A DNA stretch of 37,947 nt. Source: a virus. Below, in pieces: positions 1 through 37,947 of the stretch (position 1 is the stretch's first letter; each line of letters opens with the position of its first letter). The stretch lies in the IMG/VR virus record IMGVR_UViG_3300042876_000652, positions 1-37,947 of that record; one strand, 5' to 3'. A program made the translations under genes and the position numbers. Below the pieces are notes generated by a model. That model was not told the DNA's origin. It ran no database searches and saw only the letters and a program-made list of their open reading frames with translations.

Positions 1-14
1 CCAACTCCGCAAGC

Positions 15-19
15 GCAGC
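15..19. repeat. Left copy of probable target-site duplication
   Basis: GCAGC lies immediately outside the TGTG left terminus. The base pairs just outside the right terminus (37932-37936) are TCAGC. The shared CAGC fits an imperfect 5-bp target duplication. A 4-bp exact duplication with a right end shifted by one base is an alternative reading. Confidence 0.5.
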
Positions 20-44
20 TGTGAACCGTCGAAATGATTCGATA
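20..44 (+). other. Left phage terminus with site L1
   Basis: The terminus begins TGTGAACCG. It is followed at 29-43 by TCGAAATGATTCGAT, a degenerate match to the motif TCAAAAAGAATGGAAG that appears twice further in and again, inverted, at the right end. The 9-base offset from the terminus equals that at the right end. By analogy with Mu L1 this would be the cleavage-proximal transposase site. Confidence 0.6.
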
Positions 45-166
45 AAAAGGGCCTGGGCCGGATCGGGCCTCAGGTTCAATCAGGGCGCGGGTTCCAGGGG
101 CGTTTCGGGCGCGGGGCGATTTGCAGAAAGATTGCGCGGTTTCGTGCGGGCTGTCGCGTGAATCCG

Positions 167-182
167 TCAAAAAGAATGGAAG
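167..182 (+). other. Putative transposase-binding site L2
   Basis: TCAAAAAGAATGGAAG is repeated at 229-243 (L3) and inverted at the right end. Its distance of about 138 bases from L1, with L3 about 62 bases further in, resembles Mu, where L1 is separated from a closer L2-L3 pair by a bendable spacer. The function is inferred from repetition and position. Confidence 0.6.
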
Positions 183-223
183 ATAGCGGGTGTTTGGTGC
201 CGGAGTTTGCGGCCAGTCGCCCG

Positions 224-245
224 CCTTTCAAAAAGAATGGAAGTT
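224..245 (+). other. Putative transposase-binding site L3
   Basis: The motif TTTCAAAAAGAATGGAAG sits at 226-243 within a 22-base block. That block differs from 37864-37885 at the right end at a single base (A instead of T within the A-run). Such conservation between non-coding ends of one element is expected for transposase-binding sites. Confidence 0.65.
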
Positions 246-259
246 TCCCGACGATGTTG

Positions 260-269
260 CCCCCCCCCC
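260..269. repeat. C10 homopolymer between L3 and the repressor gene
   Basis: Ten consecutive C bases lie in the non-coding left end, just beyond L3 and before the 3' end of the repressor gene. It is one of three 10-base G or C tracts in the left 9.2 kb; the other two interrupt reading frames. No function is evident. Confidence 0.6.
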
Positions 270-305
270 GGGCGATTTGGCCAGGCGATCTGCGCCCGGG
301 TGGCC

Positions 306-1085
306 TCACCAGTCCCCTTCTGGTGGATCCGTATCCAATAGGTAGCGGCCAACCCAGCACACGCGGCCCAGGATGACCTGGTGGAGGGGGATGCCATCCA
401 GGTCGATGGTGGCGGGGGCATAGGCGCGGTTATCGGAGGAGAGCACCAGCTGGTATCGATCCGTATCAAGGCGCACCCGCTTCACCCGGGCGTCGTTGCT
501 GTTGGGAGAGCGCCGCACCAGATAGATGGCGTTGCTTCTAGGGCTGAGGCGGCCAACCATGGCGGTGTTGATCAGGACGATCTCCTTATGAAGAATCGTC
601 GGCTGCATGGATTCGCCCTCGCAGAGGAGGAAGAAGAGATCCTGCTCCTGGCCACCACCACATCGATGCAGGATGCGGGCTGCGAAATCCCGGCGCAGCG
701 CGTAACGGCTGGCAGCTGGCCCTGGATCCTGGATCTCCCCGCCCGCACCACAGGTGGCGGCGCCAACGATCAAGGGGCGATCAAGAAATTGATCTGATGC
801 CGTTGAGATCGTTGTTGTGGGTTGTGGTTCGGCCCACATCGATCCATTGCCTTCGATCAACCAGGCCGGGTTAACTTTGTAAACATACTGTAGGGCGATC
901 AATGAAGGTCCATCAGGGAACCGAGTGTTGTTTTCCCAAGAAGAGACAGAACCCTTGGTGATTCCAATACCTTGGCCAAACGCTTCCCCGGTAAGCCCCA
1001 GGGCCGTTCTTAGCTGCCTGATTCTTTCGCCAGGCGTATTAGAAGAGGCAATCGGCCCCGTGATGTTTTTTTTCTGAACTACCAC
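306..1085 (-). CDS. CI/LexA-type lysogeny repressor (HTH + S24 peptidase)
   Basis: This 259-residue protein has an N-terminal XRE-type helix-turn-helix (about residues 18-72, with GITKGSVSSWENNTRFP in the recognition region). Its C-terminal domain is S24 peptidase-like. The nucleophile motif GESM places Ser159, the general-base Lys is Lys202 in RVKRV, and an Ala114-Gly115 pair is a plausible self-cleavage site. Known relatives repress phage early genes and self-cleave with RecA* during the SOS response. The start is GTG, preceded by AAAGGAA about 8 bases upstream on the minus strand. It is transcribed divergently from the early operon and ends about 60 bases from transposase site L3. Mu itself uses a different, non-cleaving repressor, so SOS induction is inferred here. 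Confidence 0.9.
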   Translation of the reverse strand: MVVQKKNITGPIASSNTPGERIRQLRTALGLTGEAFGQGIGITKGSVSSWENNTRFPDGPSLIALQYVYKVNPAWLIEGNGSMWAEPQPTTTISTASDQFLDRPLIVGAATCGAGGEIQDPGPAASRYALRRDFAARILHRCGGGQEQDLFFLLCEGESMQPTILHKEIVLINTAMVGRLSPRSNAIYLVRRSPNSNDARVKRVRLDTDRYQLVLSSDNRAYAPATIDLDGIPLHQVILGRVCWVGRYLLDTDPPEGDW

Positions 1086-1156
1086 TTGACGAGTTCCTTT
1101 GGTTGACCGAGTATTCTTCTGTTGATCCTTAGTTAGCTAAGGGAACCGGAGACAAG
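1086..1156. promoter_or_regulatory. Divergent repressor/early control region
   Basis: This gap lies between the leftward repressor and the rightward early operon. Three direct TTGA repeats are visible: TTGACG at 1086, TTGACC at 1103 and TTGATC at 1122, spaced 17 and 19 bases. An inverted repeat CCTTAG-TTAG-CTAAGG spans 1127-1142, just upstream of the Ner-like gene. TTGACG is a good -35 hexamer, but the -10 candidates after it (around 1109-1117) are weak. Roles as operator and early promoter are inferred from position and symmetry. Confidence 0.5.
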
Positions 1157-1489
1157 ATGCTACCTGAAAAGCTTCCGCGCAAGCGGGCGGCCTATGGCCT
1201 GCCCCCAAGTGTCCAATCCATCCTCGCTACGGCTGCCGATGTGCAGCAGATGATCAGCCACGGGATCAACCCCGACGGGTCATTGAAGCCCGAGGCTATG
1301 CGGGCGTTGTTGAAGCTCAAGGGCGTCAACCTGAAGGCCCTGGCTGAAACCCATGGCTATTCCGACCCCTATTTCCACCAGGTCATCAACCGGGAGTACC
1401 GGGACGTGGTGGTCGAGGATGTGATCGCCGGGTGCTTAGGTCTCTTGTCTGATCGGATCTGGGGCCGCCAGTCCGAGCCTGCCGCCTGA
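1157..1489 (+). CDS. Ner-like small DNA-binding regulator
   Basis: This 110-residue basic protein has a helix-turn-helix-like segment at about residues 52-80 (LLKLKGVNLKALAETHGYSD), followed by a helix and an IWGR tail. The pattern is that of Ner-type and phage regulator proteins ('...LA..HG.S..YF..V....Y...IA..LG'). In Mu, ner is the first early gene and damps both the repressor and early promoters. Here too it is the first rightward gene, starting 72 bases from the repressor start and just after a 16-base inverted repeat. The start is ATG with a GGAGA-like site upstream. The family assignment rests on position and HTH pattern, not on close identity. Confidence 0.6.
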   Translation: MLPEKLPRKRAAYGLPPSVQSILATAADVQQMISHGINPDGSLKPEAMRALLKLKGVNLKALAETHGYSDPYFHQVINREYRDVVVEDVIAGCLGLLSDRIWGRQSEPAA

Positions 1490-1494
1490 CTCTC

Positions 1495-3852
1495 ATGGGC
1501 GCTCGCTTACTCACCAACCCATCCAGGGAAACCGCTGCCTCGGCAGTTGTCCTGCCCGGTTGTCCTGTGGTTGTCCTGTCGGACAGGACAACTGGACAAC
1601 CACGGGTCGGGACAGGACAACCCAGCGTAACCAGTGAATCAACAACAACTTTGATAGCGGCCGGTAGCCCTCCGGTCCAACCTGATTGCGGTAATGAGGT
1701 TGTCCAGTTAGGTGTTGTGGAGCTTGCCGAATTGGCGGGTGTCAGCCGCCAGGCAGTGTTGAAAGCGATCCGCTCGGGGCGCATCGAGGCGGCCCCCATT
1801 AAGGTGGAGAAGGGCCGTCGAACGGGTCGAACGGATTACAAGATCGATCTCGGCATTGCATGGGCGAACTACCCCCAGGCCCGCGCCGCCTACGAAGCCC
1901 GCCAGGCCTCCCAATCCCTTCTCCCGGCCACCATCGAGCCCCGCATCAAGCGGGATCCGCAGCAGGTGGTCCTCCGGGCCAATCCCGAAGCCCTTGAGCG
2001 ATCTCGCCAGGTGCAGCAGGCCCGCCTGAAGCTCCTGGAGCGCACCCGCCTACTGCTGGCTGGCCAGGGCCCGCTTCGCCGGTCTATTAAGAAGGGGCTG
2101 CCGGGCCAGGTGCGCCAGGCGGCCATCACCTGGCTGCTGACCACGCCCGAGGCCGAGGATGTGCGCCAGGTCTTCGGCGAAATCCCCAGCACCAGTACCC
2201 TTAATCGGTGGTGGGCGGCTCTAGCCGAGGATCCCAGTGGGGAATCCCTTCGTCCCCAGTGGAGCGCCTGCGGGCGGCCCCGCAAGGTAGAGCAAGATCC
2301 CAACCTGCTGGACAAAATCACGGGTGCCTTTGCCCACGCGGGCAGCTACGCGCTGGCCACCGAATACCTCCAGAAACAGGGCGTGGCCATCAGTGAAGCC
2401 ACCCTGCGCCGGGTGGTGTCCAACCTGGATCCAGCGATCCGCATGGGCCTGCGCTTTGGTGGCCGCAAGAGCCAAACCGATCTGGGGCCTTATGTGCGCC
2501 GCCGCCCCAGCGCCCCCTTCCAGTGCTGGTCCATCGACGGTCACACCGAGGATTCCATGTGGATCTGGGAAGACCTTCTGCCGGGCGAGCAGGCCAAGGG
2601 GTTCCGGCCCAACATCTATGCGGTTCGGGATGTGGGATCAGGCGCCCTGCTCAGCCTGACGGTGGGCTACAACCTCAACCGCTACCTGCCTTTCATGGCC
2701 ATAGCTGAGGCCATCCTGCGGACCGGCATCATCCCGGAAACCATCCAGTCGGACAACGGTCGTGAGGTTCGCAACCGATTCTTCCTGGGCGATGAGGACA
2801 TGGTGGGCTATTTCCCCCAGCTGGCCATGGATTGGAAGGATGGAGAGGCCATGTGGCGGGGCGCGTTGCCCTACAACAGCCGCTCAAAGCCGGTGGAACG
2901 CGACTTCCTGAATGTGAAACAGCGTTTTTCGGCCCTTATTCCCACCTTTACCGGCGGCAGCCCCAGCACCCGGCCTGGTGACACCCTGGGCGAAGCGCTC
3001 AAACACGGTCAAATCGAGACCATCGACAGTTTGAAGCTGCGCCTGGATGCCTTCCGGGAAGAGGAAATGGATCGCATCCGGAACCTCCACGGGCACAAGA
3101 TCCATCCCCGTCAGGCCCTGGAGCAGACCAAAGCCAGGCTGCTGCGGGAGCTTGGCCCCGATCACCCCCGCTTCATCCGCCCCGGCCAGGAATGGCGCGT
3201 GCTCCCGAGCCTCAAGGCCCAGAAGGTGCGCGGGTATGTCACCTGCAAGATCGAGGGCCAGGAATTCCGCTACAGCGCTCCCATCCTCCATGAGGTTGAC
3301 GCGGACAACCTGACCGTTCGGATCAACCTGTGGGATGCCCGTCAGGCCTGGCTCTGCCGGGGTGGGGAGCTGCTGGACACCCTCACCTTCGTGCCTGATG
3401 GCCCAGAGTTGGGCGCTGCCGAGACGGATGTGGTGTCGCTCCGCATCATGCAGAACGCCAAGAAGACCCAAAAGGCGGTTCTCCGGCGGGCTGAAATCGA
3501 GCGCGATCGCATCCGCACAGCGGAAGGGTTCCAGGTAGGCCGTCCCACGCTGAAGGTGCTGCCCCAGGAGCCCGTGGAAGTGAACGATCTGACCCAGGAT
3601 CAGCTGCGCCTAGCCCAGGAACAGCGCGAAAAGCTGGGCCTGACCACCCCAGAGCCTGTGGTGGATGCGGCAACAGGCGAACCCACCGCTGAGCCTGTTC
3701 CTTCGGGCCGCGCCGCCCTCAAAGACCGTCTGGAGTGGTGCCGCTACGTCATCGACCACCCAGAGGATGTGGACGACGAAGAACGCCGCGATTTCCAGCG
3801 TTACCTCGATGAAAACCCCCTCGTGCGTCAACAGCTAGGCATCCCCGCCTAG
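1495..3852 (+). CDS. DDE transposase, MuA type
   Basis: This 785-residue protein catalyses DNA strand transfer for integration and replicative transposition. A winged-helix/HTH region at about residues 74-97 (VELAELAGVSRQAVLKAIRSG) resembles the DNA-binding N-terminal part of MuA. The catalytic triad is visible as Asp348 (SIDGH), Asp420 (QSDNG) and Glu468 (KPVER). A beta-barrel region and a charged C-terminal tail follow; in Mu the tail contacts MuB. It is about 120 residues longer than MuA. The first 70 residues are low-complexity and overlap the GTTGTCC repeats, so a start downstream of 1495 is possible. It lies 5 bases after the Ner-like gene and is followed by the MuB-type ATPase. Confidence 0.95.
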   Translation: MGARLLTNPSRETAASAVVLPGCPVVVLSDRTTGQPRVGTGQPSVTSESTTTLIAAGSPPVQPDCGNEVVQLGVVELAELAGVSRQAVLKAIRSGRIEAAPIKVEKGRRTGRTDYKIDLGIAWANYPQARAAYEARQASQSLLPATIEPRIKRDPQQVVLRANPEALERSRQVQQARLKLLERTRLLLAGQGPLRRSIKKGLPGQVRQAAITWLLTTPEAEDVRQVFGEIPSTSTLNRWWAALAEDPSGESLRPQWSACGRPRKVEQDPNLLDKITGAFAHAGSYALATEYLQKQGVAISEATLRRVVSNLDPAIRMGLRFGGRKSQTDLGPYVRRRPSAPFQCWSIDGHTEDSMWIWEDLLPGEQAKGFRPNIYAVRDVGSGALLSLTVGYNLNRYLPFMAIAEAILRTGIIPETIQSDNGREVRNRFFLGDEDMVGYFPQLAMDWKDGEAMWRGALPYNSRSKPVERDFLNVKQRFSALIPTFTGGSPSTRPGDTLGEALKHGQIETIDSLKLRLDAFREEEMDRIRNLHGHKIHPRQALEQTKARLLRELGPDHPRFIRPGQEWRVLPSLKAQKVRGYVTCKIEGQEFRYSAPILHEVDADNLTVRINLWDARQAWLCRGGELLDTLTFVPDGPELGAAETDVVSLRIMQNAKKTQKAVLRRAEIERDRIRTAEGFQVGRPTLKVLPQEPVEVNDLTQDQLRLAQEQREKLGLTTPEPVVDAATGEPTAEPVPSGRAALKDRLEWCRYVIDHPEDVDDEERRDFQRYLDENPLVRQQLGIPA
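1546..1707. repeat. GTTGTCC direct/inverted repeat cluster in transposase 5' region
   Basis: GTTGTCCTG occurs at 1546, 1559 and 1570. The inverse CAGGACAAC occurs at 1584 and 1613, a partial inverse GGACAAC at 1594, and GTTGTCCAG at 1699. Positions 1570-1592 form an 11-bp inverted repeat with a one-base centre (GTTGTCCTGTC-G-GACAGGACAAC). The region is coding, but it translates into a low-complexity Pro/Val/Thr-rich stretch before the first folded domain. It could be a repressor operator or a transposition enhancer, as Mu has near its early promoter. Confidence 0.65.
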
Positions 3853-3886
3853 CTCCCATCAACCATCCCTTCGGGAGGAGGACCCT

Positions 3887-4651
3887 TTGCATCAAGTGTT
3901 CTGTCACACCGTTTCCAATGTTTCACGGCTTCTGGCTGGCATCGCCATCGTCCAGGAGCGCGGCGCCGCTGAGGCTTGCCAGATGCTGGTCACCGGCCAG
4001 CCGGGTCTCGGAAAAACCGAAACCCTCGGCTGGTATGTCACCCAGCAGCCTTACGCCGTCTACCTGCGGGCCAAGTCAGGCTGGACGCGGCATTGGTTCC
4101 TGAATGACCTCCTGGCGGAGCTGGGCGAAGCGCCCACCCGTCTGACTGAAGACATGTTCAAGCAGGCCCTGGCCGCCTTGGCCCGCAAACCCTATGTGCT
4201 GGTGGTGGATGAGATCGAGCATGCGCTGAGCGACACGCGGGTGCTGGAGGCCATCCGTGATTTCAGCGACCTCCTGCGTCTTCCCACCGTCCTGGTGGGT
4301 ATGGCCGAAGTGCGGAACAAGATCGCCCGGCATCCCCAGATGCAAAGCCGCATCGCCACCATCGTCACCTTCCAGCCTGCCACCCTGGAAGACATCAAGG
4401 CCACCGCCCAGATGCTGCTGGAAGGCGGCGTGGCCATCACCGAGGACGTGGCCGAGCTGATCCACAAGCGTTCGGAAGGCCGCATGCGCCTGGTGCTGAA
4501 TGGCCTGGCTGCCTGTGAGCGGGTGGCCAAGCTGCGCAAAACCAGGGTGGTGGGCCTGGCCGAGGTCAAGGATGTTGAGCTGGTCCACGACTGGCAGGCC
4601 CGCAAGCCCCAGGCCCTGAAGCCTCAAGCAACCCGAACGGCGGCGCTGTGA
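3887..4651 (+). CDS. AAA+ transposition ATPase, MuB type
   Basis: This 254-residue ATPase is expected to bind target DNA and deliver it to the transposase. The Walker A motif GQPGLGKT is at residues 37-44 and Walker B VLVVDE at 104-109, followed by a sensor-like VLVGM and a C-terminal helical domain. The start is TTG, preceded by an excellent GGGAGGAGGA site; no in-frame ATG lies near the ribosome-binding site. Its length is shorter than Mu B (312 residues) because the N-terminal HTH extension is missing. The stop overlaps the next start (GTGA), implying coupled translation. Confidence 0.92.
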   Translation: MHQVFCHTVSNVSRLLAGIAIVQERGAAEACQMLVTGQPGLGKTETLGWYVTQQPYAVYLRAKSGWTRHWFLNDLLAELGEAPTRLTEDMFKQALAALARKPYVLVVDEIEHALSDTRVLEAIRDFSDLLRLPTVLVGMAEVRNKIARHPQMQSRIATIVTFQPATLEDIKATAQMLLEGGVAITEDVAELIHKRSEGRMRLVLNGLAACERVAKLRKTRVVGLAEVKDVELVHDWQARKPQALKPQATRTAAL

Positions 4652-5205
4652 GCGTCGAGAGCGATGTCCTGCGGGCCCTGGTGCCCGACATGACCACCAT
4701 TGGCCGGGTATCCGTGCGGCAAGTGGCTGAAAGCCTCGGCATCACCCACTACTCAGCCCGCTTCGCCCTTTATGCCCTGATGAAGCGCAAATTGGTCCGC
4801 CGCTGCTGGAAGGGCGTCTACGCCATCACCGTGGAAGGCCTGAAGCAGCTGGAGTCGGGAAAGACCATCACCAGCGGCCCCAAAGGCCCCCGGACGACCA
4901 CCAGCCCTTTCGCCCCGTCCACGCTTCGCTCTCGTGTTTGGCGAGCCCTCCGGCTCAAGCGCGTGGCCTCCGTGGATGAATTGCTGGTGCTGGCCACCAA
5001 AGGCAACGAAGGCAATGCCAGGGAAGACACCCGGCGCTACCTGAACGCCCTGCATCACGCCGGAATCATCGATCCCGCCTGCAACCGGGGCGGCCCCCAG
5101 CGCTTCCTGCTGCTGCGCGACCGGGGTCCCCAGGCCCCCCAGTGGAACAAGCGGCAGAAGCGGATCTACGACCCCAACGACGGGACCACCTATGACCTGG
5201 CGTGA
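4648..5205 (+). CDS. Winged-helix domain protein, early operon
   Basis: This 185-residue protein starts with GTG overlapping the stop of the MuB-type gene. Two winged-helix-like segments are visible. One is at about residues 18-65 (VSVRQVAESLGITHYSARFALYALMKRKLVRR) and a second at about 93-150 (RVWRALRLKRVASVDELLVLA ... YLNALHHAGII). They are joined by a Pro/Thr-rich linker, and the C-terminus is charged. Similar two-domain proteins occur after the B gene in B3/D3112-like transposable phages. A DNA-binding role in early gene control or replication is inferred; I do not recognise a named family. Confidence 0.8.
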   Translation: MSVESDVLRALVPDMTTIGRVSVRQVAESLGITHYSARFALYALMKRKLVRRCWKGVYAITVEGLKQLESGKTITSGPKGPRTTTSPFAPSTLRSRVWRALRLKRVASVDELLVLATKGNEGNAREDTRRYLNALHHAGIIDPACNRGGPQRFLLLRDRGPQAPQWNKRQKRIYDPNDGTTYDLA

Positions 5206-5503
5206 CCTCCTTGAATCCAAGATCAAAGACAAGGGCCAGGCCGCCGTCGCCCGGGAATTGGGCTACTCCGCTACCACCCTCAGCCTGGTCCGCCGGAACA
5301 AGTACCCAGGCAGCACAGATCGCGTCGAAGAGCGGGTGGCCCAGCTGTATGGCGAAGTCCAGTGCCCCTTCCTGGGACAAACCATCCCTGCCGAGCAGTG
5401 CCGACGCATCAGCCATAGCCCCGTTCCCACTTCCAACCCCAAGGCCCTCCGCCATTGGTCGGCCTGCCAATCCTGCAGCCACTTTCACGGAGTCAAGCCA
5501 TGA
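5192..5503 (+). CDS. Small HTH protein with C-terminal cysteine motif
   Basis: This 103-residue protein overlaps the preceding gene by 14 bases. Residues 10-40 (KDKGQAAVARELGYSATTLSLVRRNKYPG) form a Cro/LacI-like helix-turn-helix. The C-terminal half contains CPFLGQTIPAEQC and CQSCSHF, a probable zinc-binding arrangement seen in small phage regulators of this type. It is likely a transcriptional regulator within the early operon. The target is unknown. Confidence 0.75.
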   Translation: MTWRDLLESKIKDKGQAAVARELGYSATTLSLVRRNKYPGSTDRVEERVAQLYGEVQCPFLGQTIPAEQCRRISHSPVPTSNPKALRHWSACQSCSHFHGVKP

Positions 5504-5784
5504 CGCCCATCGAACCTTCCCCCCAGGTGGCGGCCTATGCCGCAGCCGCCTACACCGCCAAGCACGCCCTCAGCCTGGTCACCGATCAGACCAGCCTCGA
5601 AACCGCCTGCGACGCCATCAAGGAGGCCATCATCCGGTCGCTGCCCCTGTCGGGCATCGATCTGGCCATCGCCTCCCTTTTGCGTGATCAGGACGGGCAC
5701 CGTCCGCCCACCCTGCTCTGGCTCCACTACACCCTGCAATCCCAGCTCCGCCAGATGCGGCTATCAGGCCGATGGGCCGCGTGA
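5500..5784 (+). CDS. Hypothetical early phage protein
   Basis: This 94-residue protein has its ATG at 5500 overlapping the previous stop (ATGA), which decides the start over an upstream TTG-type option. It is mostly alpha-helical and Ala/Leu-rich (AAYAAAAYTAKHALSLVTDQTSLETACDAIKEAIIRSLPLSG), with a Trp-rich C-terminus. No motif is recognised and there is no signal peptide. Its position suggests an accessory early function. Confidence 0.65.
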   Translation: MTPIEPSPQVAAYAAAAYTAKHALSLVTDQTSLETACDAIKEAIIRSLPLSGIDLAIASLLRDQDGHRPPTLLWLHYTLQSQLRQMRLSGRWAA

Positions 5785-5909
5785 AAGCCCGCCCATCCCA
5801 GGCCCTGGCCTGGATTCTCGCCCCCTTCTGGCTGCCCATCCTGGGCGCCCTTCACCTTCGGGACGCTTGGCGCCGCTGGCACCACCGCTATCCCACTTGC
5901 CGCCTTTAA
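5772..5909 (+). CDS. Possible 45-residue membrane microprotein
   Basis: This short frame overlaps the previous gene by 13 bases and ends 20 bases before the DUF3164 gene. It has a basic N-terminus (MGRVKARPSQ), a hydrophobic stretch (LAWILAPFWLPILGAL, about residues 12-27) and an Arg/His/Trp-rich tail (RDAWRRWHHRY). This is a one-pass membrane pattern. No clear ribosome-binding site is visible inside the preceding gene, so it depends on coupling. Confidence 0.45.
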   Translation: MGRVKARPSQALAWILAPFWLPILGALHLRDAWRRWHHRYPTCRL

Positions 5910-5929
5910 CCCCAGCACAAGGAGCATGC

Positions 5930-6541
5930 ATGACCATCAAAATCCCCGAGGGCTACCGGAAGAACGCCAATGGCGATCTGGTCCTCATCGAGAACATCCG
6001 CCCCATTGATCTGCTCAGGGATGAGCTGGTTCAGGGCATCGCCGAAGAAGCCCAGGCCCGCTCGGGAGAGCTGGCCTCCTTCCGTGCTGATGTCGTGGCC
6101 CGCATCGAAACCTTCGTGCAGGAAAGCGCCGCCCGCTTCAAGGCCAAGCTGGGCGGCGTGAAGGGCAACCTCAGCCTGTTGAGCTTCGACGGGCGATTTA
6201 AGGTCGTCATGGCCACCCAGGACAACATCACCTTCGACGAACGCTTGCAGGTGGCCAAGACCCTCATCGATAAGTGCATCAAGAAGTGGAGCAATGGCGC
6301 CGACGCCAACCTGCTGGCCCTGGTGAACGACGCCTTCCAGGTGGACAAGTCCGGCAATGTCTCCATCCGCCGCGTGCTGGGCCTGCGTCAGCTCGACATC
6401 GACGACAAGGATTGGAAACGGGCCATGGATGCCATCGGCGAAAGCACCCAGGTCACTGGCAGCAAGAGCTACCTCCGCATCTACGAACGCCAGGCCAATG
6501 GGGACTACAAACCCATCAGCCTCGATGTGGCCTCGGCCTGA
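5930..6541 (+). CDS. DUF3164 family phage protein
   Basis: This 203-residue protein starts at ATG 5930 behind AAGGAGC. It begins with MTIKIPEGYRKNANGDLVLIENIRPIDLLRDELV and has a central segment FKAKLGGVKGNLSLLSFDGRFKVVMATQDNITFDERLQVAK. It ends with a helical region and a YLRIYER motif, the recognisable layout of DUF3164, common in Mu-like phages and usually located a few genes after B. The biochemical role of the family is not established. Association with transposition or DNA replication is suggested only by constant gene position. Confidence 0.85.
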   Translation: MTIKIPEGYRKNANGDLVLIENIRPIDLLRDELVQGIAEEAQARSGELASFRADVVARIETFVQESAARFKAKLGGVKGNLSLLSFDGRFKVVMATQDNITFDERLQVAKTLIDKCIKKWSNGADANLLALVNDAFQVDKSGNVSIRRVLGLRQLDIDDKDWKRAMDAIGESTQVTGSKSYLRIYERQANGDYKPISLDVASA

Positions 6542-6548
6542 GGTTGCC

Positions 6549-6947
6549 ATGAACGAGAACATCGACGCCCTGACCCGAGATCTGGCCATCCGCCGTCGCC
6601 CCATGGCCTACCTCAGCGGGCCCATGAGCGCTCGGGACGCCCTCTCCCGCGCCCGCCACCGCCACGCAGCCCTGGACGCCTCCCATCAGCTGTGGGAGGC
6701 CGGTGTGCTCCACTACTGCCCCCACGCCAACGGCCCCGCCATCGGCTGCACGGATGTCCCCTACGAAGAATGGATGGCCATGGACATCGAAGCCCTGCGC
6801 CGCTGCGATTTCATCATCATGGTGGCGGAATGGACCTCCAGCCCCGGCTGTCGCCGGGAGCTGGCCCTGGCCCTGCACCTCGGTATGCCGGTGGCCTATT
6901 CCATTGAGACGGCCATCGAACTCTACAAGAACCTGCGGGCCGCCTGA
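6549..6947 (+). CDS. Nucleoside 2-deoxyribosyltransferase-like (DUF4406/DUF1937) protein
   Basis: This 132-residue protein contains the fold hallmarks YLSGPMS near the N-terminus (residues 19-25) and a helix with HRHAALDASHQLWEAG. It then has an acidic EEWMAMDIEALRRCDFIIMVAEWTSSPGCRRELALAL segment. These match the Rossmann-like nucleoside 2-deoxyribosyltransferase superfamily, where the late Asp/Glu residues bind and transfer the sugar. In phages such proteins are thought to act in nucleotide salvage or base modification. It overlaps the sigma factor start by one base. The substrate is unknown. Confidence 0.75.
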   Translation: MNENIDALTRDLAIRRRPMAYLSGPMSARDALSRARHRHAALDASHQLWEAGVLHYCPHANGPAIGCTDVPYEEWMAMDIEALRRCDFIIMVAEWTSSPGCRRELALALHLGMPVAYSIETAIELYKNLRAA

Positions 6948-7621
6948 TGAGTTGCGAACCCTCCACCGCCAGGCCATTGCCCTGCTACATCACCATCCAG
7001 GGCGCGGACTACCTGTGGACGCAGGAGGATGGCCTTGATCCTGAGGCCATCCTCACGCTCCAGCGGTTCATCTGGAAAGAAGCCCGCCGGTACCAGTCCA
7101 TCGGCATCAAGGCCGGGCTTTCCGTGGATGACCTGGTGCAGGAGGGGCAGCACGGTGCCCTGCTCGCCGCACGACGCTTCGACCCTGACAAGGGCTTCCA
7201 GTTCCTGACTTATGCAGTCTGGTGGATCCGCAACCGCATCCTTGAGGTATTGCGCGGCCACCAGGTCTACATCCCCAAGGAAGTGTCACGGGCCCTTCGA
7301 CGGGTCGATGGCCTGCCCCCCGTATGCAGTCTCGATTTTCCGCTCTTCGCCGATGGCGCCACCATCGCCGATACCATCCCGGGCGATCAGGGCCAGGCCG
7401 TTACCGAAGCACAGATGGAGGCCCAGGATGTCCGCCGCCTGGTCCGCCTTCTCACTCCCAAAGAACAGCAGATCCTCATCCGCCATTACGGCCTCCATGG
7501 CCGTCCTGACGAAACCCTGGAAGCCATCGGCAACACCTATGGGGTGAGCCGGGAGCGCATCCGCCAAATCGAGAGCCAGGCCTTGGCCCGACTCAGGAAA
7601 CACATCGCCTACAAGGGCTGA
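6947..7621 (+). CDS. Phage-encoded sigma-70 family RNA polymerase sigma factor
   Basis: This 224-residue protein has sigma region 2 at about residues 36-104, with DDLVQEGQHGALLAARRFDPDKGFQFLTYAVWWIRN very close to the core-binding and -10 recognition elements of primary sigmas. It also has region 4 at about 165-220 (LTPKEQQILIRHYG ... TYGVSRERIRQIESQALARLR), the -35 binding HTH. Region 1 and most of region 3 are absent or reduced. It sits in the early operon, coupled by an ATG overlapping the previous TGA. By analogy with phage sigmas it would redirect host RNA polymerase to middle or late phage promoters. Mu instead uses Mor and C, which I do not find here. Confidence 0.92.
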   Translation: MSCEPSTARPLPCYITIQGADYLWTQEDGLDPEAILTLQRFIWKEARRYQSIGIKAGLSVDDLVQEGQHGALLAARRFDPDKGFQFLTYAVWWIRNRILEVLRGHQVYIPKEVSRALRRVDGLPPVCSLDFPLFADGATIADTIPGDQGQAVTEAQMEAQDVRRLVRLLTPKEQQILIRHYGLHGRPDETLEAIGNTYGVSRERIRQIESQALARLRKHIAYKG

Positions 7622-7633
7622 ACGGGAGGGTTC

Positions 7634-7816
7634 ATGCCGCAATTCGCAGTTCAACTCACCATCGAAAGCGTGATCCGCGAAAAGAAGCGGGAAGAGCGTG
7701 CGGATGCCCGTCAAGCCAGGGATCATCGCCGCCAGCTCAAGGCCGCCACCGCTGGAACACCCCTTCTCCAGTTTGATGCCACCGAAACCTCCGATCAGGA
7801 GGTGCGCCGTGGCTAA
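7634..7816 (+). CDS. Small charged hypothetical protein
   Basis: This 60-residue protein starts with ATG behind GGGAGGG. Its N-terminal beta-like MPQFAVQLTIESV is followed by a highly charged helix (IREKKREERADARQARDHRRQLKAA) and an acidic tail. It overlaps the next gene's GTG start by 8 bases. No family is recognised. Confidence 0.6.
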   Translation: MPQFAVQLTIESVIREKKREERADARQARDHRRQLKAATAGTPLLQFDATETSDQEVRRG

Positions 7817-8043
7817 GGCTTGGGCAGTGGATGAATACGCCCGCTGGAAGCCCACGTCCTTGGGCGAAAGCTGCCACATCAAGGGTGGCAAGTGCGTCGG
7901 CTCCTATTGGCAGGCGGGGGGGGGGCAAATTCTTTGCCACTTATCACGCCATCGAACCCTTTACGGGCCCGTTCAGTGGCCCTTCCGAGGCTCGCGGATG
8001 GGTGGACGACCACGCCCGTTCCGAGTTCCAGGTGAAGTCATGA
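7809..8043 (+). pseudogene. Small gene broken or phase-shifted at a G10 tract
   Basis: GTG at 7809 follows AGGAGGTG. The product begins AKAWAVDEYARWKPTSLGESCHIKGGKCVGSYWQAGGG. It then meets ten G bases (7916-7925). With nine G the frame would continue as KFFATYHAIEPFTGPFSGPSEARGWVDDHARSEFQVKS. It would stop at 8043 with a 4-base overlap on the next start, giving a tidy 77-residue protein. With ten G, as written, the frame instead reads through to 8456 and fuses in frame to the next gene (215 residues). A sequencing error, a real mutation, slippage or phase variation are all possible. Function is unknown. Confidence 0.6.
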
Positions 8044-8456
8044 GCCTCCAGCACAACGCCATCGAGCTGCTCGACTACACCGCCAATACCCTCAACGGCC
8101 TCGCGGAAGATTCCAGCCAACCCGCCAATTGCCGCTATGCCGCTGCCCGTCTGGGGGAGGCCGCAACGCGGTTACGGGTAGAGCCCTGCCGCCCCGAGGA
8201 CATCCGCGCCTCTTTCGACATCATGGTCCAGGCCAAGTCTTCCCTGTGCTTGCTGAAACAGGGCGAGCATCCCACGGTCGTCCGGGGCTGGGTGGATTCC
8301 GCCTGCTACACCTACAACGCCATCATCGACCTCATGGAGGCTCTGGAAGCCTTCCACAAGCACATCACCCTCGACCAGGCCGCCAGCACCCGCCCAATGA
8401 GTTCCCGCCTAATGGGACTCCTGCCAGCTGGATGGGGAGGGGATCGGCATGACTGA
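8040..8456 (+). CDS. Hypothetical helical early protein
   Basis: This 138-residue protein has its ATG at 8040 overlapping the stop of the G9 frame upstream, which supports that start. Mainly helical, it contains LLDYTANTLNGLAEDSSQPANCRYAAARLGEAATRL and a central helix YTYNAIIDLMEALEAFHKHIT. No motif is recognised. In the sequence as written it is also in frame with the upstream G10 gene and could be made as its C-terminal part. Confidence 0.65.
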   Translation: MSLQHNAIELLDYTANTLNGLAEDSSQPANCRYAAARLGEAATRLRVEPCRPEDIRASFDIMVQAKSSLCLLKQGEHPTVVRGWVDSACYTYNAIIDLMEALEAFHKHITLDQAASTRPMSSRLMGLLPAGWGGDRHD

Positions 8457-9424
8457 ATCCGTCCGCATCCGCGAAATTCGCCAGGATCTTGCCGAGCTGA
8501 GAGATCCAGGAGCCCACGATGGCCCCGGCCACGCGCTCTTCCTGGCCCTCCAGAAAAGCTACATCGAGGATCTGGCGTTGCTTGGGGCCTCCATTCAGCC
8601 CGAGGAGACCCGCCGTCCAGCCGTTCGTCTGGCCACCATCCCGGTTAAACCCGTAACAAAACCACCTCTTCCTGAAACAAAGCCGCCCACTCATGAAACA
8701 AAACCGTCCCGATGCTTAACCTTCCCGCAGATTCCTGAGACCAAGCTCGCGGGTTCCCCGACCCCAACCCAGGAGGTGCGCCATGCCGACAGCCCCGGTA
8801 ACGCCGGGGCGCCAGGCGCAACTTCCACTCCTGAGGCACCCATGTCTAAACCGCACGCCGCCGCAGCTACGGCTTCACCCGAAGAGCAGCTCGATACCCT
8901 CCTCGCCAAACTTAGCAACGCTACGGCCGATTGCGTCACCGCGCTGAACAAGGTGGCTTTTCAGAAGGCCCGGGCCGCCGTCCACCAGCACCGCTGGAAC
9001 ATCTCCAAGCTTTTGAAGGCCCATGACCTCGAAGCCCCGGTGCTCCCAGCGATCCCCAGCAATCCCTGGGCGAAACCCATCACCAGGTCTCGGAAGACTG
9101 TTTCCAAACAAAGCGCCCCCCCCCCAGCAATTACAAATCACACAGCAGCCAGAGGCTCCAGTGCAGCCTGATCCAGTGCCCCTGCGCATTGACGGCAAGT
9201 CAATCGCTGCCTTCCTGCGGGCCCAGGGGGCCACATCCGCACCTCAGGAACCATCCATCCCCGAAGCCGCCGCCCGCTTCCGCGCCCTGCGGCTCCAGGC
9301 CCTGGAAGTGCTCCCGGCCTGTGAAGGCCTTTCTCGCGAGGATGGCTATGCCGTCCGCCATCAGATCGACCTCCTGGCGGATGTGCTGGCCATGGCAGAT
9401 CGCCTCGCTCGGGAGGCCTCATGA
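8449..9424 (+). pseudogene. Pro-rich early protein frameshifted at a C10 tract
   Basis: ATG at 8449 follows GGGGAGGGGA. As written the frame ends at 9171 (240 residues). A helical start (MTESVRIREIRQDLAELRD) leads into a Pro/Thr/Lys-rich linker, then a helical domain (EEQLDTLLAKLSNATADCVTALNKVAFQKARAAVHQHRWNISKLL). Ten C bases at 9116-9125 break it. With nine C the reading continues PPPQQLQITQQPEAPVQPDPVPLRIDGKSIAAFLRAQ through a helical domain and stops at 9424, overlapping the next ATG by 4 bases (324 residues). The restored overlap argues that C9 is the functional state. ATG 8842 is a possible internal start for the second half. Confidence 0.6.
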
Positions 9425-9993
9425 ACCTCGTTTGGATCGACACCGAGACGGGCGGCCTGGATCCAGCCACCCACAGCCTGCTCACCCTGGCCCTGGTGAT
9501 CCGGCGGCCCGATGGGGCCTGTGAGCACACGGAGATCGCCTTCCAGCATGCGCCCTATGTGGTGGATGCCGAGGCCATGGCTGTGAACCGCATCGACCTG
9601 GTGAAGCACCATGCCAAGGCCTGTGTGCCAGCCCATGCTGCCTCCCTTCTGGATGCCTTCCTGGGCCGCCATATTGCCCCAGATCAAACGGTGATGCTGG
9701 GTGGACACAATGTGGGCTTCGACACGGCCTTCCTGATCCGCTTCCTGCGCAGGTCAGCACCGCATCTCCTCTCGCGGATCAGCCATCGCAGCGTGGACAC
9801 CATGACCCTGGCAGCTGCCATGCAGGTTGTCGGTGTGCTCCCCAGTAGCGTCACAGGCCTCACCGCGCTCCTGGACTACTTTGGCGTTGTCCTCCCTCAG
9901 GAGCAGCGCCACACCGCCCTGGGCGATGCCATGGCCACGGCTGAGCTGTTCCAACGCATGACGGATCGACTTAACAAGGGGAAGGGCCGATGA
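9421..9993 (+). CDS. DEDDh-family 3'-5' exonuclease (DnaQ-like)
   Basis: This 190-residue protein has motif I WIDTETGGLD (Asp7, Glu9), motif II GHNVGFD (Asp101) and motif III HTALGDA (His164, Asp169). That is the complete metal-binding and catalytic set of DEDDh exonucleases. Related enzymes proofread DNA synthesis or trim DNA or RNA ends (DnaQ, RNase T). No polymerase is encoded nearby, so it probably acts alone or with the host replisome during phage replication or to process DNA ends. It is translationally coupled to both neighbours. Confidence 0.88.
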   Translation: MNLVWIDTETGGLDPATHSLLTLALVIRRPDGACEHTEIAFQHAPYVVDAEAMAVNRIDLVKHHAKACVPAHAASLLDAFLGRHIAPDQTVMLGGHNVGFDTAFLIRFLRRSAPHLLSRISHRSVDTMTLAAAMQVVGVLPSSVTGLTALLDYFGVVLPQEQRHTALGDAMATAELFQRMTDRLNKGKGR

Positions 9994-10259
9994 GACCCCT
10001 CCGCACCAAGCCCCAGTCCAACAAAACCAACCATCTGCCCGCTGGCATCTCCTGCACATGGCGGAAGCGGAAAGGGAAGCGCCCCTACTTCGAGTACCAG
10101 GTCTATTGGTCCACCAGGCGCGGCATCCCAAAGATCAAAAACTTCTACGTGGGCGTAGATCCCACCCCCATCCGCATGCGCCTGATGCTGCTGAAGGCCA
10201 TCGCCTTCCGCCGGGCCTATGAACTCAACCGCCTTCAATCACGCCGCAAATCCCGTTAG
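9990..10259 (+). CDS. Small basic protein, AP2-like DNA-binding candidate
   Basis: This 89-residue, very basic protein overlaps the exonuclease stop by 4 bases. The segment LPAGISCTWRKRKGKRPYFEYQVYWSTRRGIPKIKNFYVG has three predicted beta strands with conserved Gly/Trp/Tyr spacing. A helix follows (MRLMLLKAIAFRRAYELNRLQ). This layout resembles the AP2/integrase-arm fold (three strands packing on one helix) found in some phage proteins and homing endonucleases. The assignment is from pattern only. Nucleic-acid binding is likely from charge. Confidence 0.6.
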   Translation: MRPLRTKPQSNKTNHLPAGISCTWRKRKGKRPYFEYQVYWSTRRGIPKIKNFYVGVDPTPIRMRLMLLKAIAFRRAYELNRLQSRRKSR

Positions 10260-10269
10260 GAGACCTGCC

Positions 10270-10476
10270 ATGGCACTCGCAGCCCAGAATCTTGAAACCC
10301 CCAACAGCCGCACCATCCTTCGCAGCAGCCTCATGCACGCCGTGATCGAGGCCATGGACAAGCGCTTCCGAGAGCCCTTGGCCACCAGGGCCTCAGAACC
10401 CCGGGAGGTTGCCCCCGCCCACAACCGCCATGACCGCCGCAAGGCAGCCGCACTTGGGCGAAGGGGGCAGCGATGA
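10270..10476 (+). CDS. Small hypothetical protein with basic tail
   Basis: This 68-residue protein starts at ATG 10270 behind TAGGAGACC. It has a helix SRTILRSSLMHAVIEAMDKRFREPLA and an Arg/His-rich tail HNRHDRRKAAALGRRGQR. It overlaps the next start by 4 bases. No family is recognised. The tail resembles those of small nucleic-acid-binding phage proteins. Confidence 0.55.
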   Translation: MALAAQNLETPNSRTILRSSLMHAVIEAMDKRFREPLATRASEPREVAPAHNRHDRRKAAALGRRGQR

Positions 10477-10910
10477 GCACTTTCCGTTGTGCCTGCGGGA
10501 ACGTGTGGTGCATGGGCCCAGCCCTTGGGACCCAGCACGGAACCTGCCCGATCTGCCTGAAAACCCGGATTCAAAGGGTCATCAACGAGAGGGAGGAGGC
10601 GCTTTCATTCAATGGGAACCTTCGCGAAATCATTGGAGAACGCGAGGAGGAGATCGCTCGCCTCAGTGAGCAGCTCCATGGGGAGAAAGTTTCGACCCAA
10701 GCCAAGGACTGGAACCCGATTGAAACGGCCCCGCAAGACGAAACGCCTATCCAGGGCTGGAACGGGCTCGAAATGACCTCCATCAAATGGGACAAGCTCA
10801 TGGGCCGATGGGAACTGGTCTGTCCCGGTGAATATGCAGAAGACCTAACCTTCCACCCGATCTGCTGGATGCCTTTGCCCGCCGAACCGTGTGTGGAGGT
10901 GCAGCCATGA
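10473..10910 (+). CDS. Zinc-ribbon, coiled-coil and DUF551-like protein
   Basis: This 145-residue protein has three parts. An N-terminal CxCxxxxC ... CPIC zinc-ribbon-like pattern is at residues 6-28. A charged coiled coil follows (RVINEREEALSFNGNLREIIGEREEEIARLSEQLHGEK). The C-terminal region begins WNPIETAPQDETPI and ends CWMPLPAEP, typical of DUF551 and similar phage proteins. It lies in a block of small coupled genes. Function is not known; a sensor or adaptor role would be speculation. Confidence 0.65.
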   Translation: MSTFRCACGNVWCMGPALGTQHGTCPICLKTRIQRVINEREEALSFNGNLREIIGEREEEIARLSEQLHGEKVSTQAKDWNPIETAPQDETPIQGWNGLEMTSIKWDKLMGRWELVCPGEYAEDLTFHPICWMPLPAEPCVEVQP

Positions 10911-11434
10911 TCGACCTCACCTTGATCGCCCCCAGGCAGGATGGGAAGTTCTCCACCAACCTGTGGCGTCACCTGAAGAAGCACCAGGTCCGCTATGGGC
11001 TCCAGGTGTTCCAGCGCACCAAGAGCTTCTTTGATGGATCGCCCACGGACCCCAATGCCTGGCACATGGGTGACATCTGGATAGGGGAGGCCCCGGACCC
11101 AGACTGGATTCACGGACTCACCCTCCGCGCCCTCATTCAGGATCGGTGCTCCTCTACGGGCTGGGCCATTCCTCTCGGCGTGAGCGGCTACCGGGAGATC
11201 ACCCAGGAATTCTGGGAAACCTACCTCCGCATCGGGCGCTGCTGCTGGGATCGCAGCCACCTGGATTTCATGCGGAACAATGAAAACCGGTTCACCACCA
11301 TCGGGAACACCCGCCGATGCAATTGGTGCGGGAAGTGGTTCTCCCTTCAGATCAAAAAGAAGACTCGCATTGAACGGGTGCCCACCTGGGTACCAGATCA
11401 GCGGGCGCAGGTCGTCTTGGCGTGCCTGAGATGA
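10907..11434 (+). CDS. Hypothetical protein with zinc-finger-like CxxC
   Basis: This 175-residue protein has its ATG at 10907 overlapping the previous stop (ATGA), so I prefer it to a GTG 18 bases upstream. The body is rich in Trp and aromatic residues (AWHMGDIWIGEAPDPDWIHGLTLRALIQDRC). A helix-rich middle is followed near the C-terminus by RRCNWCGKWFSLQIKKKTRIERVPTW, a CxxC pair with an aromatic and basic tail. One more Cys pair (RCCW) is about 35 residues earlier. No family is recognised. Confidence 0.6.
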   Translation: MIDLTLIAPRQDGKFSTNLWRHLKKHQVRYGLQVFQRTKSFFDGSPTDPNAWHMGDIWIGEAPDPDWIHGLTLRALIQDRCSSTGWAIPLGVSGYREITQEFWETYLRIGRCCWDRSHLDFMRNNENRFTTIGNTRRCNWCGKWFSLQIKKKTRIERVPTWVPDQRAQVVLACLR

Positions 11435-11685
11435 ATGTGAAGGCCGCCGCCCATTCCACCCTGGGGCATATCCCCAACCTGCATAGCTTGAAGGCCTTCC
11501 CGCCTGCGTGTGATGCCGTCACAGCACACAGGCTCGAAGACTTGCTCAAGCGAATTGAATCTGGCGAGATAAATGGTGACCGAGCCCATCGGTGTTTGGG
11601 TTGGGTCCAGGGCGCCCTTTGCGCACGCGGAGCGGGAACTCGCGAAGAGTTCAACACCATTAATCGAATGGTGGACGCCATATGA
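11431..11685 (+). CDS. Hypothetical helical protein
   Basis: This 84-residue protein has its ATG at 11431 overlapping the previous TGA. Its middle (AVTAHRLEDLLKRIESGEINGDRAHRCLGWVQGALC) is two helices. The end (TREEFNTINRMVDAI) is helical too. The pattern resembles small phage proteins that pair with a larger partner; the family is not recognised. Four-base overlaps on both sides show that it is read as part of a coupled series. Confidence 0.6.
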   Translation: MNVKAAAHSTLGHIPNLHSLKAFPPACDAVTAHRLEDLLKRIESGEINGDRAHRCLGWVQGALCARGAGTREEFNTINRMVDAI

Positions 11686-11900
11686 GCCTCAAAACCGGAA
11701 CAACTCTGGTTAGCCCTGATGGCCGTCGGTTCAGGGTCCATGCCGTGGGCGGGTGCAATAGCCAAGGGGAGGCCACGGTCAGCCTTCACAGGATGGATCG
11801 GCGGCCCCGGGAACAGAAGACCGTCTACCGTTCCACGAAAGAGGTCGAAGGGTGGATGGGCCAAGTGGCCGAGAAACTCAGCTGCGGTAGGCATCTATGA
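11682..11900 (+). CDS. Small beta-rich hypothetical protein
   Basis: This 72-residue protein opens with MSLKTGTTLVSPDGRRFRVHAVGG, a short SH3-like strand pattern, and ends with a helix (STKEVEGWMGQVAEKLS). It overlaps both neighbours by 4 bases. No recognised family. Confidence 0.55.
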   Translation: MSLKTGTTLVSPDGRRFRVHAVGGCNSQGEATVSLHRMDRRPREQKTVYRSTKEVEGWMGQVAEKLSCGRHL

Positions 11901-12076
11901 AGATCCAAGCCTTCTACCAAATCCCCGAAGATCCCCACAACTGGACCGAGGACTACTCGCACGAAAACGGTAACTACTGCGTCAAGTGCCCAGTCTGCGG
12001 GTGCTTCTTCAGAGGTCACAAACGCCGCCCCGTATGCCGTCAATGCTTTCTTGAAACCACTATCCAGCCCAGCTGA
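11897..12076 (+). CDS. 59-residue zinc-ribbon microprotein
   Basis: This short frame encodes a protein whose second half reads YCVKCPVCGCFFRGHKRRPVCRQCFLETT. It has a CxxCxxC knuckle and a CxxC pair separated by a basic loop, enough to bind one zinc. The ATG overlaps the previous stop. Such small zinc ribbons often bind DNA, RNA or RNA polymerase, but the target here is unknown. Confidence 0.6.
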   Translation: MKIQAFYQIPEDPHNWTEDYSHENGNYCVKCPVCGCFFRGHKRRPVCRQCFLETTIQPS

Positions 12077-12109
12077 GGCTGTTCACATCCACCACCCAAG
12101 GAGAACGCC

Positions 12110-12475
12110 ATGGGCCAAGCAAAACGCCGAGGCACCTTTGAAGAACGCAAAGCTCAGGCCGTTGAGCGCGAACAGAAGCGCCGAGAGAGCGCCGCGAACC
12201 GTCCCGTTTATGTTCCGAGGCGCATTAGCGGGATTCTCGCCCTCCTGGCTGCCAGGCCCTCATCCCGCGCAAGTAGCCCACCTGTCCACTACCGGAGGCT
12301 CAATGCTCCCTTGGCGATCAATGAAAGATTCCAAACCGGAAAACGGTCAGCGGGTGATGGCAATTCAGGCCAACCCGATCATCGGCACGGAGATCATAAC
12401 GGCTTACGGGAACACCCTGAACGGGACGGGCAACTATACGGAGCCCTTTGTAACCCACTGGTGCCCGACCACTGA
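12110..12475 (+). CDS. Small basic phage protein (start MGQAKRRGTFEERKAQA)
   Basis: A frame of 121 residues starts behind AAGGAG. Its first 30 residues (MGQAKRRGTFEERKAQAVEREQKRRE) are the typical basic start of a small phage protein family of unknown function. The rest is Arg/Ser/Pro/His-rich and looks non-coding where it overlaps the better frame starting at 12303. The true protein is probably shorter or frameshifted before about 12300. Confidence 0.5.
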   Translation: MGQAKRRGTFEERKAQAVEREQKRRESAANRPVYVPRRISGILALLAARPSSRASSPPVHYRRLNAPLAINERFQTGKRSAGDGNSGQPDHRHGDHNGLREHPERDGQLYGALCNPLVPDH

Positions 12476-12521
12476 GATTGAAATTCCAGCAGGCGTTCCG
12501 GCTGTCGGAGCTATCCGCTAA
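12303..12521 (+). CDS. DUF551-like small protein
   Basis: This 72-residue frame starts with ATG shortly after GGAGG. WRSMKDSKPENGQRVMAIQ at the start and THWCPTTEIEIPAG at the end match the layout of DUF551-type proteins (W...P.dG..V and a tHW.PlP end). It overlaps the 12110 frame by 173 bases in another phase. It may be the second half of one interrupted gene or a separate gene; I favour it as the coding frame here. Confidence 0.5.
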   Translation: MLPWRSMKDSKPENGQRVMAIQANPIIGTEIITAYGNTLNGTGNYTEPFVTHWCPTTEIEIPAGVPAVGAIR

Positions 12522-12541
12522 CGAATGTCCAGGAGTTCTAT

Positions 12542-12703
12542 ATGGGAATCACCGAATGGAAGCGCGACCTGAATTGGTTTGCGAAGATGCTTCGGCGGTT
12601 TCAATGCTGGCGCAATTTCGTGGCGAAGTATCAACGAGACAAACGCCATGAAGCCTGGGAACGCCGAAAAGAACGCATCCGAAAATTCACATCCCGCGCC
12701 TAG
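12542..12703 (+). CDS. 53-residue very basic protein
   Basis: ATG at 12542 follows AGGAGTTCT. The product MGITEWKRDLNWFAKMLRRFQCWRNFVAKYQRDKRHE continues with an Arg/Lys/Glu-rich tail. It is rich in Trp, Phe and Arg and probably forms one or two amphipathic helices. Membrane or nucleic-acid association is possible. No family is recognised. Confidence 0.45.
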   Translation: MGITEWKRDLNWFAKMLRRFQCWRNFVAKYQRDKRHEAWERRKERIRKFTSRA

Positions 12704-12740
12704 CGCGTATGTCCAGGTCGCCCTGGATCGAAAGGACGCC

Positions 12741-13112
12741 ATGACCACCAAAGACCCATTCACCGTCATCCTGCGGGGCCACAGTGATGACATTCTTTAT
12801 ATCGCGGGTGCGCTGGATGAAGAACTCTATCCCAGCCGCGAAGCCCAGAACAGCCAAGGCACCGACGAAGCTGATGTCCTGGCCTTCAGCGATGGCTCGC
12901 TTTTGAGGGTGCGTTATGACGGAGATGGGGTGTGGCGGCTCACCTTCGCGCTCTTTGGTCCTGGAACCATCGTCACCAAGACCGATGGCACCATGGACAG
13001 CGGCTCAGACGAAGTGATCCTGAAGGCCAAAGCCCCCTTCCAGTGGGCGATCCTTGGCCCCAGCCAGGGCCTGGTGAAGGTGCGGAAGCCGACGGGTGGG
13101 CACGATGCCTAA
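12741..13112 (+). CDS. Hypothetical acidic beta-rich protein
   Basis: This 123-residue protein starts at ATG 12741, preceded by AAAGGACGCC. The central part DEADVLAFSDGSLLRVRYDGDGVWRLTFALFGPGTIVTKT alternates strands. DSGSDEVILKAKAPFQWAILG follows. The shape matches small phage proteins without assigned function that occur in early regions. It overlaps the next start by 8 bases. Confidence 0.65.
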   Translation: MTTKDPFTVILRGHSDDILYIAGALDEELYPSREAQNSQGTDEADVLAFSDGSLLRVRYDGDGVWRLTFALFGPGTIVTKTDGTMDSGSDEVILKAKAPFQWAILGPSQGLVKVRKPTGGHDA

Positions 13113-13509
13113 GCCCACCCTCAAACTCACCGCCCGCGAACAGCGCCTGCTTGACCGTCAGCTCCGGGCCGCTGCCAAGGTGCCCCTGAAGACCCAGCTC
13201 GCCTTCATGGAGGCTTGGCGCGGCCAGAAGCATCTCTGCATGGAGGATCTGGCCAAGTCCCTTGGCATCACCGAGGACGCGGCCTGGGGGATCTTCAGCA
13301 AGCCTCCCAGCTACCGCCAGCGGGTGGCTCTGGAGGTCAAGGGGATCCCGAAGACTACCAAGCAGGCATTCCTGGATGCCGTGAAGGGCGGGAAGACCGT
13401 TGGCGAGGCTCAAGCCTTGGCGGGGATTTCCAGCGATGCCTCGCTGTGCCTGCTGAGACGCGCCATGAAGCGCAACACCTACATCACGATGGATTGGGTG
13501 GCGAAATGA
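13105..13509 (+). CDS. Two-HTH DNA-binding protein upstream of gemA
   Basis: This 134-residue basic protein has two helix-turn-helix-like segments. The first is MEDLAKSLGITEDAAWGIF at about residues 48-66 and the second TVGEAQALAGISSDASLCLLRRAM at about 99-122. Its place next to gemA is where other Mu-like phages keep regulators such as Mor. It does not show the usual Mor family features, so I call it only a DNA-binding candidate. ATG 13105 is chosen over an upstream GTG. Confidence 0.65.
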   Translation: MPKPTLKLTAREQRLLDRQLRAAAKVPLKTQLAFMEAWRGQKHLCMEDLAKSLGITEDAAWGIFSKPPSYRQRVALEVKGIPKTTKQAFLDAVKGGKTVGEAQALAGISSDASLCLLRRAMKRNTYITMDWVAK

Positions 13510-13979
13510 GCACCGCCGTTCAGATCAAGATCATTCACACCCTGCGCGGGCAGATTCCGGGCCTGGCCGAAGACGATGTGTACCGGGATTTCCTGGAGAG
13601 CGTGGCGGGGAAGCGCAGCAGCAAGGATCTGACCGAGGATCAAGCCCGGCAGGTCATGCGGGCGCTGGAACAGCTGCGGGGCGGCAAGGTCGTGCAGGTC
13701 AAGAAGTCCGACGATCCCAAGGCCCCGCTCATTGGCCGCATCCTCCGGGAAGCCTATTCAGCGGGCTGGGATCGTCCCGAGCAGGCCGGGGCCTTCGATA
13801 GCAGCGATGCGGCCCGGCGCCAGCGCACCCGGGACCGGGTGATGGCCTGGCTGAAAACACACCATCCCCATCTCCACGGCAGCCCCAAGCGCCTGGAGGC
13901 ATGGCCTGTGGAAGCCCTCCAACACCTCATGGAGCACCTGAAGGGCGTGGTCGGGGCGCAACGGCGCTGGAAGCGGTAG
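13506..13979 (+). CDS. gemA: GemA / Mu gp16 family regulatory protein
   Basis: This 157-residue protein contains the family signature IKIIHTLRGQIPGLAEDDVYRDFLESVAGKRSSKDLTEDQARQVMRALEQL at residues 7-60. A linker and a C-terminal helical domain (RTRDRVMAWLKTHHPHLHGSPKRLEAWPVEALQHLMEHLKGV) follow. In Mu, GemA modulates host gene expression and DNA gyrase-related functions. It is coupled by a 4-base overlap to the HTH gene upstream and is the last gene of the early/middle run. Confidence 0.88.
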   Translation: MSTAVQIKIIHTLRGQIPGLAEDDVYRDFLESVAGKRSSKDLTEDQARQVMRALEQLRGGKVVQVKKSDDPKAPLIGRILREAYSAGWDRPEQAGAFDSSDAARRQRTRDRVMAWLKTHHPHLHGSPKRLEAWPVEALQHLMEHLKGVVGAQRRWKR

Positions 13980-14014
13980 GATCATCTTTAGAACCCAACC
14001 CAAAAGGAGTGTGT

Positions 14015-14746
14015 ATGAAAAGGCAGATGTTGGTTTTGCTTCTCCCCATCACTTTGCTTGGATTGGCGTGTAATCCACCAGTGATGGCGCCACCCAACCC
14101 CACCGTTTCGGCACCTCGCCAAATCGTGGAAAGCAGCACCCCGAAAGGCTCTGAAATCCGGGTCACCGTAGGTAATCCCGTTCTAAAGGTCAAAGATTAC
14201 TGGGTGGTCACCCAAACTAACGGCTCAATGACGCCTTCGCAGGGGTTCACTTTCACGGGGGGCCCCAACACGATCCAGGTTGCGGATGGACAACAGCTCA
14301 TCATCTGGGGATCAGCTATTGTTGATGGGAAAACTTTCACTGCCCTACGAATCCCAGGAAACTCCATCAAAATCCTCGTTGATCCAACGACTGGAGCGCT
14401 CTATCAGAAGGCGTTGAATGGCGAGCAGAGCCAGGTGGCGGGTGTCGTGACTATGATGTGGTCATTCACTTCATCGCCAGAAAACATCACCTTCAAACCA
14501 TCCCAAACCGAGAGTGTCGCTTCCTCGCAGACATATACCAATTTCGAGTTCATTTATTCCGGAAAGACAGGGAATTCGATCAACTTTCTTTACCGGGAAT
14601 ACACAGCCCAAGACTTGGCACGGCCTTCCTATTTTCAGAATGTGAGCTATGAGGCGACCGAGAAAGAGATTCTCTTTAAGTCCTTGAGGTTGGAAGTCCT
14701 TGAGGTTGGAAGTAGTTTCATCCGGGTGAAGGTGGCCGAGTTCTGA
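14015..14746 (+). CDS. Predicted lipoprotein, moron candidate
   Basis: This 243-residue protein has an N-terminal lipoprotein signal (MKRQMLVLLLPITLLGLAC, lipobox LGLAC, Cys19). A Pro-rich stretch and then a beta-rich body of unknown family follow. It has its own site AAAAGGAG and a 35-base gap from gemA, and is followed by a terminator. The coding sequence is richer in A/T and has different codon choice from neighbours, suggesting recent acquisition. Expression from the prophage to alter the host envelope (superinfection exclusion or similar) is a reasonable inference, not shown. Confidence 0.75.
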   Translation: MKRQMLVLLLPITLLGLACNPPVMAPPNPTVSAPRQIVESSTPKGSEIRVTVGNPVLKVKDYWVVTQTNGSMTPSQGFTFTGGPNTIQVADGQQLIIWGSAIVDGKTFTALRIPGNSIKILVDPTTGALYQKALNGEQSQVAGVVTMMWSFTSSPENITFKPSQTESVASSQTYTNFEFIYSGKTGNSINFLYREYTAQDLARPSYFQNVSYEATEKEILFKSLRLEVLEVGSSFIRVKVAEF

Positions 14747-14903
14747 TGTACCAAGCTTTCTGACGGGTTCTCTTTGACCTGAATCCGCAGCAAGTCATCC
14801 TACCGGGTAGAGACTGAAACCCACTCGTAGGCGGTAAACCCGCCACCGACAACCTGCGGCGTACGGCATCCATCAGCTCGGCTAAGCACCTCAGCCTTCA
14901 CCC
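14747..14903 (+). ncRNA. Possible structured RNA between lipoprotein gene and terminator
   Basis: The 157 bases hold no convincing frame but show short stems: CTACC-GGGTAG around 14804-14814 and GGCGG-TAAAC-CCGCC around 14831-14845. A strong intrinsic terminator follows immediately. This could be the 3' untranslated region of the lipoprotein mRNA or a separate small RNA. No promoter was identified with confidence. Confidence 0.3.
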
Positions 14904-14929
14904 AAGGCCCCGCACATGCGGGGCCTTTT
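14904..14929 (+). terminator. Rho-independent terminator
   Basis: A perfect 10-bp stem AAGGCCCCGC / GCGGGGCCTT with a 4-base ACAT loop is followed by a run of four T bases on the plus strand. It closes the early/lipoprotein transcript. The leftward gene ends exactly here, so it may also face convergent transcription, though the minus strand lacks a good T-run. Confidence 0.88.
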
Positions 14930-15210
14930 CATGTTGGTCCAGCCATCCCCTCCAGGATGACCTGGGCCACATCCGCCCGACACACCAGCACGCGCCGTCC
15001 CCCGTTGGGGCCCTTGCGCTGCCAGATCCGGACGCGGGGGGCAGCGGCGGAGCAGTAGGCAGCCCGGAAGGCATCGGGCGTCATGCGCAGGGCGGCGGCG
15101 GCTTCCTTGGGGTTGATCCACTCGCCTTCGGGGAGCAGCTCCGTCAGGTCATCGAACGGCAGGCGCGGGGCATTGGCATTCAACATGTCATCCCGCAGGT
15201 GTGCCCGCAT
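14929..15210 (-). CDS. Leftward HTH (excisionase/MerR-like) protein
   Basis: This 93-residue protein on the minus strand has its central part LPEGEWINPKEAAAALRMTPDAFRAAYCSAAAPRVRIWQRKGPNGGRRVLVCRADVAQVI. That is the helix-turn-helix plus wing layout of HTH_17/excisionase-like proteins. It is the only leftward gene apart from the repressor and separates the early and late rightward blocks. A role in switching late expression or in lysogeny is plausible. The start at 15210 has an AGGGG site upstream; an internal ATG at residue 9 is an alternative. Confidence 0.7.
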   Translation of the reverse strand: MRAHLRDDMLNANAPRLPFDDLTELLPEGEWINPKEAAAALRMTPDAFRAAYCSAAAPRVRIWQRKGPNGGRRVLVCRADVAQVILEGMAGPT

Positions 15211-15453
15211 TCATGATCCCCTGGGCTAAAGATGGCCGCTGGCCGGAAAGCCCGCAAGCCGATGGGATCAGCAATTCGTGGCATATCGAGGCTTGCGCTA
15301 TGACCTCCCAAGCCGGTAAAGCCGCTAGCCCGGCGGCTTCCGGCGAACCATCTCTTGATCTCACGCGGCGCACTCGGCCCCCTTCCGAATGTGTGGACTT
15401 CGGTCCCAGCTCCGGTCTCCCTCCCGAGCCGGAGCTGCCGCCCAAGGAGATCC
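15211..15453 (+). promoter_or_regulatory. Intergenic control region before the late operon
   Basis: These 243 bases lie between the leftward HTH gene and the first late gene and must contain the late promoter unless it lies further upstream. An imperfect inverted repeat pairs CGCAAGCC (15253-15260) with GGCTTGCG (15290-15297) and extends by a bulged ATC/GAT. A second stem GCCGC...GCGGC lies around 15322-15338. I see no confident sigma-70 or sigma-54 promoter. A frame of 58 residues (15300-15476) overlaps the next gene but looks Pro/Ser-rich and non-specific. Confidence 0.4.
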
Positions 15454-15792
15454 ATGACGCTCCCTCACCCCCATGACCACCTGGTGCGGCATCTCCAGGC
15501 CAGCGCGGATCCTCGTGATCAGGCGCTGGCCGCTATTTTGCTGGACATGGACGGCATAAAGGTGGCTGTCTTCGGTCGCCCATCCGAGCCTGAGGAAGGC
15601 TTGATGACGCGGGTGACCGGCCTGGAGCGCTTCCGCCACAACACCCGTCTGGCACTCACGGTGGGCATTCCCACCGCGCTGACGCTCATCTTCGGGGGCA
15701 TTACCGCGTTCCGGCACTTCCGGGACATCGGTATGCCTCCAGCACCTGCCGCGCCCCTGGCCCCGGCCCTTCCTGGGAGGACTCCCGAATGA
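15454..15792 (+). CDS. Small membrane protein, lysis-region candidate
   Basis: This 112-residue protein starts at ATG 15454 behind AAGGAGATCC. An amphipathic N-terminal half (HLVRHLQASADPRDQALAAILLDMDGIKVAVFG) is followed by one transmembrane segment (LALTVGIPTALTLIFGGITAF). A short Pro/Ala-rich tail ends the protein. This single-span shape is common for holin accessory or phage membrane proteins (XhlA-like) just before lysis genes. The exact role is unknown. It is coupled to the next gene. Confidence 0.65.
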   Translation: MTLPHPHDHLVRHLQASADPRDQALAAILLDMDGIKVAVFGRPSEPEEGLMTRVTGLERFRHNTRLALTVGIPTALTLIFGGITAFRHFRDIGMPPAPAAPLAPALPGRTPE

Positions 15793-16214
15793 GCACCCTC
15801 TTCCGCACGATCATCAGTGCCCCTGGCTTCAAGCTCTCCGATACCCTCCGCCGCCGGGTGATTCTGGCCGCGCTGCTGCTGGTGCTGGCCCTGGTTGCCT
15901 TCACGGCCTACCGCTTGGGCCATCACATGGGCCTCGTGGTGGGCGCGGACCAGCCCGGCTGGGAGAACGCCATCCTGGCGACCACCATCGGCTTCCGGGC
16001 CGGGGTGGCCTTGGGCCTGGCGGGTACCGTGGTGGTGCTGGCCGTGGGGGCCTTCCAGATCCTCGACCGTAGCGCCTTGGGCCAGCGGCTCTTCCATTGG
16101 GATACCACCAAGGATTCGGGCTACACCGAGGCCAGCAAGACCCTCAGCGCGGGACTTGTCTTCGCGGGCATGCTGCTGGGCTTCTTTGTGCTGGCGGCGG
16201 CGGTGCTGAAGTGA
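15789..16214 (+). CDS. Holin-like protein with three membrane segments
   Basis: This 141-residue protein has three hydrophobic segments, near residues 25-43 (VILAALLLVLALVAFTAYR), 67-90 (FRAGVALGLAGTVVVLAVGAF) and 118-140 (LSAGLVFAGMLLGFFVLAAAVL). It sits directly before the lytic transglycosylase and overlaps it by 4 bases. That order and topology fit a holin, which would let the muralytic enzyme act at lysis. No specific holin family is recognised. Confidence 0.65.
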   Translation: MSTLFRTIISAPGFKLSDTLRRRVILAALLLVLALVAFTAYRLGHHMGLVVGADQPGWENAILATTIGFRAGVALGLAGTVVVLAVGAFQILDRSALGQRLFHWDTTKDSGYTEASKTLSAGLVFAGMLLGFFVLAAAVLK

Positions 16215-16759
16215 CGCCCCTGCGCAGAAGGATCCTGATCTTCACCCTCCTGGCTTTTGTGGCGATCCTCGTGGGAGCTTGTGCGGCCCATGCGGCGGTG
16301 CCGTTTGAAGGGACCTTCCGCGCCGTGGCTGGCCCGCGCTGGATCGACCGGGCCGCCCAGGCCCAGGCTGAGAGCGCCTTCAACCCCCGCGCCGTTTCGC
16401 CCGTGGGTGCTCGGGGCATTGCCCAGTTCATGCCCGCCACCTGGCGGGAATGGGCACCCGCTGGGGCGGATCCTTTCGATGCCACCGCAGGCATCCAGGC
16501 CCAACACCGATACATGCTCTGGCTGGAGGCTCGCTGTGGCGGGCGGCTCGATCCGGCTTTGGGTAGCTACAACGCAGGCCTCGGCAACATCCGCAAGGCC
16601 CAGCGCCTGGCCGAAGGCTTGGGCTTGGAAGGCCAGGACGCCTGGCTGAGGACCTTGCCCAGGGTGACTGGCGCTGCCCACGCGGCTGAAACCGCTGGCT
16701 ATCTCACGCACAACCGGCGCTTCCGGGCGCAGATCCGCCAATCCGAAGGCCAGTCCTGA
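16211..16759 (+). CDS. Lytic transglycosylase (SLT domain) endolysin
   Basis: This 182-residue protein starts with GTG overlapping the previous stop. Residues 8-29 are a hydrophobic signal or signal-anchor segment ending ACAAHAA. The SLT domain shows the catalytic Glu54 in QAESAFNPRAVS, then GARGIAQFMPATW and a late GSYNAGLGNIRKA. These are the conserved motifs of soluble lytic transglycosylases that cleave the beta-1,4 MurNAc-GlcNAc bond of peptidoglycan. Its position after the holin-like gene supports a role in host lysis, as for the transglycosylase-type endolysins of other Mu-like phages. Confidence 0.88.
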   Translation: MTPLRRRILIFTLLAFVAILVGACAAHAAVPFEGTFRAVAGPRWIDRAAQAQAESAFNPRAVSPVGARGIAQFMPATWREWAPAGADPFDATAGIQAQHRYMLWLEARCGGRLDPALGSYNAGLGNIRKAQRLAEGLGLEGQDAWLRTLPRVTGAAHAAETAGYLTHNRRFRAQIRQSEGQS

Positions 16760-16787
16760 TCTCACCCCAACCACCAAGGAGTCATTC

Positions 16788-17009
16788 ATGACCACCACCC
16801 GCGCCAAATTCAAAGTCGCCAGCGTCGAGCACACGGAATACGCCCGGAATGTGCTGATGCGGCCCGTGAGCGGAGCTTCAGAAGAGAACAAGTCCTTCGT
16901 CGCTGCCACGCCGAGCGGCGAGCTGAAGATGCAGGTATCGCTCGCCTGCGCCGCCGAATTCAAGCCCGGCCAGGAGTTCTATCTGGACTTCACCCCGGTT
17001 GAGGGCTGA
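16788..17009 (+). CDS. Small hypothetical protein (73 residues)
   Basis: ATG at 16788 follows AAGGAGTC. The product is beta-rich (TRAKFKVASVEHTEYARNVLMRPV ... LKMQVSLACAAEFKPGQEFYLDFTPVEG) and soluble. A compact OB-like or barrel fold is suggested by the strand pattern. Similar short proteins occur near lysis and terminase genes in Mu-like siphophages, with no known function. Confidence 0.65.
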   Translation: MTTTRAKFKVASVEHTEYARNVLMRPVSGASEENKSFVAATPSGELKMQVSLACAAEFKPGQEFYLDFTPVEG

Positions 17010-17013
17010 GGCC

Positions 17014-17640
17014 ATGAGCCTGCGGGTGGGTGGTCTTCTCCTGATAGCGCTGGCCCTCTTTTTTGGGGGCGTCCGCGTTGGCCTGTGGCTGGATGGCCAC
17101 CAGGCGAAGACCACCCAGCCCCTGGTGATCGGCGGCAACCGCAAGGTGCCCGAAAAAGACCACACCGCCCAGGATCTCCGCCCCGCCGCCAAAGGCCTGC
17201 CCCGAACGGTGGTCACCGCCCGAGTGCAACCCGGCGAGCCCATCGCTCCGCCCATCCCTGATGCACCCAGGCCCTCCTGGACCACGGATTGGACCTTGCA
17301 GCTGCCCCAGGACCGTCCCTGTCCTGCGCCCACCCTGCACGTAGCTACGTTGCTACGGCTGGAGGGGAACCAGGTCGTGGCCGATTCCACGGGCTGGGCC
17401 GAGTGCGGGGGCCTCCCTGTGTCCCTGGGGGGTGCCCTCCAGGTCGAACGCCGTACCGAGCTGCGCCTGCCCATGCTTAAGCCCCACCCCTGGCGCACCG
17501 GTCTGCTGTGGGCGCCTCCCCAGCGGGGCGATACCCGCCAATGGGGCCTGCTCACCACTTACGACCTGGCTCCCCGCGTCTTCGCGGGGGGCTGGGCCTT
17601 TCCTGACCGCCAAGGGCTTGTCCTTGGCTTCTCCTGGTGA
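17014..17640 (+). CDS. Membrane-anchored phage protein in lysis/packaging junction
   Basis: This 208-residue protein starts at ATG 17014. An N-terminal transmembrane segment (VGGLLLIALALFFGGVRVGLWL) is followed by a Pro-rich periplasmic stretch. The C-terminal part ends in an aromatic beta pattern (YDLAPRVFAGGWAFPDRQGLVLGFSW). Spanin-type or DUF6808-like envelope proteins occupy this position in related phages. A spanin role is possible but the usual coiled coil is absent. A Cys pair (CPAP...C) may form a disulphide. Confidence 0.6.
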   Translation: MSLRVGGLLLIALALFFGGVRVGLWLDGHQAKTTQPLVIGGNRKVPEKDHTAQDLRPAAKGLPRTVVTARVQPGEPIAPPIPDAPRPSWTTDWTLQLPQDRPCPAPTLHVATLLRLEGNQVVADSTGWAECGGLPVSLGGALQVERRTELRLPMLKPHPWRTGLLWAPPQRGDTRQWGLLTTYDLAPRVFAGGWAFPDRQGLVLGFSW

Positions 17641-17644
17641 CTTG

Positions 17645-18118
17645 ATGGCCGTCCACGGCAACACGCGCTTCGGCGAGGAACACCGGGTCAAGGCCCGGCG
17701 GCTCTTTGTGGAAGAGGGCGCCACGGCTGACCAGGTGGCCAAGGTCATCGGGGCATCGAGCCGCACCATTCAGGGCTGGATCCGGGATCTGGGCTGGCGG
17801 GAAGCCCGCACCGCCTGGATGGAGGTCCATGGGATCTCTCTGGAGGAGCTGGAGGACCGCGCCCTGCGCAAGCTGCTGGGCCGCCTCGAAAACGAGGCCG
17901 CCACTCTGGAAGCGGGCGAGCTGCTGAGCCTGCTGACGAATGTGAACCGTTTCAAGGCCCTTATCGCCAAGCAGCAGGGCTTCCGCCTGGTGGACGCTGC
18001 CTTGGTGGTGGGCGAGGACTTCCAGGGCTTCGTGCTCCGGGAGTTCCCCAATGAAGCTCCGCGCCTGCTGGAGGCCTGGAAGGCCTTCCTGGACGACGTG
18101 AGCCGGAGGACCGCATGA
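17645..18118 (+). CDS. Terminase small subunit (HTH type)
   Basis: This 157-residue protein has an N-terminal helix-turn-helix (RRLFVEEGATADQVAKVIGASSRTIQGWIRDLGW, residues 19-52) and a helical middle. Its C-terminal end is FVLREFPNEAPRLLEAWKAFLDDVSRR. Directly preceding and overlapping the large terminase, it is expected to recognise phage DNA ends and start headful packaging. The start ATG lies 5 bases after the previous stop without a strong site, implying coupled translation. Confidence 0.8.
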   Translation: MAVHGNTRFGEEHRVKARRLFVEEGATADQVAKVIGASSRTIQGWIRDLGWREARTAWMEVHGISLEELEDRALRKLLGRLENEAATLEAGELLSLLTNVNRFKALIAKQQGFRLVDAALVVGEDFQGFVLREFPNEAPRLLEAWKAFLDDVSRRTA

Positions 18119-19791
18119 ACGGCCCTCGTGTCCATATCCCCCGCGCCACGGGCGCCAAGGCCCGCCGCAAAGCCGAGGAGCTGGAGCAGCTCATCGCCCG
18201 CCTGCGGGAAATGGAAGACTTCCCGGCGGACGCCCGCACGGCGGAGGGAACCCTGGCCAGGCGCAAATCCGCCCAGGCGAGTTTCCAATCTTTTTGCAAG
18301 AACTACCTGCCCGAATTGATCCAGGGCGACGGCTGCCTGCTGCACGATGCGATCGCCGCCGGATGCCAGGCGCTGGGCGATGGCCAAGCCGCACCCGTGC
18401 GCGATCCTGGCCCCTTCGGCGAAGTGGTGGAGGCTGCCGACCAGGCCATGGAGGCGGCGGAGATCCACGCCATGGCCACGGCGGCCCCTCGCGGCCATGC
18501 AAAGAGCACCTGGGGAACCCTCGCGTTCAGCGCCTGGGCGCTGCTCACGGGCCGCAAGGGCTATGTGCAGGTGGTATCCGACACCCAGGACCAGGCCAAG
18601 GGCTTCATTGAAGCCGTGCGCACGCTGATCGAGGAAAGCCCCCGCATCCGCTGTGACTGGGGCGAAATTCAGGTGGAAGGCCCCGAAGGCCTGCTGGACC
18701 TGGTGGTGCCCAATGGCCCCGAAGGCGAGAAAGCCGCCTTCCGGCTGGCGCGGCTCCATGGCTTCGGTTCGGGCCAGCGCCTGCGTGGTCGCACCTTCCA
18801 GGGCCGCCGCCCTGACTTGATCATCCTGGATGATGTCGAGAACGACGAAGCGGTGGAAAACCCCGACCGCCGTAAGAAGCTTCGCCGTTGGTTCATCAAG
18901 GCTGTGCTGCCCGCGCTGGATCCCAGCTGTGGCGCCCTGGCCGTCTGGGGCACCATCCTGCACGAGGACAGCCTGCTCTGGTCCGTCCTGCACATGTTCG
19001 GCGGGGCCATCTGGCGCTGCTGGGATGAGGACGAAACGCCCCTCTGGCCCGAGCGCTTCCCCGCTGGTCACCTGCGCTGGCTGCGCTCCACCATGGACGC
19101 AGAGGACCCTGGATCCTTCGCCCAGGAGATGGAGAACCGCGCCCAGGGCGACGATGAAAAGCCCTTCAAGGCCTTCCAGGAATACGATCAGCTGCCTGAG
19201 CGGCTGACGGTCTTGACCCATATCGACCCCGCCATGGGCAAGCGCCGGAGTGATTTCACGGCCCTGATAACCGTAGGCTTCGCGCAAGACGGCCTCTGTT
19301 ACGTGCTCGATGCGGTCATCAAGCGTCTTGGCCCTACTGAGACGGGCCGGGCCATCCTCGCCCAGCGAGAGACCTACCCGGGGCAGGTGCAGTCCGAGGA
19401 CGTGGCCTATCAGGCGGCCCTGGTCGAGATCGTGGATCTCCTCTCGGCGAACGAAGGCATTCTGCTTCCGATCCGTCCCAAGAAGCCCATCGGCGGCGAC
19501 AAGCCCACCCGGATCGCCAGCATGGCCCCGCACATCGAGACGGGGCGCATTCTCTTTCCCCGCCTGAGCCCCCTGGCCAAAGGCAACGGCAACCTCGAAC
19601 CCTGCATGGTGGGTGGCGCCAGCGGCATCCGCAAGCTCCAGTCCCAGCTGTTGCAGTTCCCCAAGGGAGCCAACGATGACGGGCCCGATGCCCTCCAGGG
19701 CGCCGTAGCAGGGCGCTGGAAGAAGAAGTCCTTCTCTGGCTCGGGCATTGGCCTGAAGCCCAGCCGTGAATCCTTTGAGGTGCGCCTGTGA
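18115..19791 (+). CDS. Terminase large subunit (Mu gp28-like)
   Basis: This 558-residue protein is the packaging motor and nuclease. An N-terminal helical region is followed by Walker A APRGHAKST (residues 124-132), with coupling residues after it, and Walker B DLIILDDVEN (234-243). An RNase H-like nuclease domain begins near residue 369 (HIDPAMGKRRSDFTAL, Asp371 and Asp380) and has a late acidic NDDGPDALQGAV. The family order (small subunit, large subunit, portal) is conserved. It is coupled at both ends by 4-base overlaps, with a GTG start for the portal. Confidence 0.93.
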   Translation: MNGPRVHIPRATGAKARRKAEELEQLIARLREMEDFPADARTAEGTLARRKSAQASFQSFCKNYLPELIQGDGCLLHDAIAAGCQALGDGQAAPVRDPGPFGEVVEAADQAMEAAEIHAMATAAPRGHAKSTWGTLAFSAWALLTGRKGYVQVVSDTQDQAKGFIEAVRTLIEESPRIRCDWGEIQVEGPEGLLDLVVPNGPEGEKAAFRLARLHGFGSGQRLRGRTFQGRRPDLIILDDVENDEAVENPDRRKKLRRWFIKAVLPALDPSCGALAVWGTILHEDSLLWSVLHMFGGAIWRCWDEDETPLWPERFPAGHLRWLRSTMDAEDPGSFAQEMENRAQGDDEKPFKAFQEYDQLPERLTVLTHIDPAMGKRRSDFTALITVGFAQDGLCYVLDAVIKRLGPTETGRAILAQRETYPGQVQSEDVAYQAALVEIVDLLSANEGILLPIRPKKPIGGDKPTRIASMAPHIETGRILFPRLSPLAKGNGNLEPCMVGGASGIRKLQSQLLQFPKGANDDGPDALQGAVAGRWKKKSFSGSGIGLKPSRESFEVRL

Positions 19792-22307
19792 CCCGCCGTC
19801 GTTCCCCGCGCTCCGAGCAGGGGCATAAGAAGCTCCCCAACCAGATGGGCGTGCTGAAGGATTCCAACTACCAGATCCCTTGGCTGGGCCTGGGCCGCAC
19901 CTTCAATCCCAACCTCGATACCGGCACTGAAGGCATTGGCACCTGGCGGGAGCTGCATGACGCCCTCCGTGATCCCAAGGCCGCCGCCTGCCTCGACCTG
20001 CGTTGCCAGGTGGTGGCGGATCTGCCCTGGACGCTCATCCCCCAGCCCGGCACCTCGATCCGCGCCCTGGACCTGGTGCGCAAGGCCCTTGAGGGGCTCA
20101 ACCTGGTGGAGGACATCGAGGAGATGGCCAAGGCCGCCTACTACGGCCTGGTGCCCCTGGAAGTCCACTGGGACACGGTGAAGGGTGACCTGGTCCCCGT
20201 GGACCTGGAGAGCTTCGAGCCCATCCACCTCAGCTTCGACCCTGATCGCCAGCCCATGGTGGGCGGCCAGGTGGCCGAAGTGGGCAAGCTGATCCTGCAC
20301 CGGCAGGGCAGCCACTTCCGCAATCCCTGGGGCCTGGGCCGGGGCCGCACCATCCCCCGCTGGGTGCGGGTGAAGGTGGCCGTCGCCTATGCCACCTATC
20401 GGGACTATCCCCGCTACGCCCATGACCGCATGGTCTTCCGGTACCCGGATGGCACCCAGGATGAGGAGCAGAACCGCTACATCCAGATTGCCAACAGGCT
20501 CATGGATAGCCCTGGCGTGGTGATCCCGGATGGGATGACCTGCGAACCCATCAAGCTCGACAGCAAGTTCGAGATGGGGGTGAAGCTACTGGACGCCGCC
20601 AATGCTGAAATCGCCACGGGCATCCTGGGCAACACCCTCACGACCAGTGAAGGCCGTCACGGCACCCAGGCCCTGGGGGGCGTCCACCAGGAGCAATCCG
20701 ACCGTCAGGAAAGCGCCGATGCCCGGCGCATCGAAGCCACCCTCAACCGCACCCTCATTCCCTGGATCGTGTTCCTGAACCTGGGACCGGATGAAGTTCC
20801 CCCGCTCTTCCACTTGGAAAAGCAGGTCAAAGCCAGCCTCAAGGACCGCATTGCATCCGTGCTCAGTCTCCGCAAGGAGGGCCTGGAGCCTTCGGTTATC
20901 TGGCTGCGGGAAACCTTTGGCATCCCAGAGCCCCAGAATGAGGAGGACACGCTGGAGCCGAAGGCCCCTGAGGTGGCTCCACCCAATCCTGAGAGGCTGA
21001 AGGGCCTCCCTGAAACCAAGCCCGAGCCCACCCAGGCCGAATTGGCCGATGCTGGCCTGGATCCCACCGATGCCATGCTGGCCCGCTGGGCCGACGGCTA
21101 CATCCGCCGCATGGGCGTGGTGGCCCAGCTGCTGGCCCAAGGCCTCCGGGAGGCCCAGGACTTCGGCCATGCCTGGCAGTCCGCCCTGGCGGTCGCCAAG
21201 GACTTCCCCGTCAGTGCGGGTGAGGCGCTCTTCACGGCCATGAAGGCCGCCCGGGACCTGGGCGCTTTTGAAGCCCATCAGGAGGCCCAGGAGCTGAACC
21301 TGGCCGATGGCCCCGCCATCGACTACGGCATGGTGCCTGATCAAGCTCTGGCCTGGCTGCTGGGCAAGGTGCCCATGACCTTCAACCAGGTGGAGGGCCT
21401 GAAGGATGCCGAGCTGCGAGCCCGCGCCTTCTGGGTGGCCGGGGTGGATCAGATCAACCTGCTGACCGATCTCCAGCAATCCATGGGCGATGCCCTGGCC
21501 GCCGGGACGCCCTTCGATGAATGGAAAAACCTGTGGCTGGATCGGCTGGCCGGGGCGGGGGTGACCGAGGAACGGCTGCGGCTGGCCTTTGATACCCAGG
21601 TCCACGCCGCCTACATGGGCGGGCGGTTGACCAGCCTCCAATCCAATCCCCTGGTGCAAAACATCACCTATGTCACCGCTGGGGATGAGCGGGTGCGCCC
21701 CGGCCACCGAATCCTGGATGGCGTCACCCGGCCCAAGCTGGATCCCTTCTGGTCCACCCACACGCCGCCCCTGGGTTTCCGTTGCCGTTGCCGCATCCGT
21801 GCCGCTGAAGCGGGCCGCAAGGTGACCGAAAGCCATGACCCGCGCCTGCGGACGCCCCCAGAGGCAGGCTTTGGCCAGGGCGCCCCCAGCTTCGCCCGGT
21901 ACCTGGACAGCCAGGCCCGGGAAGCCATGACCTGGAAGCCGATCCCCACCGGCAACCCGGCCTGGTCCTGGCTGGATCGCGTCCTGCCTTCGCCCATGAC
22001 TTCGGCGCCCACGCCTCTTCGCACCCTCCCCATCGAGGGCCTGGTCACCGATCCCACGGGCCGCGTGGTGGCCGCCCCCGCCGCCACCCAGCCGGTGCTG
22101 GATGCCCTGCAAGCTCCGGCGGAGATCTGGCTGGGACCTGTGGAAGGCCCCGAAGGCCAACTGGGCCTCCAACTCAATTACCTGCTCCCCCTTCCCAACG
22201 ACCAGGTGCTTCTGGTGCCCGCACAAGGTGGCGTCGTGCCACGGGCCCAGGGACCTCAGGTCCTTTCCGACCCGGCCCCCTGGCGCCGGGGTGTGAGGCT
22301 GCTATGA
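19788..22307 (+). CDS. Portal (DUF935/gp29) fused to MuF head morphogenesis domain
   Basis: This 839-residue protein starts with GTG. The first ~400 residues resemble the Mu gp29 portal family (DUF935: GVLKDSNYQIPWLGLGRTFNPNLDTG ... LRCQVVADLPWTLIP, and the EGRHGTQALGGVHQEQSDRQESADARRIE helix). The C-terminal part contains a Phage_Mu_F (gp30) domain around residues 560-690, with FDTQVHAAYMGGRLTSLQ, DERVRPGHRILDG and the GFRCRCRI motif. In Mu these are two separate genes; here one reading frame covers both. The portal forms the DNA entry ring and MuF-type proteins are minor head proteins. Confidence 0.88.
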   Translation: MTRRRSPRSEQGHKKLPNQMGVLKDSNYQIPWLGLGRTFNPNLDTGTEGIGTWRELHDALRDPKAAACLDLRCQVVADLPWTLIPQPGTSIRALDLVRKALEGLNLVEDIEEMAKAAYYGLVPLEVHWDTVKGDLVPVDLESFEPIHLSFDPDRQPMVGGQVAEVGKLILHRQGSHFRNPWGLGRGRTIPRWVRVKVAVAYATYRDYPRYAHDRMVFRYPDGTQDEEQNRYIQIANRLMDSPGVVIPDGMTCEPIKLDSKFEMGVKLLDAANAEIATGILGNTLTTSEGRHGTQALGGVHQEQSDRQESADARRIEATLNRTLIPWIVFLNLGPDEVPPLFHLEKQVKASLKDRIASVLSLRKEGLEPSVIWLRETFGIPEPQNEEDTLEPKAPEVAPPNPERLKGLPETKPEPTQAELADAGLDPTDAMLARWADGYIRRMGVVAQLLAQGLREAQDFGHAWQSALAVAKDFPVSAGEALFTAMKAARDLGAFEAHQEAQELNLADGPAIDYGMVPDQALAWLLGKVPMTFNQVEGLKDAELRARAFWVAGVDQINLLTDLQQSMGDALAAGTPFDEWKNLWLDRLAGAGVTEERLRLAFDTQVHAAYMGGRLTSLQSNPLVQNITYVTAGDERVRPGHRILDGVTRPKLDPFWSTHTPPLGFRCRCRIRAAEAGRKVTESHDPRLRTPPEAGFGQGAPSFARYLDSQAREAMTWKPIPTGNPAWSWLDRVLPSPMTSAPTPLRTLPIEGLVTDPTGRVVAAPAATQPVLDALQAPAEIWLGPVEGPEGQLGLQLNYLLPLPNDQVLLVPAQGGVVPRAQGPQVLSDPAPWRRGVRLL

Positions 22308-23461
22308 ACCCATTTCGCCGGAAAGGCCCCTTTAAGCCCTCCCGAGGTGCTCACCCCTTGCTTGGGTGGGCCACCACCCTCCTCGCAAGAATTAAGCAGG
22401 GTCTAAACGCCTTCACGGCCACCTTGGAAGTGTCCCTGGTCCGTCTGGCGGACCCAGAGGTCCCGGTGGTCACCTCGGGCACCTTCAACGGCCACGCATT
22501 CACCGAGGCCGTGCTGCGGCAGCTGGTGGAGACCTACAACTTCGCCGCGCAGCCCGCCCCCATCAAGCTCACCCATGCCGACAAACAGGGCCCGTCTGCC
22601 GGGTGGGTGAAGGGGCTACGCCTGGGCGAGTTCACGCCTCCAGGCCAAGCGCGGCCTCGGAAGGCCTTGATGGCCACCCTGGCCCCCAACGATCTGGGGC
22701 GCGCCAAGGTCAAGTCGGGTGAATACCTCATGCGGTCGATCGAAGCGTGGCCGCCTACCCATCCCAGCAACCCGACGCCTGGGAAGTGGAACTTCAAGGC
22801 GCTTGCCCTTCTGGGCAACGACAGCCCCGCCTGCCCAAACCTTGGCCCCCTCACGTTGGCGGAAGACGCCAGCGAGGTCGAAGTGGCCGTCCTGGCCCTT
22901 GCCTTGGACGACGAATCCCCCAACCCCGGCGGCACCTTGCCGCCCGCCTCAGAAGGAGCAGCAACCATGTTGACTGCCGAACAGCAGGCGGCCCTGGACA
23001 AGGCCGCCGCAACCGAAAAGACCAATGCCGACCTCACCAAGAAGAACGCGGATCTGGAAGCCAAGCTCGCGGCCCAGACGCTGGCGACCGACACCGCCAC
23101 GGTGAAGGCCAGCCTGGAAGGCCTGGTGAAGGAATCCAAGATCACCCCGGCCCAGGCCATCACCCTCGCCGCCGTGATGCTGGCGCTGCCCAGCGAGGGC
23201 GAAGTCAACCTCGCGGACGGCAAGCCCATGAAGCCCAGGGAAGCGCTCCTGGCTGCCCTGGCCGAAGGATCCGCCCACAACCTCAAGGATCCCCTCCGGG
23301 TGCCCGGCAAGGCTCCGGCAGAGCTTGCGGCTGGCGCGAAGGGCAACAAGTCCAAGGCCATGTCGGACCTGGTGGACAAGTTCAAGAAGGAAGGCAAGAC
23401 CCACGCCGATGCCGTGGCCTGCGCCGCCCAGGAATTGGACAAGCCCGATACCGCTGAATAG
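22304..23461 (+). CDS. Head maturation protease with C-terminal scaffold (Mu gpI-like)
   Basis: This 385-residue protein overlaps the portal gene by 4 bases. Its N-terminal part (EVPVVTSGTFNGHAFTEAVLRQLVETYNFAAQPAPIKLTHADKQGPSAGWVKGLRLGEF) matches Mu-like I proteases. The C-terminal ~165 residues form a coiled-coil scaffold (ALDKAAATEKTNADLTKKNADLEAKLAAQ) and a Lys-rich end. The same scaffold can also be made from an internal start. The protein is expected to assemble the capsid and then degrade the scaffold. Confidence 0.88.
   Translation: MNPFRRKGPFKPSRGAHPLLGWATTLLARIKQGLNAFTATLEVSLVRLADPEVPVVTSGTFNGHAFTEAVLRQLVETYNFAAQPAPIKLTHADKQGPSAGWVKGLRLGEFTPPGQARPRKALMATLAPNDLGRAKVKSGEYLMRSIEAWPPTHPSNPTPGKWNFKALALLGNDSPACPNLGPLTLAEDASEVEVAVLALALDDESPNPGGTLPPASEGAATMLTAEQQAALDKAAATEKTNADLTKKNADLEAKLAAQTLATDTATVKASLEGLVKESKITPAQAITLAAVMLALPSEGEVNLADGKPMKPREALLAALAEGSAHNLKDPLRVPGKAPAELAAGAKGNKSKAMSDLVDKFKKEGKTHADAVACAAQELDKPDTAE
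22967..23461 (+). CDS. Internal-start scaffold protein nested in protease gene (gpZ-like)
   Basis: ATG at 22967 (Met222 of the protease) follows AGAAGGAG at 22951-22958, a strong ribosome-binding site inside the longer gene, and is in frame with it. The product of 164 residues is just the coiled-coil scaffold domain. Mu uses the same arrangement (gene Z inside gene I), which supplies scaffold in excess over protease. The start is chosen from the site; production is inferred. Confidence 0.7.
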   Translation: MLTAEQQAALDKAAATEKTNADLTKKNADLEAKLAAQTLATDTATVKASLEGLVKESKITPAQAITLAAVMLALPSEGEVNLADGKPMKPREALLAALAEGSAHNLKDPLRVPGKAPAELAAGAKGNKSKAMSDLVDKFKKEGKTHADAVACAAQELDKPDTAE

Positions 23462-23465
23462 CCCA

Positions 23466-23497
23466 CCCGGGGCCCGCCAGCAAGCGCGGGGCCCGGG
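23466..23497 (+). other. GC-rich hairpin after the scaffold gene
   Basis: CCCGGGGCCCGC (23466-23477) pairs with GCGGGGCCCGGG (23486-23497) over an 8-base loop, with one internal mismatch. No T-run follows, so it is not a classical terminator. It may slow, stabilise or process the mRNA between scaffold and decoration genes. Confidence 0.5.
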
Positions 23498-23551
23498 GAC
23501 CACCTTCCCCGGCTCTTCCCCCTCCCATCAACCCTTTCAGGAGATCCCTTT

Positions 23552-23929
23552 ATGTCCCAATACGGACTCACCCTCAACGTCCCCATCACCACCGATGTCA
23601 CGGCCATGCACGCGGCCTACGAGGACCCAGCCACCGGCGTGGCCGTGGTGCCGAATGTGGCCAAGGCCAAGTGCATCGGCATCTTCGTCGAAGACACCTT
23701 GGCAGCGGCTGGCCTGGCCGCCGTCGCCACCGAGGGCGTGCAGCCTGCCGTGGCTGGCGCCGCGCTCGCCATCAACGACAGCGTCACCACTGACAACCAG
23801 GGCCGCATGGTCGTGGCCGCCGGGGCTGGTGGCGACAAAGTCTGGTGCATCGGCTTCGCCCGGAACGTCGTGACGGCCGCCGGAGACACGGTGGACATCC
23901 TCATCAACCCCCACCTGGTCGTGATCTAG
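23552..23929 (+). CDS. Capsid decoration/cement protein (DUF2190-like)
   Basis: This 125-residue protein starts with ATG behind CAGGAGATCC. The composition is Ala/Val/Gly-rich with repeated strands: ATEGVQPAVAGAALAINDSVTTDNQGRMVVAAGAGGDKVWCIGFARNVVTAAGDTVDILI. This is the pattern of DUF2190 capsid cement proteins that sit on the capsid surface. Its position between scaffold and major capsid is typical. Confidence 0.78.
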   Translation: MSQYGLTLNVPITTDVTAMHAAYEDPATGVAVVPNVAKAKCIGIFVEDTLAAAGLAAVATEGVQPAVAGAALAINDSVTTDNQGRMVVAAGAGGDKVWCIGFARNVVTAAGDTVDILINPHLVVI

Positions 23930-24014
23930 GCCCCGGCCTGGATCCACCTGGGCCGTGAGGCCCTGACCAACCCCTCCCCCGTCACATCTTCAGACCTTCT
24001 TTAGGAGCCAAGCA

Positions 24015-24968
24015 ATGCTGCACATCGCTGATGTCATCAACATGCTCCCCGGCACCTCCATCGCCTACAAGGGCGACGGGGGCATCGTGGGGGATCTCTT
24101 CAACACCATTCCGGTGGAACTCGAAGCCGGAACCTACACCCAGTTCGGACGGGAGTTCGCCTTCCGCATGGTGGATCCCTCCATGTCCCGGCTGGGCGAG
24201 GCGGCGGAGATCGACTTCTCCGAATCCCAGGAACCCTACCTGGCAAAGCCCCAGGCCCTCAAGGCGGCCATCCCCTACGACATCGAGAACCTCACCCCCA
24301 TTCAGGTGAATCGGGTTCAGCAGACCGTCACGGGCCTCACCGACACCCTCAACCGGTGGCGGGAGAAGCAGGGCTTCACCCTGGTGGATAGCTTCACCAA
24401 GGATGCTGTTGCCGCCAGCTGGGCGCTCGATGCCTCCGATCCCATCAAGGATGCCAAGACCCTTGGCCAGAAGCTGGCCATGCCTGCCAACTTCGGTGTC
24501 ATTGGCAAGCGGGTCTTTGACCGGCTGCAGTACCACCCCAAGGTGATTGCACTCCGTGCCAATACCCGCCCGGGCTCCCTCACTCGGGAAGACCTGGCCG
24601 CCATCTTCGAGGTGGATCAGATCTTCGTGCCCACCATGAAGGCGAATACCGCCGTGCGTGGCCGGGCCGAGGTGCTGGACTACATCTGGGGCGACACCTT
24701 CTTCCTGGGCCACAAGGCTCCCACCCAGGAGATCGGCACCGAGCAGATCACCTTCGCCGCCCTGCTCCAGCTCCAGAACTTCAGTATCAAGGGCGCCAAC
24801 CGCGAATCCCAGGTCTACTCCTCTTCCGAGAAGGGAACCCTGGTGCGCGTCTGGGAGAACGAAGACCGAGGCTTCTCGGGCACCGCCATGGTGCAGGTGG
24901 GTCGCAAGTTCGACATGAAGCAGATCGCCGCTGACCTCGGTCGCGGCCTCTCCGGGATCCTGGCCTAG
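24015..24968 (+). CDS. Major capsid protein (Mu gpT/HK97-type)
   Basis: This 317-residue protein starts with ATG behind AGGAGCC. Its N-terminal arm (MLHIADVINMLPGTSIAYKGDGGIVGDLFNTIPVELEAGTYTQFGREFAF) leads into PYLAKPQALKAAIPYDIENLTPIQVNRVQQTVTGLTDTLNRWREKQGF. The C-terminal half contains ADVA-type strands and LGHKAPTQEIGTEQITFAALLQL. Length, composition and location after scaffold and decoration genes identify it as the HK97-fold capsid subunit. Highly biased, GC-rich codon use suggests high expression. Confidence 0.9.
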   Translation: MLHIADVINMLPGTSIAYKGDGGIVGDLFNTIPVELEAGTYTQFGREFAFRMVDPSMSRLGEAAEIDFSESQEPYLAKPQALKAAIPYDIENLTPIQVNRVQQTVTGLTDTLNRWREKQGFTLVDSFTKDAVAASWALDASDPIKDAKTLGQKLAMPANFGVIGKRVFDRLQYHPKVIALRANTRPGSLTREDLAAIFEVDQIFVPTMKANTAVRGRAEVLDYIWGDTFFLGHKAPTQEIGTEQITFAALLQLQNFSIKGANRESQVYSSSEKGTLVRVWENEDRGFSGTAMVQVGRKFDMKQIAADLGRGLSGILA

Positions 24969-24970
24969 CC

Positions 24971-25384
24971 ATGGCCTGGTTCGCCCCCGCCGATCTCGGA
25001 GCCCGGCTATCCGCCCTGGAGCTGCGTCAGCTCTCCACGGGGGATGGCCGGGCCACGGCCCCGGACGACACGGTGCTGCAAACCGTCTTGGACCGTGCCG
25101 AGACGGAGGTCCGCAGCGTCCTTTCTGGGCGCGGCGTGCTTGCGGCCACCAAGCCCGCCGGGGCCTTGGCGGACATCGCACTCGACCTGGCGGTGGAGGC
25201 GCTCTTCCTCCGCCAGCCAGGGATGTCCGCCAAGATCCCCGAAGGCTTCGACAGCCGCCTGAAGCGTTCCCGCCAGCTCCTGGACCGCTATGCCACCGGG
25301 GAAATCCCCATCGCCACCTTGCCCGTGTCCCACCGCTTGGCGGCCATCAATCCGGCCTCCTCGGTGGATGGAGCTTTCCGATGA
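24971..25384 (+). CDS. Head-tail connector, DUF1320 (Mu gp36-like)
   Basis: This 137-residue protein is helical (ADLGARLSALELRQLSTGDGRATAPDDTVLQTVLDRAETEVRSVLSGRG, then ADIALDLAVEALFLRQPG and RLKRSRQLLDRYATGE). This is the DUF1320 pattern of Mu-like gp36 proteins that form the adaptor ring below the portal. It starts 2 bases after the capsid stop and is coupled to the next gene by a 4-base overlap. Confidence 0.88.
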   Translation: MAWFAPADLGARLSALELRQLSTGDGRATAPDDTVLQTVLDRAETEVRSVLSGRGVLAATKPAGALADIALDLAVEALFLRQPGMSAKIPEGFDSRLKRSRQLLDRYATGEIPIATLPVSHRLAAINPASSVDGAFR

Positions 25385-25983
25385 CGCCTTCCGAGCTGCT
25401 CCGCAACATCCAAGGCATGCAGGACCGGGCCAATAACCCGGCTCCGGTGCTTAAAGCCATCGGTGACCTGATGGTGGCAAGCGCGGATCGCAACTTTGAG
25501 GCCGAGGGCCGTCCGGCCTGGAAGCCAGTCAAGCCAGCCACAGCGAAGCGGAAGGCCGAGGCGGGACACAGCAAGATCCTCATGTGGTCAGGCAACCTGG
25601 CTCGGTCCATCACCTTCAAGGTGAAAGGCCAGGGCGTGGTGATGGGCTCAAACCTGCGCTATGCCCGCATCCACAATGAGGGCGGCAGCATCCACCGTCC
25701 GGCCCATGAGCAGAGGCTCCGCTTCCGTTTGGATGCGCGTGGGAATTACCTCAGCCAACAGAATCTTCAGATTGGGCCTCTCCGGATGCGAAATGCGGGC
25801 GCATCACTCGTTTTCGCGTCCAACAAACACAAGCGGGCCGCGGCGCACGTCTTTACTGTCGGGGCCTACGACATCCCCATGCCAGCGCGGCCCTTCCTGA
25901 CCTTCCAACCCGGCGAAGCCGAGTCCTATGGCGGCATGGTCATGAAATTCGTTGTGACCGGCCAGATCGGAGGCCAGCCGTGA
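25381..25983 (+). CDS. Virion morphogenesis protein (Mu gpG-like tail completion)
   Basis: This 200-residue protein resembles the phage virion morphogenesis family (PF05069). It opens with a helical LLRNIQGMQDRANNPAPVLKAIGDLMVASADRNFEAEGRPAWKP. TAKRKAEAGHSKILMWSGNLARSITFKVKGQGVVMGSNLRYARIHNEGGSI follows, and RPFLTF is near the end. A charged insertion (about residues 117-150) is present. It is expected to join head and tail. It is followed by a TGATG overlap to the next gene. Confidence 0.88.
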   Translation: MTPSELLRNIQGMQDRANNPAPVLKAIGDLMVASADRNFEAEGRPAWKPVKPATAKRKAEAGHSKILMWSGNLARSITFKVKGQGVVMGSNLRYARIHNEGGSIHRPAHEQRLRFRLDARGNYLSQQNLQIGPLRMRNAGASLVFASNKHKRAAAHVFTVGAYDIPMPARPFLTFQPGEAESYGGMVMKFVVTGQIGGQP

Positions 25984-26375
25984 TGACCATCGAAGCCATC
26001 GAGCTAGAGGCCGTCACCAACCTCTTGGCCATGAACCTTCCCGAGCTGGCGGGCTTCGCCATCGACAGCCTGGCCGGCCAGGTGGATCTGGAGAACGACC
26101 AGCTCCAGGTCGCCACCCCCAGCCTGCTGATAGCTGTGGTGGGCGCTGATCACGCCGGAGGCGCTGCCGCCGAAGCCGACACCTTCCAGATGGCCTTCGT
26201 GGCCGTGGTGCCTGGCATGGACCAGAAGGTCCGCCGCCAAACCGCCATGGATGCCCTCCTGGGTGTCCGCAAGTGGATGGACGAATACGACACCCCTTAC
26301 CTCCCTACCTCAACCCGCACGGAGCGCCTGCACCCCCTGGTGGTTGCCGCGCTCTTTGCCAACCGGATCGGATAA
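25983..26375 (+). CDS. Tail terminator-like protein, DUF1834 (Mu gp37-like)
   Basis: This 130-residue protein has its ATG at 25983 inside TGATG overlapping the previous stop; a GTG one codon upstream is possible. The pattern IEAIELEAVTNLLAMNLPELAGFAIDSLAG ... DTFQMAFVAVVPG ... QTAMDALLGVRKWM ... RLHPLVVAALFANRIG fits DUF1834/gp37 proteins that cap the tail tube at the head side. The order connector, gpG-like, gp37-like is conserved in Mu-like phages. Confidence 0.75.
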   Translation: MTIEAIELEAVTNLLAMNLPELAGFAIDSLAGQVDLENDQLQVATPSLLIAVVGADHAGGAAAEADTFQMAFVAVVPGMDQKVRRQTAMDALLGVRKWMDEYDTPYLPTSTRTERLHPLVVAALFANRIG

Positions 26376-26378
26376 CCC

Positions 26379-26570
26379 ATGCCGAAGGCCACCTCCACCC
26401 TGTCCACCCTCTGCCTGAACAAGAGCAACGACGCCTCCATCCCTGAGAAGGGCCTGGAGCTGCCTGCCGGTGTGGCCACCCCTGTCACGGCCCAGCAGGC
26501 GGCCTACCTCGCCAGTCTGCCTGGCGTGGTGATCACGCCCGATTCCGGCGCAGCCAAAGCCCAGCCCTGA
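26379..26570 (+). CDS. Small tail-region protein, DUF2635-like (gp38 type)
   Basis: This 63-residue protein has the segment EKGLELPAGVATPVTAQQAAYLASLPGVVITP. That resembles the short DUF2635 proteins found directly after gp37 in Mu-like phages. In those phages the segment (P.G.e.P....w...l..GdV) is similar. The function is unknown and the match is by pattern and position. Confidence 0.6.
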   Translation: MPKATSTLSTLCLNKSNDASIPEKGLELPAGVATPVTAQQAAYLASLPGVVITPDSGAAKAQP

Positions 26571-26620
26571 CCCTATCCCGTCCCCAATCCACCCTCTGAC
26601 CCTTTTCAAGGAGATCACGC

Positions 26621-27289
26621 ATGGCCACCGCAACCTTCAACCGGAAAGCCATCCAGACCGCCCCCGGTTACCTCTATCTGGTCGCCACCCCGGCTTCGGT
26701 GGTGGCCACCACCCCCGCCACCATCGTCAAGGAGCTGCTGGAAAACTTCTACGTGGATGGCACCATCTGCGGCGCCCTCAAGGCAGGGGTGAAGCCCTGG
26801 AAAGTGCTGGACGCCAACGGCCTCAATGCCTCCATCAAACAGAAGCCGGTGGCGGTGCCGTCCAACGACGCGCCGGACGAAACCATCGGCTACGAGGATG
26901 TGGCCTTCGAGGGCGACACCACGGTGCTGGATGTGACCGTGGCGGCGTTCAAGGACATCCTCAGCGCCGCTGCTGGCCAGATCCTGACGACCGCTGCCAG
27001 CCTCACCCAGGCGGGCCGCGATACGCTTCTCGGGGGTGGTCAGCGGAATGTCACCACCTACCTGGGGCTCTACCGCTACGAGTCCCGCGAGTTCCCTGGA
27101 GAATTCCGCAATGTCCTCATCCCGGCCATCGTCTTCAATCTCGATGGCGCCAGCCCCTTGAACAAGGGCAAGGCTCGCGAGCTGAAGGTCAAGTTCAAGG
27201 CCCAGGACAGCGGCCTGCTTTACGATCCCGTCACCGGCAAGCCCGTGATCTGGGTCGAGGACTATGTCACTGCTGCGAAGACGGCCTAA
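26621..27289 (+). CDS. Major tail tube protein (siphovirus type)
   Basis: This 222-residue protein starts with ATG behind AAGGAGATC. It is beta-rich with Ala/Thr/Val repeats (TPATIVKELLENFYVDGTICG ... DETIGYEDVAFEGDTTVLDVTVAAFKDILSAAAGQILT ... YLGLYRYESREFPGEFRNVLIPAIVF). Length and position before the chaperone and tape measure identify a tail tube subunit. No separate sheath gene is present, so the tail is expected to be long and non-contractile. Confidence 0.78.
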   Translation: MATATFNRKAIQTAPGYLYLVATPASVVATTPATIVKELLENFYVDGTICGALKAGVKPWKVLDANGLNASIKQKPVAVPSNDAPDETIGYEDVAFEGDTTVLDVTVAAFKDILSAAAGQILTTAASLTQAGRDTLLGGGQRNVTTYLGLYRYESREFPGEFRNVLIPAIVFNLDGASPLNKGKARELKVKFKAQDSGLLYDPVTGKPVIWVEDYVTAAKTA

Positions 27290-27292
27290 ACC

Positions 27293-27640
27293 ATGACGAT
27301 CCAGAAGAAGAAACTCTCCCAGATCCACATGGACATGGCCCTCCAGTTGGCCCCCCGGCTTGCCGAGTCGGGGGTGTCCACGGAGATGGTGGCCACCTAT
27401 CTGGCTACGGCGGCCCAGCTCCTCAAGGCTCGAAAGGAACCGGCGGTGCTGGAAACGCTCATCGACCAGGCCGCCGAAATCCCCGCCACGGAAGCAGCGG
27501 GGTTGCTCGCTGATTTTTTCGAGCAATTCAAGAGCTGGAACACGCTTTCCCTCGGCTCTTTGAAGCTTCCGGGGATGGAAGCACCTGTGAAGACGGCGAA
27601 AAACAGGCCGTCGTCCCAGGCCTCCTCGTCGCCCAACTGA
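27293..27640 (+). CDS. Tail assembly chaperone, short form (gpG-like)
   Basis: This 115-residue protein starts 4 bases after the tail tube stop. Helical composition (MDMALQLAPRLAESGVSTEMVATYLATAAQLLKARKEPAVLETLIDQAAEIPATEAAGLLADFFEQFKSWN) and a short Ser/Pro-rich end are typical for the N-terminal chaperone that binds the tape measure. The frame ends at 27640, well before the tape measure gene, leaving space for a -1 frame extension. Confidence 0.78.
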   Translation: MTIQKKKLSQIHMDMALQLAPRLAESGVSTEMVATYLATAAQLLKARKEPAVLETLIDQAAEIPATEAAGLLADFFEQFKSWNTLSLGSLKLPGMEAPVKTAKNRPSSQASSSPN

Positions 27641-27831
27641 TCGCGCCTGAGGCGGGGGGGTGGGAGGCTGCCTCCCTCCTCCCCGCCGAATACGCCCTCG
27701 CTTGGGCCGAGAAGATCCTCCATGACCGCCGCTGGATCGCCTATGAAAAGGCCCTCCTGATTCACGCCAGCGCCCTGCCTGCCTTCCGAGGCGGGCCTTC
27801 CCCCGAACCACCTTCCCCCCCTGAGGATTGA
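27293..27831 (+). CDS. Tail chaperone long form by -1 frameshift (gpGT-like)
   Basis: The -1 frame is open from the slip region to the stop at 27829-27831. It encodes a good protein segment (QAVVPGLLVAQLIAPEAGGWEAASLLPAEYALAWAEKILHDRRWIAYEKALLIHASALPAF) that does not have its own start. The stop overlaps the tape measure ATG. A candidate slippery heptamer, G AAA AAC at 27598-27604 in the zero frame, would join 104 and 75 residues (179 in total). This GT-type arrangement is widespread in siphophages; the exact slip site is inferred. Confidence 0.7.
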
Positions 27832-30800
27832 TGGGCACTTACAAGGTTGAGGTCGAGTTCATCGCCCAGGTTGAGCAGCTGAAAGGCCAGCTCGCCCAGG
27901 CGATGGCCTCGATCAAGGGCACCGATGCCTCCGCCACCACCGCCACCACCACCTTGGGGCGAATGGGGGCGGAGGGTGCGGCAGCAGGGCAGAAGATCAA
28001 GAAGGGGGCCGATGAGGCCGGGCAGGGTCTTAAGGGTTTAGCTGGAACAACCAAGGATGCCAGCTCAGATATGGGAAGTGCCCTCACGGGCTTGATTGGC
28101 AAGATCGGCCTGGTGGCAGCTGCATGGAAGGCCGTGAAGTCAGTCTTCGGTTTCGGGGAAATGGGCATCGAATTCAACTCGGCCATGGAGACGGCCCAGT
28201 TGGGCATTGCCAGCCTCATCGCTGCCCAAAGCAAGTTGACGGATGAGTCTGGTCGAGAGCTGAAAGGACGCGAAGCGCTGAATGCCGCTTTGGTTCTTTC
28301 CTCTGACCAAATGCAAAAGCTCAAAATCGCCGGACTGGAGACGGTGGCCACCACCCAGCAGCTGGTGGTCGCCTACCAGCAGGCCCTTGGTGTTGGGCTA
28401 TCCGTCGGCATGAGCCTGGATGAGATCCGGGAGATCACCATCAAGATCACCCAGGCGGCCTCGGCCCTGGGTGTTCCCCTGAACCAGCTCGCGGAAGAGG
28501 TCCGCGATCTGCTTCAGGGCAATATCAATCCGCGCAACACCCGCATTGCCACGGCCCTCCATATCACCAACGAAGAGGTGCGGGCATGGCAGGCCGCAGG
28601 CGGCCACACCCTGGCGGATGAACTCAACAAGCGCATGGAGGCCTTCGGCATCGCGGGCGAGAAAGCCGCACTCACCTGGTCGGGTGTGACCTCCAATGTG
28701 ATCGAGGCTAGCCAGACCATGGCCGGGGCCATGACCCAGCCGCTTTTTGATCGAATTAAAACGGGTCTTCAAAACGCCCTAAAGGATGCCTTCGATCTGA
28801 AGAACGCCCGCATCAGTGATGTATTTTCGGGGTTGGTTGAAGGTGGGCAGATCTTTTCAGAGGCATTGGGGAAACTGGTGCAGGATGCGCTGGCGGGCCT
28901 CATCAACATGCTGCAAGACCTGTCGGCATGGTTAAAAGCCAATGAGGAGGAAGTCCGATCCTTTACCTCAGATGTCGGCACCCTTGCCAGCTTTGTTGGC
29001 GGTGCCCTTGCTGAGGGCATCCGTGTCGTCACATATCTCTTGGGGCTACTTGTCACGACATTGGGATCCTTGTCAGGGTTCCTTCCCGCGCTGGTGGCTG
29101 GGCTGATTGCGGGGGCAGCCGTGAACGCGATCTATGCCATTAGCCTCGAAGGCATCGGGGCTGCCGCGCTTAGCGCATCCCTGGCCGTGAAGACCTTCCT
29201 GGCGTCCCTTGGGCCTGTTGGTTGGGCTGCCATCGCGGTAGGTGTTCTGGCAGGGGCCTTCACCTACATGAGTGGTGAGGCGGACAGGGCACATGCCAGC
29301 ACTATGGAGCTTCTGGATATTGAGGCGAAACAAACCAGGGGAACGGCTGATCTTGCCAAACAGTATCTGGATCTGGCCCACGCCCTTGATAAGGGCGGCC
29401 TTTCGGTGGATCAAACCCGCTCCAAAAAGGAGCAGTTGCGGCTGGTCATTGAAAAGCTCAAGTCAGCCATGCCCGAATATCGGGATCAGTTGGACAAGAT
29501 CACCGGCAGCTATAAGGAGCAGCGCGAACAACTTGAAGCCATCATCCGCCTGAAGAATGCCCAACCCGAGGCGCAGTACCGGGCCAAGTTGGATGAAGCC
29601 GCTGCCGCAGTCAAAGAAGCGGAAGCCCTGGGTAAGTTGATCCTGATTGATGCGAACAACGAAGACCCCAATGCGCCCTATGCGGCACCACTGGGTGCTC
29701 GGGATAAGTTCACGTCCCTTCTGGAACACGCCAAAGCCGCCAAAGCGGAGGCTGATGCCCTAAAGAAGACCATCATTGAACTGCCCCAGTCTGTAGACAT
29801 CAATCCGAGGGACACTCCGAAGCCGGAGGCATCGGATCGTTCCGGCATCATCTCCGCCAGGGAAATCGAGGCCCGCCTTGCGGCCATCCAGGCTTCCTCT
29901 GAAGAGAAGATCACGCTGGAGCAGCAGAAACAGGCCGCATTGGCGCGGGCAAAGTCTGAGTATCTCCAGGAAGCCGCCCATATCGAGAAAGAGGCGGCGG
30001 AAGGCAAGTTCGACGGCAACCAGGCCGGAGTGGATGCCCTGTGGGCTGCCAACATCGAGCGCCGGAAGAACCGGGAAGCCGCCATTGAGCGCGAATTCTC
30101 TGACAAACGGATCCAGATGGAAGGCGATCTCCAGGCCCGGCTGACGGCTGGAGAAGAAGGTGGGCTTCAGCAGCGGCTTGAGGCTGTGCGGAAGCACTAT
30201 GACAAGCTCCGTCAAGACGCGAAGATCCTCCGCACCGCCCAGATGACCGATGCCGATATGGCGGCCCAATATGAGGACATCAAGCGAGCCGAGGATGCCG
30301 CCAAGGAACGCGCCCGTCAGGACCAGATCCGCGCTGACCTCGGCAAGCTGAAACAGGAGCTGGCGGAGCTGGCTCAGATCAAGGGCCGGGCCTTGAGCTT
30401 TGAAGAGCAGGCAGAAGTCTTGGATCGGTTTGCGGCGAAGTCGAAGGAAGCGGCGGAGGCTGTGGCCAAGCTGCGTGAGGAATTGCAGGTCAATGGCTCC
30501 GCCTCGAAAGGTTGGTTTGCTGGGATCAAGGATTGGGTCACCCAGGCCGGTAATGCCTTCCAGACCTTCAAGACGCTTGCGACCGGGGTCATGAACGGCG
30601 TGGAACAGGCCTTCACCCGTGGTATCTCAGGATTGCTTTCCAGGCAGATGAGCTTTGGCCAGGCCATGAAGGCCATCTGGCAGGGCATCGCTCAGACCGT
30701 TATCCAGGCCGTGGCTCAGATGATCGCCCGATGGCTTGCCATGGCCCTCGCCAAAAAGATCCTCGGCATCCAAGAGAATGCCGCTGACGGCAGCCGCACG

Positions 30801-31367
30801 GCGGCCTCCCTGGTGACCGCCACCGCTGAGACTTGGGCGGCCTATGCACCGATACCTGGGCTTGGACCAGTCCTGGCGATGGCCCAGATCGCCGCTATGT
30901 ATGCCAGCATGGCCACCTCCACCGGGCTGGCCACCGCCCAGGGCGCCAAGGTGACTGCTATGCGCGTGGGCGGCCTGGTGGAGCAGCCGCAGTTCACCTG
31001 GTTGGCTGAGGATGGCGTGCCGGAGGTCGTGGCTCCCCGGAACGATTTCATGGACTGGGCGCACTCCCTGGTCAACATGGGCGCGAATCTTCAGTCCAAT
31101 GTGTCCCGGAATGACCGGGTGGTCATGGATTACTCGCTCCAAAGCGCGGGCTATGCGAGGGAAGCTGCGGCAGCCAGCCAGGAAGGATCCCCTGCTGGTT
31201 ATCCCCCCATCCAGGCGTCCATATCTTTCCCGGGAGCCGTTATTTTGGACAGTTCTGACCGGGGTATGGAAACCCTTGGGGCCATGGCATTCAAGGGGCT
31301 ACAGGTCCATGCCCGCCGAACCGGCCAGGTGATTGAACCGGCCCAGCCCTTCGGGGCACGGATATGA
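27831..31367 (+). CDS. Tape measure protein
   Basis: This 1178-residue protein has its ATG at 27831 overlapping the chaperone-extension stop; the TTG one codon earlier is not needed. The N-terminal region is Ala/Gly/Thr-rich and helical. Hydrophobic segments lie near residues 385-480 (VVTYLLGLLVTTLGSLSGFLPALVAGLIAGAAVNAIYAISL ... GPVGWAAIAVGVLAGAFTYM), and long charged coiled coils lie around 690-880. The C-terminus has the tape-measure ending MRVGGLVEQPQFTWLAEDGVPEVVAPR. The protein sets tail length; by the usual 1.5 Angstrom per residue the tail would be about 175 nm. Confidence 0.92.
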   Translation: MGTYKVEVEFIAQVEQLKGQLAQAMASIKGTDASATTATTTLGRMGAEGAAAGQKIKKGADEAGQGLKGLAGTTKDASSDMGSALTGLIGKIGLVAAAWKAVKSVFGFGEMGIEFNSAMETAQLGIASLIAAQSKLTDESGRELKGREALNAALVLSSDQMQKLKIAGLETVATTQQLVVAYQQALGVGLSVGMSLDEIREITIKITQAASALGVPLNQLAEEVRDLLQGNINPRNTRIATALHITNEEVRAWQAAGGHTLADELNKRMEAFGIAGEKAALTWSGVTSNVIEASQTMAGAMTQPLFDRIKTGLQNALKDAFDLKNARISDVFSGLVEGGQIFSEALGKLVQDALAGLINMLQDLSAWLKANEEEVRSFTSDVGTLASFVGGALAEGIRVVTYLLGLLVTTLGSLSGFLPALVAGLIAGAAVNAIYAISLEGIGAAALSASLAVKTFLASLGPVGWAAIAVGVLAGAFTYMSGEADRAHASTMELLDIEAKQTRGTADLAKQYLDLAHALDKGGLSVDQTRSKKEQLRLVIEKLKSAMPEYRDQLDKITGSYKEQREQLEAIIRLKNAQPEAQYRAKLDEAAAAVKEAEALGKLILIDANNEDPNAPYAAPLGARDKFTSLLEHAKAAKAEADALKKTIIELPQSVDINPRDTPKPEASDRSGIISAREIEARLAAIQASSEEKITLEQQKQAALARAKSEYLQEAAHIEKEAAEGKFDGNQAGVDALWAANIERRKNREAAIEREFSDKRIQMEGDLQARLTAGEEGGLQQRLEAVRKHYDKLRQDAKILRTAQMTDADMAAQYEDIKRAEDAAKERARQDQIRADLGKLKQELAELAQIKGRALSFEEQAEVLDRFAAKSKEAAEAVAKLREELQVNGSASKGWFAGIKDWVTQAGNAFQTFKTLATGVMNGVEQAFTRGISGLLSRQMSFGQAMKAIWQGIAQTVIQAVAQMIARWLAMALAKKILGIQENAADGSRTAASLVTATAETWAAYAPIPGLGPVLAMAQIAAMYASMATSTGLATAQGAKVTAMRVGGLVEQPQFTWLAEDGVPEVVAPRNDFMDWAHSLVNMGANLQSNVSRNDRVVMDYSLQSAGYAREAAAASQEGSPAGYPPIQASISFPGAVILDSSDRGMETLGAMAFKGLQVHARRTGQVIEPAQPFGARI

Positions 31368-34300
31368 GCACCTGGCACGTCCGCGCCATCGAGCGCCTTG
31401 GGACGCCGCTGCCGGGCTGGCCTACCATCTGGGGGCCAGCGGAGCCGGGCGCTGATGCCATCGCCGCGAACGGCCTTCACACGGTGGATCTCACCCCTTA
31501 CCTCAGCCCGCTGTCGGATTTCAGCAGTACGCTGGAACGCGATCTTACCAAGGCGAGTTTCGGGAGTGTGAACCTCGACCTGGTGGACGGGAATGAATCG
31601 CTGGCGATCCTGCTGGGTCCTGCCAGCACCACCCTGGCAACCACCGGTCGGTATTACGGCCCCTGGATTGAGATCACCGAAGTTTGGGGCAGCCTATCCG
31701 CCGTGCGGTGGACGGGTTATCTGGACGAAACGTCCATCCAGTGGGATGAAGCTCGGGCCATCACTCAAGCCACGATACTGCATGCGAGCCAGCTCCTGCG
31801 GGAGCGCAAACTATCAGACATGACCAGCCTCCTGCGGCCCTTTCCCAAGGGGGCGGCGGCAGCAGACACCACCATGACGGCCACCACCGGGGATGATGCC
31901 ATGGCTGGGTGGCTCACGCCCCGCTCGGATAAATTGGCGCGAGAGCAGGCGTTGTGGACCTACGGGTCGTTCACGCTACGGCAAGACCTCAAACATTACG
32001 ACACCGCTGATTTTGTGGATGGGGAGTGGGTCACCCGTTACTGGGGAGATTATGCACCAGGTGGAGTGCCGTCCTCGGCTGTGACCATCGCAGGCACTAC
32101 ATATCCGGTGTTGGATGTGGTTTGGTCATCGGATTCATTCCTGTCTTACGACGAAACCTATAACGATGGCCGAACGCGCTGGGATAACCGCTACTCAGTG
32201 TCGGTCGTCCGGCTGCTGGGGGCGCCCAACCTGTCGTCTACCCTCCATGTGGGCGATACGATCACCTTCACTCAAACGGAATCCGAGCGAAGCCACTACG
32301 AGCTGGTGGAGGCAGTAGCCGCGCCACCATCCGGCCAGGATGGGCAACGGTGGTTAAAGTTGGACACGCTCGATCAGCTGCTCGCGGGGGATGACCTCAC
32401 CATCACCTTTTGGGATACCGCCAATAGCGTTCAACGGCGGGCAACGCTCGATGTCAGGGTCATTGATACCGATGGAGAATCCGGCAAGGTTTGGCTCAAA
32501 GATCCGGTGACTCAAGCCTTGGCCACCGCCAATGTGCTCAAGATTCGGCGCAATAGCCGCGACCCCCGTCAAGTGGATGGCATGGTCTATGCCGCCGCCG
32601 CCATCGCACCTTGGACCTTGGACACCACCTATCTGGCTCCAGCTGAGACGGGCAGTCCCATCGTAACCTGGCGGCCCCAGGACAAGGGGGTGCCACACCT
32701 TTATGGATTCCACCACATCCAGAGCCTCAATCGCACTGGCGCCTTGCGCCTAAGCCGTCGCGGCCCGGTGCTCATGCCAGGTGGGACCTACCCCTTGGCG
32801 GGTGTTTGGGAAGGGAGTTGGTCAGCTGGGTTCGCCTGGTTCGGGTCCAGCACGGCCAGCAAGCCCCTGGAGATCCTGGGCGATCTCAACCAGTGGCCAG
32901 GAGGTAGCAACACCCTCTTACCGCCACCCATTTACATTCATGGTGACCTCAGCGGCGGTGCCACCATCCCTCCAAATGGTTGGAAGGGTGCTTATCGCAG
33001 CTGGAAGGCGCCCACCATCCAGATTCAGGATGCTGAATCATGGTGGAATGGCACGGCTATCCAGTGGACGTCGCAAGCGGCGGTCGGCCTGGTACCAACC
33101 AAGCTGGTGGCCTTCGCCGCCCAAACGGCATCACCTGGTCGATACACCCGCACCAGCGCACCAGCCTGGACCTTTGAGCCGCATTCTGGCGCCGGAACCC
33201 TCGGTGCACCTGTAACACCCACGCTCACCGGGACGCCGCCCGCAGGCAATTGGCTGGCACTCGGCATGGGTATCTATGCCAGCGGTGATGAGCAGGAGGC
33301 TTTGCTTGGCGTGGTGTCGCCAGATACGGCCCAACCGTTCACTTCCGTTTCTGCCGCCGTGCTGTCTCAGGCCTCGGGTGGCAACCTCACGGTAAGGCAG
33401 TCCATCGAGTTGTGGAACAGCGGCTTGGCTACACCAGCAGGCACCTGGGCGCTCGGGGGCGGCCTGGTGGTGCAAATCTGGGTGGAGACCCTGGATGGGA
33501 CACCCTATCCGCATACGCGGCTCCACCTGCTTGATGGGGCGGCCCATACCTGGGGAGATTTCGCCACCTACGAGATCATCCCCCAAACGATCCAGCCTTT
33601 GGCTCTATCGGGGACGCCCGGGTCGAAGAAAATATCCGGCTGGTATGCCTTGGCGATGGAAACGTACCTGGATGACAACTTCGTCGTTCAGAGGCGGCTG
33701 CGCTTCCTCGCGTTGAACCGGAGCTTTGCCATCACCAACGGGGAATATGAAACGCCCGCGCTCTTCCCCACGGTGGTGGGCAAGTTCGGGGACATCATTG
33801 CCGAATCCATGCCAGATGGTGCGGTTCCGGTGCGCATGATTCGCACGGGAGTGGGCGACACCATGGAGGGGTTCTTCGGTGGCCGCCTCTTCGGCATCAG
33901 CACCAAGCTTTCAACCACCGTGGATTGCCTTCAGATCGGTGACCTTTCAGCCGCTGATTATGTGGAGCAATTCGCGAACACAGTGCTGGCCTCCGCCATC
34001 CCGGACAATTCCGGGAACATGCGTCTGGTAAGCCGTGGCAGCGGGCCTTTGCGGGTGCGCCCCAACGAGGGGCAATCAGTCAGCATCCAGGCTATCGAGC
34101 GAGGCCCGCGCAAAACGCTTCAGACGTACCGGAGCTACATCTCCGAGGTACGCATTTCCTACACCGATTTGGTGAGCGGAGAGAGCCGAGAGGCCACCTA
34201 TGCGCCAGGCCACGACGGGGGGAAGCCGATCAACATGGACATGAGCAACCTGGTGGGTGGGGTCACCGCAGCAAGGGCCATTGGCAGGGCCTTCGCCTAT

Positions 34301-34555
34301 TGGTTCGGGCCTCCGTGCGGGGTAATTACGGAAACCTGGGTAGATGATGCACCAGGTGTTGCCAGCGGCCTGTCACCGGCCTTCTGGTCTGCGTGGAATG
34401 TGGGCGACCTCATAACCTTTGTCATCCATGCGACAGGCAGCACCAATCCCCTGGTCGCCTACAAGATCCACCAGTTTAAGCCGCGTCCGGAGGCCCGCGA
34501 GGTCGGTGTGGAGCTGCTCAAACTCCCCGTGCTCATCAATCCGGAGGCGCCATGA
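31364..34555 (+). CDS. Baseplate/tail-tip hub-like protein
   Basis: This 1063-residue protein follows and overlaps the tape measure gene by 4 bases. Residues 1-160 (ADAIAANGLHTVDLTPYLSPLSDFSSTLERDLTKASFGSVNLDLVDGNESL ... WTGYLDETSIQWDEA) and the C-terminal 250 (FANTVLASAIPDNSGNMRLVSRG ... YRSYISEVRISYTDLVSGE ... VGDLITFVIHATG) look like the hub domains of siphophage Dit/Tal-type tail proteins. The central ~500 residues are beta-rich, Trp-rich and more specific, possibly carbohydrate-binding. Assignment is by position and pattern. Confidence 0.7.
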   Translation: MSTWHVRAIERLGTPLPGWPTIWGPAEPGADAIAANGLHTVDLTPYLSPLSDFSSTLERDLTKASFGSVNLDLVDGNESLAILLGPASTTLATTGRYYGPWIEITEVWGSLSAVRWTGYLDETSIQWDEARAITQATILHASQLLRERKLSDMTSLLRPFPKGAAAADTTMTATTGDDAMAGWLTPRSDKLAREQALWTYGSFTLRQDLKHYDTADFVDGEWVTRYWGDYAPGGVPSSAVTIAGTTYPVLDVVWSSDSFLSYDETYNDGRTRWDNRYSVSVVRLLGAPNLSSTLHVGDTITFTQTESERSHYELVEAVAAPPSGQDGQRWLKLDTLDQLLAGDDLTITFWDTANSVQRRATLDVRVIDTDGESGKVWLKDPVTQALATANVLKIRRNSRDPRQVDGMVYAAAAIAPWTLDTTYLAPAETGSPIVTWRPQDKGVPHLYGFHHIQSLNRTGALRLSRRGPVLMPGGTYPLAGVWEGSWSAGFAWFGSSTASKPLEILGDLNQWPGGSNTLLPPPIYIHGDLSGGATIPPNGWKGAYRSWKAPTIQIQDAESWWNGTAIQWTSQAAVGLVPTKLVAFAAQTASPGRYTRTSAPAWTFEPHSGAGTLGAPVTPTLTGTPPAGNWLALGMGIYASGDEQEALLGVVSPDTAQPFTSVSAAVLSQASGGNLTVRQSIELWNSGLATPAGTWALGGGLVVQIWVETLDGTPYPHTRLHLLDGAAHTWGDFATYEIIPQTIQPLALSGTPGSKKISGWYALAMETYLDDNFVVQRRLRFLALNRSFAITNGEYETPALFPTVVGKFGDIIAESMPDGAVPVRMIRTGVGDTMEGFFGGRLFGISTKLSTTVDCLQIGDLSAADYVEQFANTVLASAIPDNSGNMRLVSRGSGPLRVRPNEGQSVSIQAIERGPRKTLQTYRSYISEVRISYTDLVSGESREATYAPGHDGGKPINMDMSNLVGGVTAARAIGRAFAYWFGPPCGVITETWVDDAPGVASGLSPAFWSAWNVGDLITFVIHATGSTNPLVAYKIHQFKPRPEAREVGVELLKLPVLINPEAP

Positions 34556-35106
34556 ATTTCGTTGTCTACGGGCTACGACAGACCCGCATCACGCTCTATA
34601 ACGCGGATGGGACAAATGCATACCGCGTCACCCTGCAAAAAGAGGGACGGATGGGCCTGGAGTTGGCATTCCCTCCCGAGGGAGTGGATCACCAGCTAGG
34701 CAGTGGCGCGGATTGGGAGATGACCCGGACGCATCGTGGTTTTCGCCCTGCGTTAGCCATCAAGTGGCCAGTGGCGACTAGGAGCGTGGTCGAGACTTGG
34801 GATGGTGCCCAATGGGGCGCCAAGGAATTGGTTCTGACCGCCCAGGTACGTGGACTCATTGATAACTTTGCATTCATAAAACCTTGTCTCGTATCCCCCC
34901 ATGAGGACATGAACTTCGGCTTCCTTGCGCGGCCAGTGCCTGCAAATCCATTCAAGTTGAGAGACATCAAGGGTGTTGCTCATGCCGACATCGACCTAGC
35001 CCTCATCGCCACCAAACTCATCCCAGCCATTCCGGACTGGCCAAACCTAAACAAGTACGTTGCTGATGGCTACGTGGCCAGCGGCTATGTGGAGTTCGCA
35101 CCATGA
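34552..35106 (+). CDS. Tail-tip associated hypothetical protein
   Basis: This 184-residue protein is coupled to both neighbours by 4-base overlaps. The sequence is beta-rich with Trp and Tyr (FVVYGLRQTRITLYNADGTNAYRVTLQKEGRMGLELAFP ... AIKWPVATRSVVETWDGAQWGAKELVLTAQV) and ends YVADGYVASGYVEFAP. A short adaptor between hub and fibre is likely by position. No family is recognised. Confidence 0.65.
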   Translation: MNFVVYGLRQTRITLYNADGTNAYRVTLQKEGRMGLELAFPPEGVDHQLGSGADWEMTRTHRGFRPALAIKWPVATRSVVETWDGAQWGAKELVLTAQVRGLIDNFAFIKPCLVSPHEDMNFGFLARPVPANPFKLRDIKGVAHADIDLALIATKLIPAIPDWPNLNKYVADGYVASGYVEFAP

Positions 35107-37781
35107 CTACACCACTCACTCTCCGGACGCCTCTTGGTCGGGATCTGACTTTCGAGGAGCTAGACGGGAATTTCGAAGCTTTAAGGGGCACGGCCGATCA
35201 GGCATTGGCCGCGACCGTGGGGCTATCTGGCGGCATGATTGGTAAGGCCACTCTTGCCCTGCTTAATGCGGATCTCGCCTGGCCAGATGGTCAGATCGCC
35301 CTGGTCACCAACGATGCCACCTCCGCAAACAATGGAACGTATCGAAAAACCGGCGCGAGTGGAGCTGGATCATGGGTCGCGGCCTCAACGGATCGGCTCA
35401 CGGCTGTGGAATTCAGAGCCACCAACACGGCCATCTCATGGGTTGCCTCTGGAGGTGTAAACGCCGCCTATATCCAGAAGCTAAGTTCAACAGATTCGGC
35501 CCTAACGCGTACCGACTGGCAGGGTAAATGGTCTCTTTCGACTGCTACAAGAAGGATTTTGAATAAAAAATCGGAACCACTCTTGGCTGATTTGTTAACC
35601 AGGAGCGCGACTGTAACTCAAGGGAATATAACTGATCATGGTCTTTCTAATGGAGTAACCTTCCCGGCCATTGCACAAGTCGATTATGGGTATCTTGGCA
35701 TTGGGGATCCCATCCTGGTTGGGACAACATACACAGCCACTCTATTTGTAAAGATGGCTGATTCAACCCAGCCGAAAGCTGGAACCACTACTGATATCAC
35801 CAAGGATTTTTCGGTTTTGATTGCCGGTGTTGCCCAGAACAATAGCGCCGTGACTATTTATACGGATCTTGGTGGAGGTCTTTGGCGGATTGACTTACCC
35901 GGCATTTTGGTTATCACGGTTAATTCTCAAACTTATGGCGTAATCCGTTATGCAACCCAGTCAGGCAAGGGCTTCACGGTGACGGGGTTCAATCTGACGG
36001 CCGCTGCTTCACCAGCACCTTATTACCCGAATCCAGGCACCACTTATCTGGACGTATCCGATTATTCGGTCGGATCAGATGGGAAACTGACTTTCACGCC
36101 GACGCCTGCAGCTGGGACCGTGTTTCAGTGGGAACCCACCACCTTGGCGCCCGCCAGTGTGGCAACGCGGGTTACTGCGCTGGAATCAGACCAAGTCAAC
36201 CGAGCCAAAATCAACCCAACTACCCATGAGGTCCGTGGCAGCTTCGCCCCCTTTACCCAGTTCACGCCAGCTCATGGTGTGGCTGAAATGGATGGTGATT
36301 CTGACTATGCTTTCGCGCTACTGGGGCTGTATGAAACCATGGTTGAGGATTCGGTTTTTGATTCAATCCGGGCGCGTATCTGGTCATCCACTACGCCTTC
36401 CGATGTCGAATGGCGTCTATGGATTAGGAATGCAACAGGCTCCTTTGATACATCTGCTGTGACTCCCGATGACAGCGGAACGATTCCCGCTGCTTTATTC
36501 CCTACAACCAGTCAAATTTATACACTCAAACTGAACAAAGCGATTGCTGCGAGCACCGGCAAGGTTGTGACACTGATTTTCCGGAAAACGGATGGATCAT
36601 CCGTATCGATTCGAAAGTGGGGAACGGCAGGCCCGGGAGGCCGCCACGCCTTCTATTTGAGTGGATCAACGACCTGGCCCACGAGCTTTTCGGTTTCCAC
36701 CCTTCCCACGTATGGCCAAGCCGCAATGCAACTCACGCTTGGTGCTGCTGCTCTTGCCTCGGCGCTCGTCCCAGATGTTGTCATGCCTCCTTACGTTTAT
36801 GCGGTGGTAGGCCGGGAGGCCAGTGTTTACCTGGACAACCTGGTCTACCAGGACGCTGGCGACTTCCATTGGGATGTCACTTGTACCCAAGGCCAGCATC
36901 AGAATGAACGCTGGACTTCAGGATTAGCCCCCGCCCCCGGAACCGTCGCCCTTAGCCTCGGCATCTATTCAAAAGACAGCGAGACCCTCCTGACATCAGC
37001 CTCAACGTCCTTGGTGGTCAAGGCCGCCGGTGCTGGGGCTGGTTTGAATCGCAAGGTATTGGTGATTGGCGACAGCACGACTGCCGCCGGGACCACAACG
37101 GGCGAGCTGGTGAATATCTTCAGCACCGACGCCATGGCGATCACCCTGCTTGGAACAAAGGGAGCTGGCTCGAATAAGCACGAGGGCATCTCAGGTTGGA
37201 CTGTGAATCAATTCTTCACCGATGTCACGAGCCCCTTTGTCTTTTCCGGGGCCTTCAATTTTTCCAGCTATATGAGTGCGAATGCCTATGCAGCCGTGGA
37301 TTGGGTGTTGATCAACCTCGGCATCAATGATGTTTTCAGCCAAACATCGGATGCTGGCGTTGATTCAGTGGCTGCCGCCATGGCTATCCAGCTTGAGAGC
37401 ATGATCACTTCTATTCATGCCTTCGACCCGGCTGTGCGGATTGGCCTCTGCGTAACCACACCGCCTAGCGCCACCAATGACGGATTCGGAGCGAACTACG
37501 GATGTGGCCAGACCCGGTGGCGTTTCAAGAGGAACATTCTTCGTTTGGGGCGAACCATCATCAATCAATTCCAGGGGCGTGAAACGTCCGGTAAAACCTT
37601 CATTGTGCCCCTGCTGGTTTGCCTGGATACGCTCCACAACATGCAGTCCGCCACTGTTGCTGCAAACAGCCGGACAGCTACCACGGTCACCCGGCTAACC
37701 AATGGGGTGCATCCTGACGCCACCGGCTATTACCAATGTGCAGATGCCTACTATGCGTTCCTGAAGGGGCAGGAGGCCTGA
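35103..37781 (+). CDS. Tail fibre with C-terminal SGNH/GDSL esterase domain
   Basis: This 892-residue protein begins with the usual fibre adaptor (TLRTPLGRDLTFEELDGNFEALRGTADQAL), continues with beta-rich, probably sugar-binding modules, and ends in a hydrolase. The SGNH signature is complete. Block I is VIGDST (Asp657, Ser658 nucleophile), block II HEGISGW, block III LGIND (Gly740, Asn742) and block V NGVHPDATG (His870). Such fibre domains deacetylate or cut host surface polysaccharide during adsorption. Base composition from about 35.5 to 36.6 kb is richer in A/T than the rest, as expected for exchanged receptor-binding modules. Confidence 0.88.
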   Translation: MTTPLTLRTPLGRDLTFEELDGNFEALRGTADQALAATVGLSGGMIGKATLALLNADLAWPDGQIALVTNDATSANNGTYRKTGASGAGSWVAASTDRLTAVEFRATNTAISWVASGGVNAAYIQKLSSTDSALTRTDWQGKWSLSTATRRILNKKSEPLLADLLTRSATVTQGNITDHGLSNGVTFPAIAQVDYGYLGIGDPILVGTTYTATLFVKMADSTQPKAGTTTDITKDFSVLIAGVAQNNSAVTIYTDLGGGLWRIDLPGILVITVNSQTYGVIRYATQSGKGFTVTGFNLTAAASPAPYYPNPGTTYLDVSDYSVGSDGKLTFTPTPAAGTVFQWEPTTLAPASVATRVTALESDQVNRAKINPTTHEVRGSFAPFTQFTPAHGVAEMDGDSDYAFALLGLYETMVEDSVFDSIRARIWSSTTPSDVEWRLWIRNATGSFDTSAVTPDDSGTIPAALFPTTSQIYTLKLNKAIAASTGKVVTLIFRKTDGSSVSIRKWGTAGPGGRHAFYLSGSTTWPTSFSVSTLPTYGQAAMQLTLGAAALASALVPDVVMPPYVYAVVGREASVYLDNLVYQDAGDFHWDVTCTQGQHQNERWTSGLAPAPGTVALSLGIYSKDSETLLTSASTSLVVKAAGAGAGLNRKVLVIGDSTTAAGTTTGELVNIFSTDAMAITLLGTKGAGSNKHEGISGWTVNQFFTDVTSPFVFSGAFNFSSYMSANAYAAVDWVLINLGINDVFSQTSDAGVDSVAAAMAIQLESMITSIHAFDPAVRIGLCVTTPPSATNDGFGANYGCGQTRWRFKRNILRLGRTIINQFQGRETSGKTFIVPLLVCLDTLHNMQSATVAANSRTATTVTRLTNGVHPDATGYYQCADAYYAFLKGQEA

Positions 37782-37826
37782 CATGCCATCCCCTTGACCA
37801 GTCACCATTGGTCTGAGACGCGTACG

Positions 37827-37874
37827 ATTTTGAAAGGACCCGAGCCGGTCGACCGGCTCGGGTCCTTTCAAAAT
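37827..37874. terminator. Perfect 48-bp palindrome after the last late gene
   Basis: The 24-base half beginning ATTTTGAAAGGACC is followed by its exact reverse complement, with the centre GGTCGACC. RNA from either strand would fold into a very strong GC-rich hairpin, fitting a bidirectional terminator at the end of the late operon. The flanking T-run is weak. Its right arm overlaps a transposase-site-like motif. Confidence 0.75.
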
Positions 37875-37899
37875 GAATGGAAGTTCCATTCATTTTGAA
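37867..37899. other. Right-end inverted pair of transposase-site motifs (R2/R3)
   Basis: TTCAAAATGAATGGAA (37867-37882) and its exact inverse (37884-37899) are separated by one G. Both arms match the left-end motif TTCAAAAAGAATGGAA except one A to T change. The inner copy points outward and the outer copy points inward, unlike Mu, where R sites share one orientation. Binding is inferred. Confidence 0.6.
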
Positions 37900-37906
37900 C
37901 CCGCCA

Positions 37907-37922
37907 CCTGAATTCTTTTTGA
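37907..37922 (-). other. Right-end transposase site R1
   Basis: Read inward, the minus strand is TCAAAAAGAATTCAGG, identical to the left motif for its first 11 bases. It starts 9 bases from the right terminus (TGTGGCGCG), the same distance as L1 at the left end, supporting the assignment of both termini. Confidence 0.65.
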
Positions 37923-37931
37923 CGCGCCACA

Positions 37932-37936
37932 TCAGC
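37932..37936. repeat. Right copy of probable target-site duplication
   Basis: TCAGC immediately follows the CACA right terminus. The left flank has GCAGC at 15-19. Four of five bases agree. Confidence 0.5.
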
Positions 37937-37947
37937 GTCCAGCCCTT

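Follow-up and report, generated by a model that had tools for sequence, protein, structure and literature searches.

What switches on the middle and late genes of a transposable phage that has no recognisable Mor/C activator and carries a sigma factor of its own? The question is raised by a virus record, 37,947 bp long and analysed over its full length, that is referred to here as the window (Table 1). The window has the MuA-type transposase, the MuB-type ATPase and the GemA protein of Mu-like transposable phages and lacks their Mor/C. The original prediction, made on the letters of the window, was that a dedicated sigma factor in the early operon could replace the Mor/C cascade.

Table 1 Features of the window that bear on the sigma factor and on the place where Mor would be expected
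Feature	Coordinates	Strand	Remarks
CI/S24-type repressor	306-1085	-	
Ner-like early regulator	1157-1489	+	HTH_35 / phrog_769
MuA-type transposase	1495-3852	+	phrog_310
MuB/TniB-type transposition ATPase	3887-4651	+	phrog_296
DUF3164 gene of transposable phages	5537-6541	+	conserved neighbour upstream of sigma; served to find relatives
DUF4406 / nucleoside 2-deoxyribosyltransferase-like gene	6537-6947	+	overlaps sigma start
Phage sigma-70-family factor, 224 aa	6947-7621	+	ATG start; Pfam, PHROG, solved chains, AlphaFold model
Domains of the sigma factor (residues)			clade-specific N-terminal domain 1-36; region 2, 37-106; 3.2-like linker; region 4, 169-218
60-aa gene directly 3' of sigma	7634-7816	+	Q-L-T-I...GTPLLQF
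HTH-like protein, once suggested as hidden Mor/C	13105-13509	+	not Mor; not conserved in G001
GemA	13506-13979	+	PF06252; marks site after which Mor normally comes
Lipoprotein-like gene, last early gene	14015-14746	+	phrog_1353
38-nt non-coding block, candidate control element	14757-14794	+	conserved with G001
Strong intrinsic terminator closing the early operon	14904-14927	+	
93-aa HTH/excisionase-like gene at Mor position	14929-15210	-	76% identical in G001
Structured leader 5' of first late gene	15341-15453	+	weak evidence
Holin-like gene (weak), first of the late genes and of the lysis/packaging operon	15454-15792	+	
SLT transglycosylase/endolysin, late module	16097-16759	+	
Large terminase, late module	18115-19791	+	

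By its sequence, the factor belongs to the sigma-70 family. It has both region 2 (PF04542, 58.6 bits against a cut-off of 24) and region 4 (PF04545, 53.7 bits against 24.1), and it is predicted to bind core RNA polymerase and to act in initiation. It also matched the PHROG sigma family phrog_351 (E = 3e-42) and the broad superfamily model TIGR02937 (90.7 against a cut-off of 42.9), the best curated models were RpoS and RpoD, with RpoS first, and the nearest solved chains were RpoS and SigA. Sigma factors were the top structural matches of an AlphaFold model (mean pLDDT 75), at a low global TM because the placement of the domains is uncertain. Within the family it is not a primary or group 1-2 sigma of the RpoD/RpoS kind, as TIGR02394 gave 107 bits against an equivalog cut-off of 379. 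Nor is it an ECF (group 4) sigma, because its region 4 is of the PF04545 type and not Sigma70_r4_2, a 3.2-like linker (SLDxPLxxDGATIADTIPGD) is kept in the alignment with solved chains, and its best model is RpoS. Profile matches, position and conservation thus agree with the prediction of a sigma-70 family gene within a transposable phage's early operon, and the Pfam scores and best models likewise bear out regions 2 and 4 that resemble those of primary sigmas, with region 1 missing. The word “full” used for the factor does not hold: regions 1.2 and 3 gave no Pfam match, and the protein is a trimmed sigma in which region 3.0-3.1 is missing along with region 1. Residues 1-36 form a clade-specific domain (xEPxTAxxLPxxVxVxxxxxLWTxxxGLDP) that contains a predicted beta-hairpin.

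The gene is no chance open reading frame, because this sigma recurs in an unchanged place, directly after the DUF3164 and DUF4406 genes, in nine IMG/VR relatives on independent contigs. Searching with the DUF3164 neighbour yielded six contigs with the sigma just downstream in all six, and profile searches added G001, G003 (locus L010) and G010 (L098). Relative G001 (IMGVR_UViG_2840087968_000001; 37,011 bp, 55% identity) is collinear with the window over most of the genome. Cut-offs for regions 2 and 4 were passed by all ten family members, bar region 2 of G003, which fell just under. Outside the clade the sigma is rare, as a strong region 4 was found in one (G010) of 41 other DUF3164-bearing transposable phages. 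Further loci from the profile search (e.g. L054-L056 and L079-L080) had general sigma similarity only, and a Mor scan of nine records with such loci found none. A single-sequence search of IMG/VR and GTDB with the sigma returned a Patescibacteria region 4 as its sole match, and the neighbour and profile searches did better. G001 alone was found in a search for extra members of the window lineage, and a plasmid search gave only distant terminases. Mosaicism is visible in these genomes: the window transposase is 79% identical to that of G001 and about 24% to that of G007, and its DUF3164 protein is 72-79% identical to those of most other sigma-bearing relatives and 56% to that of G001.

The predicted absence of Mor/C from the window was confirmed by three kinds of search. 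PF08765 (Mor/C) had no match at E ≤ 10, and hhalign over every window ORF of at least 55 aa reached a best probability of 15%. A Mor HMM built without the sigma clade, which as a positive control gave 67-76 bits to the genuine Mors of that clade, gave at best 7.5 bits to any ORF of the window or G001. Mor is missing from its usual place after gemA in both of these genomes, each of which retains the sigma, and since the gap lies well inside the two records' ends, truncation does not account for it. Of 41 further DUF3164 phages, 40 had a Mor match (above cut-off in 37). Among the sigma-bearing relatives, PF08765 was above cut-off in G003, G005, G007 and G008 (62-72 bits) and likewise in G010; sigma and Mor are thus both kept in five of the five relatives whose records contain Mor. 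Gene order in G008 is GemA, lipoprotein gene, Mor and lysis genes. The sigma-bearing fragments other than G001 that are Mor-less measure 7.9-11.6 kb and may stop short of Mor. Sigma without Mor is therefore seen in the window phage and G001 only, both near-complete genomes of one lineage, and the proposed co-occurrence of the sigma with the absence of Mor/C holds for these two and fails for the five relatives that encode both proteins.

On balance, the sigma probably serves as an early promoter-specificity factor for phage middle and late promoters, together with Mor in most relatives and without it in the window lineage. Expressed early, it would use region 2 to bind the core RNA polymerase of the host and region 4 to read a -35-like element, and would redirect polymerase to the middle and late promoters of the phage. 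Through most of the family it would act jointly with one Mor/C activator; in the window lineage, after the loss of Mor, a sigma whose promoter-reading surface is more RpoD-like may work by itself. Partnership between Mor and a sigma factor is plausible, because Mor of Mu depends on sigma70 and alpha for their C-terminal regions (PMC4287176).

In the family alignment, the promoter-contact motifs WWIR and R-E-R-[IV]-R-Q are intact only in the window phage and G001, which read FLTYAVWWIRNRI and YFTYAAWWIRARI, respectively, in region 2.3-2.4 and SRERIRQIE and SRERVRQLQ in region 4.2. From the mapping onto E. coli RpoD, we take the aromatic pair of WWIR to act in -10 melting and R-E-R-x-R-Q to read the -35 element; among the residues of the window sigma that presumably contact the -10 element, two are altered (Q437 to N and T440 to L, E. 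coli numbering). The Mor-bearing relatives lack some of these residues, in one motif or in both, and have YLSYADHWIRQAM, FFTYARFKMLAPM or FLTYAFYWIRHCM in region 2.3-2.4 and TREPVRRLQ, SRQRVQQIE or TRQRVAQIE in region 4.2. Against the two intact motifs, the relatives thus have HWIR, YWIR or FKML and REPVRR, RQRVQQ or RQRISQ. The pattern fits a sigma that would lean on Mor in the relatives and stand alone in the window phage and G001, in a comparison that sets three fragments aside and amounts to two phages against five, because the Mor-less sigma phages form one lineage.

A scan of positions 1-16000 for consensus sigma-70 promoters found 0 against 3.5 expected. The conserved non-coding block, which follows the last early gene and precedes the terminator, occupies the place that Pm has in Mu. 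Its core TTGACCTnAATnnGCAGCAAG, which includes TTGACC, matches G001 at 18 of 21 positions between poorly alignable flanks; in a shuffle control 17 matches were reached in one of 300 shuffles and 18 in none. The block is a candidate only, because in the window a transcript begun at this site would meet the terminator. A second candidate promoter region spans 15211-15453, and neither the TTGACC block nor the late-leader block recurs elsewhere in the window. In the leader of the first late gene, a stem closing over the ribosome-binding site is predicted in both the window and G001 (z -2.6 and -1.2).

The chief rival of the sigma for the succession to Mor is the leftward gene at the Mor position, which has the early terminator on one side and the late operon on the other and is transcribed away from the late genes. 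It has a homologue in G001 (11756-12058, minus strand) and is absent from all other loci compared. Because it is restricted to the two Mor-less phages, its HTH-like product could have succeeded Mor, using host sigma, with the phage sigma as an auxiliary. We hold this possible but unlikely. The G001 homologue weakly resembles phrog_66 (E = 0.04), which is excisionase/regulator-like, but the window protein had no family match above cut-off and a poor fold model (pLDDT 52), and small divergent HTH genes often act as local repressors. Its takeover would also leave unexplained why a sigma with intact DNA-contact residues is kept.

In a MuB tree, the window and G001 are nested among sigma phages that have Mor, and the sigma is therefore placed before the loss of Mor. 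The parsimonious order, in which the sigma was gained with Mor present and Mor was lost later, is likely and falls short of certain because genes have clearly been exchanged: MuA and DUF3164 point to different closest relatives. These results divide the original prediction. Sigma without Mor in both near-complete genomes of the lineage keeps a takeover by the sigma live there, but a one-to-one replacement of the cascade by a sigma recruited for that purpose is improbable, given that five relatives have both proteins and that the tree implies sigma first. One report, moreover, finds no Mor/C in any of the predicted prophages of Leptospira, so that Mor-less transposable phages like the window were already known, and this too speaks against a one-to-one replacement; the main text of that report has no whole-word occurrence of “sigma factor” (PMC8705779). 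The sigma is no general substitute for Mor, since relatives carry both, and it is more likely to have begun as a partner of Mor and to have stayed as the only recognisable factor.

A sigma that is directed at host genes, in a takeover, stress or dormancy regulon, and not at phage promoters is quite improbable. The RpoS/RpoD-like character of the protein would suit such a role, and Bacillota phages are known to encode sigmas that change the programmes of their hosts (PMC9429907). The gene has, however, a fixed place in the early operon that is kept across a divergent clade of transposable phages, and host targeting would not predict that residues in regions 2.4 and 4.2 vary with Mor status. That a Mor/C is present and has diverged past detection is extremely improbable. 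In favour of this reading, the HTH-like protein upstream of GemA, the hidden homologue that had been named as able to overturn the prediction, matched phrog_836 weakly and at the HTH level (E = 0.12). Against it, the protein gave 2.3-3.4 bits in profile searches (2.3 with the leave-clade-out model, against the 67-76 of genuine relatives) and is not conserved in G001.

The C-terminal tails of the activators may connect this regulation with replication. Q-x-x-[LMI]-F occurs in the last 20 residues of 20 of 32 non-redundant Mor/C proteins (loci L097-L170 plus Mu, L174:182-571 and 1364-1786), and most of the Mor tails seen are QxxLF or near to it. Composition-preserving shuffles gave a mean of 0.41 and a maximum of 4, and 0.25% of 4,806 other ORF tails have the motif. 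Mu Mor ends in ...YQPSLL (QPSLL) and Mu C in ...HQPDLFSPETPK (QPDLF); among six Mor/C proteins from cultured phages, the tail is QRRLF in two and QRDLFEAA, QPDLF, QPNLF and QMPLLPDGN in one each. The tail Qxx(L/M)F resembles the motif that binds the bacterial beta sliding clamp, QL(S/D)LF at the C-terminus (PMC9690074), and this likeness suggests replication-tethered activation; a search of open-licence papers for this motif on Mor/C, or for a link between Mor/C and the clamp, found none. Mu late genes are expressed once replication has begun, and C contacts beta-prime and is active in vitro without added clamp, so any role of the clamp would be replication coupling in vivo (PMC4461284).

Within the sigma clade, the tails of Mor are GGLF/PLLF-like. 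A 60-aa protein of the form Q(L)TI-D-IR...GxPLF is encoded by a separate gene in the window and in G001 (7291-7473), and its homologue, ending in GxxLF, is fused to the C-terminus of the sigma in six relatives (G002 and G004-G008). Such GxxLF-like tails are weak clamp candidates because the consensus Q is missing. It is a tentative and rather unlikely idea that transposable phages tether their middle and late transcription to the beta clamp of the host, with the motif on Mor/C including those of Mu, and with the clamp-tail sigma of this clade joining or replacing Mor, convergently with gp55, gp33 and gp45 of T4.

Compared with RpoS and RpoD (group 1/2 sigma-70), the window sigma shares regions 2 and 4, the 3.2-like linker, the WWIR melting dyad and the R-E-R-x-R-Q recognition helix, whereas region 1 and the 3.0-3.1 domain are gone and the N-terminal domain is unique. 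The phage resembles Mu in kind and in the gene order MuA, MuB, GemA and late lysis module, and a single Mor is retained in relatives at its canonical position; it departs from Mu, as does G001, in having a sigma in the early operon and no Mor/C. T4 gp55, which works with gp33 and the sliding clamp gp45 (PMC7892883), is likewise a phage-encoded late factor of the sigma family, and the hydrophobic C-terminal tails on the sigma relatives and on Mor recall the clamp-binding tails of T4 as a resemblance of motifs. Unlike gp55, which consists of region 2 only, the window sigma has region 4 too and is itself tail-less, the tail being on the separate 60-aa gene. A search of open-licence papers turned up none that describes a sigma factor in Mu-like transposable phages.

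Mor/C has so far been treated as a marker of Mu-like transposable phages. A clade in which most members have Mor together with a sigma, and one lineage has the sigma alone, would make it possible to test directly how promoters that depend on an activator come to depend on a sigma factor. The tail motif of Mor/C, in turn, offers a testable reason why the late genes of Mu may come on only after replication starts.
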